A stretch of DNA of 64,000 nucleotides from contig OZ020269.1 of NCBI GenBank assembly GCA_963971225.1, forward strand, positions 92,566,865-92,630,864. Reading direction: 5' to 3'. The stretch is from Melieria omissa. Lineage: Eukaryota > Arthropoda > Insecta > Diptera > Ulidiidae. The notes below the pieces were generated by a model. It was not told the origin of the DNA. It saw nothing but the letters and a program-made list of their open reading frames with translations, and ran no database searches. Below, piece after piece: positions 1-64,000 of the stretch. Made by a program: the position numbers and the translations under genes. Position 1 is the stretch's first letter, and every line of letters begins with the position of its first letter.

Positions 1-2030
1 CATGCACATTTCCTGCGTCTCACACCTAAAGCTCCAATTTTTAACGCTTTACACATGCATGTTGCAAACAACAACAAGAAAAAAAGCAATGTTCATACTT
101 TGACATTTCATTCGCTGTTGTCAACAACATCGAACACCAAACAAAAGTTTTCGTAAAATGCAAAAATACGAAACGCTGCACCAAAAATTGGCCGCTCGCG
201 CGTTGCAAGTGTAAATACGACGTTACAAACTATGTTGCAACAACAACAACAACACTATTTACACATTGCACAACAACTTGAACATTGCAAATGGCAAATT
301 TAAATATGCACACAGAAAAAAAGGGCTTAAAGTGGCCGAGACACGACGTCCGCCGGGGTCGCCTAATGGTCTCATACATTTGCGCCTTGAACGAAGTTGC
401 AACATGCCTTGCTGCATTTTCACGCCACCATAACCAGAGAGCTGCAGCACACGGGCTGTGCACGACAACGAGCAAGTCAACACAGCCGCTGCCGGCTGAC
501 GGCTGCTTTTGGCTGTCTGCAGTCGTTCGCTTTATGCGTTGCATGCGCCACGTACTGGGGCAGGCAAATGCGGCAAATTGTCAATTTCCATTTACGATGT
601 GCAAAGTCAAACTGGCCAACATTGCGCTGCCCGGCAACAGCAACAACAACAATAATAATAACTACAACAACAACAACAAAAACCAAAACAGCATCAATGC
701 AAATATTGTCTGTGCCAGCGTGCAGCGTTGTCGGTGTCTCTGACGGTCTCTGTGTGTGCGTGTGTGTGTGTGTGTCGGACAGGATATTTGCGTAAGGATA
801 TACCGAATGGCAATTGAGGCGAGAAATGCCTGCAACGAAGACTTTTTCCGCTGTTGCTGCAATTACATCGGCTGCTTTTTTTTTGTCTCTTTTTCCAAGC
901 TTGCTGCTTCTTCTTGACGGTTGTCATGGCAGCTGCTGGTCGAACGGGCTGGAAGGGCGCACATTGTTTTTCCTTGCAAAGAAATGTCGAAGTTGCAGGC
1001 GCACGCACACACACACACATACAGTCAATAAGGTGGAGGCAAAAAAAGACCAGACCGCCTCAGTTGCAGCAAACGTGTGGCATGCAACAAAAATTGCCTG
1101 TCGCTTTGCTGTCTTTATTTTTGCGCTTCGTCTTCGCTGGCCGCACGGCACATTTTCGCTTTACTCCTTTGCCTCTGAGTTCTTGGTTTTGTTATCCTGG
1201 CAAGTTGCAGGACCTGCAACGTGCCTACATGTGTGTGTGTGTGTGGCTGCGTGTTGCCTGGTCTGGCGTTGAGCGGCGGCAGCTGCAGCAGCGTTGAGCT
1301 AAACTGCCCCGAGTCGTGTCTAGTCGAGTCGAGTTCGTTCGCTGCCAATTTGGCCCGCAGGTGCGACTGCGTCACTTTGAGTTCATCATCAATTTGCATG
1401 AATTGCCAGCGCTGGTGCAGGACATCTTCCTTTATCCTTTCAGCTGCTTTTTTACTGGTTTTCCCTTATTTCTACGTTGCTGCTTATGATGTTGTTGTTG
1501 TTTTTTGCCATTTTTTACTATTTTTTTCTTCTTCTAGTGCGGCCAGTTACGTCAAATCTTCACCTTAACTGCTGCGCTGCTTCTGTTGTTGTTGTTGTTT
1601 TGTGGTCATTGTCGTTGTTGTTGTTCTTCTTGGTCATGATGTTGCTGCTGTTGTTGTTTTTATAGCAATTGCTTTGTGCATCGCAGCTTTTGTTCACTGT
1701 CTATTCCCCCTTCGTAAATTTTTAGTTCATTTTTGGTGTGGAATATTGCTGGCAAATTTCCTTCCCTGGTCGGTAATTGGCATTTTCGTTGCGAAATATG
1801 CCACGAAAATTGCACTGCTTATGGAAAAAATTTCCTTAATTTTATTGTTTTATTTTTTTTTTGCTGTTTCTTTTGTTTTCAATATTATAAAATGCAAATT
1901 GCTGCAAGCTACGAGTTAATGCGCATTTCCTTGAAGCGATCGTTAGTCGTAAGAAATGCGCCAAAGTGGGCACAACTTGTCCGCTTTTCGCGTTTCTGTT
2001 TTCGATTCAAATAATTTGAAAAGTTTAGTG
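1..2030. other. Non-coding unique island with microsatellites
   Basis: No gene is supported here. The sequence is non-repetitive and moderately GC-rich up to about 1400, then becomes T-rich with GTT/TTG runs (about 1480-1670). CAA/AAC runs lie at about 238-256 and 640-690. A (TG)n microsatellite sits at about 751-775, a (CA)n run at about 1006-1019 and a second (TG)n at about 1230-1245. Open frames here are short, overlap on both strands and have low-complexity composition (poly-Asn, Val/Leu), so I read them as by-products of simple repeats. It resembles fly intron or intergenic DNA. Confidence 0.55.
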
Positions 2031-3469
2031 GCACATTAGCATTACTTCAGTTGACATTAATTGTGCATTAGTGATGAAATTGACAGCAGAATTGGCATTG
2101 GAAAAGTGTTGCAAGTTTAAGTGAGCAAATTTACTGAAGACGTAAAGATATGACAAACTGGAACGACCATTGAACAGTGGTCGGACTTATATGGGCACAG
2201 CGGTCAAAAATACTTCTAGCAGAAATATCAGCCTGAAACTTTGGTAACTTGTTTCTAAAAATGTGGCAATTATTTCATGTGAAAATGGGCGTGGTCGGAC
2301 ATCTATACGCCTGCCCCCATGTAAGGAAATGATAAAAAATTTGTTTCTTTTTTGTTTTTAATGAGAAACAAATTGTTTCCAAGATTTTGCTCGACAAAAT
2401 TCATATATAGGCAGGGTCAGAGGGGCAACCGGAGGGGGTTGCGGGGTTCAAACCCCCAAATCAAAAAATTGCTTGTGAAAATTATGATCTCAAACAGTAT
2501 TAGGCCCAAAGTGGTATGCAAAACCTCCCAAAATGAAATCCTGTGTGCGTCACTGTACAGGTAATTAACTCAAAACGGAGCGTCAATTAAAATTTTATGA
2601 ACAGAAGGTGGAAGCCAGTACCATTGATACATCTCTATCTCTTAGCAGTGTCGAGCGCATATTTCCTTAATTTTTCAAAATTTATTTTTTAATCTGAAAA
2701 CATAGCTTTAGCTTTAACATAAAATTTAGCACTTGTATAAATCATATTTTATCTTGATATATCTCAAAATTTTATTAGAAAAAGTTTTCCATACGACACA
2801 TTTTTAACTGATCGTTCCTGTGGCAGCTATATGTTACAGTTGGGCGATCTTGTTCAAGTTTAGTTATGCGATTCAGTATTACATAGAAATGTCAAATACG
2901 ACATTTTGTGAGAATGTCTTTAAAAATGCATATCTTGTTATGTCATTTCTTCTGCCAGATTTACTAATTTTCCCACATTGTGTGGTCTGAAACCGCTTTG
3001 CTCCATTTTCTCCTTCCACATTTGGACTGGAAACCTCTTTAACATTACCAAAAAAAACCAAAACTGTCCCCACAGAACCTATGATAACAAAAATATTTAC
3101 ATATGTAAATAGTGTCAGTCACCGTATATAAAAATTGGTTTAAAAGTGAAATTAAAATAGAAAAGTAAAAAAATTGCAATACGCATTATATTAACATCAC
3201 CTTACTTAAAAACAACAGCACAAACAACAATACCACCGCACAAAATGCCAAGCTTCTTTTGCACTTCTGGGTTTGCGCCCCATTTTTAATACAGGCACTC
3301 AGTCTATGAAAGATTGCACGAAGCCTGGCAAATTCTGGCAGCTGAAACTAACACATTATAATCTTAAAACGTGACTTAGTATTAGGAAAAAAAGATCAAT
3401 GGGGGCAACGAGGGGGAACACTGCAGTGCATTGGCAGCATTGGCACATTAGATTTTCAATTATGTGAGG
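2031..3469. other. AT-rich stretch, no gene seen
   Basis: AT-rich sequence with no supportable coding region or RNA gene. Its only recognisable content is a MITE copy at 2412-2555, listed separately. Confidence 0.5.
2412..2555 (+). mobile_element. hAT-like MITE, copy 1
   Basis: About 144 bp, recognised by alignment by eye to the copy at 57075-57215: a 'GGTTCAAACCCCC' stretch near the left end, an 'ATTGCTTGTGAAAATTATG' middle (compare 'GTTGCTGGTAAAAAATATG'), and a right end reading TGTGTGCGTCACTG. The left terminus is diverged (CAGGGTCAG). Flanks tataggca/tacaggta could be a decayed 8-bp target duplication (6/8). It has no coding capacity. The hAT assignment rests on the CA...TG termini and 8-bp duplications of sibling copies. 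Confidence 0.6.
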
Positions 3470-3800
3470 ATATAATTTTAGTTTAGGTTGGGTTGAAGTG
3501 GTTGCCAGGGCACAGAATTTGACGAAAGACACACTTAGGCCACAAAAAGGGCCAATTGTGAAAGGAAATTGTGCCAAGGAAAAAGTGATCTGACTTACTG
3601 CAAGTCAATGTGCCTACACAAGCCAATTTATTTTGTGGATGAAACCTAGCAAGTCTCTTATGTTGACTGACTTGAGCCAGTCCAAATTGTCGACGAAAGG
3701 AAAGCCTAAGGATTTCCACCTTCGCGCAGAGAAAGCCGAACAGTGACAAAGGAAGTTACTTATAGTTTCATTTTGACAACTGCAAAGTCCATAGATTCGT
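3470..3800 (-). mobile_element. LINE 3' end: C-terminal zinc-knuckle of ORF2 plus 3' UTR
   Basis: Read on the minus strand, 3614-3800 encodes an uninterrupted C-terminus. It has a C-x2-C pair (LCSCQ), then FLCHCSAF (the H and last C of a knuckle), then the run DNLDWLKSVNIRDLLGFIH and ...KINWLV followed by TAG at 3614-3616. This layout is typical of the ORF2 end of RNase H-bearing LINEs of the I/Jockey/R1-like groups. A short 3' UTR follows to about 3470, ending in an AACCCAACCTAAAC-type tail. Everything upstream (endonuclease, RT, RNase H) is absent, as expected for 5' truncation during target-primed reverse transcription. Exact clade is not determined. Confidence 0.7.
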
Positions 3801-4379
3801 TACAGACGTGAGTCTATTTAGATATAAGAAACTAACATATGAATAGATAATTACAATAGAATTGCTATCATCATCTTAAATGATCTAAGGCCGGTTCGAT
3901 TGTGTAGATATATTGTACTACACGATGAAGCTCGTGAAATGGGTCACAGTCAAAAGACGCTATCCATCACACTGGAAGTGTGACTTTGAGCTATCACAAC
4001 GTCATAAGTCTAGTTAAAAGTAAATAATTCATAGACTGAACAGATGGCCCGATACATACAAAGGCCTTGGATCAGACTTGCGATCTTTGCTTATACTGAA
4101 TCACCCAAACCCAAATGCGTGTTCACTCAGTTTTAACATTGAAATAATTAAGAATAGTTTTGTTATTGTGGATTAGGCAGTGAAAACAACCTTGAATTTC
4201 ACATTTTCGGTAGGCACAAGCATTTTAGGTCATAGTGTTCTTCCACTCTGTCAGTCTTATGTGAAAGAATTCCACCGTTATGCCGATTGAAATCGATCAT
4301 AAGATTCCAACCAAAACTTGTCAAGTAAAGAGTCCAGAAAATTATACCCATTAGTTGACAGACTGGGAAATACCAGCAT
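3801..4379. other. No gene seen
   Basis: AT-rich non-coding sequence between the LINE remnant and the minisatellite block; no recognisable feature. Confidence 0.45.
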
Positions 4380-5060
4380 CTCTATCCAAAGACCATTCCG
4401 AGTAACCCTTTCTCAGAAGTCCTGTCTTATAGTCCTATCCAATGACGTTTCTCAGTAGTCCTGTCTGATAGTGCTATCCAATGACGTTTATTAGTAGTCC
4501 TGTCTGATAGTCCTATCCAATGACCCTTCTGAGTAACCCTGTCTGATAGTCCTATAAAATTACCCTACTAAGTAACCCTGTCTGATAGTCCTATCCGATG
4601 ACCCTTCCGAGTAACCCTGTCTGATAGTCCTATCAAATGACCCTTCTGAGTAACCGTGCCTGATAGTCTTATCCGATAACCCTTCTCAGTAACCCTGCCT
4701 GATAGTCCTATCCGATGACCCTTCTGAGTAACCCTGTCAGATAGTACTATCAACTGACTCTTCTGAGTAACCCTGCCTGATAGTCTTATCCGATGTCCCT
4801 TCTGAGTAACCCTGCTTGATAGTCTTATCCCATGACCCTTTCGAGAAACCCTCTCTGATATTTCTATCAAATTACCTTTCTGAATAACCCTTCCTGATAG
4901 TCTTATCCGATTACACTTCTCAGTAACCTTATCTCCCTTCTCAGTGATATCCAATGACTCTTCTAAATCACCGCGTCTGATGGTCCTATCAAATGTTGCT
5001 TCTGAGTAACCGTCCCTGATAGTCCTATCCGATCTGATAGAGTTATCGAAAGACCCTATC
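4380..5060. repeat. 39-bp minisatellite
   Basis: A degenerate tandem array with a period of about 39 bp, seen in the recurring phrase 'CCTGTCTGATAGTCCTATC' followed by 'TGACCCTTCTGAGTAAC'. Because 39 is a multiple of three, the minus strand stays open for 128 codons (4568-4954) with a 13-residue repeat. That frame is a by-product of the period, not a protein with any recognisable fold. Roughly 15-17 units are present. Confidence 0.85.
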
Positions 5061-5285
5061 CAATTAGCTTATGCAGTGACACTTGCAAGTAATCCCATTC
5101 AGTCCTATTCAGTCCTATTGAGTCTTATTCATTGACCCTATCCCATAGCTCTGTGCGTACCAAGTAAAAAAATACCAAATTAAGGGTCCAAATAATTAGA
5201 CCCTTGTTTTACAGATTAGTGGGTACCAGTAACAATATCCAGTGATCTCATTCCTGACCTTTTCCAGTAACTCTATCCAGTGAAG

Positions 5286-5437
5286 CAGTTCCGCACACGG
5301 GGTTTCATTATGGAGAAATATTTCGTACAACTTTTGAGGCAAGTGTTATTTGGAGGAATATTTGTCACCCAACATATTTTAACAAGCAGATATTTGGGGG
5401 ACTTTGAACTCAAAAAACCCTATTGCGTGCACCACTG
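5286..5437 (-). mobile_element. hAT-like MITE, copy 2, inserted in the minisatellite
   Basis: About 152 bp. The right end reads GTGCACCACTG and the left end CAGTTCCGCACACGGGG, which are imperfect inverted repeats. Reverse-complemented, it shares the 'GTTCAAA..CCCCCAAA' and 'CTCAAAAGTTGTAC' segments with the 57075 copy. The flanks cagtgaag and cagtaaac match at 6 of 8 positions, consistent with an 8-bp target duplication. It lies inside the degenerate array, so it inserted after that array formed. Confidence 0.6.
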
Positions 5438-6295
5438 CAGTAAACCCATCCAGTAACCTTATCCAATTACCCTATCCAATTACCCTACCCAATAATTTTA
5501 TCCGTTAACTCCATCCAGAGACCCGATCCTGTCATCATATCTACTGACCATATTCAGTAACCTTACCCATTGACCCTTTTCAGTGATGTCATTCAGCCAT
5601 ACTAGCGAATGATTTTATCCAGTAACCCTATCCGGGGACTTTCTCCAGTGATTCCATTGAGTCATACTATTAAGTATTTAACTCAATCCAGTGACTCTAT
5701 CCAGTATCCAGTAATACTATCAAGTACCTTATGCGGTAACCCTATCCTAAGTAACTAACCAGTGACCCTATCAAGTAACTCATCCAGTAACCCTATCTAT
5801 TAACTCTATTCAGTCACCATATCCAGTGACCCTATCGAGTGACCCTAGCCAGTGACAATATCTAGTGACTCTTTCTATTAACTCTATCCAGTAACCCTAT
5901 CAAGCGACGCTATCCACGGACCGTATCCAGAAGCCAATCCGGTAGCCCTATCCAAAGTCACTGTCCAATGATCCTTTCTAGTAGCTTTATCCAGTGACCC
6001 TACCTAGAGACCATATTCAATTACTAAACCCAGTACTTCTATCCAGTGATCCTAGTCAATGATCTAATCTAGTAATACTATCAAGTGATATTATCTAGTA
6101 ACCCTATACAAAGTCGCTATCCAGTAACCCTATCCAATGACCCTATCTATTACCTCTATCAGGTGACCCTGTCCCGCCGTTATAGATTAATCGTATCCAG
6201 AGAAACTATCTATTAACTTTGTCCAGTGACCCTATCCAGCGTTGCTATCTAGTAATTTCTCTAGTTACTCTATTTATTAACTCTAGTCGGTGTCA

Positions 6296-6690
6296 CTAGG
6301 CGGTGAGTATTGAGTGACCTTATCCGGTTACCCTAGTATTCAGTGACCCTATTCGGTGACCCTAGTATTGAGTGACCTTATCCGGTGACCCTAGTATTGA
6401 GTGACCTTATCCGGTGACCCTAGTATTGAGTGACCTTATCCGGTGACTGTAGTATTGAGTGGCCCTATTCGGCGACCCTAGTATTGAGTCACCTTATCCG
6501 GTGACCCTAGTATTGAGTGACCCTAGCATTGAGTGACCTTTTCCGGTGACCCTAGTATTGAGTGACCCTATCCGGTGACTTTAGTATTGAGTGACCTTAT
6601 CCGGTGACCCTAGTATTGAGTGACCCTATCCGGTGATTCTAGCATTGAGTGACTCTATACGGTGATCGTAATATTGAGTGACCCTATCCA
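6296..6690. repeat. 29-bp minisatellite
   Basis: A regular tandem block with unit GTATTGAGTGACCTTATCC + GGTGACCCTA (29 bp), roughly 12-13 copies, several identical or one base apart. It is much more homogeneous than the surrounding 12-15-bp array from whose phrases it is built, which implies a recent local amplification. Confidence 0.85.
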
Positions 6691-6990
6691 GTAACTTAAC
6701 CAGTTATCCTATCCACTGATCTCTAGTTACGCTATCCCGTGAAACTATCCAGTGACCATATCCAGTAAGTCATCCAGTTATTCTATCTACTCACTCAATT
6801 TGATAACTTTATTCATTGACTACATCCAGTTACCAGATCCAGTGATCCGCTCCAGTAATGCTTTCGAGTCGTTACTAACTTTACCTAATAACTCTATCCA
6901 AGGTCAGTATTTAGTATCCCTATCCAACGACCTTATCCAATGTTACTATCCAGAGCTCATAACCAGTGACTCTATGCAGTCCCCGTTCTA

Positions 6991-9460
6991 TTCAGCAACC
7001 CAATGCAGTAACCCAAATTGTTGTAACGAGAAAGTTCGCTACGTTGAACATAATCAGACAACACCGGAGTACTCCTTCAGAACCTGTGTCATCACTTTAC
7101 TCTGACCCTCCGTCGTATATAGTTTTCATTTCAAGGTTGGCGACTCCATTCAGAATCATTACCCAACGTTAACTTTTACAAGATTTAATCTTAGGGAAAC
7201 TTTAACTACATCGATGCTGAATCATAATTCCAACTATTGCACTAATGAGATCATTTCTTTTGACTATTAAATTATCATCTTTCCCACGTGCTTTTCTCTC
7301 TCTCATTTTCCTTTGTCTTGTGTTACATTGTCTTAAAAAGATTGTTTTACTTGTGTTTGTGAAATGTGTTTATAATAAAATATTCTAATGCAATTTTTTT
7401 CTGCTTCGACTTTGTATTATTCCATTACCACTTCAAGGCCTTGCAACACCTTTCAAGTTTGAATGTGCAACGTATTTACACAAAAAAATTCCTCTTAGTT
7501 TAATGTTGTTGTTACTGTTGCTACAATTGCAGTGCACTATCGCATAACAATGGCAGCAATGACAGCCACTAACAAAAACAACAGCAACATTTAAATAAAA
7601 CACCAACAACAATAAAATCAACAAAGGCATCGTAAGAAAAAATGAAATAAAACAGAAAAATAAAACGTAAAGCAAGCGAAATAAAAAGCAATAGGCGTGC
7701 CTTGACAACGCGCACAACAACAACAACAACAACAATATTGTGTGCAACATTGGCCATGCCACAAGTGCGGCAAGCACAGAGCCAACAAGACACAGGAGGC
7801 GGAAGAACGGCGCACTAAAACGCAACGGAAGAGAAAAATTGCAAATACAATAAGAGACATGCAGCAAAGGAAGAAATAAAATCAAATAATAAAGAAGGAA
7901 GCGCCCGAATCGTATCCTGCAGATACATTCGAATGGCTCACAAGCAGACACGCCGCACACGACACATGCGCGCACAATTAAACGCCTCGCTGACTGGCTG
8001 ACTGTCTGCGTGTCTGGCGCCCAGCCCGCAACGCGCTCACGTCGTCATTTGACTATTTGCCATGGCAGATTTTCCAGCGTCTCCTATTATCGCTGCGTGT
8101 ATATGTGTGTTGGTGTGTGTGTGTGTGTGTGTGCGAAGGATATTTGTGTATCTGTAATTGCGGCATTTGTGCCTCGCCCCCTCTAAGCCCCCCTACTCTA
8201 CCTTCTACTTTCCTTAGTACACCCCTCCTCCTCCTCGGTTCATCGCCGCCGCCCCCTCTCGCTGACACGCTGCACTCTTGTAGCTGCTTTGGTTTCTTTG
8301 TGGTATTTTTTATTCACATGCTGCCCGCTCCCTCTCACCTCTGACGCCGTGTCAGCGCCATCACCGGCAGCGTTGTATCTTCCAACGCCCCACTCACCTC
8401 CCTCCACGTCATGACAGTGCCGTGCTCGCGCATTGTGCCAGCTTTGGCACTTTTATTGCCACGGCTCATGGCATAATTAACTAAACAAACGTCATTAGGC
8501 GCGCTCGCGTATGTTGTGCGAATATCTGTGTGGTGTTGTTGTATTTGTATGTTTGTTGTTGTTATTCTATGTTTTATGTTGAACGCGTGTGTGTGTATGT
8601 GGAGTGCGTTTATAGTCCCCGAGGGTTTTGCACAGCTAAAAACCCAATGTATGTAAACATGTATGTGTGCATGTATTAGTCTGTTTGTAGATGCGTTGAA
8701 TGGCGGAGTGAGCGACAGCGATGCAAAGCGAAGAACGAGCCTAAGCGGCATGGGGGACAAATGAATGCAAAGCCGACAACAACTGGAGGTAAATACGACT
8801 CTGGGAGATGGCCGCGACAGATGAACGCGGAAAAGATGAGCCAATGAATAATGTAATGAATAAACTGATGAATGAATAAAAAGGCAAATTGCGGAAGCAA
8901 AGAATGCAATTAAAGTGGCTAAAAGTACGAATGCGTAGTTGGATGAAAACCCCTTGAATGTTAGATCAATTAGTTGAGAGATGTGCGGAAAAGATTTCAA
9001 AGTCTACTTTGAAGATTGAATCAAAAACTTATAAGTTGTATGAAAAATATGTCAAAGAATACTTTTAAGATCGAATGAAAAACTTGAGTTGAGTACTAAG
9101 GGTTGTATGACAAATCTTTTAAAGAATTCTTTAGACTCGTACGGAATCTATTTTGAAGACAACAGTAACAAAAGAAAAAGATAAACGAAAATAGATATTA
9201 AAATTAATTTTCGAACCTATATTGTCAAAGGGTTGTAAAAAAAAACAAATAAGACAAAAATATAATATATATATATATATTATATCTTCCAAAAAAACAG
9301 AAAAGACTAACGCAACCACTTCAAAGACAAACCGATAACTTTTTGAAGACTAAAACCACAACTTGAAATATCAACGGAAACTGTTTTGCAGCAAAAAAAT
9401 ATGAAAGTTCAACGTTAAAATTTATTACTAACAAACAACTTAAGAAACGAACTTGCAATC
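6991..9460. other. Non-coding unique island
   Basis: No gene supported. It contains CAA/AAC runs (about 7710-7735), a (TG)n run at 8115-8132 and an (AT)n run at about 9264-9280. Open frames on the minus strand (7433-7975, 8335-9000) are low-complexity, hydrophobic or Ser/His-rich, and show no domain or splice context. From about 9000 the sequence is A-rich with short internal echoes of 'TTTGAAGA..GAATGAAAAACTT'. The last bases before the hexanucleotide array read TAACCTAACCTA (9461-9472). Confidence 0.5.
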
Positions 9461-9486
9461 TAACCTAACCTAGACCACAACTATCT

Positions 9487-10386
9487 ATGTCTATGTCCAT
9501 GTCTATGTCTATGTCTATGTCTATGTCTATGTCTATGTCTATGTCTATGTCTATGTCTATGTCTATGTCTATGTCTATGTCTATGTCTATGTCTATGTCT
9601 ATGTCTATGTCTATGTCTATGTCTATGTCTATGTCTATGTCTATGTCTATGTCTATGTCTATGTCTATGTCTATGTCTATGTCTATGTCTATGTCTATGT
9701 CTATGTCTATGTCTATGTCTATGTCTATGTCTATGTCTATGTCTATGTCTATGTCTATGTCTATGTCTATGTCTATGTCTATGTCTATGTCTATGTCTAT
9801 GTCTATGTCTATGTCTATGTCTATGTCTATGTCTATGTCTATGTCTATGTCTATGTCTATGTCTATGTCTATGTCTATGTCTATGTCTATGTCTATGTCT
9901 ATGTCTATGTCTATGTCTATGTCTATGTCTATGTCTATGTCTATGTCTATGTCTATGTCTATGTCTATGTCTATGTCTATGTCTATGTCTATGTCTATGT
10001 CTATGTCTATGTCTATGTCTATGTCTATGTCTATGTCTATGTCTATGTCTATGTCTATGTCTATGTCTATGTCTATGTCTATGTCTATGTCTATGTCTAT
10101 GTCTATGTCTATGTCTATGTCTATGTCTATGTCTATGTCTATGTCTATGTCTATGTCTATGTCTATGTCTATGTCTATGTCTATGTCTATGTCTATGTCT
10201 ATGTCTATGTCTATGTCTATGTCTATGTCTATGTCTATGTCTATGTCTATGTCTATGTCTATGTCTATGTCTATGTCTATGTCTATGTCTATGTCTATGT
10301 CTATGTCTATGTCTATGTCTATGTCTATGTCTATGTCTATGTCTATGTCTATGTCTATGTCTATGTCTATGTCTATGTCTATGTCT
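9487..10386. repeat. (ATGTCT)n satellite, 150 units
   Basis: Exactly 900 bp of the hexamer ATGTCT, 150 units, with a single substitution in the second unit (ATGTCC at 9493-9498). Five of the six reading frames are open because the unit is six bases long (Met-Ser, Cys-Leu, Val-Tyr on plus; Asp-Ile and Arg-His on minus). These frames have no start context, splice context or non-repeat domain, so I do not call them genes. The lack of decay points to a very young expansion or active homogenisation. Confidence 0.98.
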
Positions 10387-11487
10387 GACAAAATGACAAA
10401 AAAATAACACATTCGCAATAAAATTAACAACAACAACAACATTTGCCGTCTATTGCACACGAAATGCCAATGGAAATTGAGCTCACATTATGAGTGCTTC
10501 CCGAAGAAGAGATGGTGAGAAAGCAAGCGAGAACACGGAGCCAAGAGGGAACGTATTGAATTTTTGTTGATTCTAATGAAATTCTGCGCGAACATAAGCA
10601 ACACAAAAAGAAGCAGCGGGTGGGCAAAGGAGAGAGAAGAGACGAGAGATGGAACACAGCATTGAAGTGGCACACGACGCTGACTGGGTGGCGAGTAATT
10701 TGTGAAAATTGCGCGCGCAACATGGCTGCAACAAATTTGATTGCGATTGCAATTGCGATCGCGATTAAAAATACAACAACAGCAACAGCAATAACAACAA
10801 CAGCAACAACAACAGAAACAAAATACAACCATTGGCAGTGCAGCAGCGCAACAAATCAATTCAATTAAAAGCGATGCGAATGATTTGGATGCGACCCAAT
10901 TTGCTGTTCAAGTGGAAAGTGGAAATTCAAGTCGCCGCACTGAGAACGAACACCGACCGACAGCTGCAACAATAGCAAAAACATCAAAGATAATGATGAA
11001 GGCAGCAGTGGCACAAGTTGCATGAACTACAAGTGTGCTTGAGAGGCGCAACAGCGGCGGCGACGGCGGCAATAGCGTAAAATTTCGTATTTATTACGCG
11101 CATTAATTGCAAAAGTGTGAGCACATACACACACACACATAAACATGATGAGTTACATTGCACGCGCGCAGGTAGTCGACAATTGTTGCTGACAACACTT
11201 GTAACGGTGGCAACACTGAGAACTATAACGTTGGCAGCAGCACTTCTTGTTGTTCATGTGTCTGTGTCATATAAGCCGCTTGCAGCGTTTTCATGCACAA
11301 GTGCCTCCGTTCTACTCATGGCATAAGCTAAGTGTCTATGTATGTATATGTGTATATGTGTGTGTGTTTGTTGCCTGTTGCGAATAATGCAAGTAAGCGG
11401 CAATAAAAACCAACAAAAGTAAATAGTTTCAAGCAAATGTGACAAATAGCGAAGAATCGAGGAGATAGTAGAATAAAAGGTGGAACA
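10387..11487. other. Non-coding unique island
   Basis: Unique sequence with AAC/CAA runs at about 10425-10440 and 10770-10825, an imperfect palindromic 'GCGATTGCAATTGCGATCGC' at about 10742-10761, and TG/TA microsatellites at about 11337-11370. No coding region, RNA gene or transposon recognised. Confidence 0.5.
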
Positions 11488-11489
11488 TA

Positions 11490-12435
11490 CCTTGTGACCG
11501 AAAAGTTTCCGGAAATTTTAAATAAAACGCAAAATTCTTAATCTTCATCAATATTTATTTTATCTCCTTCAAAATATGCTCCATTAGAAGCGATACACAT
11601 ATGCCAACGTTTCTTCCAATCATCAAAACATTTTTTATAGGCGCTTTCCGGTATGGCTTTGAGTTCCCTCTGCGAATTCTGTTTTACGTCTTCTATGGAT
11701 TCAAAACGCGTTCCTCTGAGTGGTAATTTGAGTTTGGGAAACAGGAAAAAGTCACACGGTGCAAGATCAGGTGAATACGGTGGCTGTTCGATGGTATTTA
11801 TTGAATGTTTGGCCTTAAAATCGTTGATAATGTTGGCTCGGTGCGAGGGAGCATTATCGTCATGAAAAATCCATGAATTATCCTTCCACAATTGAGGCCG
11901 TTTACGGCGGATATTTTCACGCAAACGTCTTAAAACAGTCAAATAACAGTCTTTACCGACTGTTTGTCCTTCAGGGACGAATTCATGATGCACCACACCA
12001 CGAATATCGAAGAAAATAATCAGCATTACCTTGATTTTCGAACGACTTTGGCGTGGTTTTTTCGGTTTCGGCTCGTCTTTTCCTCTCCATTCCGATGATT
12101 GTTGGCTTGTTTGCATGTCGTACTCGTAGACCCATGTCTCGTCACCAGTTATGATGCGTTCCATGAAAGTTGGATCGGAATTGGCACGATCAAGCACGTC
12201 CAAAGAGACCTGTTCACGGTACTCATTTTGAAGAAAATTCTCAACAAAATCGCAACGCACTACTGAGGTGAATTGGTTTGAACAGCTGCCGTAAACAAAC
12301 TGTCTGACAGATCGCGCTCACTTTTGGCATAGTAATTAAGGACAGTGCTACCAACCTACAGAAACTTAAAATATCGAAAAATATACAGCGCGCGAATTTT
12401 CAATGAGAATTTCCGGAAACTTTTCGGTCACAATG
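11490..12435 (-). mobile_element. Internally deleted mariner element (946 bp)
   Basis: Both ends carry a ~28-bp terminal inverted repeat containing TTGTGACCGAAAAGTTTCC, flanked by TA at 11488-11489 and 12436-12437, the Tc1/mariner target. Complete mariners are about 1.3 kb; this copy is about 0.33 kb shorter. The missing length matches loss of the N-terminal helix-turn-helix region of the transposase, since the remaining frame starts just before the catalytic domain. The two repeats differ at few positions, so the copy is not very old. Without its DNA-binding half it could move only with help from a full-length relative. Confidence 0.92.
11538..12260 (-). pseudogene. mariner transposase, catalytic part only (D,D34D)
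   Basis: A 240-codon open frame encodes a mariner DDE transposase catalytic domain. Visible motifs in order: ITGDETW with the first catalytic Asp, SKIKVMLIIFFDIRG, FHDDNAPSH with the second Asp, and YSPDLAPCDFFLF with the third. Exactly 34 residues separate the second and third Asp, the mariner signature. The family's protein is about 345 residues; roughly the first 105-110, containing the paired helix-turn-helix that binds the terminal repeats, are missing. No ATG begins the frame: it opens at GTG in a longer stop-free stretch, and the first Met is FMERIITGDETW, about 33 codons in. There are no stops or frameshifts in the catalytic part. Expected activity: none alone; at most a fragment able to interact with full-length transposase. 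Confidence 0.92.
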
Positions 12436-12439
12436 TAAA

Positions 12440-13344
12440 TGACAAAGATTTACAATAAAACCGTTTTTGAGCAGAAAAGAAAATGAAATACATAAATGAA
12501 GGAAGCGAATAGTAAGAATAAATAACAGAATGAAGTAGTAAATGGAAAAGTGAACAGGTGAATAGAGAAGAATAAAGATTAAAGCAATTTACTAATCAGG
12601 ATTCAAGAGAATAAAGAAGCAAAAAAAAACCATGAAAAAGAAAACTAACAAAAAGATAATGAAAAGAAAAATAATATAAATGGAGGAAGCTCAAAAGTAA
12701 TGAAAAGAAGAGATGAATTGTATGAATTACTAAATCTTAAAAGGAAAGGGAGAAGTAAAACAGATATGAAATCACCAAAGGGAAGTGTGAAGAACAAGAA
12801 AGTATAAAGAAATAATCGACAAAGTCTAATAAAACAATGACCGAAAAAAATTAAAAACGAAATAAAATAAAAAAAATATATGAGAGAAAAAAGGCAAGAA
12901 TTTATACTTGAAGTAGAAGAAGAAGAGGTTGAGGGAGAGGGGGAAGAAGAAGAAAAAATAGAAAGAATATAAAAACAAAGAAAAGGAAAAGTAAAGAAAA
13001 AAAGAAAGAAAAAAAGGAACAGGAAAAAGGAAAGGAAAACGAAAACGAAAGGAAAGGAAAAGAGGAGGAGAGGGAAGAATATGAAGAACAGGAAGAAGAG
13101 GATAGGGATAAGGATGAAGAACAAGAGGAAGGGAAGAGAAAAAGAAAAAGGAAATGGAAAAGAAAGAAAGCAAGGGGAAGAATATGAAGAACAGGAAGAG
13201 GAGGATAAGGATGAAGAGGAAGAGGTAAAGGGAAAGGAAAACAAAAAGAAAAACGAAAACGAAAACGAGAGGAAGAGAGAGAGGGAGAATATGATGAACA
13301 GGAAGAGGAGGATAAGGATGTTGAGGAAGAGAAAGAGGAAGAGG
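12440..13344. repeat. Purine-rich (A/G on plus) low-complexity tract
   Basis: Nearly all A and G on the plus strand, strongest at 12900-13350, with GAAGAGGAA/AAAGGAAAA phrases and weak ~60-110-bp echoes ('GAAGAATATGAAGAACAGGA' recurs). Open frames on either strand (Lys/Glu/Arg-rich on plus, Ser/Phe/Leu-rich on minus) simply reflect the absence of T on one strand. No gene. Confidence 0.8.
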
Positions 13345-13590
13345 AAAGGGGAGGAAGGAACCAGTTTGACTTCCTTACGATGCCAAGTAGGCTTTGAATA
13401 ATTACATCAGCCAGATCCCGTCGGGGAAAAAGATGACGATACCATCTCCGCCAGACGGACCAGGTGTTGAAATCCTGTAAGCATTTCAAATCCCGAGTTG
13501 AGACCACAAAGCCTGGGCAAAAGTAACCAAATGCCCTTTTCCGATGTGACAGAATTGGATTTACCTCCAGTCGTACACATGAGCCATGTT
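13345..13590 (-). mobile_element. Decayed LINE 3' end (minus)
   Basis: On the minus strand a frame reads ...DLADVIIQSLLGIVRKSNWFL, closely matching the '(D)(I/V)xxLLxFIxxxxWF' ending of RNase H-type LINE ORF2 proteins seen also at 3614-3800. Upstream, in another frame, 'HLVTFAQALWS' fits the 'HLLCxCPALWS' knuckle region with both cysteines lost. At least one frameshift separates the two. The 5' part is missing. Alternative: chance similarity, less likely because the two pieces are in the right order and spacing. Confidence 0.5.
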
Positions 13591-13599
13591 ATACAAAGG

Positions 13600-13955
13600 C
13601 AATTGGCGACCAAAATATTATCAAGAAGCTACGGAGATGAGAATGCAATGGAATCGATTGAGTAGTTTCTATGCCACTGTGCATCACTAGAGGAACGACG
13701 GGTTTGGCCTATTGAAATCAGGTTATTCGGTGGATTCGCGATAAAAGCTGATTACGGATCTACACAATTTCCTCGCCAAAATCAAATGGTTTACAAAAGA
13801 TTCTGTCTGGATCTATAAAACAGGAACAGAGACAGGGAACCCAACAAATAGGGTGTATGGTGTACCGGATCTTAAGTGGAGGAAATCACAATGGACTTAA
13901 CAGAATCACCGAGTGAAAGTGCTTGTCTCGAATACAACTTATGTAACCTAATCTA
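13600..13955 (+). mobile_element. Decayed LINE 3' end (plus) with CCTAA-like tail
   Basis: On the plus strand the frame around 13620-13720 reads SRSYGDENAMESIE-stop-FLCHCASLEERR, which is the ORF2 zinc-knuckle region (expected C-x2-C...H...C) with the second Cys changed to Tyr and a His codon changed to TAG. Downstream coding is broken. The 3' end carries 'CACAATGGACTTAACAG' and a TAACCTAATCTAA tail at about 13943-13955. It sits head-to-head with the minus-strand LINE remnant at 13345-13590. Confidence 0.55.
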
Positions 13956-14215
13956 AGTTCAATGGTTCATTTATCGAAAGATTCAAATTTTTCGTATCAG
14001 CAAATATGGTTTTTATTTCCAAAAAGTTTAATAAGAAGCACGAAAGGAGAAATTTCCATGAGGACAAAATAAATGCAATCATAAAATAGAATATTTGATG
14101 GAAATATTTTTTTTTAATATTTTAATTATCTCTTATGACTGATAGAAGTCTAAGTTCCTTCATTATACGTTTTTAAATAATAAAAAAAATTAATGAAAAA
14201 AGCATTTTCACTTAC
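13956..14215 (-). other. Intron immediately downstream of the Ig exon
   Basis: AT-rich intronic sequence. The minus-strand 5' splice site GTAAGT lies at its start (GT is the complement of 14214-14215). No other feature is seen. Confidence 0.7.
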
Positions 14216-14581
14216 AGATCACAGTGAGTTTGGCGTTGGCGCGTATGGCCGAATTCAGTCGGGCCGGTCCCACCTGGCACTGGTACTCGGCATCGTCGTT
14301 GATGGACGCGTTCGAGATGCGCAAATTGTAGACGCCCTGCTTGCGATCACCCAGCACCGAGTAGCGCGGAAAGCCGGGTATCACTGCCAAAAAGCCGAGC
14401 GCGAAACCGTCCTTTGTCCACTGGACGGCGCCCGCTTGATTGGCGACCTCGCAGCGCATCATTGCCTCGGCACCCTCCAGCACCTGTAAATCGTGCGGTG
14501 TGACGCGAAATTTTTGCTGTTGTGCCATACAACTGGCGGGCAAGGCGACGGCTACAAGCAGCAGCAACAACAGCGTCAATG
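14216..14581 (-). CDS. sns: Internal exon: first Ig domain of an SNS/Hibris-like nephrin-family receptor
   Basis: This 366-bp minus-strand exon encodes 121 full codons plus 2 nt at the start and 1 nt at the end, so both introns are phase 1, the usual arrangement for Ig-domain exons. The acceptor is a pyrimidine tract ending TTTTAG just above 14581; the donor is T|GTAAGT below 14216. Residues 1-17 are the hydrophobic end of a signal peptide (LTLLLLLLVAVALPASC). Residues 24-121 are a V/I-type Ig domain with Cys43 (MRCEV), Trp54 (VQWTKDGF), DDAEYQC with Cys101, and an N-glycosylation site at Asn90 (NAS). The stretch around VIPGFPRYSVLGDRKQG is strongly characteristic of Drosophila Sticks-and-stones and Hibris, transmembrane partners of Kirre/Rst in myoblast fusion, nephrocyte slit diaphragms and eye cell sorting. 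I favour sns from memory; hbs is the main alternative. The initiating Met must lie in an upstream exon at a higher coordinate. GC-rich coding contrasts sharply with its AT-rich flanks. Confidence 0.88.
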
Positions 14582-16200
14582 CTAAAATGAAGAGAAAACG
14601 AGAGAACGGCAAAAATGAGAACGTGTGAAAAAAGTAAAAAAGAAAAATTAAAAAAATATAGGTATATATTTTTTATGCTTTTTGGAGCAAAATGTTTTCA
14701 GAGTTGCTTTTCTTTTAGTTTTATTAAGTTTCATTTGTTTTCATTATATTTTTCTTAAGCTGTTTTTTTGCAGCTGTAAGGCAAAACTCTCTGTATGTGT
14801 GTGTGTGTGTGTGTGTGTGTTTGAAAATGTTGGAAATACACTGCGGGCAATTGAAAAAACCACACGCGTCAGTGGATTAAACATTTTTAAAAGTGCGCTT
14901 ATAACTTCAACATGCCACGAGCACAACGTGCAACATGGCCGCGCAGACATGGTTGACGGCAATTGTTGGCAAAACAGCGGGTCACCAGCAGTTGAGTCGA
15001 GTGGCGTCGCCAAAGGACACCGAGCGCTGGTACGCTGGACGTGAATGAGAACAGCAATGAAGACTTAATTAATTTTCACACCACACAAACACATACAAAC
15101 ACACATATACAACTTATATGACAGAGGAGGCATGGGGCGCGCGCTTTACTCCGCAGGAATTAGCAATGGAAAAATTGTGGTCCAATGCTGCAGGCCACCG
15201 AAACGCTAACGAATGAAAGCGACGCGATGGCATACGAAAAATTGTCAAATGAAAATTTGGAAAAGGCAACAACAAAAGAAAAAAATGACAATAGAAAAGC
15301 AAAAAGGACGCAGGCTGAAAGATGGCGTTTTCTATTAAAAATGTGACGTGAATCATACAACGAACACACGCAAACACACACACACTAATAGAAATAAGGA
15401 CACGCACACCAACACTGACACACAGCTGGCCACACACGCACACAAAGCAAATCACGAACGCAAACACCGACAGAACCGGAGCCGCCTTGGTCGGCTCTAA
15501 AAACTCGGAACCCCTTAGAAAAGAAATGAGTCGCCTAAAAGAGTAAAGCGAACGCCTGCCAGACAGTTGTGTTGAGAAAACAGTGGCAACAAAAAATGTT
15601 CGGCTGCTTTGGAAAAAAGCAAATAATTAAAGGAAACTGCAAACGACATTGGCACCAGCGGCCAACTTAGTCTAAATCGCTTTTCGTATATCATTCTCCC
15701 TCTTTCTGCCTCTCGCGCTGTGCCTGTCAGCCGCTTTCACGCTCCACTACTGCGTGGCCAACAGCAAACCGAAGCGTGCGCCAAACAAAACGAAAGTTTT
15801 TAATGAAAAGCAAACAAAGCGCAGCGTGCAGCAGCGAACAGGAGAGGAGACGAAGATGGAGAAGGGCACAGTGGCGTTTTGTCGTTTTGTTAGCGCCTCG
15901 AATGGACATTGCCCAGTTTGGAGCGTAGAACTGGCGCATGTTGCGTCAGGGGAGAAATAAAGCAGCACCAAAACAACAAAAAACAACAACAACAAAGGTA
16001 ACAAAAACAACAAAAGCATTAGTAACAACAAAAACAACAGCAACAACAAAAGCATTAGCAACAACAGAAACAACAGCAACAACGTATTTGAAAGCAATGG
16101 AATTAAAAATCATTTCAAACGCTCTCCAAAGTAAACAAAATAAAAGCTACGAAATGATAAAATAACAATTTAAAAATCTAAAAAAAAAAAACAAAAATCA
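14582..16200. other. Intronic unique island
   Basis: Immediately upstream of the Ig exon on its strand, so intronic by position. Unique sequence with a (TG)n run at about 14795-14821, (CA)n runs at about 15370-15385 and CAA/ACA runs at 15965-16082. No first exon with Met and donor was convincingly found. Open frames are simple-repeat by-products. Confidence 0.55.
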
Positions 16201-16789
16201 CCCAAAAAAATTTAGAAAAAAAGTATATATTTATACAAAAAATAAGGGGGCAAAAAAAACAAAACAAAACAGCAGCAATTAAAAATTGTCCCCAACAAAA
16301 AACGTTTTTAAGCCTTTGTTGTGCACTTGGTGGCAATTTAAAAATGAATAGTTGGAAGGGGTAGAAAGAGGAAAGGCAAAAGAAAGAAAATTATTTGTTT
16401 CCTCACGCTAAGTTGTTACTCTTCAAACACTATTTGGTCTCCTGGAGAGGAAAAACCAAAGAGAGCAACAAAAGAGGCGGGAGTCAATAAAAGATTGAAA
16501 ACAAAAGGAAAAGAAGCAGAAGCAAAGGAATCAAGTGATTTTAAAGGAAAGAAAAACCAAAAAACCAATAGAGAAGAAAAGGATAAGAGGAAGAAGAGGA
16601 AGAAGTATGGAAATAAATTTATATGAAATGAATGAAAGTCAAAAGAAAAGCAAGTTTCGTAGCAGAACAAAGTTGTGAAGTTGAAAGTTGTTAAGAAGAA
16701 AGAAAAAAAATTAAAAAAAAAAATTAAGCCAACAAAGATGAGGAATTTTGGCGGCAAAACAAAAAAGTTGTAATTCTGCAGTCGATATC
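16201..16789. repeat. Purine-rich low-complexity tract
   Basis: A/G-rich plus strand (GAAAAGAAAG, AAGGAAAAG phrases) leading into the 303-bp array. No gene; the minus-strand Phe/Leu/Ser-rich frame is compositional. Confidence 0.7.
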
Positions 16790-17820
16790 GAAAACAAGAA
16801 AGAAAAAGTTAAGAGAACAGGAAAGAATAGAACAGCAGAAAGGAAAACAGGAAAGCAAAAGTTAAGTGAATGAATGCGTTGACAATAAGAAAAAGAAACT
16901 GGCACAGGAACTCAAAGAAGGTTTTTTTGCAAATTTTAAGTCATACTTAGGCAAGAAGAATACACAGAAAAAAAGAGGGAAGTCAACGGGGACAAAAAAT
17001 GTTTGCAACAGCACAAAGAAAGTTCTTATTTTTCAAAGACTAATTTAAAAATAGAAAAAGAAAACTAAGGGGGAGAGAAAAGAGACAGCAATGGTAAAGA
17101 ATGGAAAGAGAAAGTTAAGAGAGCAGGGAAAGAACAGAACAGAAAACAGTAATGATAAAGTTAAGAGAATGAAAGAGATGACAATAAGAAAATAAACTGC
17201 CACAGGAACTCTAAGAAAGTTGTTTTTTTTCAAATTTGAAGTCATACTTAGGCGAGAAAAATACCCAAAAAAAGATGGAAATCAACGGAGACAAGAAATT
17301 TTTGCAAAAGCACAAAGAAAGTTCTTATTTTTCAAAGACTAATTTAAAAATAGAAAAAGAAAACTAAGGGGGAGAGAAAAAAGACAGCAATGGTAAAGAA
17401 TTGAAAGAGAAAGTTAAGAGAGCAGGAAAGAACAGAACAGAAGACCAAAAAACAGGTAAGAAAAAGTTAAGAGAATGAAAGAGATGACAATAAGAAAAAG
17501 AATTTGCCACAGGTACTCAAAAAAGTTGTTTTTTTCAAATTTGAAGTCATACTTAGGCAAGAAGAATACACAAAAAAATGAGGAAAGTCAACAGGGACAA
17601 GAAATTTTCGCAACAGCATAAAAAAAGTTCTTATCTTCAAAGAATAATTTTTAAGAAAAACAGGAAAACTAAGAAAGAGAGAAAGAAGACAGCAATGGTA
17701 AACGATTTTTGTATCAAAATGCAAGAAACTTAAGTTCTTTAAAGCCAAAGTTGTAGGCAGAAGATAAAAACGAAGAGAAAGAAAGAGAAAACCATACGAA
17801 AAGGAATATGGCACAGTAAT
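16790..17820. repeat. ~303-bp purine-rich tandem array
   Basis: Three clear copies of a unit marked by 'TCATACTTAGGCAAGAAGAA', starting at about 16941, 17242 and 17547 (spacing 301 and 305 bp). Each copy also carries 'AAAGTTCTTATTTTTCAAAG', 'GACAGCAATGGTAAA' and 'GAGAATGAAAGAGATGACAA'. Copies differ by substitutions and small indels. The plus strand is heavily A/G. Confidence 0.85.
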
Positions 17821-18400
17821 TCAAAGAAAATGTTTATCAATCAAAGGTAAAAATAATACAAAGAGAAAGACAGGACAATAAGGATCAACAACAATCATAG
17901 TAAACTTTTACAGTAAGATAAAGAGACTGCTTAATCTTTGAAGTTGAATTTACAAGCAAGAAAGGAAAACTAAAGAGGAGGGGAAAAAGACAAAAATTGT
18001 TAATGATTTTCACTCAAGGACATACAAATATTTCCTTTTTCTTTAAAGACCTTCGTCGTAGGCAGTAAGTTATAACTAAGGAAATAGAGAGAAGTAACAG
18101 GAAAAAGAAAAATCAACGACGAAGCAATAAGACTAAAGAGAAAAAAAAGATAAAAGAATATTTTTTAAAAATTTTACCACTCATAGTCAAGATCGAAGAC
18201 AAGGAAAAAACGAAGAAAAAGAGACTAAAGTCAACAAGGGTAAAGCATTCATGCAGCAGGATAAAGGAAATTGTCATTCTTTAAAGATGAAGCACCAGAA
18301 AGAAGACCTAAGCAGTGAATGAAGACAACAACATTCATTTCATGAATAACTTTCATTCTTCGAACTAACTTCGGCATAAACGAGAAAGAAAAACTGTAAA
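17821..18400. repeat. Degenerate purine-rich array, transition
   Basis: More diverged copies of the same A/G-rich vocabulary (AAGAAAGGAAAACTAA, 'AGTAACAGGAAAAAGAAAAA'); the period is no longer clear. No gene. Confidence 0.6.
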
Positions 18401-19310
18401 AGAACAAAAAAATGAGACAGCAATAATAAGAAACTCACACATTAGAATCTGCAGCTCAAAGAAAGTTATTTCTAATCTAATAATGGAAAAGGACTCTCAC
18501 GACAGGAAATGAAAAATTGTAGTTGTACAAACAAACCTAAACGTAGACGAGGAAGGAAAACACTAAAATATGAAAAAAAGAGAAAACAGAAAAAAAAGAA
18601 ACTCAGACAGTAGAATCTTACTTTCAAAGAAAGTTGTTTCTAATCATAGTCGAGAAAGAGGCAGAAAAATAAGACTTAGACAACAAAAGGAAAACGAGCA
18701 AAGTTATCTAATTTTTCAGCAGAGTTTTAATATTTGAATGCCGGCTTTCTAAACCTTTATAAATTTGTTAAACTAAGAAATAACATAAAAAGACAATGGA
18801 AAAGGACTTTCACGACGGGAGATGAAAAATTTGAGTTGTTCAAACAAACCTTAACGTAGACGAGAAAAAAACACCGAATATAAGAATAGAAGAGAAAACA
18901 GAAAAAATAATAACTCACACAGTAGAATCTTACACTCAAAGAAAGATGTTTCTAATCATAGTTGAGGAAGAGACCGGAAAAATAAAATCAAGACAACAAA
19001 AGAAAAACGAATAAACTTAAGGAATTTTTCAGCAGATTTCAGCAGTTTCATTTAAAAATTTTAATACCGATTTTCTAAAACTCGATAATTTCATTTGGCT
19101 TAGAAGAAGTGAAGGAAGACAACAAAGGGAAAAGCCTTTCTCAACAGGAGATGAACAATTTTCGTTCTTCAAACAAACCTCGACATAGACAAGAAAGGAA
19201 AACCCTAACAGAGCAAAAGATAAGACAACAATAGCAACAACCAGAAGCAAACAATAGACTCACACAGTTAAAAATTGCTACTAAAAGAAAGTTGTTACTA
19301 ATCATAGTCG
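18401..19310. repeat. Purine-rich tandem array of 'CACACAGTAGAATCTTACA' units
   Basis: Units recur with the ordered markers 'ACTCACACAGTAGAATC', 'CTCAAAGAAAGTTGTTTC' and 'TAATCATAGTCGAG' at about 18435, 18600, 18910 and 19258; spacing alternates near 165 and 310-350 bp, suggesting a higher-order unit. The last copy is split by the SINE at 19311-19635, and the neighbouring copies preserve the unsplit sequence. Confidence 0.8.
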
Positions 19311-19635
19311 GCAGCCACCGTAGCTCAGCTGGCTAGTGCCTTGGGCCGCGAGTCAAGACTCCGCGAGTTCAATACTCCGTTGCGTTAACACCGAAAAAAA
19401 AGAAAAACAACAATTTTTCTTTCGGCGGCTGTCCTCTCAGCAGGAAGTGGCAAACCTCTGAGAGTAAAAATTGCCAATGAAAAAGCTCCCGACTCGCCGT
19501 TTGGAATTGGCATACAACTGTAGGTCCCTTCCAACATTGTAAAAACATTCGCACGCACAACACGGATGGTTGCGGGTAGTTCGGCCTTAGTCTCGTAATC
19601 GGGCTGTCGTGCCAATCAAGAAGAAGAAGAAGAAG
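19311..19635 (+). mobile_element. tRNA-derived SINE, family 1, copy A
   Basis: A 325-bp element bounded by a perfect 11-bp target duplication, AATCATAGTCG (19300-19310 and 19636-19646). The head is tRNA-like: A box TAGCTCAGCTGG at 19321-19332 and B box GTTCAATAC at 19367-19375. The body contains a core, GGAATTGGCATACAACTG..., at 19503-19532, and the 3' end is an (AAG/GAA)n tail. It would be transcribed by RNA polymerase III and mobilised by a partner LINE. It inserted into a unit of the purine-rich array. A second copy lies at 62175-62491. Confidence 0.93.
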
Positions 19636-19699
19636 AATCATAGTCGAGATTGTAACTAGAAAGCAAAACCAAGAAAAATAAAGAAGAGCCAGAAAGACC

Positions 19700-19816
19700 A
19701 CGGTTTTTTTAGCTGATTAAAATTTTTTGATTTATAGGTTACGACAGTTAAGTGTGGGTTTCCGCACCAGAGATCCTAGGTTCGATTCCTAGTTCAACTA
19801 CGTCTATCGCTATCCT
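19700..19816 (+). other. tRNA-like T-arm fragment
   Basis: At about 19777-19794 the sequence CTAGGTTCGATTCCTAG forms a perfect 5-bp T-stem with a TTCGATT loop, preceded by a small hairpin GTGTGG/CCGCAC. No acceptor stem or A box is clear, so it is not a functional tRNA gene. It may be a relic SINE head. Confidence 0.35.
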
Positions 19817-19977
19817 CAGTAGCGGATTCAGGGGGCGGGGGTTTGGGGGTGGAAACCACCCGAAATATTAGGATCGACTTTAAAACTACATATAATCAAA
19901 AGCAAATTTTTTGGCATTTTATGAATATTAAAAAATTACTTCTTGAATCCAAAAATATTTTCCTGAACCCGCCCCTG
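19817..19977 (+). mobile_element. hAT-like MITE, diverged subfamily
   Basis: 161 bp with inverted ends CAGTAGCGGATTCAGG and, at the right end, the complement of CAGGGGCGGGTTCAGG. Flanks gctatcct/actattct match at 6 of 8 positions. The interior differs from the other copies but keeps a G-run near the left end and 'GGTGGAAACCACCCGAAAT'. Non-coding. Confidence 0.55.
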
Positions 19978-22400
19978 ACTATTCTTATCAAGCAGATAAG
20001 AGTAAAATTACAGTCGGCATATCTGGATTAACTCAAATAATTCGAACTTATTCAATTTAGCCAAAAGCTATGAGGTCAATAGAAGCCTCAGGGCTTACGA
20101 ACAATTTTGATTTTCAATCCATTGAAGCATAAACGAAAAAGCTGAATAAAATCCAAAATCCTTTCAACGTTGATTTTTAATTCGTTTATGTGCAATTTCA
20201 TTGTTGTTGTTGTATTTTGTTTTAATTTTTAATCGCTTTTACCAACTCAAAGTTACTCAACAGCGGCCACCACATTGATGCCCGAACGCTTTGTTCAGTG
20301 CATTCAATTATGGCTTTTCATTCTCTCAAATTTCACACACACACACACACACACACATATATACACACATGCACCAGCACAGCGATTTATTTTAGACGCA
20401 CCCAATGGGCTGAATGGTCGCCGTTCGCGTTCACACGCCAATTAGATGTTTCAGACGTGTGGCGGCGGCGACGGCGGCGTCAACAGGCCACGTGTGGCAT
20501 TGTTGTAATTTGCACAAAACATGAATCAGCAGCGCAGCAGCACTGTGCACCCACTGTGTGCGGCGCTCAAGCTTTGACTTGACCCTTCCTCCCCCCCGCA
20601 CTCGAGTCTACACTCGCACAGCTTTCAAGTGTTTCCCACACGGCTTTGTTGCATGATTTGGCTAATTTTTTTTCCAGCTTTGGTCACTGTCGTTTTAACT
20701 GCTGCTTACTTTTTTGACCACTCGTTTTTGGTTGTTGTTGTTATTGATGTTGTTGTTGTAATGATTGTTGTGGCTTATTGGTTGTTGTTTTAAAAATATT
20801 TTTGTTCCTCCTCTCACACATGCAGCGTTCATTCATTCATGACTGAATTGCTTTTGAGTGATTCCTTTTGTTGTTGTTGTTGTTGGCTTGAAATTTTGTT
20901 GTTATTGTAAGCTATTTTGCTGTGGGATTTTTGTTGTTGTTTAATATCGTTGGGTAGTTATTGTTGTTTTATAATTTTGGCTGCCATTGTTGGGTGCTTT
21001 GTTGTTGCTGTGTTTACACGCAGCTAATTCGCCCCAAGCGGCAGCATTACATTCCTCTTCGCCTTCCTGGCGCTCCTAATTTTTTGTCTCCAACCACTGA
21101 AATATGGGCTTTTACAAATTTGTTGGCCGCATTTGGCGTTTGGCGTTTATTGTAAAAGTGCGGGTTAGGTGACATTGCGGCGAAGATGCCAACACACAAA
21201 CATAGCTCCCACCCATAAGCAGCCAATTGTGGCTCGTTGTATATGTGTCTGTGTGTGTGTGTGTGTGCCATTAATTTGCGTGAATTTTCGTTTTTGCCTT
21301 CTTGGCCGAAAATCAATTTGCCGCAGCCACAATCGCTGCCACTGCTGCCACGGTGGGCGCACACGGCGTCAGAGGCGGAGCCAGTAGTCGTCAGTGGCTG
21401 CCATCGACACGGCCACACACACACACACACTCACACACAATCGGCCTGGGCACAGTCAATGTTGGCGCAGCATAATGGCGATTTTCGGTTGCTGTCGCAG
21501 CCGCCGCTTGGCGTTTGGCGCTGTCAGCGGGGCGTTGCAAACTATTCCATTACCAACGGCCGGACAAACGGGACAGTTGACTGTGCACGTGCTTTGCATG
21601 CTGGCGCGGATTCGAATCAGCGCCATTGCTGCATTTTATTGATGCCACTGCAGTTTATGTGCCAAAACGTAACAATGGACGGCAGCAATGGCGTCGACAC
21701 TCGGTCCTCTGTCCAGTGCAGCGACAGCGACGACGGCGGCAATGTTTCCGGTTGCGCCTCCCAGCCTTAGCCAAAGCCAGAAAAATGTCCCGACAGCAGT
21801 AGCAACAACAACAACAAAATATCAACTAAAAATACCCAAAACATGGTCAGAGACAGCGACTCCATATTGCTGCGAGCAAATTGCTGTGCAATAAGCCAAC
21901 AACAATGATGATGATAACAATAATAACAACAGCAACAACAACAACAACAATAGAGGCAGGCAGCATAAATAGCAAATACAAAATGGCCAAAATATTATGG
22001 CCAACGGATTTGGCTTAATTTTTTGGCCACCACACCATTGCCGCACTGTCCGACTGGCCAGTCGAACCAAGCCGAGCAGAGCCGTGTCGTCTAGCGTTGC
22101 CAGCTGGCGTGGCGTCGACCTAAACGTCGCATTGGTTTGAGGCTGTCTGCGGCACATAATGTGGACAATTTTTTGTTTGTATTTGTATTCTTCTTCTTCT
22201 TTTTGGTTGCTCGCTGAAAAAATGCAGCAATTATGGCGCATTTTTGGGGATAAGGCATTCAGTCGAGGTGGACTGTCATGTAGGTCAGCGAGGAGGCAGC
22301 AAGATGATGGGAGAGAAAAGTTCGATGTTGTGGTGGGCTGGACTTGCAACATGCTGCACTGTAATCAAGACAGAAATGACAGTAGGTAGGCCAGAGGCGT
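19978..22400. other. Non-coding unique island
   Basis: Unique, GC-richer sequence from about 20230 to 22140, with (CA)n at 20336-20356 and 21415-21437, (TG)n at 21247-21266, GTT/TTG runs at 20725-20760 and 20870-20885, and CAA/AAC runs at 21805-21825 and 21925-21950. Short open frames on both strands lack domains. It could hold regulatory sequence or a small non-coding exon; nothing in the bases proves it. Confidence 0.5.
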
Positions 22401-24829
22401 TTATGATGAGTGAACAAAAGGAAATAGAAAAACATGGAGGACTGCATTGAATAATCGAAAAGCTTTAAGTAGGAGTTGAAGCAAGATTTGGCATTTTTTT
22501 CATTTTCTTTTATAAGATGTTCCAATATTTGTCGTTGCCTGAGCAAACGATTGTCGTATGTGCTATGAAATTCAATGGAACATAGGACATTCCTTTTCTG
22601 AAGTGACGTTGTGTATGATTTGAATTTTATGGCATTTTTTCCTGTTCAAGTGGCATTTTGTTTCTATTCAAATTTACAGTTGTAATTCTTCCGATTACAC
22701 TGCACACCAAAATCCAATTTTTATTAAATAACAAGGTTCTGACAACGAATTCTAGTAGAGGGCACCAAAACAAAATATACGTGTATCGGCGTTTTGAAAG
22801 TTTATGTCTGAATTTTTTTAGGGGGGTCAAAGTTTTACCCTTTTTGCACATTTTTATGGTGAATCGGCATACGTAACCTCACATTTTAGGTATATTTAGT
22901 GTTCAGCAATTTGATGTAAAATGCTACGAAAAACATTTTTGTGGAACATTTTAACCCTGTAACTCCTATTTGTATGGGTCAATTTGACACTTTTTTCTAA
23001 AATGCCAAAAATGTCCCATAAAACAAGACTTTTTAAGGACAAAATGTACCACGAAAATGTTCGCCATGAAATTCTACTATAGGTCTCTGAATACATCAAA
23101 GCTCAGAAATTAACTTTAACTCCAGAATTAAGCCAAAACTGAAAATGTGTTTAGGTGTTTATTTCGTACTTATTCCAAATTGGTTCTTAAATTTGATTTT
23201 GTTGTGCAGTGTTATTAGGCATACAGTTCTACTTGAAGGAAGGACGCTTTGTCATTGTTAAAAATAATAGTTTTATTGGAGCAAGAATTTCCAAACGGAA
23301 TCATCTTCCGAAGGTCCAATGTCAACTGATACAAAGATCGTGTGATTGAATGACAGTGGCGCACACAGAGAAGGGTGGGGTGGAAGGTTGGAAATTCAAA
23401 CCCCCAAAAATTAAAATTTTCTGGTACAAAATATGGTTTCAAATGGAATCGAGCTAGAATGTTGTACGCAAAACTGCCCCCAAAATAAAATCCTCGCGAT
23501 TCGATGTGATTTCTTTCTTTGGGGTTTTGTAAAATCGTATGTCTGTGCGAAACTATAAACAATCCCTGAGCTCAAGGATGAGGACCAATGCAACGTTGAG
23601 ATAGAGACATCTTTGTCACAGTGTCATCAAAACAGAATTACAAAAAGACTTCTACTTGCTTTCAGGACAGAGTTTTATGCAGGAATAAACATTTTTGAAA
23701 AACAAAACATAAGGATCTTCAAATTAAAAGTCCTTAAATAAAGTGTTTTTGTCATTGAACAAACATATTTCAACACTAATTTAACCCATTAGAGCATAAC
23801 GTTCGATAAATTGGACGCCAAAAAAATTGTTATTTTAAAAGTTATATACACTTTACTCAAGTTTTATACTTTTAAAACAGTAGTTTAATATTTTAACTTT
23901 ATGCACTAATGGGTTAATAACTTACAATGCAATAACTTAAACTTGAGTTAAACTCTTGAACCTTCCAAACTTGCTAATCTTTTGTATAGACTCAACTTTT
24001 GAACCATCTGAATAGATATTACAGTTTGTTATTGTCAGCACTCTTTTGTTGACTCTTTCGGTGTCTGTACACCACAGACCACAATTTTTTAACATATAGT
24101 CAAAGTCATAAGAACTTTCATAACAACATTATTCTTACAACGTCTGAAAAGTTTGGTCCTTCGGTACATAACTATGAACTATGTCTGGATATTTCAAGTC
24201 TCTTGCAGCAGATTGTAACCCGATAACGGGTTGTTATGGTAATTTATCTTCAGCTTAACAACAAAAACTTAACAATAACAATAACAATAAAAATCCACTA
24301 AGAATCGACAAAATCCTCTAACATAAAATACAAATTACCTAAACTTTCTCCTAAACAATTCTTCCTCCTAAAAATTCTCCTCTAAACGTCAAGAATCTCC
24401 TAAATCTAGGAGGAAATCTCCTGATCTGGCAACACTGGCTAAGGCTGTCTGTGTCATTAGAACCGCTAAAGCTCTTCAACACTATGGGCTCTTTAGCTCT
24501 CTCAATTCTTCAAGCTTCCGCATCGTTTGAAAAGACCGAACATTCAGACTTTTACTTTCCTAAAGTCTCAAAACAGTCTGGATAGTCTGAACATAAGGAT
24601 CGTCCAGATATTTAGAGCTGCTAGAAATCTTAGGCTCACATGGTTAAATAGAGCTTTGTGAATCCTTTAGAATTAGATGTATGAGATTTTTTATCTTAAT
24701 AATACCGAAAACCCCAACTAAATCGCGTTTCAGTTCTCTCCGATCATTTACATGGTTCGAACTGTTTGATTGTCTAAGCTTTTATTATTATTGATGAGGA
24801 TAATGGACTGCGACCTCTAAAACTATCAG
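22401..24829. other. AT-rich stretch, no gene seen
   Basis: No supported gene. It contains one MITE (23354-23492). Around 23760-23960 two halves echo each other ('AACCCATTAGAGCATAACG', 'TATGCACTAATGGGTTAATA'), perhaps a decayed inverted repeat. The rest is unremarkable. Confidence 0.45.
23354..23492 (+). mobile_element. hAT-like MITE, right end truncated
   Basis: Starts with an intact left end CAGTGGCGCACACAG and keeps the family middle (AATTCAAACCCCC, 'ACAAAATATGGTTTCAAATGG', GTTGTACGCAAAACTG, AAAATCCT). The right inverted repeat is replaced after AAATCCTCGCG, so this copy is terminally damaged and no target duplication is visible. Confidence 0.55.
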
Positions 24830-25111
24830 TGAGTCCAGTATCCGAGAGGAATTTTAGTGTGTTTCCTAAGCCTCTGAATACCCAGTCTGAACCTGACTGT
24901 TGTCTCGTCCCTTCTCATTAGGATAAACGAAGCTCCTTTTCCCAAACCAAAAACACTTTCTAGGCCGACAAAGGGTGTGGAAGCTCACCCGTCGCTTGCC
25001 AGCTCGTCGGCCCGTCCTTTCCCTTCAATGCCGGTGTGGCCCGGAACCCAAAGCTTGTTTAAACTTAGCTCGTCTACGAGCTGCTGGGACTCTTTAAAAA
25101 TCTCGCGTGGT
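24830..25111 (-). mobile_element. LINE fragment: RNase H domain (minus)
   Basis: The minus strand at about 25075-24980 reads LVDELSLNKLWVPGHTGIEG then GRADELA, the diagnostic end of a LINE-encoded RNase H: WVPGH with the conserved His, and the final catalytic Asp in (R)ADELA. It continues in frame past one stop into PFVGLE, the usual 'PFxGPEP' segment. The Asn of GNE has become Lys-Gly. Upstream RNase H motifs and RT are absent. The SINE at 25121-25487 adjoins its 5' side. Confidence 0.75.
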
Positions 25112-25120
25112 TAGGCAGAG

Positions 25121-25487
25121 TCTGCCTGCCTCGATAGTTTAGTGGTTAGCGTGTTGGCTTATCATACTGAGGTCCCAGGTTCGAATCCCAGCTCGGATTG
25201 ATGAAACTTTCATATACTTCTATTGCGCTCTTGGACTCTCTTGGCTCTTGCAGACAATGGAAAAATGTCCAAGTGTGAAAGGAAACCTACCAACCGCCAT
25301 TTGGATTCGGCATTAAACTGTAGGTCTCCTTCCCCCATCCGCTTCCAATCCGTGTTGTAACACATGTGCGAAAAAACAGTGTTGCATACACATTTCAAAA
25401 ACCGTTCAAATATGTAGTATCCCAATGGACCGTTTAGGTCTGCGAGAGTGTCTCCTACGGAGGCAGCCACCATAACCTAACCAAACC
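25121..25487 (+). mobile_element. tRNA-derived SINE, family 2, copy A
   Basis: 367 bp flanked by a 9-bp target duplication TAGGCAGAG (25112-25120 and 25488-25496). The tRNA-like head resembles tRNA-Asp: GCCTCGATAGTTTAGTGG with A box at 25135-25145, a TTATCAT anticodon-like loop, and B box GGTTCGAATCC at 25178-25188. The core GGATTCGGCATTAAACTG... lies at 25303-25333. A later segment 'AAAAAACAGTGTTGCATAC' is shared with the copy at 45662. The tail is ATAACCTAACCAAACC, similar to LINE tails in this window. Confidence 0.92.
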
Positions 25488-25496
25488 TAGGCAGAG

Positions 25497-26640
25497 ACTT
25501 GTATTTAGAACTTTTAAGTTGTTAGACTAATAGAAATGTTAAGCCTGCAAAATGCCGAGATTTTGGTACCCAAATACTAAACTCCTAACTTAACCCTTTC
25601 GGGACTATTGAGATAATACGTCCCAGCAAGTTTTTAATGCCCCTCAAAACAATTATTCAAATCTTACGACCCACGCAAAATATTTTTTTGATTTCGGTGT
25701 TCCCGCACAAAGGATGATTTCAGAATTTGTGAGCATTCAATTTAAATTTTTAACCCCAAAATTCATAGAATGATATTTTTACTGAGAGTATTTTGGATTT
25801 CAAAACTGAACTCCCTCCCGAAAGGGTTGAAGATAGTTCAAACATGTTGGCCATTGGAATATTTCAAAGTGTTGGGACTCTCAGGTCATATGCCTAGTCT
25901 GGACCTATTTGGTTCAAATATCTCCAAACTTAAGGTCGACTTGTATGTTTCGAGCCTTTTTGTCTTTCTTTGTACTTAGAACATTGAAATGTTCAGGCCA
26001 ACAGGATACCATAGCCAACAGAATACTTCAAACTCAAACGCAGTACGGACATGTGGATCATCCAACTATTCCAAAGCCCAGGACTATAGGATCGTCTGCA
26101 TAGTTTAAGCTGTTAACACTGTCGTTCGCTTCAGATTCCTATAACTTCTGAACCAATTTGAATTTGATTCTGCATAGGCCGCCCAATTCAGCCTTCAAAC
26201 AAACCATGCAATTAGTCAAAATGGCTTGAACTCTCGAAGCATCTCCACTCTCCACATTCCTTGGAGTCTTTGCTACTCTTAATTCCTCTTTCTTCTGAAA
26301 CTTGTTGAAATACCAACCACCAGGCCTCTTAGATCTATTGGACTACTCTGGGTTTATAACAGATTCGAATATTCTATTCGAATATTGAACAAAAAAAAAA
26401 CCTTTAATGAAAACTTGACCAACCAACTAGTTGTTCAACCTCGAGTTGCCATGCAAAACATGATTGAAATCATAAATACAAAGGCTTATTCATAATTTAA
26501 ATGTTTTCCCATATACAAACAAAAAGGTCATGCAATCTCGGGTTAAACACATTCAATCAAGTTTGCCAAGAGTGTTAATGAAAAAAGTTTGTTCATATTC
26601 TTGAAGTGATTTCTGTGCGGAAGCCACCCCCACCCGCATG
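25497..26640. other. No gene seen
   Basis: AT-rich sequence. Weak echoes of an 'AGGATCGTC..TAGTTTAAGCTGTTA' phrase recur here and at 24590-24660, hinting at a very old tandem or dispersed repeat. No coding evidence. Confidence 0.4.
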
Positions 26641-27631
26641 AATTTCAAGTGCTGCTTCATTATTTGAACATTTTCAAAAACCCCACAAACACACCAACAA
26701 CAACAACTTGAACATTTTCGACTACAATAAAAACAACAATGACAGCAACAACATGGGTCAGCCTAATGATGACGATGGACAACAACGAACAGACCGAAAT
26801 ATAATCAGCATTAATGGTGGCAACAATAACAACAACAACAACAACAGCAAGAAGAAGAACATTAGCTACCAATTACGCGTTCAACAACAACAATTTAAAA
26901 CAACAAATAAACTACAATAACCAATGTGAAAACGACGATGACGACGACGAACAGAAAATGTTACAGAATTATGAGAAACAGCGCAGCCATGTTAACAGGG
27001 TTGTTGCTAGCTAATGTTGTTGGTGGTTGTTGTTGTTGTTATTGTTGGTGATGATGTTTGTGCCGTTAGCTACATTAAGCCTACTTGGCCATGGAAAATT
27101 AAGTCAATGGCCACCCTCAACCCCATTCGGACACGCAGTCAGACACAAACACGTTGCGTCGCCACTTCCATGCGTTCACAACATTCTGCTTGCCTGCCGC
27201 TCCCCCTCCCCCCCAGAAACCGCCTTTTCATTATTCGCCGAATTTCGTGGTTCATTTTACCTGCAACGGCAACTCAGAAGCAGTCGAGAAAGAAACACGT
27301 TGCCGACAGAGAAGCATGAAAAAAGCTTTGGCCCCCAACAACAACTGCAACCATAACACACACATATATCCATACGAACTGTTTGTGTCTCTGTGTGAGT
27401 GTTTGTGTTGGTGCAGCATGTTGCACGCTGCAAGGCACGGTGAGTGCCATTGTTGGCGTTGTTGCCACTTCATGCTGCCTCTTCATTTTCAGCTACTTGA
27501 GCGCCAAACTATGTACAACCAACAACAACAACTACAACAACAATGAGAATTGTGGCATATTCTGTGCACTACATGGATTTTAATAAACGTGCTTTTTCTT
27601 GTTAATGCTTGTTGTTGTTATTATTATTATT

Positions 27632-27665
<34 letters not shown>

Positions 27666-28300
27666 TTTGGGCGCTGCTGTTTCAGTTGCTGTTGGCTGGC
27701 AATTTATAAAGTTTTCTTAACCCCAACAAATACGCAACAGCGGCTACGAGGTGGCACAGCGTGCGCGCATTCTCGCCACGTCATCATCATTATCATCGGC
27801 AACGACCACACCACCGACAACAACAACAACATCTACTACTACTACAAAAACAATCATAGCAACAACAACAGCAACAGCAGCGTGCGCATCATTAGCAGCA
27901 TTGCTGCTTGGTTGTTTTTCTCTACTTTTACGCTATTTGCTTCCACTTTTGCCACCTTTTCATTATGCGGTCTAGCAACAACAACAACAACACAGCAATT
28001 TGGCTGTGTGCAACATTAGTGCGTTTTTTGTTTGGGTTGTTGCGGCCACCTCATCATGGTTCGCATCAGGAGCGTTGTTTAGTGTTGGTGCGTTTCCTGT
28101 GGATGTCTTCGTTCTGTGGTTTTTTTTATTTTTTTATTTTTTTTGTCTTCTTCTGTGATCGAGTATATTCTTCCTTTCAGCTTTGCTTTTCGGTCTAATT
28201 TATCTGCTCCATTCACTACTCTTTAGTTTCGTCCTTTTTCTTTCTTTTAATTTTTCTTTCTTCTTTCTTATTCGTTATTTTCTTCTTCTTCATTTATTTC
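26641..28300. other. Non-coding unique island with triplet repeats
   Basis: Unique sequence with many CAA/AAC and GTT/TTG runs (26695-26900, 27020-27050, 27515-27545, 27610-27665, 27815-27875). These create poly-Asn, poly-Thr or poly-Leu frames that I do not regard as coding. (CA)n and (TG)n runs lie near 27358-27410. Confidence 0.5.
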
Positions 28301-28312
28301 ATTTTAATTTAT

Positions 28313-28392
28313 TTTATTTCTATTTTTATTTTTATTTTTATTTTTATTTTTATTTTTATTTTTAATTTTATTTTATTTTATTTTATTTTAGA
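28313..28392. repeat. (TATTTT)n then (TATTT)n microsatellite
   Basis: Hexamer TATTTT about 8 units from about 28319, passing into the pentamer TTTTA from about 28365 to 28392. The pentamer is the complement-type of the AAAAT array at 57470. Confidence 0.9.
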
Positions 28393-29359
28393 TAAGAAGA
28401 CATTGCATTATTTCTCCTTTATCAAACAAAATCTATATTAAGTCAAATAATTAAACAGGGTTGCCAACACACTTAAACACTCTTTTTCCCATTTCAACGA
28501 TTTTCATTTTAATTTTCAACTTCTAACGCCGTATTTACGTTTCAAGACAATTTCAATTGTTCGGACATTCTAAGTAGATATGTGCTAAGACAATAACAAA
28601 AACAACAACAAGTTGTTAGCAGACGATTTAATGAAAATTTGCGACGTTCTTCTTGCTGATTGGCTTTTCGTGCAACTGACAAACGATCAAACAAATAATG
28701 CGCAATGCATACAAAGCGCTTTGTTTTGCTCCAAAGAAAAAAACAACAAAAACAATAAAGCAAATAAAAAGTAATACGAAGTACGCAGAGCTGGACACTT
28801 TTGTCCATTTTGGATTTTTTTGGTATTTTTTTTATTTCGAAGCGCTCAGTGTTTGCATGGCAAACGATTGCTGCAGTTCGGCGCGTTGTTCTGTTCATGC
28901 AACACAAAGCGCACTGCTGCTGCTTGCTACTTGCAACAAAATGAAGTAAAATCTCTTTAGGAAACGTTAAGAAAGTTTTGTTCTGTAAGCAGCTTGAGTG
29001 GCCAAAGAGAAATGTTGGTAGAAAGAAAGGAGTTTCTGAGTAAAAGTTGTAATTTAAAAATTGTTCAAAAATAAAATAATGGTTTGAGTTTGATGGAGTT
29101 TTAAGTTTCTTTGAATGAAAATCAGTATTAAACATGCAATTTTCTAGTATTAATAGTTCAGGTTATCTGAGTCTAGAATTTTTGGCTGCTCGGGTAGTGA
29201 ATCTGGCGGTATTATCTCTCGGTTATGGGAGCTCAGTTTGTTTAGAAACTTGAGGTATTAAATATGTGTTTGCTTCATTAGGTCACAAGTTAACATTTGG
29301 CTGCCAAGATAGTCAAATCTGACAAGATTCTGTGTTGTTTTGAATATTCACATTCGAGG
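28393..29359. other. No gene seen
   Basis: Unique AT-rich sequence; a long minus-strand frame (28542-29135) is Cys/Phe/Leu-rich, without a signal, domain or splice context, and is not called. Confidence 0.4.
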
Positions 29360-29755
29360 TGAAATGGTACTAAAAGCCTCAGATCAACGATTTCTGCCTG
29401 AAATATGCTGACGGTGCCATTTGAATTTAATTTGAGCACAGACCCGGAAACCATTGATTTCGGTTTGAAATATGCTAGAAATGTTTTCCAAAGAATCATA
29501 GCATCAGATTGATGGCTTAAATTTTATTCGTTTGTTGCTTTTTCATAGAGAAAGTCATATCTGTGGTTAAAAACATCAGATCAACGACTTCTGTCTGAAA
29601 TATGCTTGCGTTGCCGTTCGAATTTCAATTGAACAGAGAACCTCAATGCATAGATTTTGGTTTTAAATATGCTAGAAATCTTGTTCAAAGAATCATAGCA
29701 TCAGATTTTTGGCTTAAAATTGTATGAGTTTGTTGTTTTTCACAAAAAAATCCAT
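29360..29755. repeat. 197-bp tandem duplication
   Basis: Two adjacent copies marked by CAGATCAACGA at 29380 and 29577, followed in each by 'AAATATGCTAGAAAT' and 'CAAAGAATCATAGCATCAGA'. Divergence is moderate. Confidence 0.85.
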
Positions 29756-30195
29756 CGGAATTCTGTGGTTAGTATTTTCAACTCAGGGTATCCAAAAGTA
29801 AATTTGTTTTGGAAAAACCACAGATAGAAAGACGAAGAATATTTGAAGAGCCAACTGGAGACAGTTTGGTTTGAGGTCACTTTGAATCAACTTTTGACAC
29901 ATCAAGAGTGTGTGAAGCAAATGAAAAGGATGATGAGCCAGACCACCACAATATTTTAGATTTTATCGAAAAGTGATGGAAAAAGAACTATAAGTAGAGC
30001 GCAGTAAAATGGAAGTGAATAGGATACTGACAAGTGTGCAGTTGTTTTTAAATCATCAACAGTTTGTTGATGAATGAACGCACCAAAAGACAGGTGGAAA
30101 AAGAACAGATGGGCGATCAGGCAGATGGATGAATAGACTAATCGATGAACGGATGGATCGACCAAAGGATTGATAGGTCAATGAATGAGAGAGTC
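29756..30195. other. No gene seen
   Basis: Unique sequence between two tandem repeats; GATGAATGA/GGATGGAT phrases at 30060-30210 lead into the next array. Confidence 0.4.
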
Positions 30196-30890
30196 AGTGG
30201 AAGGCTATATGGATGGGTATATTTATTATATTTTCTATACCCTTCACCGGGGTTTCTGAACTTGTTGAGGAGCTCCTAGAGACCACTAGATCTCCCTAGT
30301 TACTGTAAGAAATTATAAATAAATATGTACGTTTCGTATCGATACAAACTTTTCTGATAGGTCAATGAAGGAGTGTTAGACTGAAACTATAGATACAAAC
30401 TTTTCTGAAATGGATGAGTAAGTGAGTGTAATATTTATGTACCTTTCAGGAGTGATTGTGAACATTTTTAAGCGTAACTAAAGACTGTAGAAGTCTAGTT
30501 TTTTCTGTACGAAATTATTAATATGTACGTTTAGTATCATCAATACTATCGATACTAACTTTTCTGATAGGTCAATGGATGAGTGAATGAGTGGAATATT
30601 TCTATACCCTTCAGGAGTGTTTGTGAACTTATTCAGAAGTTTCTTAAGACCATAGGAAGGTTTAAGTGCTATAGGAAATTTTAAATATGACCGTTTAGTA
30701 TCATCAAAACAACCGATACTAAACTTTCTGGTAGGTCAATAGATGAGTGTTTGAGTGGAATATTTCTATACCCTTCAGGAGTGTTTGTGAACTTATTCAG
30801 AAGTTTCTTAAGACCATAGGAAGGTTTAAGTGCTATAGGAAATTTTAAATATGACCGTTTAGTATCATCAAAACCGTTGATCCTGCCTTT
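30196..30890. repeat. ~165-bp tandem array
   Basis: Three to four copies; the two most similar begin GTGGAATATTTCTATACCC at 30591 and 30755 (164 bp apart) and are almost identical through AAATATGACCGTTTAGTATC. Older copies start at about 30426 and 30219. Confidence 0.87.
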
Positions 30891-31800
30891 CCTATTCATC
30901 TTTTCATCAGTTTTTTTTGGGATCGTCTGGGCGATTGTATGTCAGTTTTTCAATCAGCTGTTTGATCCCAGGGTTTAAAAGGACTTTAATTGTCGGCATG
31001 AAATCCTACATAAAATTTCTTCTTACTAGAGTTCCATTTCAGAACTGATGAAATGCAATGAACTGAAATGGGCTTAGTTGACACACTTTAAAGTAGGGTT
31101 GCCATATGAAGGTATTTCAAGAAACGTTTAGTGAAGAAAGTTTGAAATCAAATCAATAAAATTTTGCAGTTTATGCATATTTGAAACTAGATATTGTCAC
31201 TTTAAGCCACATTAAAACAATTTTCGATTCAAATTCCCTGGGTTGGTTGAGGTCCTCAAGCATTAAATATGTCAAATAACTGCTCAAATTCGCTGAAAAT
31301 TCGCTGAAGATTCGCAGCTTTTAATGTCCAAGGAACTCCATCTAAGATCGCTAAGGATGCATCAGGGTCTCAAGCTTAACCTAACCTAACCCATTCGATA
31401 ATGTTGGCTGGATGGATGGATGTGAGGGGGAGCCGAGGAAATAATCTTAAGAAGGTCAATATCTTAAGCACTCAGGCTTTTTAGCCCATTGTACTTAAGG
31501 CTCAGGAAAAAGCATGATAGAGGAGATCGGAATGGAATAAAGCTAAGGTGTGTGGAAAATGGAAAAAAAGAGGGGTTATATGTTCTCCTGTGCAAATTTC
31601 CTGTTTAATGAATCTCAGGAGATCCCACAGGGTGAGAGAATGGACTTCGATAATGTTAATAAGATGAAATTAGTAACGTTTACAAATCATAAATTGTCAA
31701 TGACAGCAATACATTTTGTTTTAAATATAAACAAGAAAACATTTCAAACATGTCTCAAATACTATAAAATGGTTAATTGTGGAAAAGTTTCTCATTTAAA
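30891..31800. other. No gene; short CCTAA tract
   Basis: Unique sequence. At 31376-31391 TTAACCTAACCTAACC resembles the tails of the LINE and SINE copies in this window, so the preceding ~150 bp may be a retroposon 3' end, but no coding remnant is readable. Confidence 0.4.
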
Positions 31801-33070
31801 GTAGAATCCATATGGATCCAATTTCGTGTCTACCCGCCCGCTAAGCATTTTCGATTGTATATACTACCAACCCTTTTCGACCTGTGTAAGTCATTCGACT
31901 GCAACTTTCTGTATGTGTATGTGTGTGTGCAGCATCTTTCGAAAATTTTTAATTAAATTTTATTTGGAAGCCATTCAAGTTGGTTTCCTTGCAGTTTGCG
32001 TTGTTCGTCATTTACATTTCCGTTTGCTGCTCGACGTTTTCGCCATTTTGTTTGTTTGTGCGCGGTCTCACGCTTTCTTTTCTGCTCGCATTTGGACGTT
32101 TGCCTGCACATTGCTCGCTCAATTCAGAAATTAAATAAGAAATTATTGAAATGCTGACTTGAAACCGCAAAAAGCCCAAACCAAGCGCGTAGCCAAATCA
32201 GCGACGGCAAATAATGAAGTGAAAGCGAACAAATGCCGCACCCAGCGACTTGTCGCCCGGTTTGTAGATAACAAAAATTATCATTTCTCTTCGCCCACTC
32301 GTCTTGAACGAGCGCATAATGAGGCAACCAAACAACAACAATGAAAACAATGCAGCCAAGATGAGAAATAATTTCACATTTTGCAAAGAGCACAAAAGAA
32401 ATAAAAAACAAAGAAAAAATAAAAAAAGTGAAATTATAGCAAAAATGCGCAAAACAAGCATCAATGTTTTCATTCTCATTACGCAACGAGTCGCACCGAA
32501 CAAGTCATGCAAAGTTGTTAATGCAAAGTTGTTGCCACATCACAGTCACCAAAACAAGAGGTTTCAATTGAAAAAGCAGTCAACAATAATTGGCTCAAAT
32601 GATGTTTGCCCAAAGACATTCGGAGGTGTCAGTGTTCTGGGAAGACGTGGCCATTTTTGCCATTTATTAGTTAGTGTAACATTTTGGTTTGGTGGGCAGT
32701 GAGGTGTTGTTGTTTCTTAAATAACTTTTGGCAATGCAATCTACGTTTGACAATAGAAGACAATGGGAGTATGACAAGAGAACAAAGGCTCGAAATAATA
32801 TTGAAAAAATTAAAAGGAAATTAATAATGTTTCTTTGAAATTTGATGCGTCATGGGAGACTTGATTTTTTTAGTATAAAAAAATTTTAAAAATATTTAAA
32901 ATAAAGACTACTTAAATACTAAAATTTGTTAAGTCAATCAATGCCACTAGTTTTTTGATTTGGTAGAGCAATGAAGTCTCTGTACCTCCCTTTGAATCTG
33001 ACTGGTCTATGTATGTGCGGCTTTTGACCGGCCAATGCAATCTAGTTATGTATGTCTTACAATTTTTTTT
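31801..33070. other. Non-coding unique island
   Basis: Unique sequence, GC-richer between 31830 and 32700, with a TGTGTATGTGTGTGTG run near 31912. Nothing coding or structural recognised. Confidence 0.45.
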
Positions 33071-33081
33071 TTATTTTTTTA

Positions 33082-33606
33082 TTGGAAAGAGGAGTATTTT
33101 TTAAGTATTTACAGTATTTTTTCGTTCAATTCCTTTGATTGCAGGACATCTTTCCTAAGCATAACCTAAGCGCCTTTTCAATGCGACACTCAGATGCTTT
33201 TAGCTCAACTTAAATTTAAATATAAAAGTAAAACCACAAAAATTAAATATTTTTTATATTTCATTGTAAAGAGAATTTCACAAACTTTAGTAAAGAAGCA
33301 AACTTATAAAAACTTGATAATAGAATTTTTTGAGAAAAAAAATCCGTTTTGGAAAAATTTTTTCAAAACAAAATATTTTACGCTTAAAACACATTATTAG
33401 TACATATAACATACCTAATGTTACACATCATTCGAAAGAGGAAGAAAATACCTTTCATATGACACCTATATCTTAAAAATCGGTTTAAAATTTCTTGAGA
33501 AATTTTTATATATATCTGGGACTTTGGGTGCGAACCACGGCCCCTATAAATGTTTCAGCGGCAAAATGTTAAATTTGTTAGACTAAACAAATACTCTTCT
33601 TTCCAA
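33082..33606. mobile_element. Candidate inverted-repeat element
   Basis: The left end ATTGGAAAGAGGAGTATTTT (from about 33082) is repeated in inverted form at the right end as AAATACTCTTCTTTCCAAT (33588-33606), one mismatch in the core 18-19 bp. The 525-bp interior is AT-rich and non-coding. No clear target duplication can be read because both flanks are T- or A-rich. Could be a MITE or foldback element, or coincidence. Confidence 0.4.
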
Positions 33607-33897
33607 TACAAACACAAAATTTTATATATTTTTTTAATTTTTTTTGTTCCATGCGTCTGACTGTCGTATTGTCCATTTGCCTGTCCTGTCAGTAATCAAC
33701 ATTGCAACGCTGCGAAAACCATGCAACGACAGCTGCTACTGTGCTTCGTATTGTTGTTGTTATTGTTAAGGTAATTGGTGTTGTTTGTTGTTGTTGTTTT
33801 AACTTTATTCGAGCAGCTGCCGTCTGTACGTTTAAAACTTAAAGCTTTGAAGTTGAAAAGCGTCACAGTGACCACCGCTGACATCAGCTCGTTTCAT
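33607..33897. other. No gene seen
   Basis: Unique sequence with a short GTT run at about 33747-33800. Confidence 0.4.
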
Positions 33898-34332
33898 TAG
33901 CAACAATAACAACAACAACAACAGTGGCAACAACAACAACGGTAACAATTACAGCAAAAGTTACAAAAACAACAACGGTAATAACTACAACAGTGACAAC
34001 AACAACAACAGTGACAATAACAACAGTGGCAACAACAACTGTAACAACTACAGCAACAGTGACAACAACAACAGAGGCAACAACAACAACGGTAACAACT
34101 ACAGCAACAATAACAACAACAACTGTGACAAAAACAACAACGGTAACAACTACAACAACAGTGATAAAAACAACAACGGTAACAACTACAACGACAGTAA
34201 TAACAACAACAACAGTTATCACTGTTGTTGATAACAACAACAAAAGCAACACCAGTAACCACCATCGTCACTCTGCTTCATTAGTAACAACAACAACAAC
34301 AACTGCAACAACAACAACAACAACAACACACC
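33898..34332. repeat. CAA-rich minisatellite with GGTAACAACTACAA phrases
   Basis: About 430 bp of CAACAA triplets interrupted at intervals by GTAACAACTACAA, GTGACAACAA and GTAACAATTAC. Because nearly all spacing is a multiple of three, one plus frame stays open (Thr/Val-rich) and two minus frames stay open (Val-rich, Cys-rich). The Thr/Val frame mimics a mucin-like protein but the same composition appears in neighbouring plain CAA runs, so I call it a repeat. Confidence 0.8.
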
Positions 34333-35440
34333 AAAAACTAAACAAAAAAATCTACACGAAAATTTTTGAAAACCAAATCGCAAAAATTTCCAACACTTGC
34401 AAACATGTCAAGTTGAAGTTGACCGTTCACGGTGGGGAGCGGGGCACGACGACAGCGGGTGCCAAGTGTTGTGCTAATTTGCATGTGATAAGCGCCAGCA
34501 ACTTTACAAGCAACACTCGCATTACAACTTTGTTGTTGTTGTCGTTTTCTACTTTTTTTCTGATTATTTTAATTTTTCTTACTTTTTGGCGCTGTCGCTG
34601 TTGTTGTTGTTGCTGCTTGCTACAAATTGTGGCTTATTGTTATTATTGTTAATTTTCTTGTTGTTGCTCGTCATTTTTGTTGTTGTTGTTGTGCGTTGGG
34701 TGGCACAAAAACTTTAGCTATTCAAAATTGTTGCCCAGTTGACGCTGGCTGGCTGGCAGCGCGATCGGCACTGCGGCAACCGTAACATCGAAAGGGTGCA
34801 ACATGCCAGCAACAACAACAAAGCTAGTCTCTGCGCACCGTGTTGGCATGTCGGTGGGCGCGGTCGTGCTACTTAGCCTGGCTTTTTAGTCATCATTATT
34901 TATTAATCCTTATCTGCTTATGCCAAGCGGCAGCCACGGCAGCGACAACAACTGCGCGTCGCCTCGCTGCCTCATTATGCGCGGCTGCGAAGCTGACAGG
35001 GTCGAAAAGCGCGAATACCAAAGCTATAATAACGGTAAAACAGGTCGTGAGAAGGGGCGCATAGCTGTGCAGGTGTGTAGGTGCATGTAAATGTGTGTTG
35101 CACGGAAGTAAGCGAAGGTTGCCGGCTTGCCACTTGCCACATTTATGTGCGGCACTATGGTGGCTGCCGCCATCACTGCCAGCTTTGCTGTTTTTTTTTG
35201 GTGCCTGCAGCTCGAATGTGTGTTCGCCGGCTGTTGCTGATAATTTCATGTAACTGTGCATTAATTTTCCGTGCCATAATTGTGGCATATTTTCAGGCTG
35301 CTCTCAACGAAATAATGATCGTAATAGTTTTTCATTTAAGAAGTTAACAAACTTGGAAACTTAAAACTTTAAATTACAACTTTGAATTTTACGGTGAAGT
35401 AAAATTTTAATTGGCACTAAAATGTACAAATGTGAGGAGT
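34333..35440. other. Non-coding unique island
   Basis: Unique, GC-rich in the middle (34730-35290), with GTT runs at 34525-34545 and 34678-34690. No domain or splice-supported exon found. Confidence 0.45.
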
Positions 35441-36535
35441 TAAAATTACTTAGTTGAGTTAAAGTATCAAAATGACTCTTTTGAGTTAAAGAGCCACAAA
35501 AGTCTCCTAGATTCAAGGAGTCAAAATTACTTCTTTGATCAAAGACTCCTTCACATCAAAGAGTCAAAAAGGGTCCTTCGAGTCAAAACGAGTACTTTTA
35601 GTCAAGGAGTCAAAATGACTTCTTTGAGATAAGGAGTCAAAATTACTTTTTTACGTCAAGGAATCAAAATTACTTCTTTCAAACAAGGAGTCAAAATGAC
35701 TACTTTGAGTTAAGGAGTCAAAATTACTCCTTTGAGTCAATGAGTAAAAAAACTCTTTCGAGCCAAGGAATCAAAATTAATTCTTTGAGTCCAGAAGTTA
35801 GACTGACTGCTCTGAGTCAAGGAGTCAAAATTACAACTTTGAATTAAAAAGTCAAAATGACTCCTTTGAGTCAAGAAGTCAAAATGACTAGTCTGAGTCA
35901 AAGAACCGAAAAGACTTCTTCGATTCAAGGAGTCCAAATGACTTCTTTGAGTCAAAGAATCAAAAAGACTCCTTTGAGTCAAGAAGTCATAATGACTCAT
36001 CTGAGTCAAAGAACCGAAAAGACTTCTTCGATTCAAGGAATCAAAATAACTTCCTTGAATCAAGAAGTCAAATTCCTTCTTTGAGTCAAAGAATCAAAAA
36101 GACTCTTTTGAGTCAACAAGTCAAAATGACTAATCTGAGTCAAAAAGTCAAAATGATTCATCTGAATCAAGGAATCAAACTAACTTCCTTGAATCAAGAA
36201 GTCAAAATGACTCCTCTGAGTCAAGAAGTCAAAATGACTCCTTTGACTCAAGAAGTCAAAATTCCTTCTTTGAGTCGAGAAGTCAAAGCTCCTTTGAGTC
36301 AAAGAATCAAAATGACTCCTTTGAATCAAGAAGTCAAAATAACTCCTCTGAGTCAAGAAGTCAAAATGACTCCTATGAGTCAAGAAGTCAAAATGACTCC
36401 TATGAGTCAAGAAGTCAAAATGACTCCTATGAGTCAAGAAGTCAAAATTCCTTCTTTGAGTAAAAGAATTCAAAAATTAAGAAGTCAAAATGACTCCTTT
36501 GAATCAAAAAGCCGAAATTACTCCTCCTTTCTCAC
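35441..36535. repeat. 27-bp minisatellite rich in TGAGTCA
   Basis: A tandem array with a 27-bp unit, best preserved at 36330-36440 (unit ATGAGTCAAGAAGTCAAAA + TGACTCCT). Each unit contains GAGTCA and TGACTC, an internal inverted repeat, and most units contain TGAGTCA. Older, irregular units occupy 35441-35800. Open frames on both strands come from the 27-bp period. Confidence 0.9.
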
Positions 36536-36980
36536 TTAACTACATGTGATATTTAAAAAAAATATTAAAACTAAAAAAAAATTAAAAATAAAATTTTTAG
36601 AAAAAAAAAGAAAATATAAGTAAAAAATTAAATTGCTTTTTTAAGAGTTTTTATATTTTCTCTAATTATTTTTATTTTTTTTCCACTTTCTCACTTAACT
36701 ACATTTGATATTTAAAAAAAATATTAAAACTAAAAAAATTAAATTAAAATTTATAAAAAAAAATCCAAGAAAATATAAGTGAAAAAATAAATTGAATTTT
36801 TATATTTTCTTTAATAAATTTTACTATTTTTTCCCATAAATTTTATAATTTTTTATTTTTTCATTATTATTTTTTTTAATTATAAAATAAAATTAGAAAA
36901 TACAAGTAAAAGAATTTTAAGAATTTTTACATTTTCTCTAATTATTTTTATTACTTTTTTCCACTTTCTCACCTCCAAAA
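36536..36980. repeat. AT-rich ~155-bp tandem repeat
   Basis: Units begin CACTTAACTACATTTGATAT at about 36534 and 36693, with a third, decayed copy sharing TTTTCTCTAATTATTTTTAT near 36930. Almost pure A/T. Confidence 0.75.
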
Positions 36981-39030
36981 AATATTCATCATCACAATTA
37001 AATAAAATTCCTGACAAATGGTTTACTTGCAATCTCCGCATTGATAAGGAGTTAAGTTTTTGTAGAATTTGTCCTCATCAACTAAGCATTTTGTGCGCAC
37101 GCACGCGGCTTTCCGGCGGCCAACACACCTGCTGGCAACACTCCAAAACGCTCAACGCAAATCCAAACGCTCAACTCAACCCGGCGCTCGGCGAAGCTCG
37201 AACCCCACTCAAAAGTATGCGCAAACATTTATAATTATTTGCATATTTTCATAGTTTGCTTTAGACTTTATGTGTGCGCGCACACGTTGTGTTGGTGCAA
37301 AATTAATAGCAGCCTTTGAGGCGTAAGAACTTTTCGTTAAGCTTAGCGTTACAGCCACTGCCTGTTTCATGGGGAAACGGCTTTGTTGTTGTTGTTGTGC
37401 GTGAAGGTATGCAACACAAAAGCACACACAAATATTATACATTGTGAGGATTTAGCTCACACACACACATAAACACGCTCGAACACACATATATACAGTT
37501 TTATAGGCAACGCCGGTAATCTGGGGTATTTTAGTATCTTAAACGAAAATTACGCATAAAATCAAGCAATGATGAGGTACAAACGTTGCACACGCACATG
37601 CACAAATATTTCATTTTATTTGGTTGTGTAGGTGTGCGTGTGTACGTGGATATCTGCTCCCTCTCTATGCTGGGTTGTTGCGTGTTTGTGCTATCAAAAA
37701 AGGCAACCAAAATCCAACGACCACCACTACCTACTTCTGCTACATTTTGCGCTGTGAGGTCGCCTCCCCGCACTTTTTATTGACCCCCTCTTCAGGCGCC
37801 CTCTAAGCGCCGCTCCAACGCCTCCAACTGTGCGCTGACTGCGACCCGATGTGTCCTCAGCGTTTTCTCCCTCCACTTTCACTACAGTGCGGCCTGTGAA
37901 TATCAACACTTGCCATATCTGTACATCAGCAACCCTCCTCCTCCCTCCAAGACCACCTACTACTACTACTACTGTTTATATGTGTGTGTGTCGCATAAAT
38001 AAACGCACCGAGAGCAAAGCATTTTGACTTTTATTACAAGTTCATAGACGCAAGTAAATTTTTAACTCGTTTCCTCACAGCGTTGTTGTTATTTAAGTTG
38101 ATTTTGTTGCTATTGTTGTTGTTGCTGCTACATTTATAGTATAGTTGGATTCTTTTTTGGGGCTTTTGGTTGTTGTCGAGTCGCAGTGTCGAGTTACTAA
38201 AGTTGCCCGAATTTTTGCATGTTGACTTTTTTGAAAACTTTCAAAAGCAACTACAAACAACAACAACAACAATAACAGCAGCAACGTCTAGTAACAACTG
38301 TAAAACCGAAAGCGGAAAACGAAATGAAACGAAAAACAATTTAAATAAAATGAAGTCGTAGTTTAAACGATTTCACGCAGCCTTTGCCGTTGACTTGGCC
38401 CTTTTTGTGCCCGTTTCGGTTGTTGCTAATGGATGATGAAAGGGGGTGTGATGCAAAGGGGAACGAGCTGGTGACCCTTTTTGCTGGCAACGTTTCGGCA
38501 GCAAAGTCATTTATGTGAGGTCAAAGTTGAAGGCTTTCTGGTTGCGCGTCACAAGGCAACGCAATGCCAACAACAACAACAGCAATAAAATCAACGATAG
38601 GAACAACAACAACAACGACATCGACGATACCAACAACAACAATGATGCACAGCGACAACACAAACAAAAGTCCCCAAACTACGGACAACAGCAGCCAGTA
38701 ACGCAAGAAAGTTCAGTGCGACAGCAGAAAAAAAATGAGCCGGGACCAAAATAAAACCGAGCAGCAGCCACAACACCAACAACAACAACAGAGTGCAAAG
38801 CAAGCATACTTTACGTAGCCGAAAAGTAGTAAAAATCATCATCGAAATTGGAACGAAACGAATCGCAAACGCAATCGAAATGGCTGAATGAAGCACAATC
38901 ACACGAGTGTTGTTGTTGTTGTTGTTGCTGATGCTTTGGTTTGCAGGCCGCCACTTATTTGTTACACAATTTACGTAGTAAACACACATACAAACAAATA
39001 TTAAAGCAGAATTTAAATGGTCGAATAGTT
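36981..39030. other. Non-coding unique island
   Basis: Unique, with GTT and CAA runs (37383-37398, 38080-38130, 38255-38275, 38560-38640, 38780-38795, 38910-38930), TG/CA microsatellites near 37460 and 37980, and an ACTACTACT run at about 37957-37972. No supported coding region. Confidence 0.5.
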
Positions 39031-40049
39031 TAGTTGAAACATTGATGTCATTCAGCGATTCGATCCGTAAAATTGCTGTTCAAATTTAACTTTGACTTTG
39101 GTTGCACTATGGTCTCTTGATTTTATATCAAACTTATCCACAGTTAATACTGGGAGCCACGAGTCTGAACCCACTGTATTGACTTATCGTTAAAAGAACG
39201 CGACCAGTTGTTAGAATTCCTCCCCAGACACTCTTTCTCCATAGAAGGTTTGGGTTGGATTAGATAATCGTTTAGAGTACAAAGCTCAGTAAGATTAGTA
39301 AATAAACCTTAAATTTCTAATTTCTGTTTCTCGGTCAGTGGCAGATATTGACACAAGAAGCCTAGGAAAGTAAAGTCGGAAAGCCTTAAGCGTTTAGTCT
39401 TTCTCGGGCAATGGCGGACATTGACATAAAAAATCTAAGGTAATAAAGATTAGGAAGTTTAAAACTTTTAGTCTACCTTTGCCACTGACACAAAAAGTGT
39501 AAAACCATTTCCTTTGTTTCTTCAGAAAGTCAACGGAAAGAGTGATTATCATCTACTAGTGTTCAAAGGAAAAAAATTATCGATCAGGAAAAAGTCCCAT
39601 CAGTATAGACCGATTTATATTATTGTAGCAGCTCATCAAAAGATGCCTCACATTCCGAAGTAATTCCAAGCAGCCAAGTCTTCATTTTCTTGAAGTAATT
39701 TTCTTCTTCCTCAACTCATAATGCAGACCTTCCAAATAGTACTAAAGTTAAAGATATATTTTAAATCTTCATTTTTTCGAAGTCATTTTCTTTTTCCTCA
39801 TCTTATAATGCAGACCTTCCAGGGAGTAATTAGACTATGAAAATTTGGTTAAAGGAATCAACTGAATTTTGCTACTGTGATATACCACCGAAAGATTATA
39901 TTTCAAACTAGCTCCAAAGAAACGGAATCTTTTCCAAACCCGGTTGAATCGCCCTTCATCAATTGATTCGCAGAGAGAAAGAGAGAGACTGTCCATTCAT
40001 CCAGCGTAAATTTATTTTGAAGCTTATAATTTTTATTTATCAGGACCAA
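39031..40049. other. No gene; weak ~95-bp and ~100-bp echoes
   Basis: Two partial duplications: 'GGCAGATATTGACACAAGAAG' / 'GGCGGACATTGACATAAAAAA' at about 39343 and 39413, and 'CTTCATTTTCTTGAAGTAATTTTC' / similar at about 39678 and 39767. Otherwise non-descript AT-rich DNA. Confidence 0.45.
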
Positions 40050-41015
40050 TTCGGAATTGCATAATGATGCATAATGGATTCATACCAAGGGATGCACAGG
40101 CAATCGGCCACCGATCTCTGCTGAGGGATAGGAGGCGGGATGGAGGCTTTTGGATGCCTCTCGGCCAGACGCCTCAGAAGCACCTCTTCAAAAAAAGTTA
40201 CGCAACGTACATACCTCACAGATTGGACTGGGCTGATAAAAAGATCAGTCTCACGTATGATGACATTGTCTGGTACACCGATGGTTCCAAGACGGAAGAA
40301 GGAACTGGGGCAGGAATCTTTAGCTCTGGTTTCCAGTCTTCCGTCTTGGGGATAAAGCCTCGATTTTTCAGGCTGAGGTCTTTGCCATAAATGTGTGTAC
40401 CAGGAAATTACTAACGCTCAATGTTAGAAGGAAAAGGATAATCATAATGTCAGACAGCCAGGCGACAATCAAGGCCCTATGCTCGATGACATTTGACTCC
40501 AAACTAGTCTGGGAGACAGCAAATGTTCTCCAGGATCTCTCAAGGGAAAACCAAGTAATAGTACACTGGATCCCTGCACACTGTGGGCACGATGGTAATG
40601 AGGAAGCGGACAGATTGGCAAAGGATGGGGCTGCTAGCCGGCCCTACGGACCTGAACCAATCATAGGTGTTAGAAAGTCTCATTACAGACATTGTGTTAA
40701 ACAGGAAATCATTAATCGAGCAAACCACAAATGGTCGAACACAATGGGGCAACTTTGCTCCAATCTTTTCTTTCCAGCTTACTCGGAAAGGAAATCTAAG
40801 TACCTAATTGACCTAAGCAGAAAGGAGCTCAAGGTCATTACGGGGATGCTAAGTGGATACTGTCTACTAAATATGCATAGGGCGCATCTGGGACTAACCG
40901 ACAGCGAGCTATGCAGATTTTGTATGGAAGAGGAAGAGACATATCATAACTGAATGCCCTGCCCTAATACACGCAAGAAAGGGAATTTCACTGAATTTCT
41001 CTGGTGAACTGAATT
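40050..41015 (+). mobile_element. 5'-truncated LINE with frameshifted RNase H and zinc-knuckle
   Basis: The first frame (40064-40390) runs from the RT-RNase H linker into YTDGSKTEEGTGAG, which holds the first catalytic Asp. A one-base loss near 40345-40351 then shifts the frame: the second frame (read from 40351) gives DKASIFQAEVFAI with the catalytic Glu, MSDSQATIKAL with the second Asp, and VHWIPAHCGHDGNEEADRLA with the conserved His and final Asp. After 40953 a second shift separates CRFCMEEEE from ECPALIHARK, the two halves of the C-terminal CCHC-like knuckle. All four RNase H catalytic residues survive, so this copy is younger than its siblings but not functional. RT and endonuclease are absent. 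Confidence 0.9.
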
Positions 41016-41399
41016 TTAGTTCTATGAACTAGAGAGAAGATGAATAAGAATAGAATGAACAGATATGAAATCTTCTAAATCATCCATCCAGTCATCATTT
41101 GATTCGGAGCTATGAAAAAGAGTAATACAATTTCCAGGTCAACCAACTAAACTATTACTATAACCATTACAAATATACCTATTACATACCGTTGGCACCT
41201 GACTAATAGTGATGAGAGTTGATTGAAAGAGAGAAAGAAAAACCGAAATTACCAAAACCACTGAAATTCTCAGACCAACTGAATTTGATTGCTGTGAAAG
41301 ATTGTTCACTCATCATAGTTCACGTTTTTATGCAAATCTGAAATGACAAAAACTTTTCTTATGCAGAGTTTATTTGATTCCGAGATACTTTGGAGCAAT
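41016..41399. other. No gene seen
   Basis: AT-rich sequence between the LINE 3' end and the satellite. Confidence 0.4.
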
Positions 41400-42820
41400 G
41401 ATATCACACTAGTAAAGTGAATGGGGAAAACCTCGTCTTATAGCCTCTCTGAACCAGGATACTTGTAGCAATGATGTGATGCCAGTAAACCAAATGGTGA
41501 GGACCTCGTCTGACAGTCTGATAGCCTCTCTGAACCGAGATACTTATATCAATGATGTCACGCCAAAGAACCCAATAGTAAGGATCTCGTGTGATAGCCT
41601 CTCTGAACAAAGATACTTTGCAGCAATGATGTCACACCAGTGAAGTAAATGGTGAGAACCTCGTCTGATAGCATCTCCGAACCGATATACTTGTGGCAAT
41701 GATGTCACGCCAGAGAACCAAATGGCGAGGACCTCGTGCAATAGTCTGATAGCCTATCTGAACCGAGATACTTGTAGTAATGATTTCACGCCAAAAAGAT
41801 ACTTTTTAGAAGTGTTGTCACGCCAGAGAATCAAATGGTGGGGACCTCGTCTAATAGCCCTTCTGAAGTGAGATACTTGTAACAATGATGTCACGCCAGG
41901 GAACTGAATAGAGAGTACCTTGTCTGGAAGTCTGATAGCCTCTCTGAACTGAGATACTTGTAGTAATGATGTCTCGTCAGAGAATGAAATAGTGAGGACC
42001 TCGTCTGATAGCCTCTCTGAACCGAGATACTTGTAGCAATAATATTACGCCAGAGAACTAAATGGTAAGAACCTCATCTGGAAGTCTAATAACCAGTAAA
42101 CTAAATAGTAAGGACCTCGTCTGGTAGTCTGATAGCCTCTCTGAACTTGTAGCAATTATGACTCGTCAAAGAATCAAATAGTGAGGACCTCGTCTGATAG
42201 CCTCTCTGAACCGGGATACTTTTTGGCAATGATGTCACACCTGTGAAGTGAATAGTGAGAACCTCGTCTGATAGCCTCTCTGAACCGGGATATTTATAGA
42301 CACTGATGTGACGCGAGTAAACCAAATGGTGATGACTTCGTCTAAAACTCAATAGCCTTTCTGAACTGAGATACTTGTAACAACGATTTCACGCAAGGGA
42401 ACTGAATAGAGAGGACCTCGTCTGCTAGTCTGATAACCTTTCTGAACCAAGATACTTGTAGTAATGATGTCACACCAGTGAAGTGAATGGTCGGATGGCC
42501 TCTCTGAACCGGAATACTTGTAGCAATGATGTGACGTCCGTCACCTTAATTGTAATGACTTTGTCTGATAGTCGAATAGCCCTTCTGAATTGAGACACTT
42601 GTAACAATGGTGTCATGCCAGGGAACTGAATAGAGAGCACCTCGTCTGATAGCCTCTATGGACCGAGATACTTTTAGAGTAGTCACGCAAGAGAACCAAA
42701 TGGTGAGAATCTCATCTGTCTCTCGTCTCTCCATAGTCTGAGAGCGTATTTGAACCGACTTACTTGTGGCAATGATGTCACGTCAGCTAAATAAATGGTG
42801 AGGACCTGAGCTTAGTTCCT
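41400..42820. repeat. ~74-83-bp satellite
   Basis: About 17-18 units marked by 'GCCTCTCTGAACCGAGATAC', 'CAATGATGTCACGCCAG' and 'GAACCAAATGGTGAGGACC'. One adjacent pair is spaced 74 bp (42188 and 42262). Longer units carry an extra AGTCTGATA insertion. Open frames are repeat-driven. Confidence 0.9.
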
Positions 42821-43689
42821 AAAGCTCTCCAATTTGAAATTTTAATTATTTTCAAGCACTTTAAATTCCAATGAATGAAGGCATGAAATTGAAATCAACC
42901 TACACTTTGTTTGAAGAAATCTCTCCATTAAACATGCTAATTATTTTTCCAAAATTAATTACTTTCCAGAACTTGCGAAAAGTTTCGCTGAAATCGCGAG
43001 TGAGTACACGTACAAATTATGTCAGAGAATCCAGTTAAATAGACAGCCAAAGCAAAAGAAAACTCGATACAAATGGGCAAAACTTCTGAAGATTCTAACC
43101 AACAAAATAAAAAAAAAAACCAAAAATAATTTGCATGTGGACTTTGTCTACATGTGAGCGTCAGTCTGTATGCTATAACAACTTGAAAGCGTCGACACAA
43201 TGCGGCAGCTGGTAGGTTGAACGCCCACATTAGAAACAACAACAACAACAAAATAATAATCAGCCACCTGAAGTGCGCCAACAAATAAAGTAACATGCGG
43301 CATGATGAACTTGCAACAACGGCAAACTTTTAGCCGCACGCTGTGGAAATTTTTCTTTTTTTACATTTTTTGGTTGGTTTTCTTACTAAACTTGGAGATG
43401 TAAAGGAAAAGTGTGCTCTGCAATAACAACAAAATTGAACTACACGAATGCATCGTGTAAAAGAAAAAAAGAAAAAGTGAAATTTTTAGGAGAAGAGTTG
43501 ACTCTTTGAATTAATTATGCGGCAACAGTGGAAAATAGGCAAAAGCTTTTTTTTAATTTTTGTTTTAGTAAAATTTTGGAAATATTTTAAATATGCGGCG
43601 GGTGCTTTTTAGTATTAAGAAAAGTATCAAATAGAAAACTTTAAGTGTTTAAAGATAAAAATAAATAAATAAAAACCTGAAGCTTTACT
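42821..43689. other. No gene seen
   Basis: Unique sequence with an AACAACAACAAC run at 43235-43252 and A/T-rich remainder. Confidence 0.4.
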
Positions 43690-45420
43690 TGAATGCTGCC
43701 ACTATTCTCGCTAACGCTGACAATCGCTGCGCGTCGGCGAGTTATTAACCAATGCACAGTGCGTTAGCGCGCCTAAAAGTATGCCTCGCTTATACAGAAA
43801 ACAGCGGCAAAAACTGCACGCAGCGGGTGTGCGTTGAAGGCGCTGTGGATGTGGGAAATAGTCACCGAAAAAGCATTTGAATGATGGTCGCACTTTTTGT
43901 GAGCGCGCACCAAAAATTGTGCAAGATTTACGGCCGCACGCGTTGCATTGGTTCGCGTTGCATTGAGCCATAAAATACAGAGCTACGTGTCCGCGACGGC
44001 AACGAAAAACAGTCGCCAGCGCCAATGACAGTGGCTGCTGTCGCTTCTAATGCGGCCCCCAAGCGCGCGCTGCAGCATGCAACATTAGAAGCGGCGGTGG
44101 CGGCCGCGTCGCATTTTTGCCGCTAATGGTTGGCAGCGTTGCTGCAATTGTTGTTATTGTTGTTTTTGTTATTGTCATTGTTGTTGTCAGTGCAAGTGCA
44201 GCGCACCCAGGCGTCGACTGCCATAAATTAGAGGCCGCTACGCTGCGCTGCCGTCACTTTGTTCTCCTCTCCACTCTTTGCCTCTCGCCACCCGCGCAAT
44301 GTCCCACGCTTTCCCTGCATCTTTCATTTCTTCTACAGTCCGCCTTTTATTTATTTTTTGTCTACTACTGTTTTTTTCCTTCTTTCTTTTTTTTTTGTTT
44401 GACATTGTAGCGCGAAAATTTCCCAAAGTTTTTCCCCATTTGACTACGTTTGCGTGTTTATTTGTTTGTGTATTGTGTGTGCGCGCGGTTTTTATATCAA
44501 CTGTTGTTGTTGTTGCTGTTATTATGTGTTGCTGTATGCGTGTTTGTTGCTATGTGTGCATGTGTATGTGTGCGTGTGTGTGTGTGTAGTGTGGTGTGGC
44601 TTTGAAAATGATTTTCCTTAAATGATAATAAATTTTCTCGTTGTTTTTTTGTTTGTTTTATTGTTGTTGTGCGCTGTCACTTGCTGGCATTTTTTTGGTA
44701 TATGTTTTGTACTCGTCGTCGCAGTACGCTTTATTGTTGTTGTTCTTATTGTTGTTGTATATTTTCTTGCTTTTTGTTTGCTTTCATGTTTTCACATTGT
44801 GCCACACACCAACGCACATTGCACAATGCCAAAGCATCTAGGAACAAAAAAACAACCAAAACAACAACAACAACACTATCTCAATATGCATGCGCCATTA
44901 TCACAATTCCCGCTCGACTTCGTCTTCACCTACTCCCCAACAAATGTTGCTGGCATTGCGGCTGCCGCTTTTCCTTGCTCTTCTTCTACTTCTACCTCCC
45001 CTTCTTCTTCTTCTTTAACTCTCCTGTACTTGCCACTTCCTCGGCTATTGAAATTGATTTCCATCTTCGCATCCTCGTGCGACACTTTCGTAGCAGACAG
45101 TAGCATGCAGACTTATGTATGAATATGTCTGCATGTGTGTGTGAGTGTGTGTGTATTTTTTGTGCTTGGTGTGAGCATGTTAATGTCTCTAAATTTGTAT
45201 GTGTATTTGTTGCGTTTGGTTTTTATGCATGTTTCCTTTGGCATTTAGGCAAACAATGTTCATGTCCCAACAATTTATTAGTGCACACCGCCCCTTCCCC
45301 CCGTCACAACCTTGATTCCACTTTTGCTGTCTAATGAAATAATGGGCACACACACACGTGTGTCACGCTGCCATTCTTCTCGCTCATAATTTACCTAATC
45401 TAGTTCGCATCTTTCTCAAG
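43690..45420. other. Non-coding unique island
   Basis: One of the more GC-rich islands (43690-44250), with GTT runs (44145-44190, 44500-44520), (TG)n runs (44555-44590, 45133-45155) and a CTTCTT run near 44980-45020. No splice-supported exon seen. Confidence 0.5.
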
Positions 45421-45652
45421 TTTTTGTACATTTATTGCTTTTCATTTTCTGCTCGCATTCTTCAAACTTTTCGAAGAATATCTTTTCCAAACTGTGAACA
45501 TATTTCTTTAATTGAATATATTTAATTAACATTTTGTCAAGTTTTTACTCTACTAAAATGTTTCTTGACTTCTTTTTATGGGATCGAGCTAGGGGCTACA
45601 ATAAGGTGTCATAAGACGGGTGCCTGGGTGGGAGATCAGAGCTGAGAATTTT
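45421..45652. other. No gene seen
   Basis: AT-rich unique sequence before the SINE target site. Confidence 0.4.
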
Positions 45653-45661
45653 GGTACCTGG

Positions 45662-45948
45662 TTTGTTGGTTGTAGTGGCCGCTTCTGTGTGAGACACACT
45701 TAGGTCTATGTGACCCGTTGTGATACCACAAATCCACCCGTTTGAAATGTGTATGCAACACTGTTTTTTCCAAAATGTTATACAACACACATTTCAAACG
45801 GATGGGGAAAAGGAGGAAGGGGACCTACAGTTAAACGCCGAATCCAATAGAAGTAGACGAGTGTTTCCCCCGCCCCAGCTAGGAATCGAACCTAGAGCCT
45901 CGGTATGAAAAGCCAGCGCACTACCCGCTAGACTATCGAGGCCAGCTC
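45662..45948 (-). mobile_element. tRNA-derived SINE, family 2, copy B
   Basis: 287 bp between 9-bp target duplications GGTACCTGG (45653-45661 and 45949-45957). On the minus strand the head carries A box TAGTCTAGCGG (complement of 45925-45935) and B box GGTTCGATTCC (complement of 45882-45892). The core is the complement of 45815-45845. Body segments AAAAAACAGTGTTGCATAC and CACATTTCAAA match copy A at 25121. The tail CCACTACAACCAACAAA corresponds to copy A's CCACCATAACCTAACC. It is shorter than copy A after the head. Confidence 0.93.
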
Positions 45949-45957
45949 GGTACCTGG

Positions 45958-46701
45958 ACCCTCTAGAATACATATGCGAGTCTCTGCACACCCCTTGGTG
46001 AATCATCTGCTAAACAAAGAAAAAACCTAATAAACAGACACAATTCTGGACGACACAGAGTAACTCTACAAAGTTACTGATGGTCAGCCTGGCTGGGAAT
46101 CCATTTGAAAAGCTCTGTCTTGACTAGAGAACTCAAAAATCTGGTGCTCTCTACATTATTAGTCTTACCTATGCATGGATCACTTGTTCTTCAAGCATAG
46201 AAAATACTACAAAAGCAAAAACCATCATAAGCAGATAGAAACGAAGAGTCAGAGGTTAGTGTTCCTCAAAAGCTTGGAGATGGGTGAAGCATGACTTCTC
46301 ACTAAACTGAAAATATCCTTGATAAATCAAATGATCTAACATCAAAGTTCTGTCACCGAAAGCACATATTCTGACTCCCACAAAGCTGTATTTGTCAAAG
46401 CTGGATTCCTGACCGTCACTGGCACAAAACATGTCAAAGAATCTACTCAGCTTTCGGACGGTCATAGCACATTTGCTTTGAAAAGACAACTCTAATGGGG
46501 GGCGAGCTACTGGAGCTCGAGTTTTCAAGCATTCTTCACTTCACAAAAGTGACGGACTAACTACAATATATTCAGAGTTTCTGGGAAACTTGATGTTGAA
46601 GGCCGCCGAATCACCCAACGGTGAGACGGGCCAGAACTACCTCAAGTTGTTGCTAGAAGACACTTGCTAGTCAAGAGAGAAGCCAGTATCTATAATAAAA
46701 T
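45958..46701. other. No gene seen
   Basis: Unique sequence without recognisable features. Confidence 0.4.
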
Positions 46702-46857
46702 CAGTGGCATACGCAGGAGGTGTTTTTCAGGTTCAAACCCTTCTCTAAATATTGTACAAAAAATAACTGGTGATAAACATGATTTGAAATTATACCTATT
46801 GAGCTCAAAAATTGAATGCAAAATCCCTCTCCAAAATAATATCTTTTTGCATCACTG
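46702..46857 (+). mobile_element. hAT-like MITE, copy
   Basis: 156 bp, starting CAGTGGCATACGCAGGAGG and ending GCATCACTG. Shares GGTTCAAACCC, 'ATTGAGCTCAAAAATTGAATGCAAAATCC' region (in order with the family GCTCAAAAGTTGTACGCAAAA segment) and CCAAAATAATATC with siblings. No convincing target duplication. Confidence 0.55.
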
Positions 46858-47079
46858 GATACAAGGGACAGCAATGTCTACTTGCCTGTGTCCATGGACC
46901 CTCCAGACGATATATAATAATAATAACTTCGTACCACACAACTCTTGAACCAGCCAAATGTTGATATAGACATGAAACTAGAGGTCATTCATGGTAGCCT
47001 GGTATATTCAGTTTCTCATTTTCTGATCTATCGTCCATCTAACGGATTCTCTTCTGGGTAAATTAAATCCCAGAGAGTG

Positions 47080-47790
47080 TACTATTCAACAGTCGTTAGT
47101 TCTAAAGGTGCTGGAATTCTATTTGACTACTTAAAAGCTGGTGTCGGACTGCCGCAGTCTCTTAAATGAACTGGACTGGTGTAACTTCATAGAGTTGTAC
47201 TAGATAGCAGGGAGTGAGGGACACGACGGCAATAAATGAGTGGACCCTACACCAGGACTTTAGACGGCAATGAACAACCGACCCCGGAGCGGAACCAGAT
47301 TAATACTCCCGGAACCATTCTGTGGACCAGTAGCGCACACAAGAATTTGCATAAAATCTTTGAGCTTAATTCCATTTTAAACCATTTTTTTCACCATAAT
47401 TTTTGGTATTTGGGAGGTTTGAATCCACAAAACCTTCTCCACACTGCGCTATTGCTGTGAACTACCAAGAGGACACATTCGGGAATGGCTACGGCAATGT
47501 GTAGACCAGGAATTTGTTGACCATAGGACTAATTTCAAAGGAATGCGTCAGGCCACATAATCCCTGGCCCCATACAAAGGGGTCACAGGCAATCTTCATA
47601 AGCTAAACCGGGAGAACTTTTGTATCCCCAAAGGGCATCGCTCACTTAGATAACTACCGGCTCAAAAATATGGAATTATCCTCCTCGAGTGTAAGAGGAA
47701 GAAGAAACACATCCGTCCATGTTCTATGTGAATGTCCTAAGTTCACCATGAAGAGATTTTTCCGGCTCGGGCAGACGACATATTACCATA
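47080..47790 (+). mobile_element. Decayed LINE: RNase H and zinc-knuckle remnants, split by a MITE
   Basis: Near 47132-47225 one frame reads LVSDCRSLLNELDWCNFIEL, then Y-stop-IAGSEGHDGN, matching RNase H 'xWVPGHxGxxGNE' with the Trp position changed to a stop and the His to Glu. At about 47725-47775 HVLCECPKFTMKRFFRLG is the C-terminal knuckle, preceded in a shifted frame by EEEET. The segment between is interrupted by the MITE at 47328-47454. Several stops and shifts show it is older than the copy at 40050. Confidence 0.75.
47328..47454 (-). mobile_element. hAT-like MITE nested in a LINE remnant
   Basis: 127 bp, ends CAGTAGCGCACAC and the complement of CAATAGCGCAGTG. Flanked by CTGTGGAC (47320-47327) and CTGTGAAC (47455-47462), a 7/8 match and one of the best target duplications of the family; 8 bp fits hAT transposition. 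Reverse-complemented, the interior aligns with the 57075 copy (TTCAAACCTCCCAAA, GGTTTAAAATGGAATTAAGCTCAAA). Confidence 0.7.
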
Positions 47791-47985
47791 AACCATCTGG
47801 AAGTTACAAGCTTAGATAGTGATGGAACCCTTATCATGGAAGGTCAAAACGAAAGCTTCACAAAAGATCAGAGTGGTCATGGTGCACTTAAACCCATATG
47901 GTAATAATAGTTGTCCCAGAGAGTTACAGAACTCAGCTAAAAAATCATCATATCAGATGGGCTGATCCCAGAAAGTTGCTAAAAC
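47791..47985. other. No gene seen
   Basis: Short stretch between LINE remnant and the 87-bp array. Confidence 0.4.
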
Positions 47986-48490
47986 GATGCGTAGCTCGGA
48001 TAGGACGACAGAGTTCTTTACCAAAAGCAAGAGACAACTGAGTATGTATTCCTTCTGCGTCCATCGCCAAAAAGGTTCATTCTGCATTGATCACAGAGTT
48101 CTCTACCCAAAAGAAGAGGTTGACTGAGGACGTTCATCTTCTGCGTTCACCCCCTAAAAGATGACCGTTGCCGTTGACCAGAAAGTTCTCTGCCCAAAGG
48201 AAGAGGTCAACTGAGGAAGGTGCACCTTCTGCCGTCATCGCCAAAAAGATGCAATTTGCATTGACCACAGAGTTCTTTACCCAAAGGAAGATCTCGACTG
48301 GGAAGGTGCTCCTTCGCATCTACGTATCACCAAACGGTTGGGTGCTGCGTTGACAAAAGAGTTCTCTACCAAAAAAAAGAGGTCAACTAAGAAAAGAAGT
48401 CTTCTGTAGTTAGGAGTAGTTCTCTGTTTAAAAGAGCTCGACTGAAGGTGTTCCTTCTGCCAAAAAGGTGCATAGCTTACTGAGCCCTGG
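47986..48490. repeat. ~87-bp minisatellite
   Basis: Five to six units marked by AGAGTTCTCTACCCAAA..GAAGAGGTCAACTGAGGA..CCTTCTGC at 48010, 48095, 48182, 48269 and 48358 (spacing 85, 87, 87, 89). A sixth, shortened unit begins near 48417. Confidence 0.88.
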
Positions 48491-49200
48491 GGTCCTCTCG
48501 GATACAGTGATCCCAGAGAACTGGCCAAAAGATATGTGGCTCGCATAGGATGACTTCTCCGGACACAAACACATGGGAAAATCCCTCTACTCGTTATGGC
48601 GATAGTTGACTTTTCACATCGTTATGGCATCATTAACCTTAAATCCGACGAGAGACACTCTCACCAACATCTGGTTGGATATGTTGGAGGAGAATCCAGT
48701 TCGAGTAGTATGGGTTGTCATCAAGAACTCTTCAAAGGGGTGCATGTGCCAACAAAAGAACTCTAAACCTGTTCTCCAAGGTACTTCTTCAGTAATTTCA
48801 TCGACATCTGTTTCTTTTCAATCCTATGAAGACTTTTTGCTCTACTTTTTTCTTTTGAAAGGTTCTTCACTTAATTCCCATTGTTTCCTCTCGCACTATT
48901 TTCTTATATTCTCTCACTTCTCTCGCAATTTTTACACTTTTGCAATACATATTTTTTTCGTCTGGCTTTCACCTCATTGTCCTCTAAAAAACTTTGTATT
49001 CAGATGCGCTTTAAAGTCTCAATTATTGTCAAATTCAGACACCTCCCACCCGACTTCTTCCATTTTAGCCATAAATCCAGTTGTTGCCAAAAATGTTGAA
49101 GTGCAAAAAATAATAATAAAAATAAAAGCAGAAATCATAATAACAGAAATCATAATAAAAGCTCGACAATAGAAAAACATGCTCGAAAATAAAATTGTGA
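48491..49200. other. No gene seen
   Basis: Unique sequence, T/C-rich at 48780-49000. A plus-strand frame (48606-49172) lacks recognisable domains and has a Phe/Ser-rich then Ile/Lys-rich composition; not called. Confidence 0.4.
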
Positions 49201-50739
49201 ACTTTTTTCTGTGAATAAACGCGAGCAGCAATGCGGAAAAAGGGAGAAGGAGGCGCACACGACAGCGATCTCATATGTGTGGCAAACAAAACGCAGAGCA
49301 GAGCAGCGACTCCTCCTGTTGTTGCTGGCATTTTTGGCAAAGCGAATACTCGAAATTGCTGCATCAGCGCAAAGAAATTTTGTTGCCATTGCGGCGAATA
49401 TTTTAGGAGATTTTTCTCGACACAGTCAAAGGCAAAAGAGAAGGCGGCGGCGGCGAGCAAGGAAAACGCTGAGTGCTGAATTTCTGAGACGGCGACTCCA
49501 TTGGACACCAGCCATGTTGTGCATTGGTCGGTCAGTCTCGGTTCGAATGTCGCATAACTCACAGTTACCAGCCGTCGTCGTGCGTTGCCTGCGCCAGTTT
49601 GTCGACCAGTCTCGGTGTGCTGCTCGGGTCAGTTTATTGGCGGCCAACTAATTTTGCTGTTGCTTGTTTGTCCCGTCGTCTGTGTAGAGTCGGCCGTGTG
49701 TGTTTATGCACACGTGATGCTGTGGAGGAAACGTTGCAGCGAGCTGCCGCAGCAACTTTGTACTGATTCAAGGTGCACAGGACTCAGGACACTTATGAAA
49801 CTCGTTGCCTCCTTTCTGTCGCTCCACGCTCCACACCCAACGCTTGGCTCCATTTTGCAGCCACAACACACACAAACCTTCCACCTCAGACGTTGCTCGC
49901 CACTTGCTATCATTCTTCATGCGCTGCTTTTGCCCCCTTCGTCCTCACACGACTGTCCGCTTTTGCTGTTCATCACTTCAGCACTGGATCGCACTCATTG
50001 CTTTCGGCTCGCCACTTGTCGGCCACTTGCGCCATTTATCGGTGGTGGCACATGAAATATGAAAATTTATTCAAGTCACTTTGATTTTATGTATTTGGCC
50101 AAATGTATGGGAAACCACTTGAAAACTTTCTGCACTTCCTACACTTTTCGCTTGTCGCCAACTCACATTGTGCGCCTAAAAGCCGACTAGCATGTTTTCT
50201 CTTCTAAGCAACGCAACAACACAGCGAATTTGAGCGATATTGAAAATTATGAAAGCAATGCTTTCTCTCACAATGCGTTCCATTCCAAACCCCCATTTAG
50301 CAACAACAACAACAAAAACAACAAAAGCAAAACTTTTGTCGCTTTTATGCTCGGAAATTCTTTGCCGCTGTTTGCTTTTTTTTTGGCTGCTGCCATCAAT
50401 TTTTGCTGTTGTGACTGACGTCTGCACAGTGCTTTGGTTTGTTGCGAAGGGCGCGACGCCAAGGATTTGTGTGGCTAATTCGTTCGAATTTTAAAGATGT
50501 AACAAATCGAAGTAGCATCACTCACACATTCATGAAAATGGCAAAAATTTCGCGCGAACGCGATGACGTCGTCGAAAATGGTTAGCTTAATGGCTGGAAA
50601 AGGGCGCAAGCTTGGCAGTGACACATCACTATGCGCGTATTTTTATTGAATTGTTGTTTTTGTTGTTGTAATTGTGTGAAGTGCCACTATGACACTTTGT
50701 GGCTGTACCCAGATGGCAGCGAAAATGTTGCAAGCAAGT
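49201..50739. other. GC-richer unique island, possible regulatory or non-coding exon region
   Basis: The most GC-rich, least repetitive island in the right half. It contains two TCAGT(C/T) initiator-like words on the plus strand (about 49531 and 49629) without a TATA box or a correctly spaced downstream element that I can see. Overlapping frames on both strands, some reaching about 165 codons, have no domain. A promoter or an untranslated exon is possible but unproven. Confidence 0.4.
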
Positions 50740-53700
50740 GAAAAGGATTAAGGTTGATGAGCTTAAAATGAAGTTGAGAATTTCGCTTAGACGAAGAGAT
50801 AAGCTAAAGAGATAAAGACGGAGGAAGAGGAACGAGAAAGAAAGTTACGAGGAGTTAAAGTGAGATGAAACTGAGTAATTGACGAAGAGGTAGAGATGAG
50901 CTAAAAAGATGGGGAAGAAGGAGGAGGAACGAATAAGAATGTTACAAGTAGTTAAAGAGAGACGAAAATGACTACGAAGAGGTAGAGATAAGCTAAAGAG
51001 ATGAAGAGGAATGATGAAGAACTAGAAAGATATGTACGAGAAGTTAAAGGGAGATGAAACTGAGTAACGGACGAAGAGGTAAAGACAAAGTAAAGAGATG
51101 GAGAAGAAGAAAGAGGAACGAGAAAGAAAGTTACGAGAAGTTAAAGAGAGATGGAACTGAATAACAGACGAAGAGGTAGAGATAAGCTAAAGAGATGGAG
51201 AAGAAGGAAGACGAATTAGAACGAAAGGTACGAGGAGTTAAAGAGAAATTAAACTGACTACGAAGCGGTAGAGATAAGCTAAGGAAATGGAGAAGGAGAA
51301 AGGCAAACGAGGAAGAATTGTACGAGAAGTTAAAGAGAGACGAAACTGACTACGAAGGAAGAAGAAGCCGAAAGAAAAATACGAGAAGTTAAAGGGAGAT
51401 GAAACTAAGTAACTGACGAAGATGTAGAGATAAGCTAAAAAGATTCAGAAGAAAAAAGAAGAACTGGAACGAAAGAAACGAGGAGTTAAAGAGGTAAAAA
51501 GGAGCTAATGATGTGAAAAGATGCTAAAGCAAAAAGATAAAACGATTAACAGGAGCTGGAGAGGGAATGAAAAGTTGAAAGAGAAGTTAAAGAGTTAAAG
51601 AGGAGCTGAAGTAAAAGATATGGAGAAGAAGACGAACAAGAAAGAAAGTTACGAGGAGTTAAAGAGAGATGAATCTGAGTAACCAACAAAGAGATAGAGA
51701 TAAGCTAAAGAGAGGAAGGAAGAGAAACGAAAAAGAAAAGTTCAAGGAATTAAAGAGGTAAAAAGGAGCTAAAGATGTGAGATGCTAAAGAAAGAAGATA
51801 CAAATATTAACAGAAGCTGAAGAGAAATTTAGAAGTTGAAAAAAATTTTCAAAGAGAAGTTGTGGAGGTATAGAGGAACTAAAGATTTAATAAGACAAAG
51901 AGAATATGAAGAGATACAGAGAAACTGTAAAGATTAATAGCAACTAAAGAGAGAAGCTGAAGATGTAAAAAGAATATGGAGAGTTATTTATTGAAAAGCT
52001 AAGGAGATAAAGAGAACTAAAAAACAAAAATAGCTGAAGCGTAAAGCGCAGCTGAAAGAAAGAGTGAAAGTGAAAAGAGAAGAGAAAAATATCGAAAAGA
52101 TTAAGAGCTAAGAGGTAAAGAGAAGAATACAAATTGAGCTGATAAGAAGGTAAGGAGATGAAGATAAGAATTAAAAATTAGCCAATCGCAAACTAAAATC
52201 TGAAAAAGAAGAGAATGAAGAAGAGATGAAGAGAAACTAAGAAAGACTGTTTAAAATATAAAACAAAGCGATAAAGTGATATGGCGAAGTAAATCTGATA
52301 AAAGAAAGCTAAAGAAAGGGAGAGAAACTAGGGATAAGCGGAAAGGTAAAAAGAAACAATGAAGATAAAGAAGACTAAAGAGCTAAGAGAGCTAAAGAGG
52401 AAAAAAATACCAAGTAAGTTAAAGAGAAGACATCAAGAGAAGTTCAAGTGGTGAGATGTAAAAAAATAAAGTGAATTGGAAAATAAGATGAGAAGAAACT
52501 GAACAAAAGTAGACCGAGACTATGAAGATAGAGAAGACAAACTAAAGGGAAAAAGAATACCGAGTAAGTTAAAGAGAAGAAGAAAATAAATATAAAGAGA
52601 AGCTGAAGTGGTGAGATGGAAAAAAATAAAGCGTATTTGAAAGTAAAATGAGAAAAAAACTAAAGAGAAGTAAACTGAGACTGAGCTAAGAGAAAATTGA
52701 TACAAGAAAACAAGATTAGAGAATAACTGAAGAAAAAGGAAAGAGGTGAAGAGAAGAAGAATGAAAGTGAGCTAAGTAACATTTAGATATGAAAACATTA
52801 TTAGGAAATTACTAAGGAAAAGGAAAAGGGGTGAAGAGAAGTTCAAAACATAGTAAAAAGCTGAAGAAAGTGAAAATAAGATAAGCTGAAACGAAGAGGT
52901 GGTGAAGCAAAAAATAAATCCTTGAGAGATAAACTAGAGCTGATGATTTGAGGAGAAACTGAATGAATGAAGAGAAGAGACTGTATGAAGAAAAATTTTA
53001 TAGATGAAATGAAGCTCAAGCCACATATTTAGATTGAAGGGTTAAGGGCAAACAAACAACAGATGTGAAGAAGTTAAGGAGATAAAGAAGTTAAGGAGAT
53101 CTAGAAATCTGATGATGTAAAGAGAACCTGGGTAAGCAGCTGAATAGACAAAGTGAATATACAAAGTAAGTTGAAGAGAATGTAGAGACATGAAAAGAAG
53201 AAATGTGCTGAAGAGAAAAGCTGAGAAGAAACTAAGGATGCAAAGATAAGCAGAAAAGATAGTAAAAAGCTGAAAACAAAATCAGAGTTGATAAGATTGA
53301 ATGAAGCTAAAGTAAAAAGCAAAACTTGAAAAGATAAAAAAAAATGCTTGGGATATCAAGCTGAATGGATGAAAAGATGAAGTTCAGTGATTGAAGAAAA
53401 GTTGAATGGATGAAGAAGAACTCAAGGGATAAAGTTGGCCTAATGAGTTCAAGTGAAACTAAACGCATGTTGCTAAAGGAAGGTGAAAATCTTAAGAGAT
53501 GAAATATAGCTGGGGAAAAGATTGAAGCTGAATGGATGAAAAAATGAACAGAAGTTGAATGGTTGAATAGATGTTGAATAAATAAAGAAAAACTCAGGAG
53601 GAAACTCAGCAAAGTTAGCCTGATGAGTTAAAGTGAAACTAATCGCTTGTGGCAAAGATAGAGATATCTAAAAACCTTAAGAGATAAAGTAAAGCTGGAC

Positions 53701-53890
53701 ATTTGAAAGCAAAAGGGATGAAAAGGAGCTGACGGAATGAAAAGAAGCTGAAGGAAATTAGAGAAGTGGAATGGATGAGAAGAAATTCAAGAGTTTAAAC
53801 GAGACTGAAGAGTTAAAAATGAAGATCAGATCAAAAGAAGCAGTGGAGATAAGGAACTCAAATAACTGAAGATGTAAAAAGGAGCTGAAA
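50740..53890. repeat. Purine-rich tandem array, ~92-100-bp units
   Basis: Plus strand almost entirely A/G with sparse T. In the left part the phrases GACGAAGAGGTAGAGATAAG, CTAAAGAGATGGAGAAGAAG and TTACGAGGAGTTAAAGAGAG recur every 92-100 bp (for example 50804, 50901, 50993). From about 51500 the units become irregular ('AGCTAAAGAGGTAAAAAGGAGC', 'GTAAGTTAAAGAGAAGA'). From 52900 'GAATGGATGAAGAAGAACTC' phrases dominate. No coding evidence; minus-strand Phe/Leu/Ser frames are compositional. Confidence 0.85.
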
Positions 53891-54035
53891 AGAAAGAGCT
53901 AACAAAAAACTTACACCAAAGAAAGACTAAGACTAAAGCAAGACAAGAGAGTAAGAAAACAAACATTAAGTTGGTTACGAAAACATCGGCAAAGGAAAAA
54001 AAGAGAGAAAGTTTGGAAGGAAGGAGAGAAGAAGA
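53891..54035 (+). repeat. Orphan unit of the 150-bp array
   Basis: Contains, in the same order and spacing as the array at 55880-56660, 'ACACCAAAGAAAGACTAAGA', 'CATTAAGTTGGTTACGAAAA' and 'GAGAGAAAGTTTGGAAGGAAGG'. It lies about 1.85 kb from the array with a unique island between them. Confidence 0.8.
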
Positions 54036-55340
54036 GAAGCTAAAAGGACAATGAGGAGCCTACATGAATCATGCTTGTTATCGCTTTTATGATCAGTTAA
54101 ATTCCATTACCAATGAGTGAATTAAGAAGTGAAAGCGCAATATTATATAAAATACCAAAGCATTGCTTAAAATTTTAAGCAATTATTAAATTATTATTAA
54201 ACACTTTAAAAACCATTAAACCAAAACCTGCCTCAAGCTTTGCAGCAACTGAACTCGGTCTCAACTCGCAGCTTGTAGGCAGAAAACAATTCAATTTTAA
54301 GGTCAAATTATGCACAACACGTTCAGACGCCGGTCACTGTCAGCGCTTCCAAATTTCATATTAAATAATACCAATAAAATTTACAACACCAACAATGATA
54401 TGCAACTCTCGAAATTGACCGTCGTAAAAGAAACTATTCCAAAAAAATAACAACAACAACCACAACAACATTTCGTGCTGCCTAATTGCTAATGACTTGA
54501 AGCCTATTGAAGGTCGCCAGCAACACCAGCGGCAATAACTATGGCAACAACAACAATAGCTTTCAAATCCCAAAAAGCCACAAAAACAACAGCGCCCACG
54601 GTCAGCGGTGATTTCGTAAGCGATCAGCGTTGAGCATCAATTACCATCAGTCGGTCGGAAAGGGAAGAAAGAAAAAGCCGGCTGAAAGCCAAACAATTGT
54701 TGGCCACTTGTTGGACGACGGCGGCGCTGCGGTCAAGCGGCGCAGCTCAGTGTGACGCGATAAGATCAAATCGCGTTAATGAAATACGGAAAGTGACACA
54801 CACACAACAACAACACTGCGACAAACATTTAGCCGCCACTTCATTCCCACACAAAAACAAAAGAGACCCAACCAAAAACAGAGCAACGACAAAAACAAAA
54901 ACAAAAACAAACAGACGCACACTCGAAGCGGCGGCAGCAACAAAGTTCATAATCGCCAGAAATTAATTTACATACATGGCTGCACTCTGACCGCGGCGAC
55001 GCACAAACTGTCTGGCCGAGCGTCTGTGAATAGTTTAAACGGCTGGTGGGACGAATTGCCGATCGGCCGGACTGTTGTGGCCCGCATGTTGCATGACAGC
55101 GTCCAGTAAGAGAACTCATAGTGAGGGAGGGAGGGAGGAACTTGCGGTGTTGCTGTTTGCGGTGCAGAATTTCGAATTTAATTGAAAACAGCAAAAACGA
55201 AAACAATTAAAATTACAACAACAATTTCAACACCAAAAGACCAAAAACAACACAATAACTCAACAACAGGGTGAGCAACAACAGCAGCATGAGCCCATTT
55301 TAATTATCCGAATAATCAACAACAAAACTAAACAAAACAA
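54036..55340. other. Non-coding unique island
   Basis: Unique GC-richer sequence (54240-55160) with CAA/AAC runs (54450-54475, 54545-54565, 55210-55235) and ACAAAAACAAAAACAAAA at 54885-54910. No exon supported. Confidence 0.5.
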
Positions 55341-55880
55341 GAAGGGGGAGAGTAATTAGAAATGGTAAAAGGAACAGCCGAAATTTGCAACCAAGCGATA
55401 AGAAGATGAATAAGAAGAAGAAGATTAAAGACTATGGGGGAAAAGTACTGGAAGATGTAATAGTTGGTTAAAAAATTGAACTGATTGTTGAGGAAATGAC
55501 TGACAAAAAGAACCAGTAAAGAAGAAGACTAGAGAGGATGACTAAAGGAAGAAGGCTGGGAAAAGCGGAAAGAAACCAAGAAACCCCAAATAAAGAAACT
55601 ACTTATTTCTTTGGGTTCGGTTAGCTAAGCTTTTGGAAATCCAAATGACTGAAGCCAAAATAATATAACGAAAAAGGGGCAATAAAAGAACAGGAAAGAG
55701 CGCTACAAGTCGGTTAGGAAGACAGCGATGAGCAAAGAATGCGAAACTTTAATAAGCAAAGGAAGAAGAAAAGATGACATATCTAAAAAAAATTAACAAA
55801 AACGCATCTCAGAAAGAAAAACACGATTCGAAAATATCAATAAAGAAGGAAAAGAAAGGAGAAATATGGGTGTGGATAAA
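55341..55880. repeat. Purine-rich low-complexity tract
   Basis: A/G-rich plus strand without a clear period, leading into the 150-bp array. Confidence 0.65.
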
Positions 55881-56660
55881 GAAAGGAAAAGGTTATATAA
55901 AAAGACTCAAAAAAACCACAACAAAGAATGACGAAGACTAAAGTAAGACAAAAGAGGAAGAAATAACGAAATAAGATGGTTACGAAAATATCAATAAAGG
56001 GGGAAAAAGGGCATACAAGTTGGTGAAGATAAAGAATTAGAATAAAAGGTTATATAGAAAGACTCAAAAAAAATCACACCGAAGAAAGACTAAGACTACA
56101 GTAAAACAGGACACTAAGAAATAATAAATAAAGTTGGTTATGAAAACAACGCCAAAGGAAAAAAGAAAGAGAAAGTTTGGAAAAGATAAGGAAGAAGAAA
56201 AGGTTCAAAAGACTCAAAAAAATCACGTCAAATAAAGATGAAGACTAAAGTAAGAGAAGAGACTAAGAAATAACAAATTAAGTTGGTTACGAAAACAACG
56301 ACAAATGAAAAAGGAATGAGAAAGTTTAGTGAAGATAAGGAAGAAGAAAAGGTTACATAAAAGACTAAACAAAATCACAACAAAGAATGACTAAGACTAA
56401 AGTAAGACAAGAGACTAAAAAATTAAATTAAGTTGGTAACGAAAACTTTGACAAAGGAAAAAGGAAAACGAAAGTTTGGTGAAGATAAGGAAGAAGATAA
56501 GGATACATAAAAGATTTAAAAAAAAAATCACACCAAAGACAGATTAAGACTAAGAAATAACGAATTAAACTGGCCAACTTCGCTAAAGGAAATATGAAAG
56601 AGAAAGTTAGGTAAGGTTAGAGAAGAAAAAAGTTATATACGAGAATCACATCAAAAATAG
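55881..56660. repeat. ~150-bp purine-rich tandem array
   Basis: Five to six units marked by AAGGTTA(T/C)ATAAAAAGACT at about 55889, 56046, 56199, 56349 and 56499, followed by AAATCACACCAAAGAAAGAC and AGTTGGTTACGAAAACAACG. Spacing is 150-157 bp. Confidence 0.87.
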
Positions 56661-57074
56661 GTATTGAGGAAAATCAGAGTTAGAAATTGGTTACAAACGA
56701 AAAAAGAATGAAAATCTAAGGTTAGGATAAGAAGAAAAGATAAGACTAGATAAGATAAGATGAGAAGAACGACAAAAAGATATGTTAAGATACTTTCAAA
56801 CTAATCCATTTTAAAAAAAACTAAGAAAGTAAGCTGCTACTGAGAACCAGTGCGTTGGGTCCGAATAGGAAAGAAGAAGAGATACTATTGTATAGTTAGT
56901 TCACCTAAGGAAATACGAAATATGAGAGTAAGAAAGCATGAAACAACAAGCAACGCAAACAGTAGTAAAGAGAAGGAAATTCGATTTTGAGGTTAAGTAG
57001 AAGAAGAAACATAAAATTTAATCAAATCAAACGAGAACGGGAGCGAGGATAGAAAAATAAGTTATGGTTTAGGC
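56661..57074. other. Purine-rich, no gene
   Basis: A/G-rich sequence without recognisable units up to the MITE. Confidence 0.5.
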
Positions 57075-57215
57075 CAGTGGCGCACATGCTGGAGGGGATT
57101 TTTGGGGTTCAAACCCCCCAAACCCAAAAGTTGCTGGTAAAAAATATGGTTTCGAATGATATTCGGCTCAAAAGTTGTACCTACCCCCGAAATTGAAATC
57201 CTGTGTGCGCCACTG
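57075..57215 (+). mobile_element. hAT-like MITE, best-preserved copy
   Basis: 141 bp with near-perfect terminal inverted repeats: CAGTGGCGCACA at the left and TGTGCGCCACTG at the right. A second inverted motif, GGGGTTCAAACCCC, lies just inside the left end. Flanks gtttaggc and gtttgagg match at 5 of 8, with two of the three differences being transitions. No coding capacity. I use this copy to orient and recognise the six others. Confidence 0.78.
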
Positions 57216-57469
57216 GTTTGAGGACAAACCACATATTATAAACTACAAAATTTCTTAAGTACGAGGAAAAAAAAGGTCAAATATAACGAAACTTTCTACT
57301 TTTTTCGGTGCCGTCTGATACAACAAAATGAAATGGAATGAAACTAAAATAAATTAAGTTAAATGGAACGAATTCTAATGAATATAAATGAACCTAAATG
57401 ATTTCAAATGAATTGAAATAAACTTAAATTAAGTATCTGAAATGAACTGACATGAATTGAATTGAAATG
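57216..57469. repeat. Decayed ATGAA/AAATGA simple repeat
   Basis: From about 57325, phrases such as AAATGGAATGAAAC and AAATGAACTTAAATGA form an irregular 5-10-bp repeat leading into the pentanucleotide array. Confidence 0.6.
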
Positions 57470-58234
57470 ACTTGAAATAAAATAAAATAAAATAAAATAA
57501 AATAAAATAAAATAAAATAAAATAAAATAAAATAAAATAAAATAAAATAAAATAAAATAAAATAAAATAAAATAAAATAAAATAAAATAAAATAAAATAA
57601 AATAAAATAAAATAAAATAAAGCAAAATAAAATAAAAAAATAAAATAAAATAAAATAAAATAAAATAAAATAAAATAAAATAAAATAAAATAAAATAAAA
57701 TAAAATCAAATCAAATCAAATCAAATCAAATCAAATCAAATCAAATCAAATCAAATCAAATCAAATCAAATCAAATCAAATCAAATCAAATCAAATCAAA
57801 TCAAATCAAATCAAATCAAATCAAATCAAATCAAATCAAATCAAATCAAATCAAATCAAATCAAATCAAATCAAATCAAATCAAATCAAATCAAATCAAA
57901 TCAAATCAAATCAAATCAAATCAAATCAAATCACATCAAATCAAATCAAATCAAATCAAATCAAATCAAATCAAATCAAATCAAATCAAATCAAATCAAA
58001 TCAAATCAAATCAAATCAAATCAAATCAAATCAAATCAAATCAAATCAAATCAAATCAAATCAAATCAAATCAAATCAAATCAAATCAAATCAAATCAAA
58101 TCAAATCAAATCAAATCAAATCAAATCAAATCAAATAAACAAAATAAAATAAAAATAAAATAAAATAAAATAAAATAAAATAAAATAAAATAAAATAAAA
58201 TAAAATAAAATAAAATAAATAAAATAAAATAAAA
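57470..58234. repeat. Pentanucleotide array: (AAAAT)n-(AAATC)n-(AAAAT)n
   Basis: AAAAT units fill about 57475-57703, AAATC units about 57704-58134, and AAAAT units again about 58135-58234. The central block is about 86 units with one variant (CACATC near 57932). The AAAAT blocks have a few interruptions (AAAGC near 57620, an extra A near 57636 and 58151). Confidence 0.97.
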
Positions 58235-59700
58235 TCAATTCCTATTTTCCAATCGTGTTTTACGTTAATATATTTCTGACTTTATTATTATTATTTGCAC
58301 TTCTAAATTTTTCTCCAACAACAAATTGCGCATACCAACAATGCTGGACGAAGTCGGCAACCTGCAGCTGCGAATTTTTTTACATTTAAATATAACACAA
58401 CAATAACAATAATGAGAGCGAATAACAACAATGCGAATAACAACAATGAACGCCAACAAAAATAATGCCAACAAAACCACACCAACGACAACATGAACCC
58501 AATGAGTAATTCATCATTTTGCGCTGCTGCCTCGGTGCGGTGCGACGGTTGCCACCGTCGAGCGGCGTTGCACGTCACACCACACGCCACTGAATGACAA
58601 CAGAACACAACACAACTGTGCAGCGGCCACGGGGCCAACAGCAGCGGCTCTGGAGTCGGTCGTCGCTGGTCTGCGTAATTCGTCTTGTTGTCTGGCTGAG
58701 TGTCAGCTTCCAATTTGCCTTTCAATTGCTGCCAACCGTATGCCGACAACATTATTGTTGTTGCTATCATTGTTGTTGTTGTTGCTGTCGTTATTATATG
58801 CGAGCCAGTCTTTTGTGTGTGCGCGAGTGCGCGCTTACTTGGCCCGGCGCAGTCTTTTGTGTGTCAATCAGCCGCGCCGAGCCTGACCTGGCCTCTTCAC
58901 GCCGCCCCCCTCCCCCCCTTTAACTTCAGTGCGGCGCATTTTATTTTTCGATTTTCCTTCTACGCGTCCTTCTGTTGGCGTATTTTTGCGTTTTGCTGCT
59001 TTGCATTTTGCATTTTGTTTTGTTTTGTTCGTTACGCCTTTTAATTGGCGTCTTAGCAGACAGCCGGCCTGCCTTGCGCCCGTCAGGCCGCCCAGTCGGT
59101 TGCTTCTACTGTCTGAAGCGACGCGTCCTCCAACTCGAAAAACACGTCTTTTGTTTACGTCAATTGTTGCAGCTCGAATGCGCCACCAGCAACATTGCCG
59201 GTGACAATAATAACAACAACAACAATGTGAACTCACTGCACAAGTGTGTATACACACACACATGCAAAAGATTGCATCAAATTACGCTCACACACGCGCA
59301 CAGCGGCCGGCCGGCCACTGCAGCGGGTGCAACACAAGTCACCCTTGACGTGCAACAACCGACATTTAGCCTTTCTACCCTCGCAGTGGTGGCACGTTGA
59401 TGGGGCATGCAACCAGCATGCAGCCAGCAGCCGAACAACAGCGACCGCTTGGCTCGCTGTGCCAACGCACACGACTCGGGTTTCACATGATTCTTTCAAC
59501 ACTCGTTGACGATGCTCGAAAACTGCTTGTACAACAACAATAACAAAAATTGAAATAACATTGAAAAAACATTAAAAACAAAAATTGAATATAAAAATTG
59601 TCATTTGTGCATTGCAAGAAAAATGTGTGTGAAATTAATTGAAATGAGCTGAGGATTGCAAAATCTCGAGATTGATGAAGTTTTTTCAATCATTTTTTAT
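58235..59700. other. Non-coding unique island
   Basis: GC-rich unique sequence (58500-59480) with GTT/TTG and CAA runs (58755-58790, 59205-59225), and CA/GC microsatellites near 59250-59300. Minus-strand frames such as 58303-58770 contain hydrophobic stretches but no Met-plus-donor arrangement that convincingly supplies the missing first exon of the nephrin-like gene. Confidence 0.45.
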
Positions 59701-60060
59701 CAACGGAATTTCAATTGAAAGTGATACCTACTAATTTTTTTTATAAAATCGAGTATTAGAAAACAAAAAAATATAACATGCATTGTGTGAAATTTGTTAT
59801 AAAATTAACTGAAAGTTGTCAAGAAGTAGAAATTGTTTAGTTGAGATTGAAATCTTTTGAAAAAAACACCAACGTTTTTGTGATTGAAATTCCGATTAAA
59901 TTTTTATCAGAATACGAAAAATGGTTTGGAAAATTGCCAAGAACTGGAAGTTGTTTAGTTGAGAAAAACAGTTGAAAAAAACACCAACGTTTTTGTGATT
60001 GAAATTCCAATTAAATTTTTATCAGAATACGAAAAATGGTTTGAAGATTTGAAAAATATT
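59701..60060. repeat. ~115-bp tandem duplication
   Basis: Two copies containing AACACCAACGTTTTTGTGAT and 'TCAGAATACGAAAAATGGTT', starting near 59865 and 59980, nearly identical over about 80 bp. Confidence 0.85.
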
Positions 60061-62174
60061 GTAATTGGATCTCCTTAGATTCCTTGGACCCGTTTAGGCA
60101 GAGGAAGGAAGACCAATGTTAGGTTAAAGTCACCAGAGAAAAACTGAGCAAATTCTGTTTGTTCATCCCTCTAACTGTTTTTTCTGCTCTGCCTCTGCCA
60201 TCTATCTTTTGATCTATCCGTCCATCTGTCTACCTATTTCTCCGTTCATTTGTGCAATTGTCCGATCATTCAACCGCTATCCATCTTTTTTAAAAGAATA
60301 TTCGATACAAAAGGGTTATGATTTTAACAATTCGATATATGTTATCGAAATCACTAGAAGAATCAGTTTGAGAATTCTGTCCATTTATTCATTCATCTGT
60401 CTTTCCTTCTTTCGCTCACGCTCACTCATCAATCATTTCATTGATTCCTTTTTTTCAAAAGAAGATTCGATACAAAACAGTTGTGATATCAACAATTCGA
60501 TATATGTTATCGAAATCACTAGAAGAATCAATTTGAAAGTTCTTTTCATCTATTCATCCCTCTGTCTATCCTTCTTTCTATACGTTCTTTTGTACGATCA
60601 CTAATCAATCATTTCATTCATTCCATCTTTTTCAAAAGAAGATTCAATACAAAACAGTTGTAATATCAATAATTCGATATATGTTATCGAAATCACTAGA
60701 AGAATCAGTTTGAAAATTCTGTCCATCTATTCATTCATCTGTCTATCCTTCTTTCTGTACGTCCTTTTGTACGCTCACTCATCAATCATTTCATTGTCAC
60801 TACAAAAATTGTATACATTAAATATCACAACATAATGGGAATCAGTTATCAAATTTATCATCAGTCCTTCTGCACGTCAAACGGTTCGTCCATTCATCGA
60901 TCTGTTCATTGCATCGGTCATTTAATGTGACTAAAAGCTTTCATACTTTGAATATCACAACATAATTATATGAATTTATGATTCATTTATCAGCTTCAGT
61001 ACACCCATACATCATCCTTGTGTACGTCAGTCGGTTCGTCCATTCATCGGTCTGTTCATTGCTTCGATCATTCATTGTCACTAAAAGCTTTCATACTTTA
61101 AACATCAGAACATAATTATGTGAATTAACGAGTAAGTTATCAGCTTCAGTACACCCATACATCATCAATCTCAATCCTTCTATACGTCACTCGATTTGTC
61201 CATTCATCGATCTGTTTATTCCATCGATCATTCATTTTAACTCAAAGCTTTCATACTTTTAATATCACAACATAATTATGTGAATTGAGGCATCAGTTAT
61301 CAGCTCTAGTAGACCCGTACATCATGAATCCTTTCGTACATTACTTGGTTCGTCCATTCATCTTTTCATCCTATCGATCATTCCACTCTCACAAAAAACT
61401 TGCAGACTTTATATATCGCAATCAATTTAAAAAAATTAAGAACCAATTAGCAAATTGAGTACATATATTTCTTCATCAGCCCATCCTTCCTTCGGAACGT
61501 CTTTTCGTCCATCTACTTATTCTTTCTTCAAAGCATCAATTTGTTAATCCTATTGTTCCTTTCGTTTCCACAACACCCCATCAGAATCAACAAAAAATAA
61601 TCTCTTGGAAATTTGGTTTCTCCAACCATACTTTTTTCAGTTCTTCCTTTCGTACGTCCATTCGAGCATTCGTTCAATATTCATCTGTTCATTCTATCTA
61701 TCATTTTAATCTCACAAAAACAAATTTTAAACTATAACTATTGCAACAAAATTATAAAAATTTCAGAATCACACAAACTCATCAGTACATCTATACGAAT
61801 ATCCGTCTATCTGTCCGTCGGAACGTCCTTTCATCAAGTAGATGGATGACTTTCTACTTACTTTACTTTCTTTAAAGCATACATATGCCTATCCAATCGT
61901 ACATTTTGATCCAAAAAAAGCCACTAGAATCAACAAAAAAGAATCTCTTGGCAAATTTGTTTCTCCAACCAAATTTTTTTAAGTTCTTCCTTTCGTACGT
62001 CCCTTCGAGCAATAATGAAACATTCATCTGTCCGTCCAATCTATCATCTTAATCTCACCAGAAAACTCTCAAACTTTAGTTATTGCAACAAAACTATATA
62101 AAAAATATAGAATTACTAAGCAAATTCTAGATGTACTGAATCTCACCTCTTCACTCTTCACTCATACGTCCATC
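60061..62174. repeat. Pyrimidine-leaning ~150-180-bp satellite, left part
   Basis: Long degenerate tandem array. Sub-block 1 (60290-60790) has units with TTCGATATATGTTATCGAAA at 60331, 60496 and 60673 (165 and 177 bp apart). Sub-block 2 (60800-61420) has 'AAGCTTTCATACTTTGAATA' and 'CACAACATAATTATGTGAAT' units. Sub-block 3 continues with TTGGTTTCTCCAACCA and CGTACGTCC phrases. The shared phrases GTCCATTCATC and CGATCATTCA link the sub-blocks. Confidence 0.8.
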
Positions 62175-62491
62175 CTCTTCTTCTTCTTCTTCTTCTTGAC
62201 TGACACGACAGCCCGATTTCGAGACTAAGGCCTAGCTACCCGTAACCAACCGTGTTGTGCGTGCGAATTTTTTTTCATGGTTGGAAGGGACCTAAAGTTT
62301 TATGCCGATTCCGAACGGCGTGTTGGGACCTTTTTCATAAGCAATTTTACTCTCAGAAGTTTGCCATTTCCTAAATAAATTGATAAATTGTTGTTTTTCT
62401 TTTTTTTCGGTGTTAACGCAACGGAGTATTGAACTCGCGGAGTCTTGACTCGCGGCCCAACGCACTAGCCAGCTGAGCTACAGCGGCTGCG
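62175..62491 (-). mobile_element. tRNA-derived SINE, family 1, copy B
   Basis: 317 bp between 10-bp target duplications TACGTCCATC (62165-62174 and 62492-62501). On the minus strand it has A box TAGCTCAGCTGG (complement of 62469-62480), B box GTTCAATAC (complement of 62426-62434), the core (complement of 62283-62312) and an (AAG)n tail. It inserted into the satellite, as copy A did into another array. Confidence 0.93.
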
Positions 62492-62501
62492 TACGTCCAT
62501 C

Positions 62502-62935
62502 TACTGTTCCTTTATTCTATGCATCCATCTGTTCATCTAATCGTACATTTCATTCCCACAATTACCACATAGAATCACTTTGTGAATCCGTTTCTTCAAC
62601 CATACTTTTGTCAGTCCTTCCATTCGTCCTACTTTCCATCATCATCTACATCATCATTTATTCATCTTCCCATCCAATCTTTCATGTCATTCCCACAAAA
62701 AAAAATTTGCAATTTAAATAACTCTACAAAATTATATAAATTTAAAAATGACCAGAAAAATCACTTTGCAATGTCTGTACTTCCAACCAAACATCTGTCC
62801 TTTTCTAGGCCCATCCGAGCATTCATACATCCACCAATCCCACAGATCATTTATTTTATTCCCACAAAAACACTTTCAGACTTAAAATCTCACAACAAAA
62901 CTATAAATTTCTCTCACTGCACATAAATTCGAAAT
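62502..62935. repeat. Satellite, right part
   Basis: Continuation of the array interrupted by the SINE: the same phrases (CATCTGTTCATC, TTTCTTCAACCATACTTTTG, TTCATTCCCACAA) recur here. Confidence 0.75.
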
Positions 62936-63500
62936 AAAAACAACAACAACCTAATCTCCTAATGATTTTTACTACATTTCTCTTGACATTTCAGCTCGTC
63001 TTCGAGCACCATTTTTCTCTTACACACATACACCCAAACACTTGTCGTCCAACATGTGGAGGCAATTTTGGAAATAACACAACAAATACTACAAATTTTT
63101 ACTGCTTATTTGTAGAGAAGATGCAATAGAAACGTCCACACCCCACTTGAGCGACTTGAACGTGAAGAGCATCTTTGCCACTTGAGGCGAATTACTAAAA
63201 CAAACAAATTTCCTTAAATGTATCAATGCAAGACATTCCAGAATTTCTGAGAATTACAAATACGACAAGAAATTTTCAACACAAGCAGCCGAAATGATTC
63301 ACAATAATATTAGTTGTTGAAATTTTAATGCAAAGAAAAGTCATAAGTTGTGCGTTGAAGTAATGTAAATGCCAATTATTGTTGTATCAATCAGCCAACT
63401 TGTAGTTTCACTAATATAATTTTCAGATTTGATATGGAATTAAAGAATAAAACGACTTTTGTATTGCCATGTTTTGAAAAATGTTGTAAGAAAAATTTGT
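62936..63500. other. No gene seen
   Basis: Unique AT-rich sequence; no recognisable feature. Confidence 0.4.
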
Positions 63501-64000
63501 CCAAACTGCTTTTATGAGAAAAGTAATCAGGGCCGCTTATGTCTCTTTTATTTCAGAAGCTATGAAACTGGATTTAGCAGAGTTTATTTCTGAGTTATGT
63601 CCATCACTAAAACATCGAACTGAGTCAATGGATAAATCACAACTTGAGGAATTTAAAAGACTATTTAGATGAGCCACTAGAAGAATTGTCTAAACTTTTT
63701 ATAGAAGCAAACTTCTTCTTCTCCTTCATTTTAGAAGCTTTAAAACTCCATTTATGAGAATTTATATATCAATTATGTCCTTCAAGAGTATTTAGATGAA
63801 CTAGTAAAAGAATTGTTTGAGATTTTTAGAGAAAAAACTGCTTTTATACTGCATACATCACCTTTATTTCAGAAGCTATGAAACTCGATTTAGCAGGGTT
63901 TATTTTTGAATTATTTCCTTCACTAAAACATCGAATTGAGTACATTGGAGTAATCACAACTTGAGAAATTGAAAAGAGTATTAGATGAGCTACAAGCCTA
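63501..64000. repeat. ~140-180-bp tandem repeat running off the window
   Basis: Units begin TTTCAGAAGCTATGAAACT at 63551 and 63867, with a more diverged copy at about 63729. 'CACTAAAACATCGAA' and 'TTAGATGAGC' recur in order. One unit has a ~40-codon open frame after a splice-acceptor-like TTTCAG, but the others have stops. Confidence 0.75.

Follow-up and report, generated by a model that had tools for sequence, protein, structure and literature searches.

Central domains common to SINE families

HCD-SINEs form an established class of elements with representatives in insects (PMC3272025, PMC8010984 and PMC6887750). Nine superfamilies (CORE, V, Deu, Nin, Ceph, Inv, Pln, Snail and Meta) are named in the relevant section of PMC8010984, and HCDs are discussed in part of PMC6887750. 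The same architecture is described for moths (passages in PMC3272025 and PMC8010984). In Helicoverpa armigera, the tRNA-derived families HaSE1 and HaSE2 have a 62-bp central domain in common and differ in their 3' parts, an RTE LINE tail in one case and a mariner-derived part in the other (description in PMC3272025). In Plutella xylostella, PxSE1 and PxSE2 have a common 45-bp body region, which the authors, in their account of these two families, set apart from nine known domains (PMC8010984).

Two SINE families of the ulidiid fly Melieria omissa, here called F1 and F2, were compared with these systems. Their four reference copies lie in one window, a stretch of 64,000 nucleotides of contig OZ020269.1. 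In the two families a single domain is enclosed by unlike heads and unlike tails, an arrangement that, as read from the sequence, is the known HCD-SINE architecture. The HaSE pair resembles F1 and F2 in being two insect SINE families with a common central domain and unlike 3' parts, but its heads are 95.7% alike and its domain 96.8%, whereas the heads of F1 and F2 are unlike and the domain is 67-90% identical. PxSE1 and PxSE2 likewise represent a body region common to insect SINE families, although they also have their heads in common. Both likenesses are drawn from the published descriptions of the moth elements, and the likeness to the nine superfamilies (V has a domain of ~120 bp) is one of architecture.

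One domain in two families

A pattern made for the core of the domain matched the window four times with 0-2 mismatches, at 19503-19527 and 25303-25327 on the plus strand and at 45821-45845 and 62288-62312 on the minus strand, which are the four places named in the original prediction. The pattern was derived from these same four copies and had no match in 100 dinucleotide shuffles of the window. Three of the four pairings of a full F1 copy with an F2 copy scored higher than all of 1000 shuffles; the score of the fourth (62-kb with 45-kb copy) was reached by 3 of 1000, which is the point in favor of chance or convergence, as when both cores came from tRNA or low-complexity sequence. A profile made from three F2 copies matched the F1 copies, mostly over positions ~105-214, with E values of 3e-12 to 3e-5. 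The shuffle counts for the core, together with E values as low as 3e-12 over ~110 positions, refute a chance core, and we give that explanation practically no weight.

The pair scores, the F2-only profile, the structure model described below and the comparison of tails agree in that one domain is common to two SINE families with differing heads and tails. Sharing between the families had been predicted for a core of ~30 bp; the sharing stands, but with the F2-only profile the actual unit is a central domain of ~100-110 bp, a length masked in the window by the decay of one F2 copy and the loss of the 5' domain half from the other. When the F1 consensuses were each compared with one F2 copy, identity in the 30-bp core and in the rest of the domain was 90% vs 78% and 86% vs 67%. 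Some of the divergence between F1 and F2 reflects how old the one F2 copy in the comparison is. Inside F2 the excess of the core was weak (Fisher p 0.055, 0.59 and 0.052 for three non-independent pairs). Conservation above the flanks, also predicted for the core, holds for the domain between the consensuses of the two F1 subfamilies, whereas the 30-bp core lies only somewhat above the rest of the domain.

All four window copies are flanked by TSDs. A full copy of subfamily F1A with an (AAG)n tail lies at 19311-19635 on the plus strand (TSD of 11 bp, 19300-19310 and 19636-19646). Its central domain (19430-19538) has the core at 19503-19532 inside, and the F2-only profile matched 19424-19533 with an E value of 3.2e-9. 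A second full F1A copy, also with an (AAG)n tail, occupies 62175-62491 on the minus strand (TSD of 10 bp, 62492-62501 and 62165-62174); in its domain (62277-62384, minus strand; F2-only profile E 9.6e-8) hairpin 1 has lost its 5' arm. The 19-kb and 62-kb domains scored 129 and 104 bits in the structure model, of which both copies are part by construction. The old, degenerate F2 copy at 25124-25487 on the plus strand (TSDs 25112-25123 and 25488-25499, 11 of 12 positions identical) has its domain at 25241-25338 with the core at 25303-25333 inside, and scored 50 bits (E 2.3e-10) with a structure model built without that copy. The F2 copy at 45662-45948 on the minus strand (TSD of 9 bp, 45949-45957 and 45653-45661) is without the 5' half of the domain; the leftover 3' part at 45810-45849, which includes the core at 45815-45845, gave an E value of 9.6e-5 with the domain profile and only 0.63 with the structure model. 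A weak structure-model match at 23012-23097 (E 0.009, a rough value) was set aside as probable chance. The longest reading frames in the four copies were 88, 61, 88 and 64 residues, leaving them without coding capacity. Each of the four looks like a SINE, as predicted, and the TSDs bear this out; the predicted element ends were correct to within a few bases.

Two further F2 copies (in L037 and L047) are without the domain. A match to the domain only (L061) reads as an F1 remnant interrupted by another element, and one to the tail only (L062) as an old F1 relic. Prokaryote contigs held no match to the core, and a looser core pattern gave nine matches in viral contigs, none of them relevant, in which similarity ended at 20-26 nt. 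A protein-database probe from an F1 reading frame gave no candidate, a search for core-like letters in paper texts gave nothing relevant among the papers listed, and a literature search that included fruit-fly SINEs listed no paper pointing to this domain. A TATATA-tailed SINE that is abundant in higher flies may have a body resembling the F1 domain throughout, with different hairpin stems; its translation, used to probe a protein database, returned nothing.

Heads, tails and probable LINE partners

At the default threshold of ARAGORN a tRNA-Glu was found in two of six F2 heads, those of the 45-kb copy (45871-45942, minus strand; Rfam tRNA score 30 bits against a gathering score of 29) and of L033, and in none of 800 shuffles. 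The heads of F1A and of the second F1 subfamily, F1T, gave no tRNA at that threshold. F1 heads passed a lowered threshold, as did 50 of 200 and 37 of 200 shuffles, and at 50% all eight heads passed along with 233 of 800 shuffles. Since shuffles pass as well, the case for a tRNA origin of the F1 head is made by box-A/box-B-like letters as judged by eye. The tRNA-like heads of the original prediction were thus recovered in two of six F2 copies, and for F1 had no match at the default threshold.

Over its last ~75 bp, F2 is similar to the 3' UTRs of three LINEs of this genome (L033, L038 and L039). These LINEs are related to one another, with homologous C-termini (E 9e-32, 1e-22 and 3e-14). In the 25-kb copy the LINE-3'-UTR-like part spans 25379-25486 on the plus strand and scored 50 against the UTR of the L038 LINE, the top score of 500 mononucleotide shuffles being 29. 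F2 tails scored above all 500 shuffles in six of six cases against L038, in five of six against L033 and in two of six against L039. Judged by this similarity, a LINE of the L033/L038/L039 kind is the likely source of the F2 tail. F1 tails showed no such resemblance to these UTRs, and no LINE partner for the F1 tail was found in a 347-kb genome sample. The tails themselves were as first described, AAG triplets in one family and CCTAA/CAA-like in the other. They differ, and only that of F2 resembles LINE 3' UTRs of the genome, so a mere change of head does not turn either family into the other; this speaks against the counter-case of the original prediction, a recombinant carrying the whole body of the other family.

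Within family 1, identity between the consensuses of F1A (from the top-scoring copies) and F1T (from four copies) was 88-100% for the domain, 32-68% for most of the head and 72-92% for the tail. Most F1 copies retrieved were 96-99% identical to their own consensus, and three of the four F1T copies were 98-99% identical to the consensus built from those same four. The script retained 33 F1 copies of full length, and 21 of them were flanked by exact repeats of at least 8 nt, compared to 3% of 500 mismatched flank pairs. One F1T copy (L030) runs from the core straight into a terminal (ATT)n and has a TSD of 7 nt, which shows that the 3' edge of the core can be the end of an element.

A possible RNA fold and competing explanations

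The domain can be drawn as a hairpin with the conserved loop C(A/T)GG(A/C)AATGGCAAA, a GCCG/CGGC hairpin, the sequence around AAACTGTAGGTCC and, directly 3' of that, one more hairpin. Between families or subfamilies a few stem pairs differ on both sides while the loops remain alike. The stems of the post-core hairpin are CCAACC/GGTTGG in F1A and CCACCCG/CGGGTGG in F1T; in F2 this hairpin has 19 of 19 pairs (one of them G-U) in the 45-kb copy and 13 of 14 in L033.

The structure test used alignment A2 (nine sequences) and 500 shuffles. Paired cells made up 86.2% of A2 compared to 80.5% in shuffles, seven cells were changed on both sides and the covariation score was 0.163, values that none of the 500 shuffles reached. 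Shifting the partners by 1-3 columns lowered pairing to 22-46%. The two sturdier measures were weak: four pairs changed on both sides (reached by 18 of 500 shuffles), one of which falls where F2 is mis-registered, and nine further pair types, a number reached by 220 of 500. As independent events there remain two hairpin-1 pairs in F2 and one post-core hairpin pair between F1A and F1T. RNAalifold on the 5'-truncated alignment A1 detected no compensatory pair, and its covariation term was positive. In minimum-energy folds of whole elements (F1 and the 25-kb F2 copy, run without a shuffle control) the core GTAGGT paired with an upstream CCTAY, which differs from the fold scored on A2. There are some signs of a retained RNA fold, with mixed controls.

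We consider it probable that F1 and F2 are SINEs assembled from exchangeable modules, with a homologous central domain of ~100-110 nt in common. RNA polymerase III would transcribe each SINE from its tRNA-like head (for F1, tRNA-like by eye only), and a LINE reverse transcriptase would take the SINE RNA by its 3' part, the F2 partner being a LINE like those of L033, L038 and L039. The domain would be retained because its folded RNA aids retroposition, and heads and tails would have been swapped around it. It is a tentative proposal that selection maintains the domain as a folded RNA module, its loops and base pairs being preserved through exchanges of heads, of tails and even of LINE partners. 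By plain descent, one ancestral SINE would have had head and tail replaced in one lineage, and the middle would be an unconstrained part not yet replaced. Copies without the domain, the weak excess of the core in F2, the small number of independent covariation events and the two of five measures that barely or did not exceed shuffles all agree with such a history, which we nevertheless find doubtful, given that the F1A and F1T domains are far more alike than their heads and that the loops have been preserved even though both members of some stem pairs have changed.

The body might also be a fossil LINE segment, such as the 5' or the 3' portion of a LINE of the RTE or Vingi type, left from an earlier LINE partnership. 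The idea that LINEs supply the middle bodies of SINEs is in print, reportedly from Kojima in 2018. The domain may resemble the 3' ends of Bov-B/RTE-type elements, and the L030 copy fits a core that ends an element. However, the core was absent from ~1.1 kb of 3' flank read at the L033 LINE (minus strand), a single LINE taken as RTE-like from a weak RVT_1 match (E 0.011), and those matches to the domain in the 347-kb sample that were traced further were all in F1 or F2 elements. We rate a LINE fossil as possible, if on the unlikely side. A recent recombination by which one family took the body of the other is disfavored by the divergence between F1 and F2 and seems very improbable: the F1 consensuses and the best F2 copy are 67-78% identical outside the core and 86-90% inside, compared to the 96-99% of most F1 copies to their consensus, although chimeric insect SINEs are on record in the description of HaSE3 (PMC3272025).

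Why unrelated SINEs have a middle piece in common is an old question, and the proposals set out in the relevant part of PMC6887750 include exchange of modules or tails and benefit to the host. Here, the same domain occurs within one genome in two families and at least two subfamilies, alongside young-looking F1 copies and a LINE that is the likely source of one of the tails, which makes a structural explanation testable, and the few stem changes hint that the RNA fold is what is kept. If the likeness to the TATATA-tailed fly SINE is right, the domain would be widespread in flies, not new. If the reading of the domain as a folded module is true, RNA structure would explain the conservation of this HCD, and the domain might be common to fly SINEs at large.

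The shared domain in the window and beyond

Four SINEs were recognized in the window by sequence and target-site duplication (TSD). Family 1 is represented at 19311-19635 (+) and 62175-62491 (-), and family 2 by a degenerate copy at 25124-25487 (+) and by a copy at 45662-45948 (-) in which the 5' half of the shared central domain is gone. TSDs of 9-12 bp were present at both sides of all four. The core assigned to one site in each of these SINEs by the original prediction was borne out: its pattern, derived from the same four copies, occurred 4 times in the window and in none of 100 dinucleotide shuffles. Local alignments of the four cross-family pairs scored 30-54, values reached by 0 of 1000 shuffles for three pairs and by 3 of 1000 for the fourth.

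While the sharing is real, the predicted length of ~30 bp was an underestimate, as a longer segment is evident in the copy at locus L033 and in a family-2 profile. Family 2 consists of old copies that agree at about 75-83% of positions outside the core. The domain of the best preserved, L033, contains CACTCTTGGCAGGCAATGGCAAAAACTCCAAGTGTG...GCCGTTCGGATTCGGCTTTAAACTGTAGGTCC, so the shared part exceeds 30 bp. A profile built from three family-2 copies alone matched family-1 copies with E-values of 3e-12 to 3e-5, mostly at profile positions ~105-214. A structure-aware model, containing nine family-1 sequences (both window copies included) and L033 as the one family-2 sequence, gave 50 bits (E 2.3e-10) on the 25-kb window copy, which was not in the model, and failed to recover the domain's remaining half in the 45-kb copy (E 0.63). 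A weak domain-model match at 23012-23097 (+; 20.7 bits, rough E 0.009) is probably a chance hit or an ancient remnant. Evidence against a strict need for the domain comes from family-2 copies at L037:3056-3227 (-) and L047:9480-9657 (+), which are without it entirely; their deletion junctions differ. A widespread fly SINE may have a body resembling the domain, and the 3' ends of Bov-B/RTE-type elements may resemble it more loosely; these similarities serve only as leads.

The assembly comprises 490 Mb (contigs C1-C4: 156, 128, 110 and 79 Mb). Twenty 10-kb stretches on C1 and six on C2/C3 were placed by coordinate; with the window and seven 3.3-kb loci from a genome-wide family-1 search, in which 40 of 3290 first-look candidates were scored, the sample held 34 sources and 347,260 bases. 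Across these 26 stretches, which were placed blindly and total 260 kb, the family-1 domain occurred 7 times (L029, L030, L038, L039, L041, L044 and L061), with additional remnants in L036 (tail only) and L062 (a relic). Family 2 occurred 4 times (L030, L033, L037 and L047), only one copy having the domain; this count leaves out a 26-bp head match in L044 and weak tail pieces. Scaled crudely to 490 Mb, these counts correspond to roughly 13,000 copies of the family-1 domain (Poisson 95% about 5,000-27,000) and 7,500 of family 2 (2,000-19,000).

The window also holds a mariner-type transposase frame (Transposase_1, DDE_3) at 11538-12317 (-), an exon-like frame with immunoglobulin domains at 14208-14672 (-), which we take to be reminiscent of an insect Roughest/Kirre-type protein, and two short tandem repeats: ~0.9 kb at 9465-10396 with long repetitive open frames on both strands, and an array at 57694-58163 with long repetitive frames (NQIKSNQIKS...).

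Heads, subfamilies and tails

Twenty-eight distinct family-1 copies (30 rows, L001 and L009 duplicating others) gave a clear consensus, F1A, with an (AAG)n tail; this set is biased because all except the 62-kb window copy are top-scoring matches. A second subfamily, F1T, comprises four sample copies (L030, L038, L039 and L044), their tails being TAA-, ATT- or A/T-rich. Identity to the consensus built from those same four is 98-99% for three of them and 89% for L038. In 25-column windows the two consensuses were 88-100% identical in the domain (window starts 111-206). Elsewhere identity was 88% at the extreme 5' end, 32-68% through the greater part of head and spacer (13-90), 76% at window start 101, and between 72% and 92% for the tail (218-278). 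Exact repeats of 8 nt or longer were found at both sides of 21 of the 33 full-length family-1 copies passing the script's filter, and in 3% of 500 mismatched flank pairs.

The F1T copy at L030:4134-4353 (-) ends directly 3' of the core, followed by (ATT)n, and has a 7-nt TSD; an element can therefore end at the domain's 3' edge. This one copy fits tail exchange at that edge. At L036:6898-6931 (-), 34 nt of family-1 3' end with a long (AAG)n tail are preceded by unrelated sequence; the piece may represent either the end of family 1's partner LINE or a SINE truncated on its 5' side. At L061:8160-8470 an inverted-repeat element with ends like ACACCGGCACACAAAAAAAA is apparently inserted into a family-1 remnant.

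At its default threshold ARAGORN called tRNA-Glu in the family-2 heads of the 45-kb copy and L033, and no tRNA in four other family-2 heads or in either family-1 head. At a 50% threshold both family-1 heads passed, but so did 50/200 and 37/200 of their shuffles.

LINE C-terminal frames lie at L033:1977-2432 (UTR from 2433) and L038:4048-4491 (3' UTR behind), and both UTRs resemble the family-2 end (GTGGTAYCACAACGGGCC...CCTAAGTG...GCCACC.TAACCTAACC in L038). These two frames are homologs (E 9e-32), and both share homology with the C-terminus of the L039 LINE frame (E 1e-22 and 3e-14); the sole Pfam matches in L033 and L038, to zinc-finger and RNase H domains, were below threshold. The L039 frame (6135-9221, +) is open over 1028 residues with reverse transcriptase and RNase H domains and TAACC repeats at the 3' end, and this LINE is possibly recently active. 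All three may belong to the I/LOA/R1 group. The RNase H portion of a probable LINE is present in the window at 40324-40953 (+).

All 500 mononucleotide shuffles were exceeded by six of six family-2 tails against the L038 UTR, five of six against L033 (the sixth was reached twice) and two of six against L039, scores that are inflated by TAACC repeats; the 45-kb copy, however, aligns with L038 over 41 columns that are free of them. In a separate 1000-shuffle run against L033, one of five tails was reached once. Two family-1 tails did not outscore all shuffles, their scores being reached by 399 and 12 of 500 shuffles against L038, 443 and 54 against L033, and 215 and 356 against L039. No partner LINE for the family-1 tail was found in the 347,260 bases sampled.

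Predicted structure of the domain and a possible mechanism

The aligned domain copies can be drawn with three hairpins. Hairpin 1 pairs CTCTCAG/CTGAGAG in family 1 and CACTCTTGG/CCAAGTGTG in family 2 (8/9 pairs), its loop being conserved across both; the second pairs GCCG/CGGC. The third, directly 3' of the core, is CCAACC/GGTTGG in F1A and CCACCCG/CGGGTGG in F1T, and in family 2 has 19/19 pairs (one G-U) in the 45-kb copy and 13/14 in L033. In a nine-sequence alignment (A2), in which hairpin 3 is out of register for family 2, 86.2% of cells were paired compared to 80.5% in shuffles; this value, the 7 cells changed on both sides and the covariation score (0.163) were each reached by 0 of 500 shuffles. 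Related sequences can outscore shuffles even where no structure exists. Four pairs changed on both sides (reached by 18/500) and 9 further pair types were seen (220/500). Sliding the pairing partners lowered pairing to 22-46%. Independent two-sided stem changes number about three, and RNAalifold found no compensatory pair in the 5'-truncated alignment A1. Whole-element minimum-energy folds of family 1 and the 25-kb copy, run without a control, also pair the core GTAGGT with upstream CCTAY. These few events suggest, rather than prove, that the domain may be conserved as an RNA fold.

The TSDs, the tRNA-like head (firm for family 2), the common domain and a 3' part of LINE-like or other type, all of them observed, fit SINEs that LINEs would mobilize. 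Transcription would be by Pol III, and mobilization of family 2 by the LINE type seen in L033, L038 and L039. That the domain would work as a folded RNA is the reading we favor, on few events.

SINE central domains common to several families are already known; PMC6887750 counts nine, and PMC8010984 gives nine names. In moths, HaSE1 and HaSE2 have 62 bp in common (PMC3272025) and PxSE1 and PxSE2 45 bp (PMC8010984). Compared by description, these pairs resemble families 1 and 2 in sharing a central segment between insect SINE families. The shared-domain architecture is thus of a known kind, to which families 1 and 2 of M. omissa are added examples.
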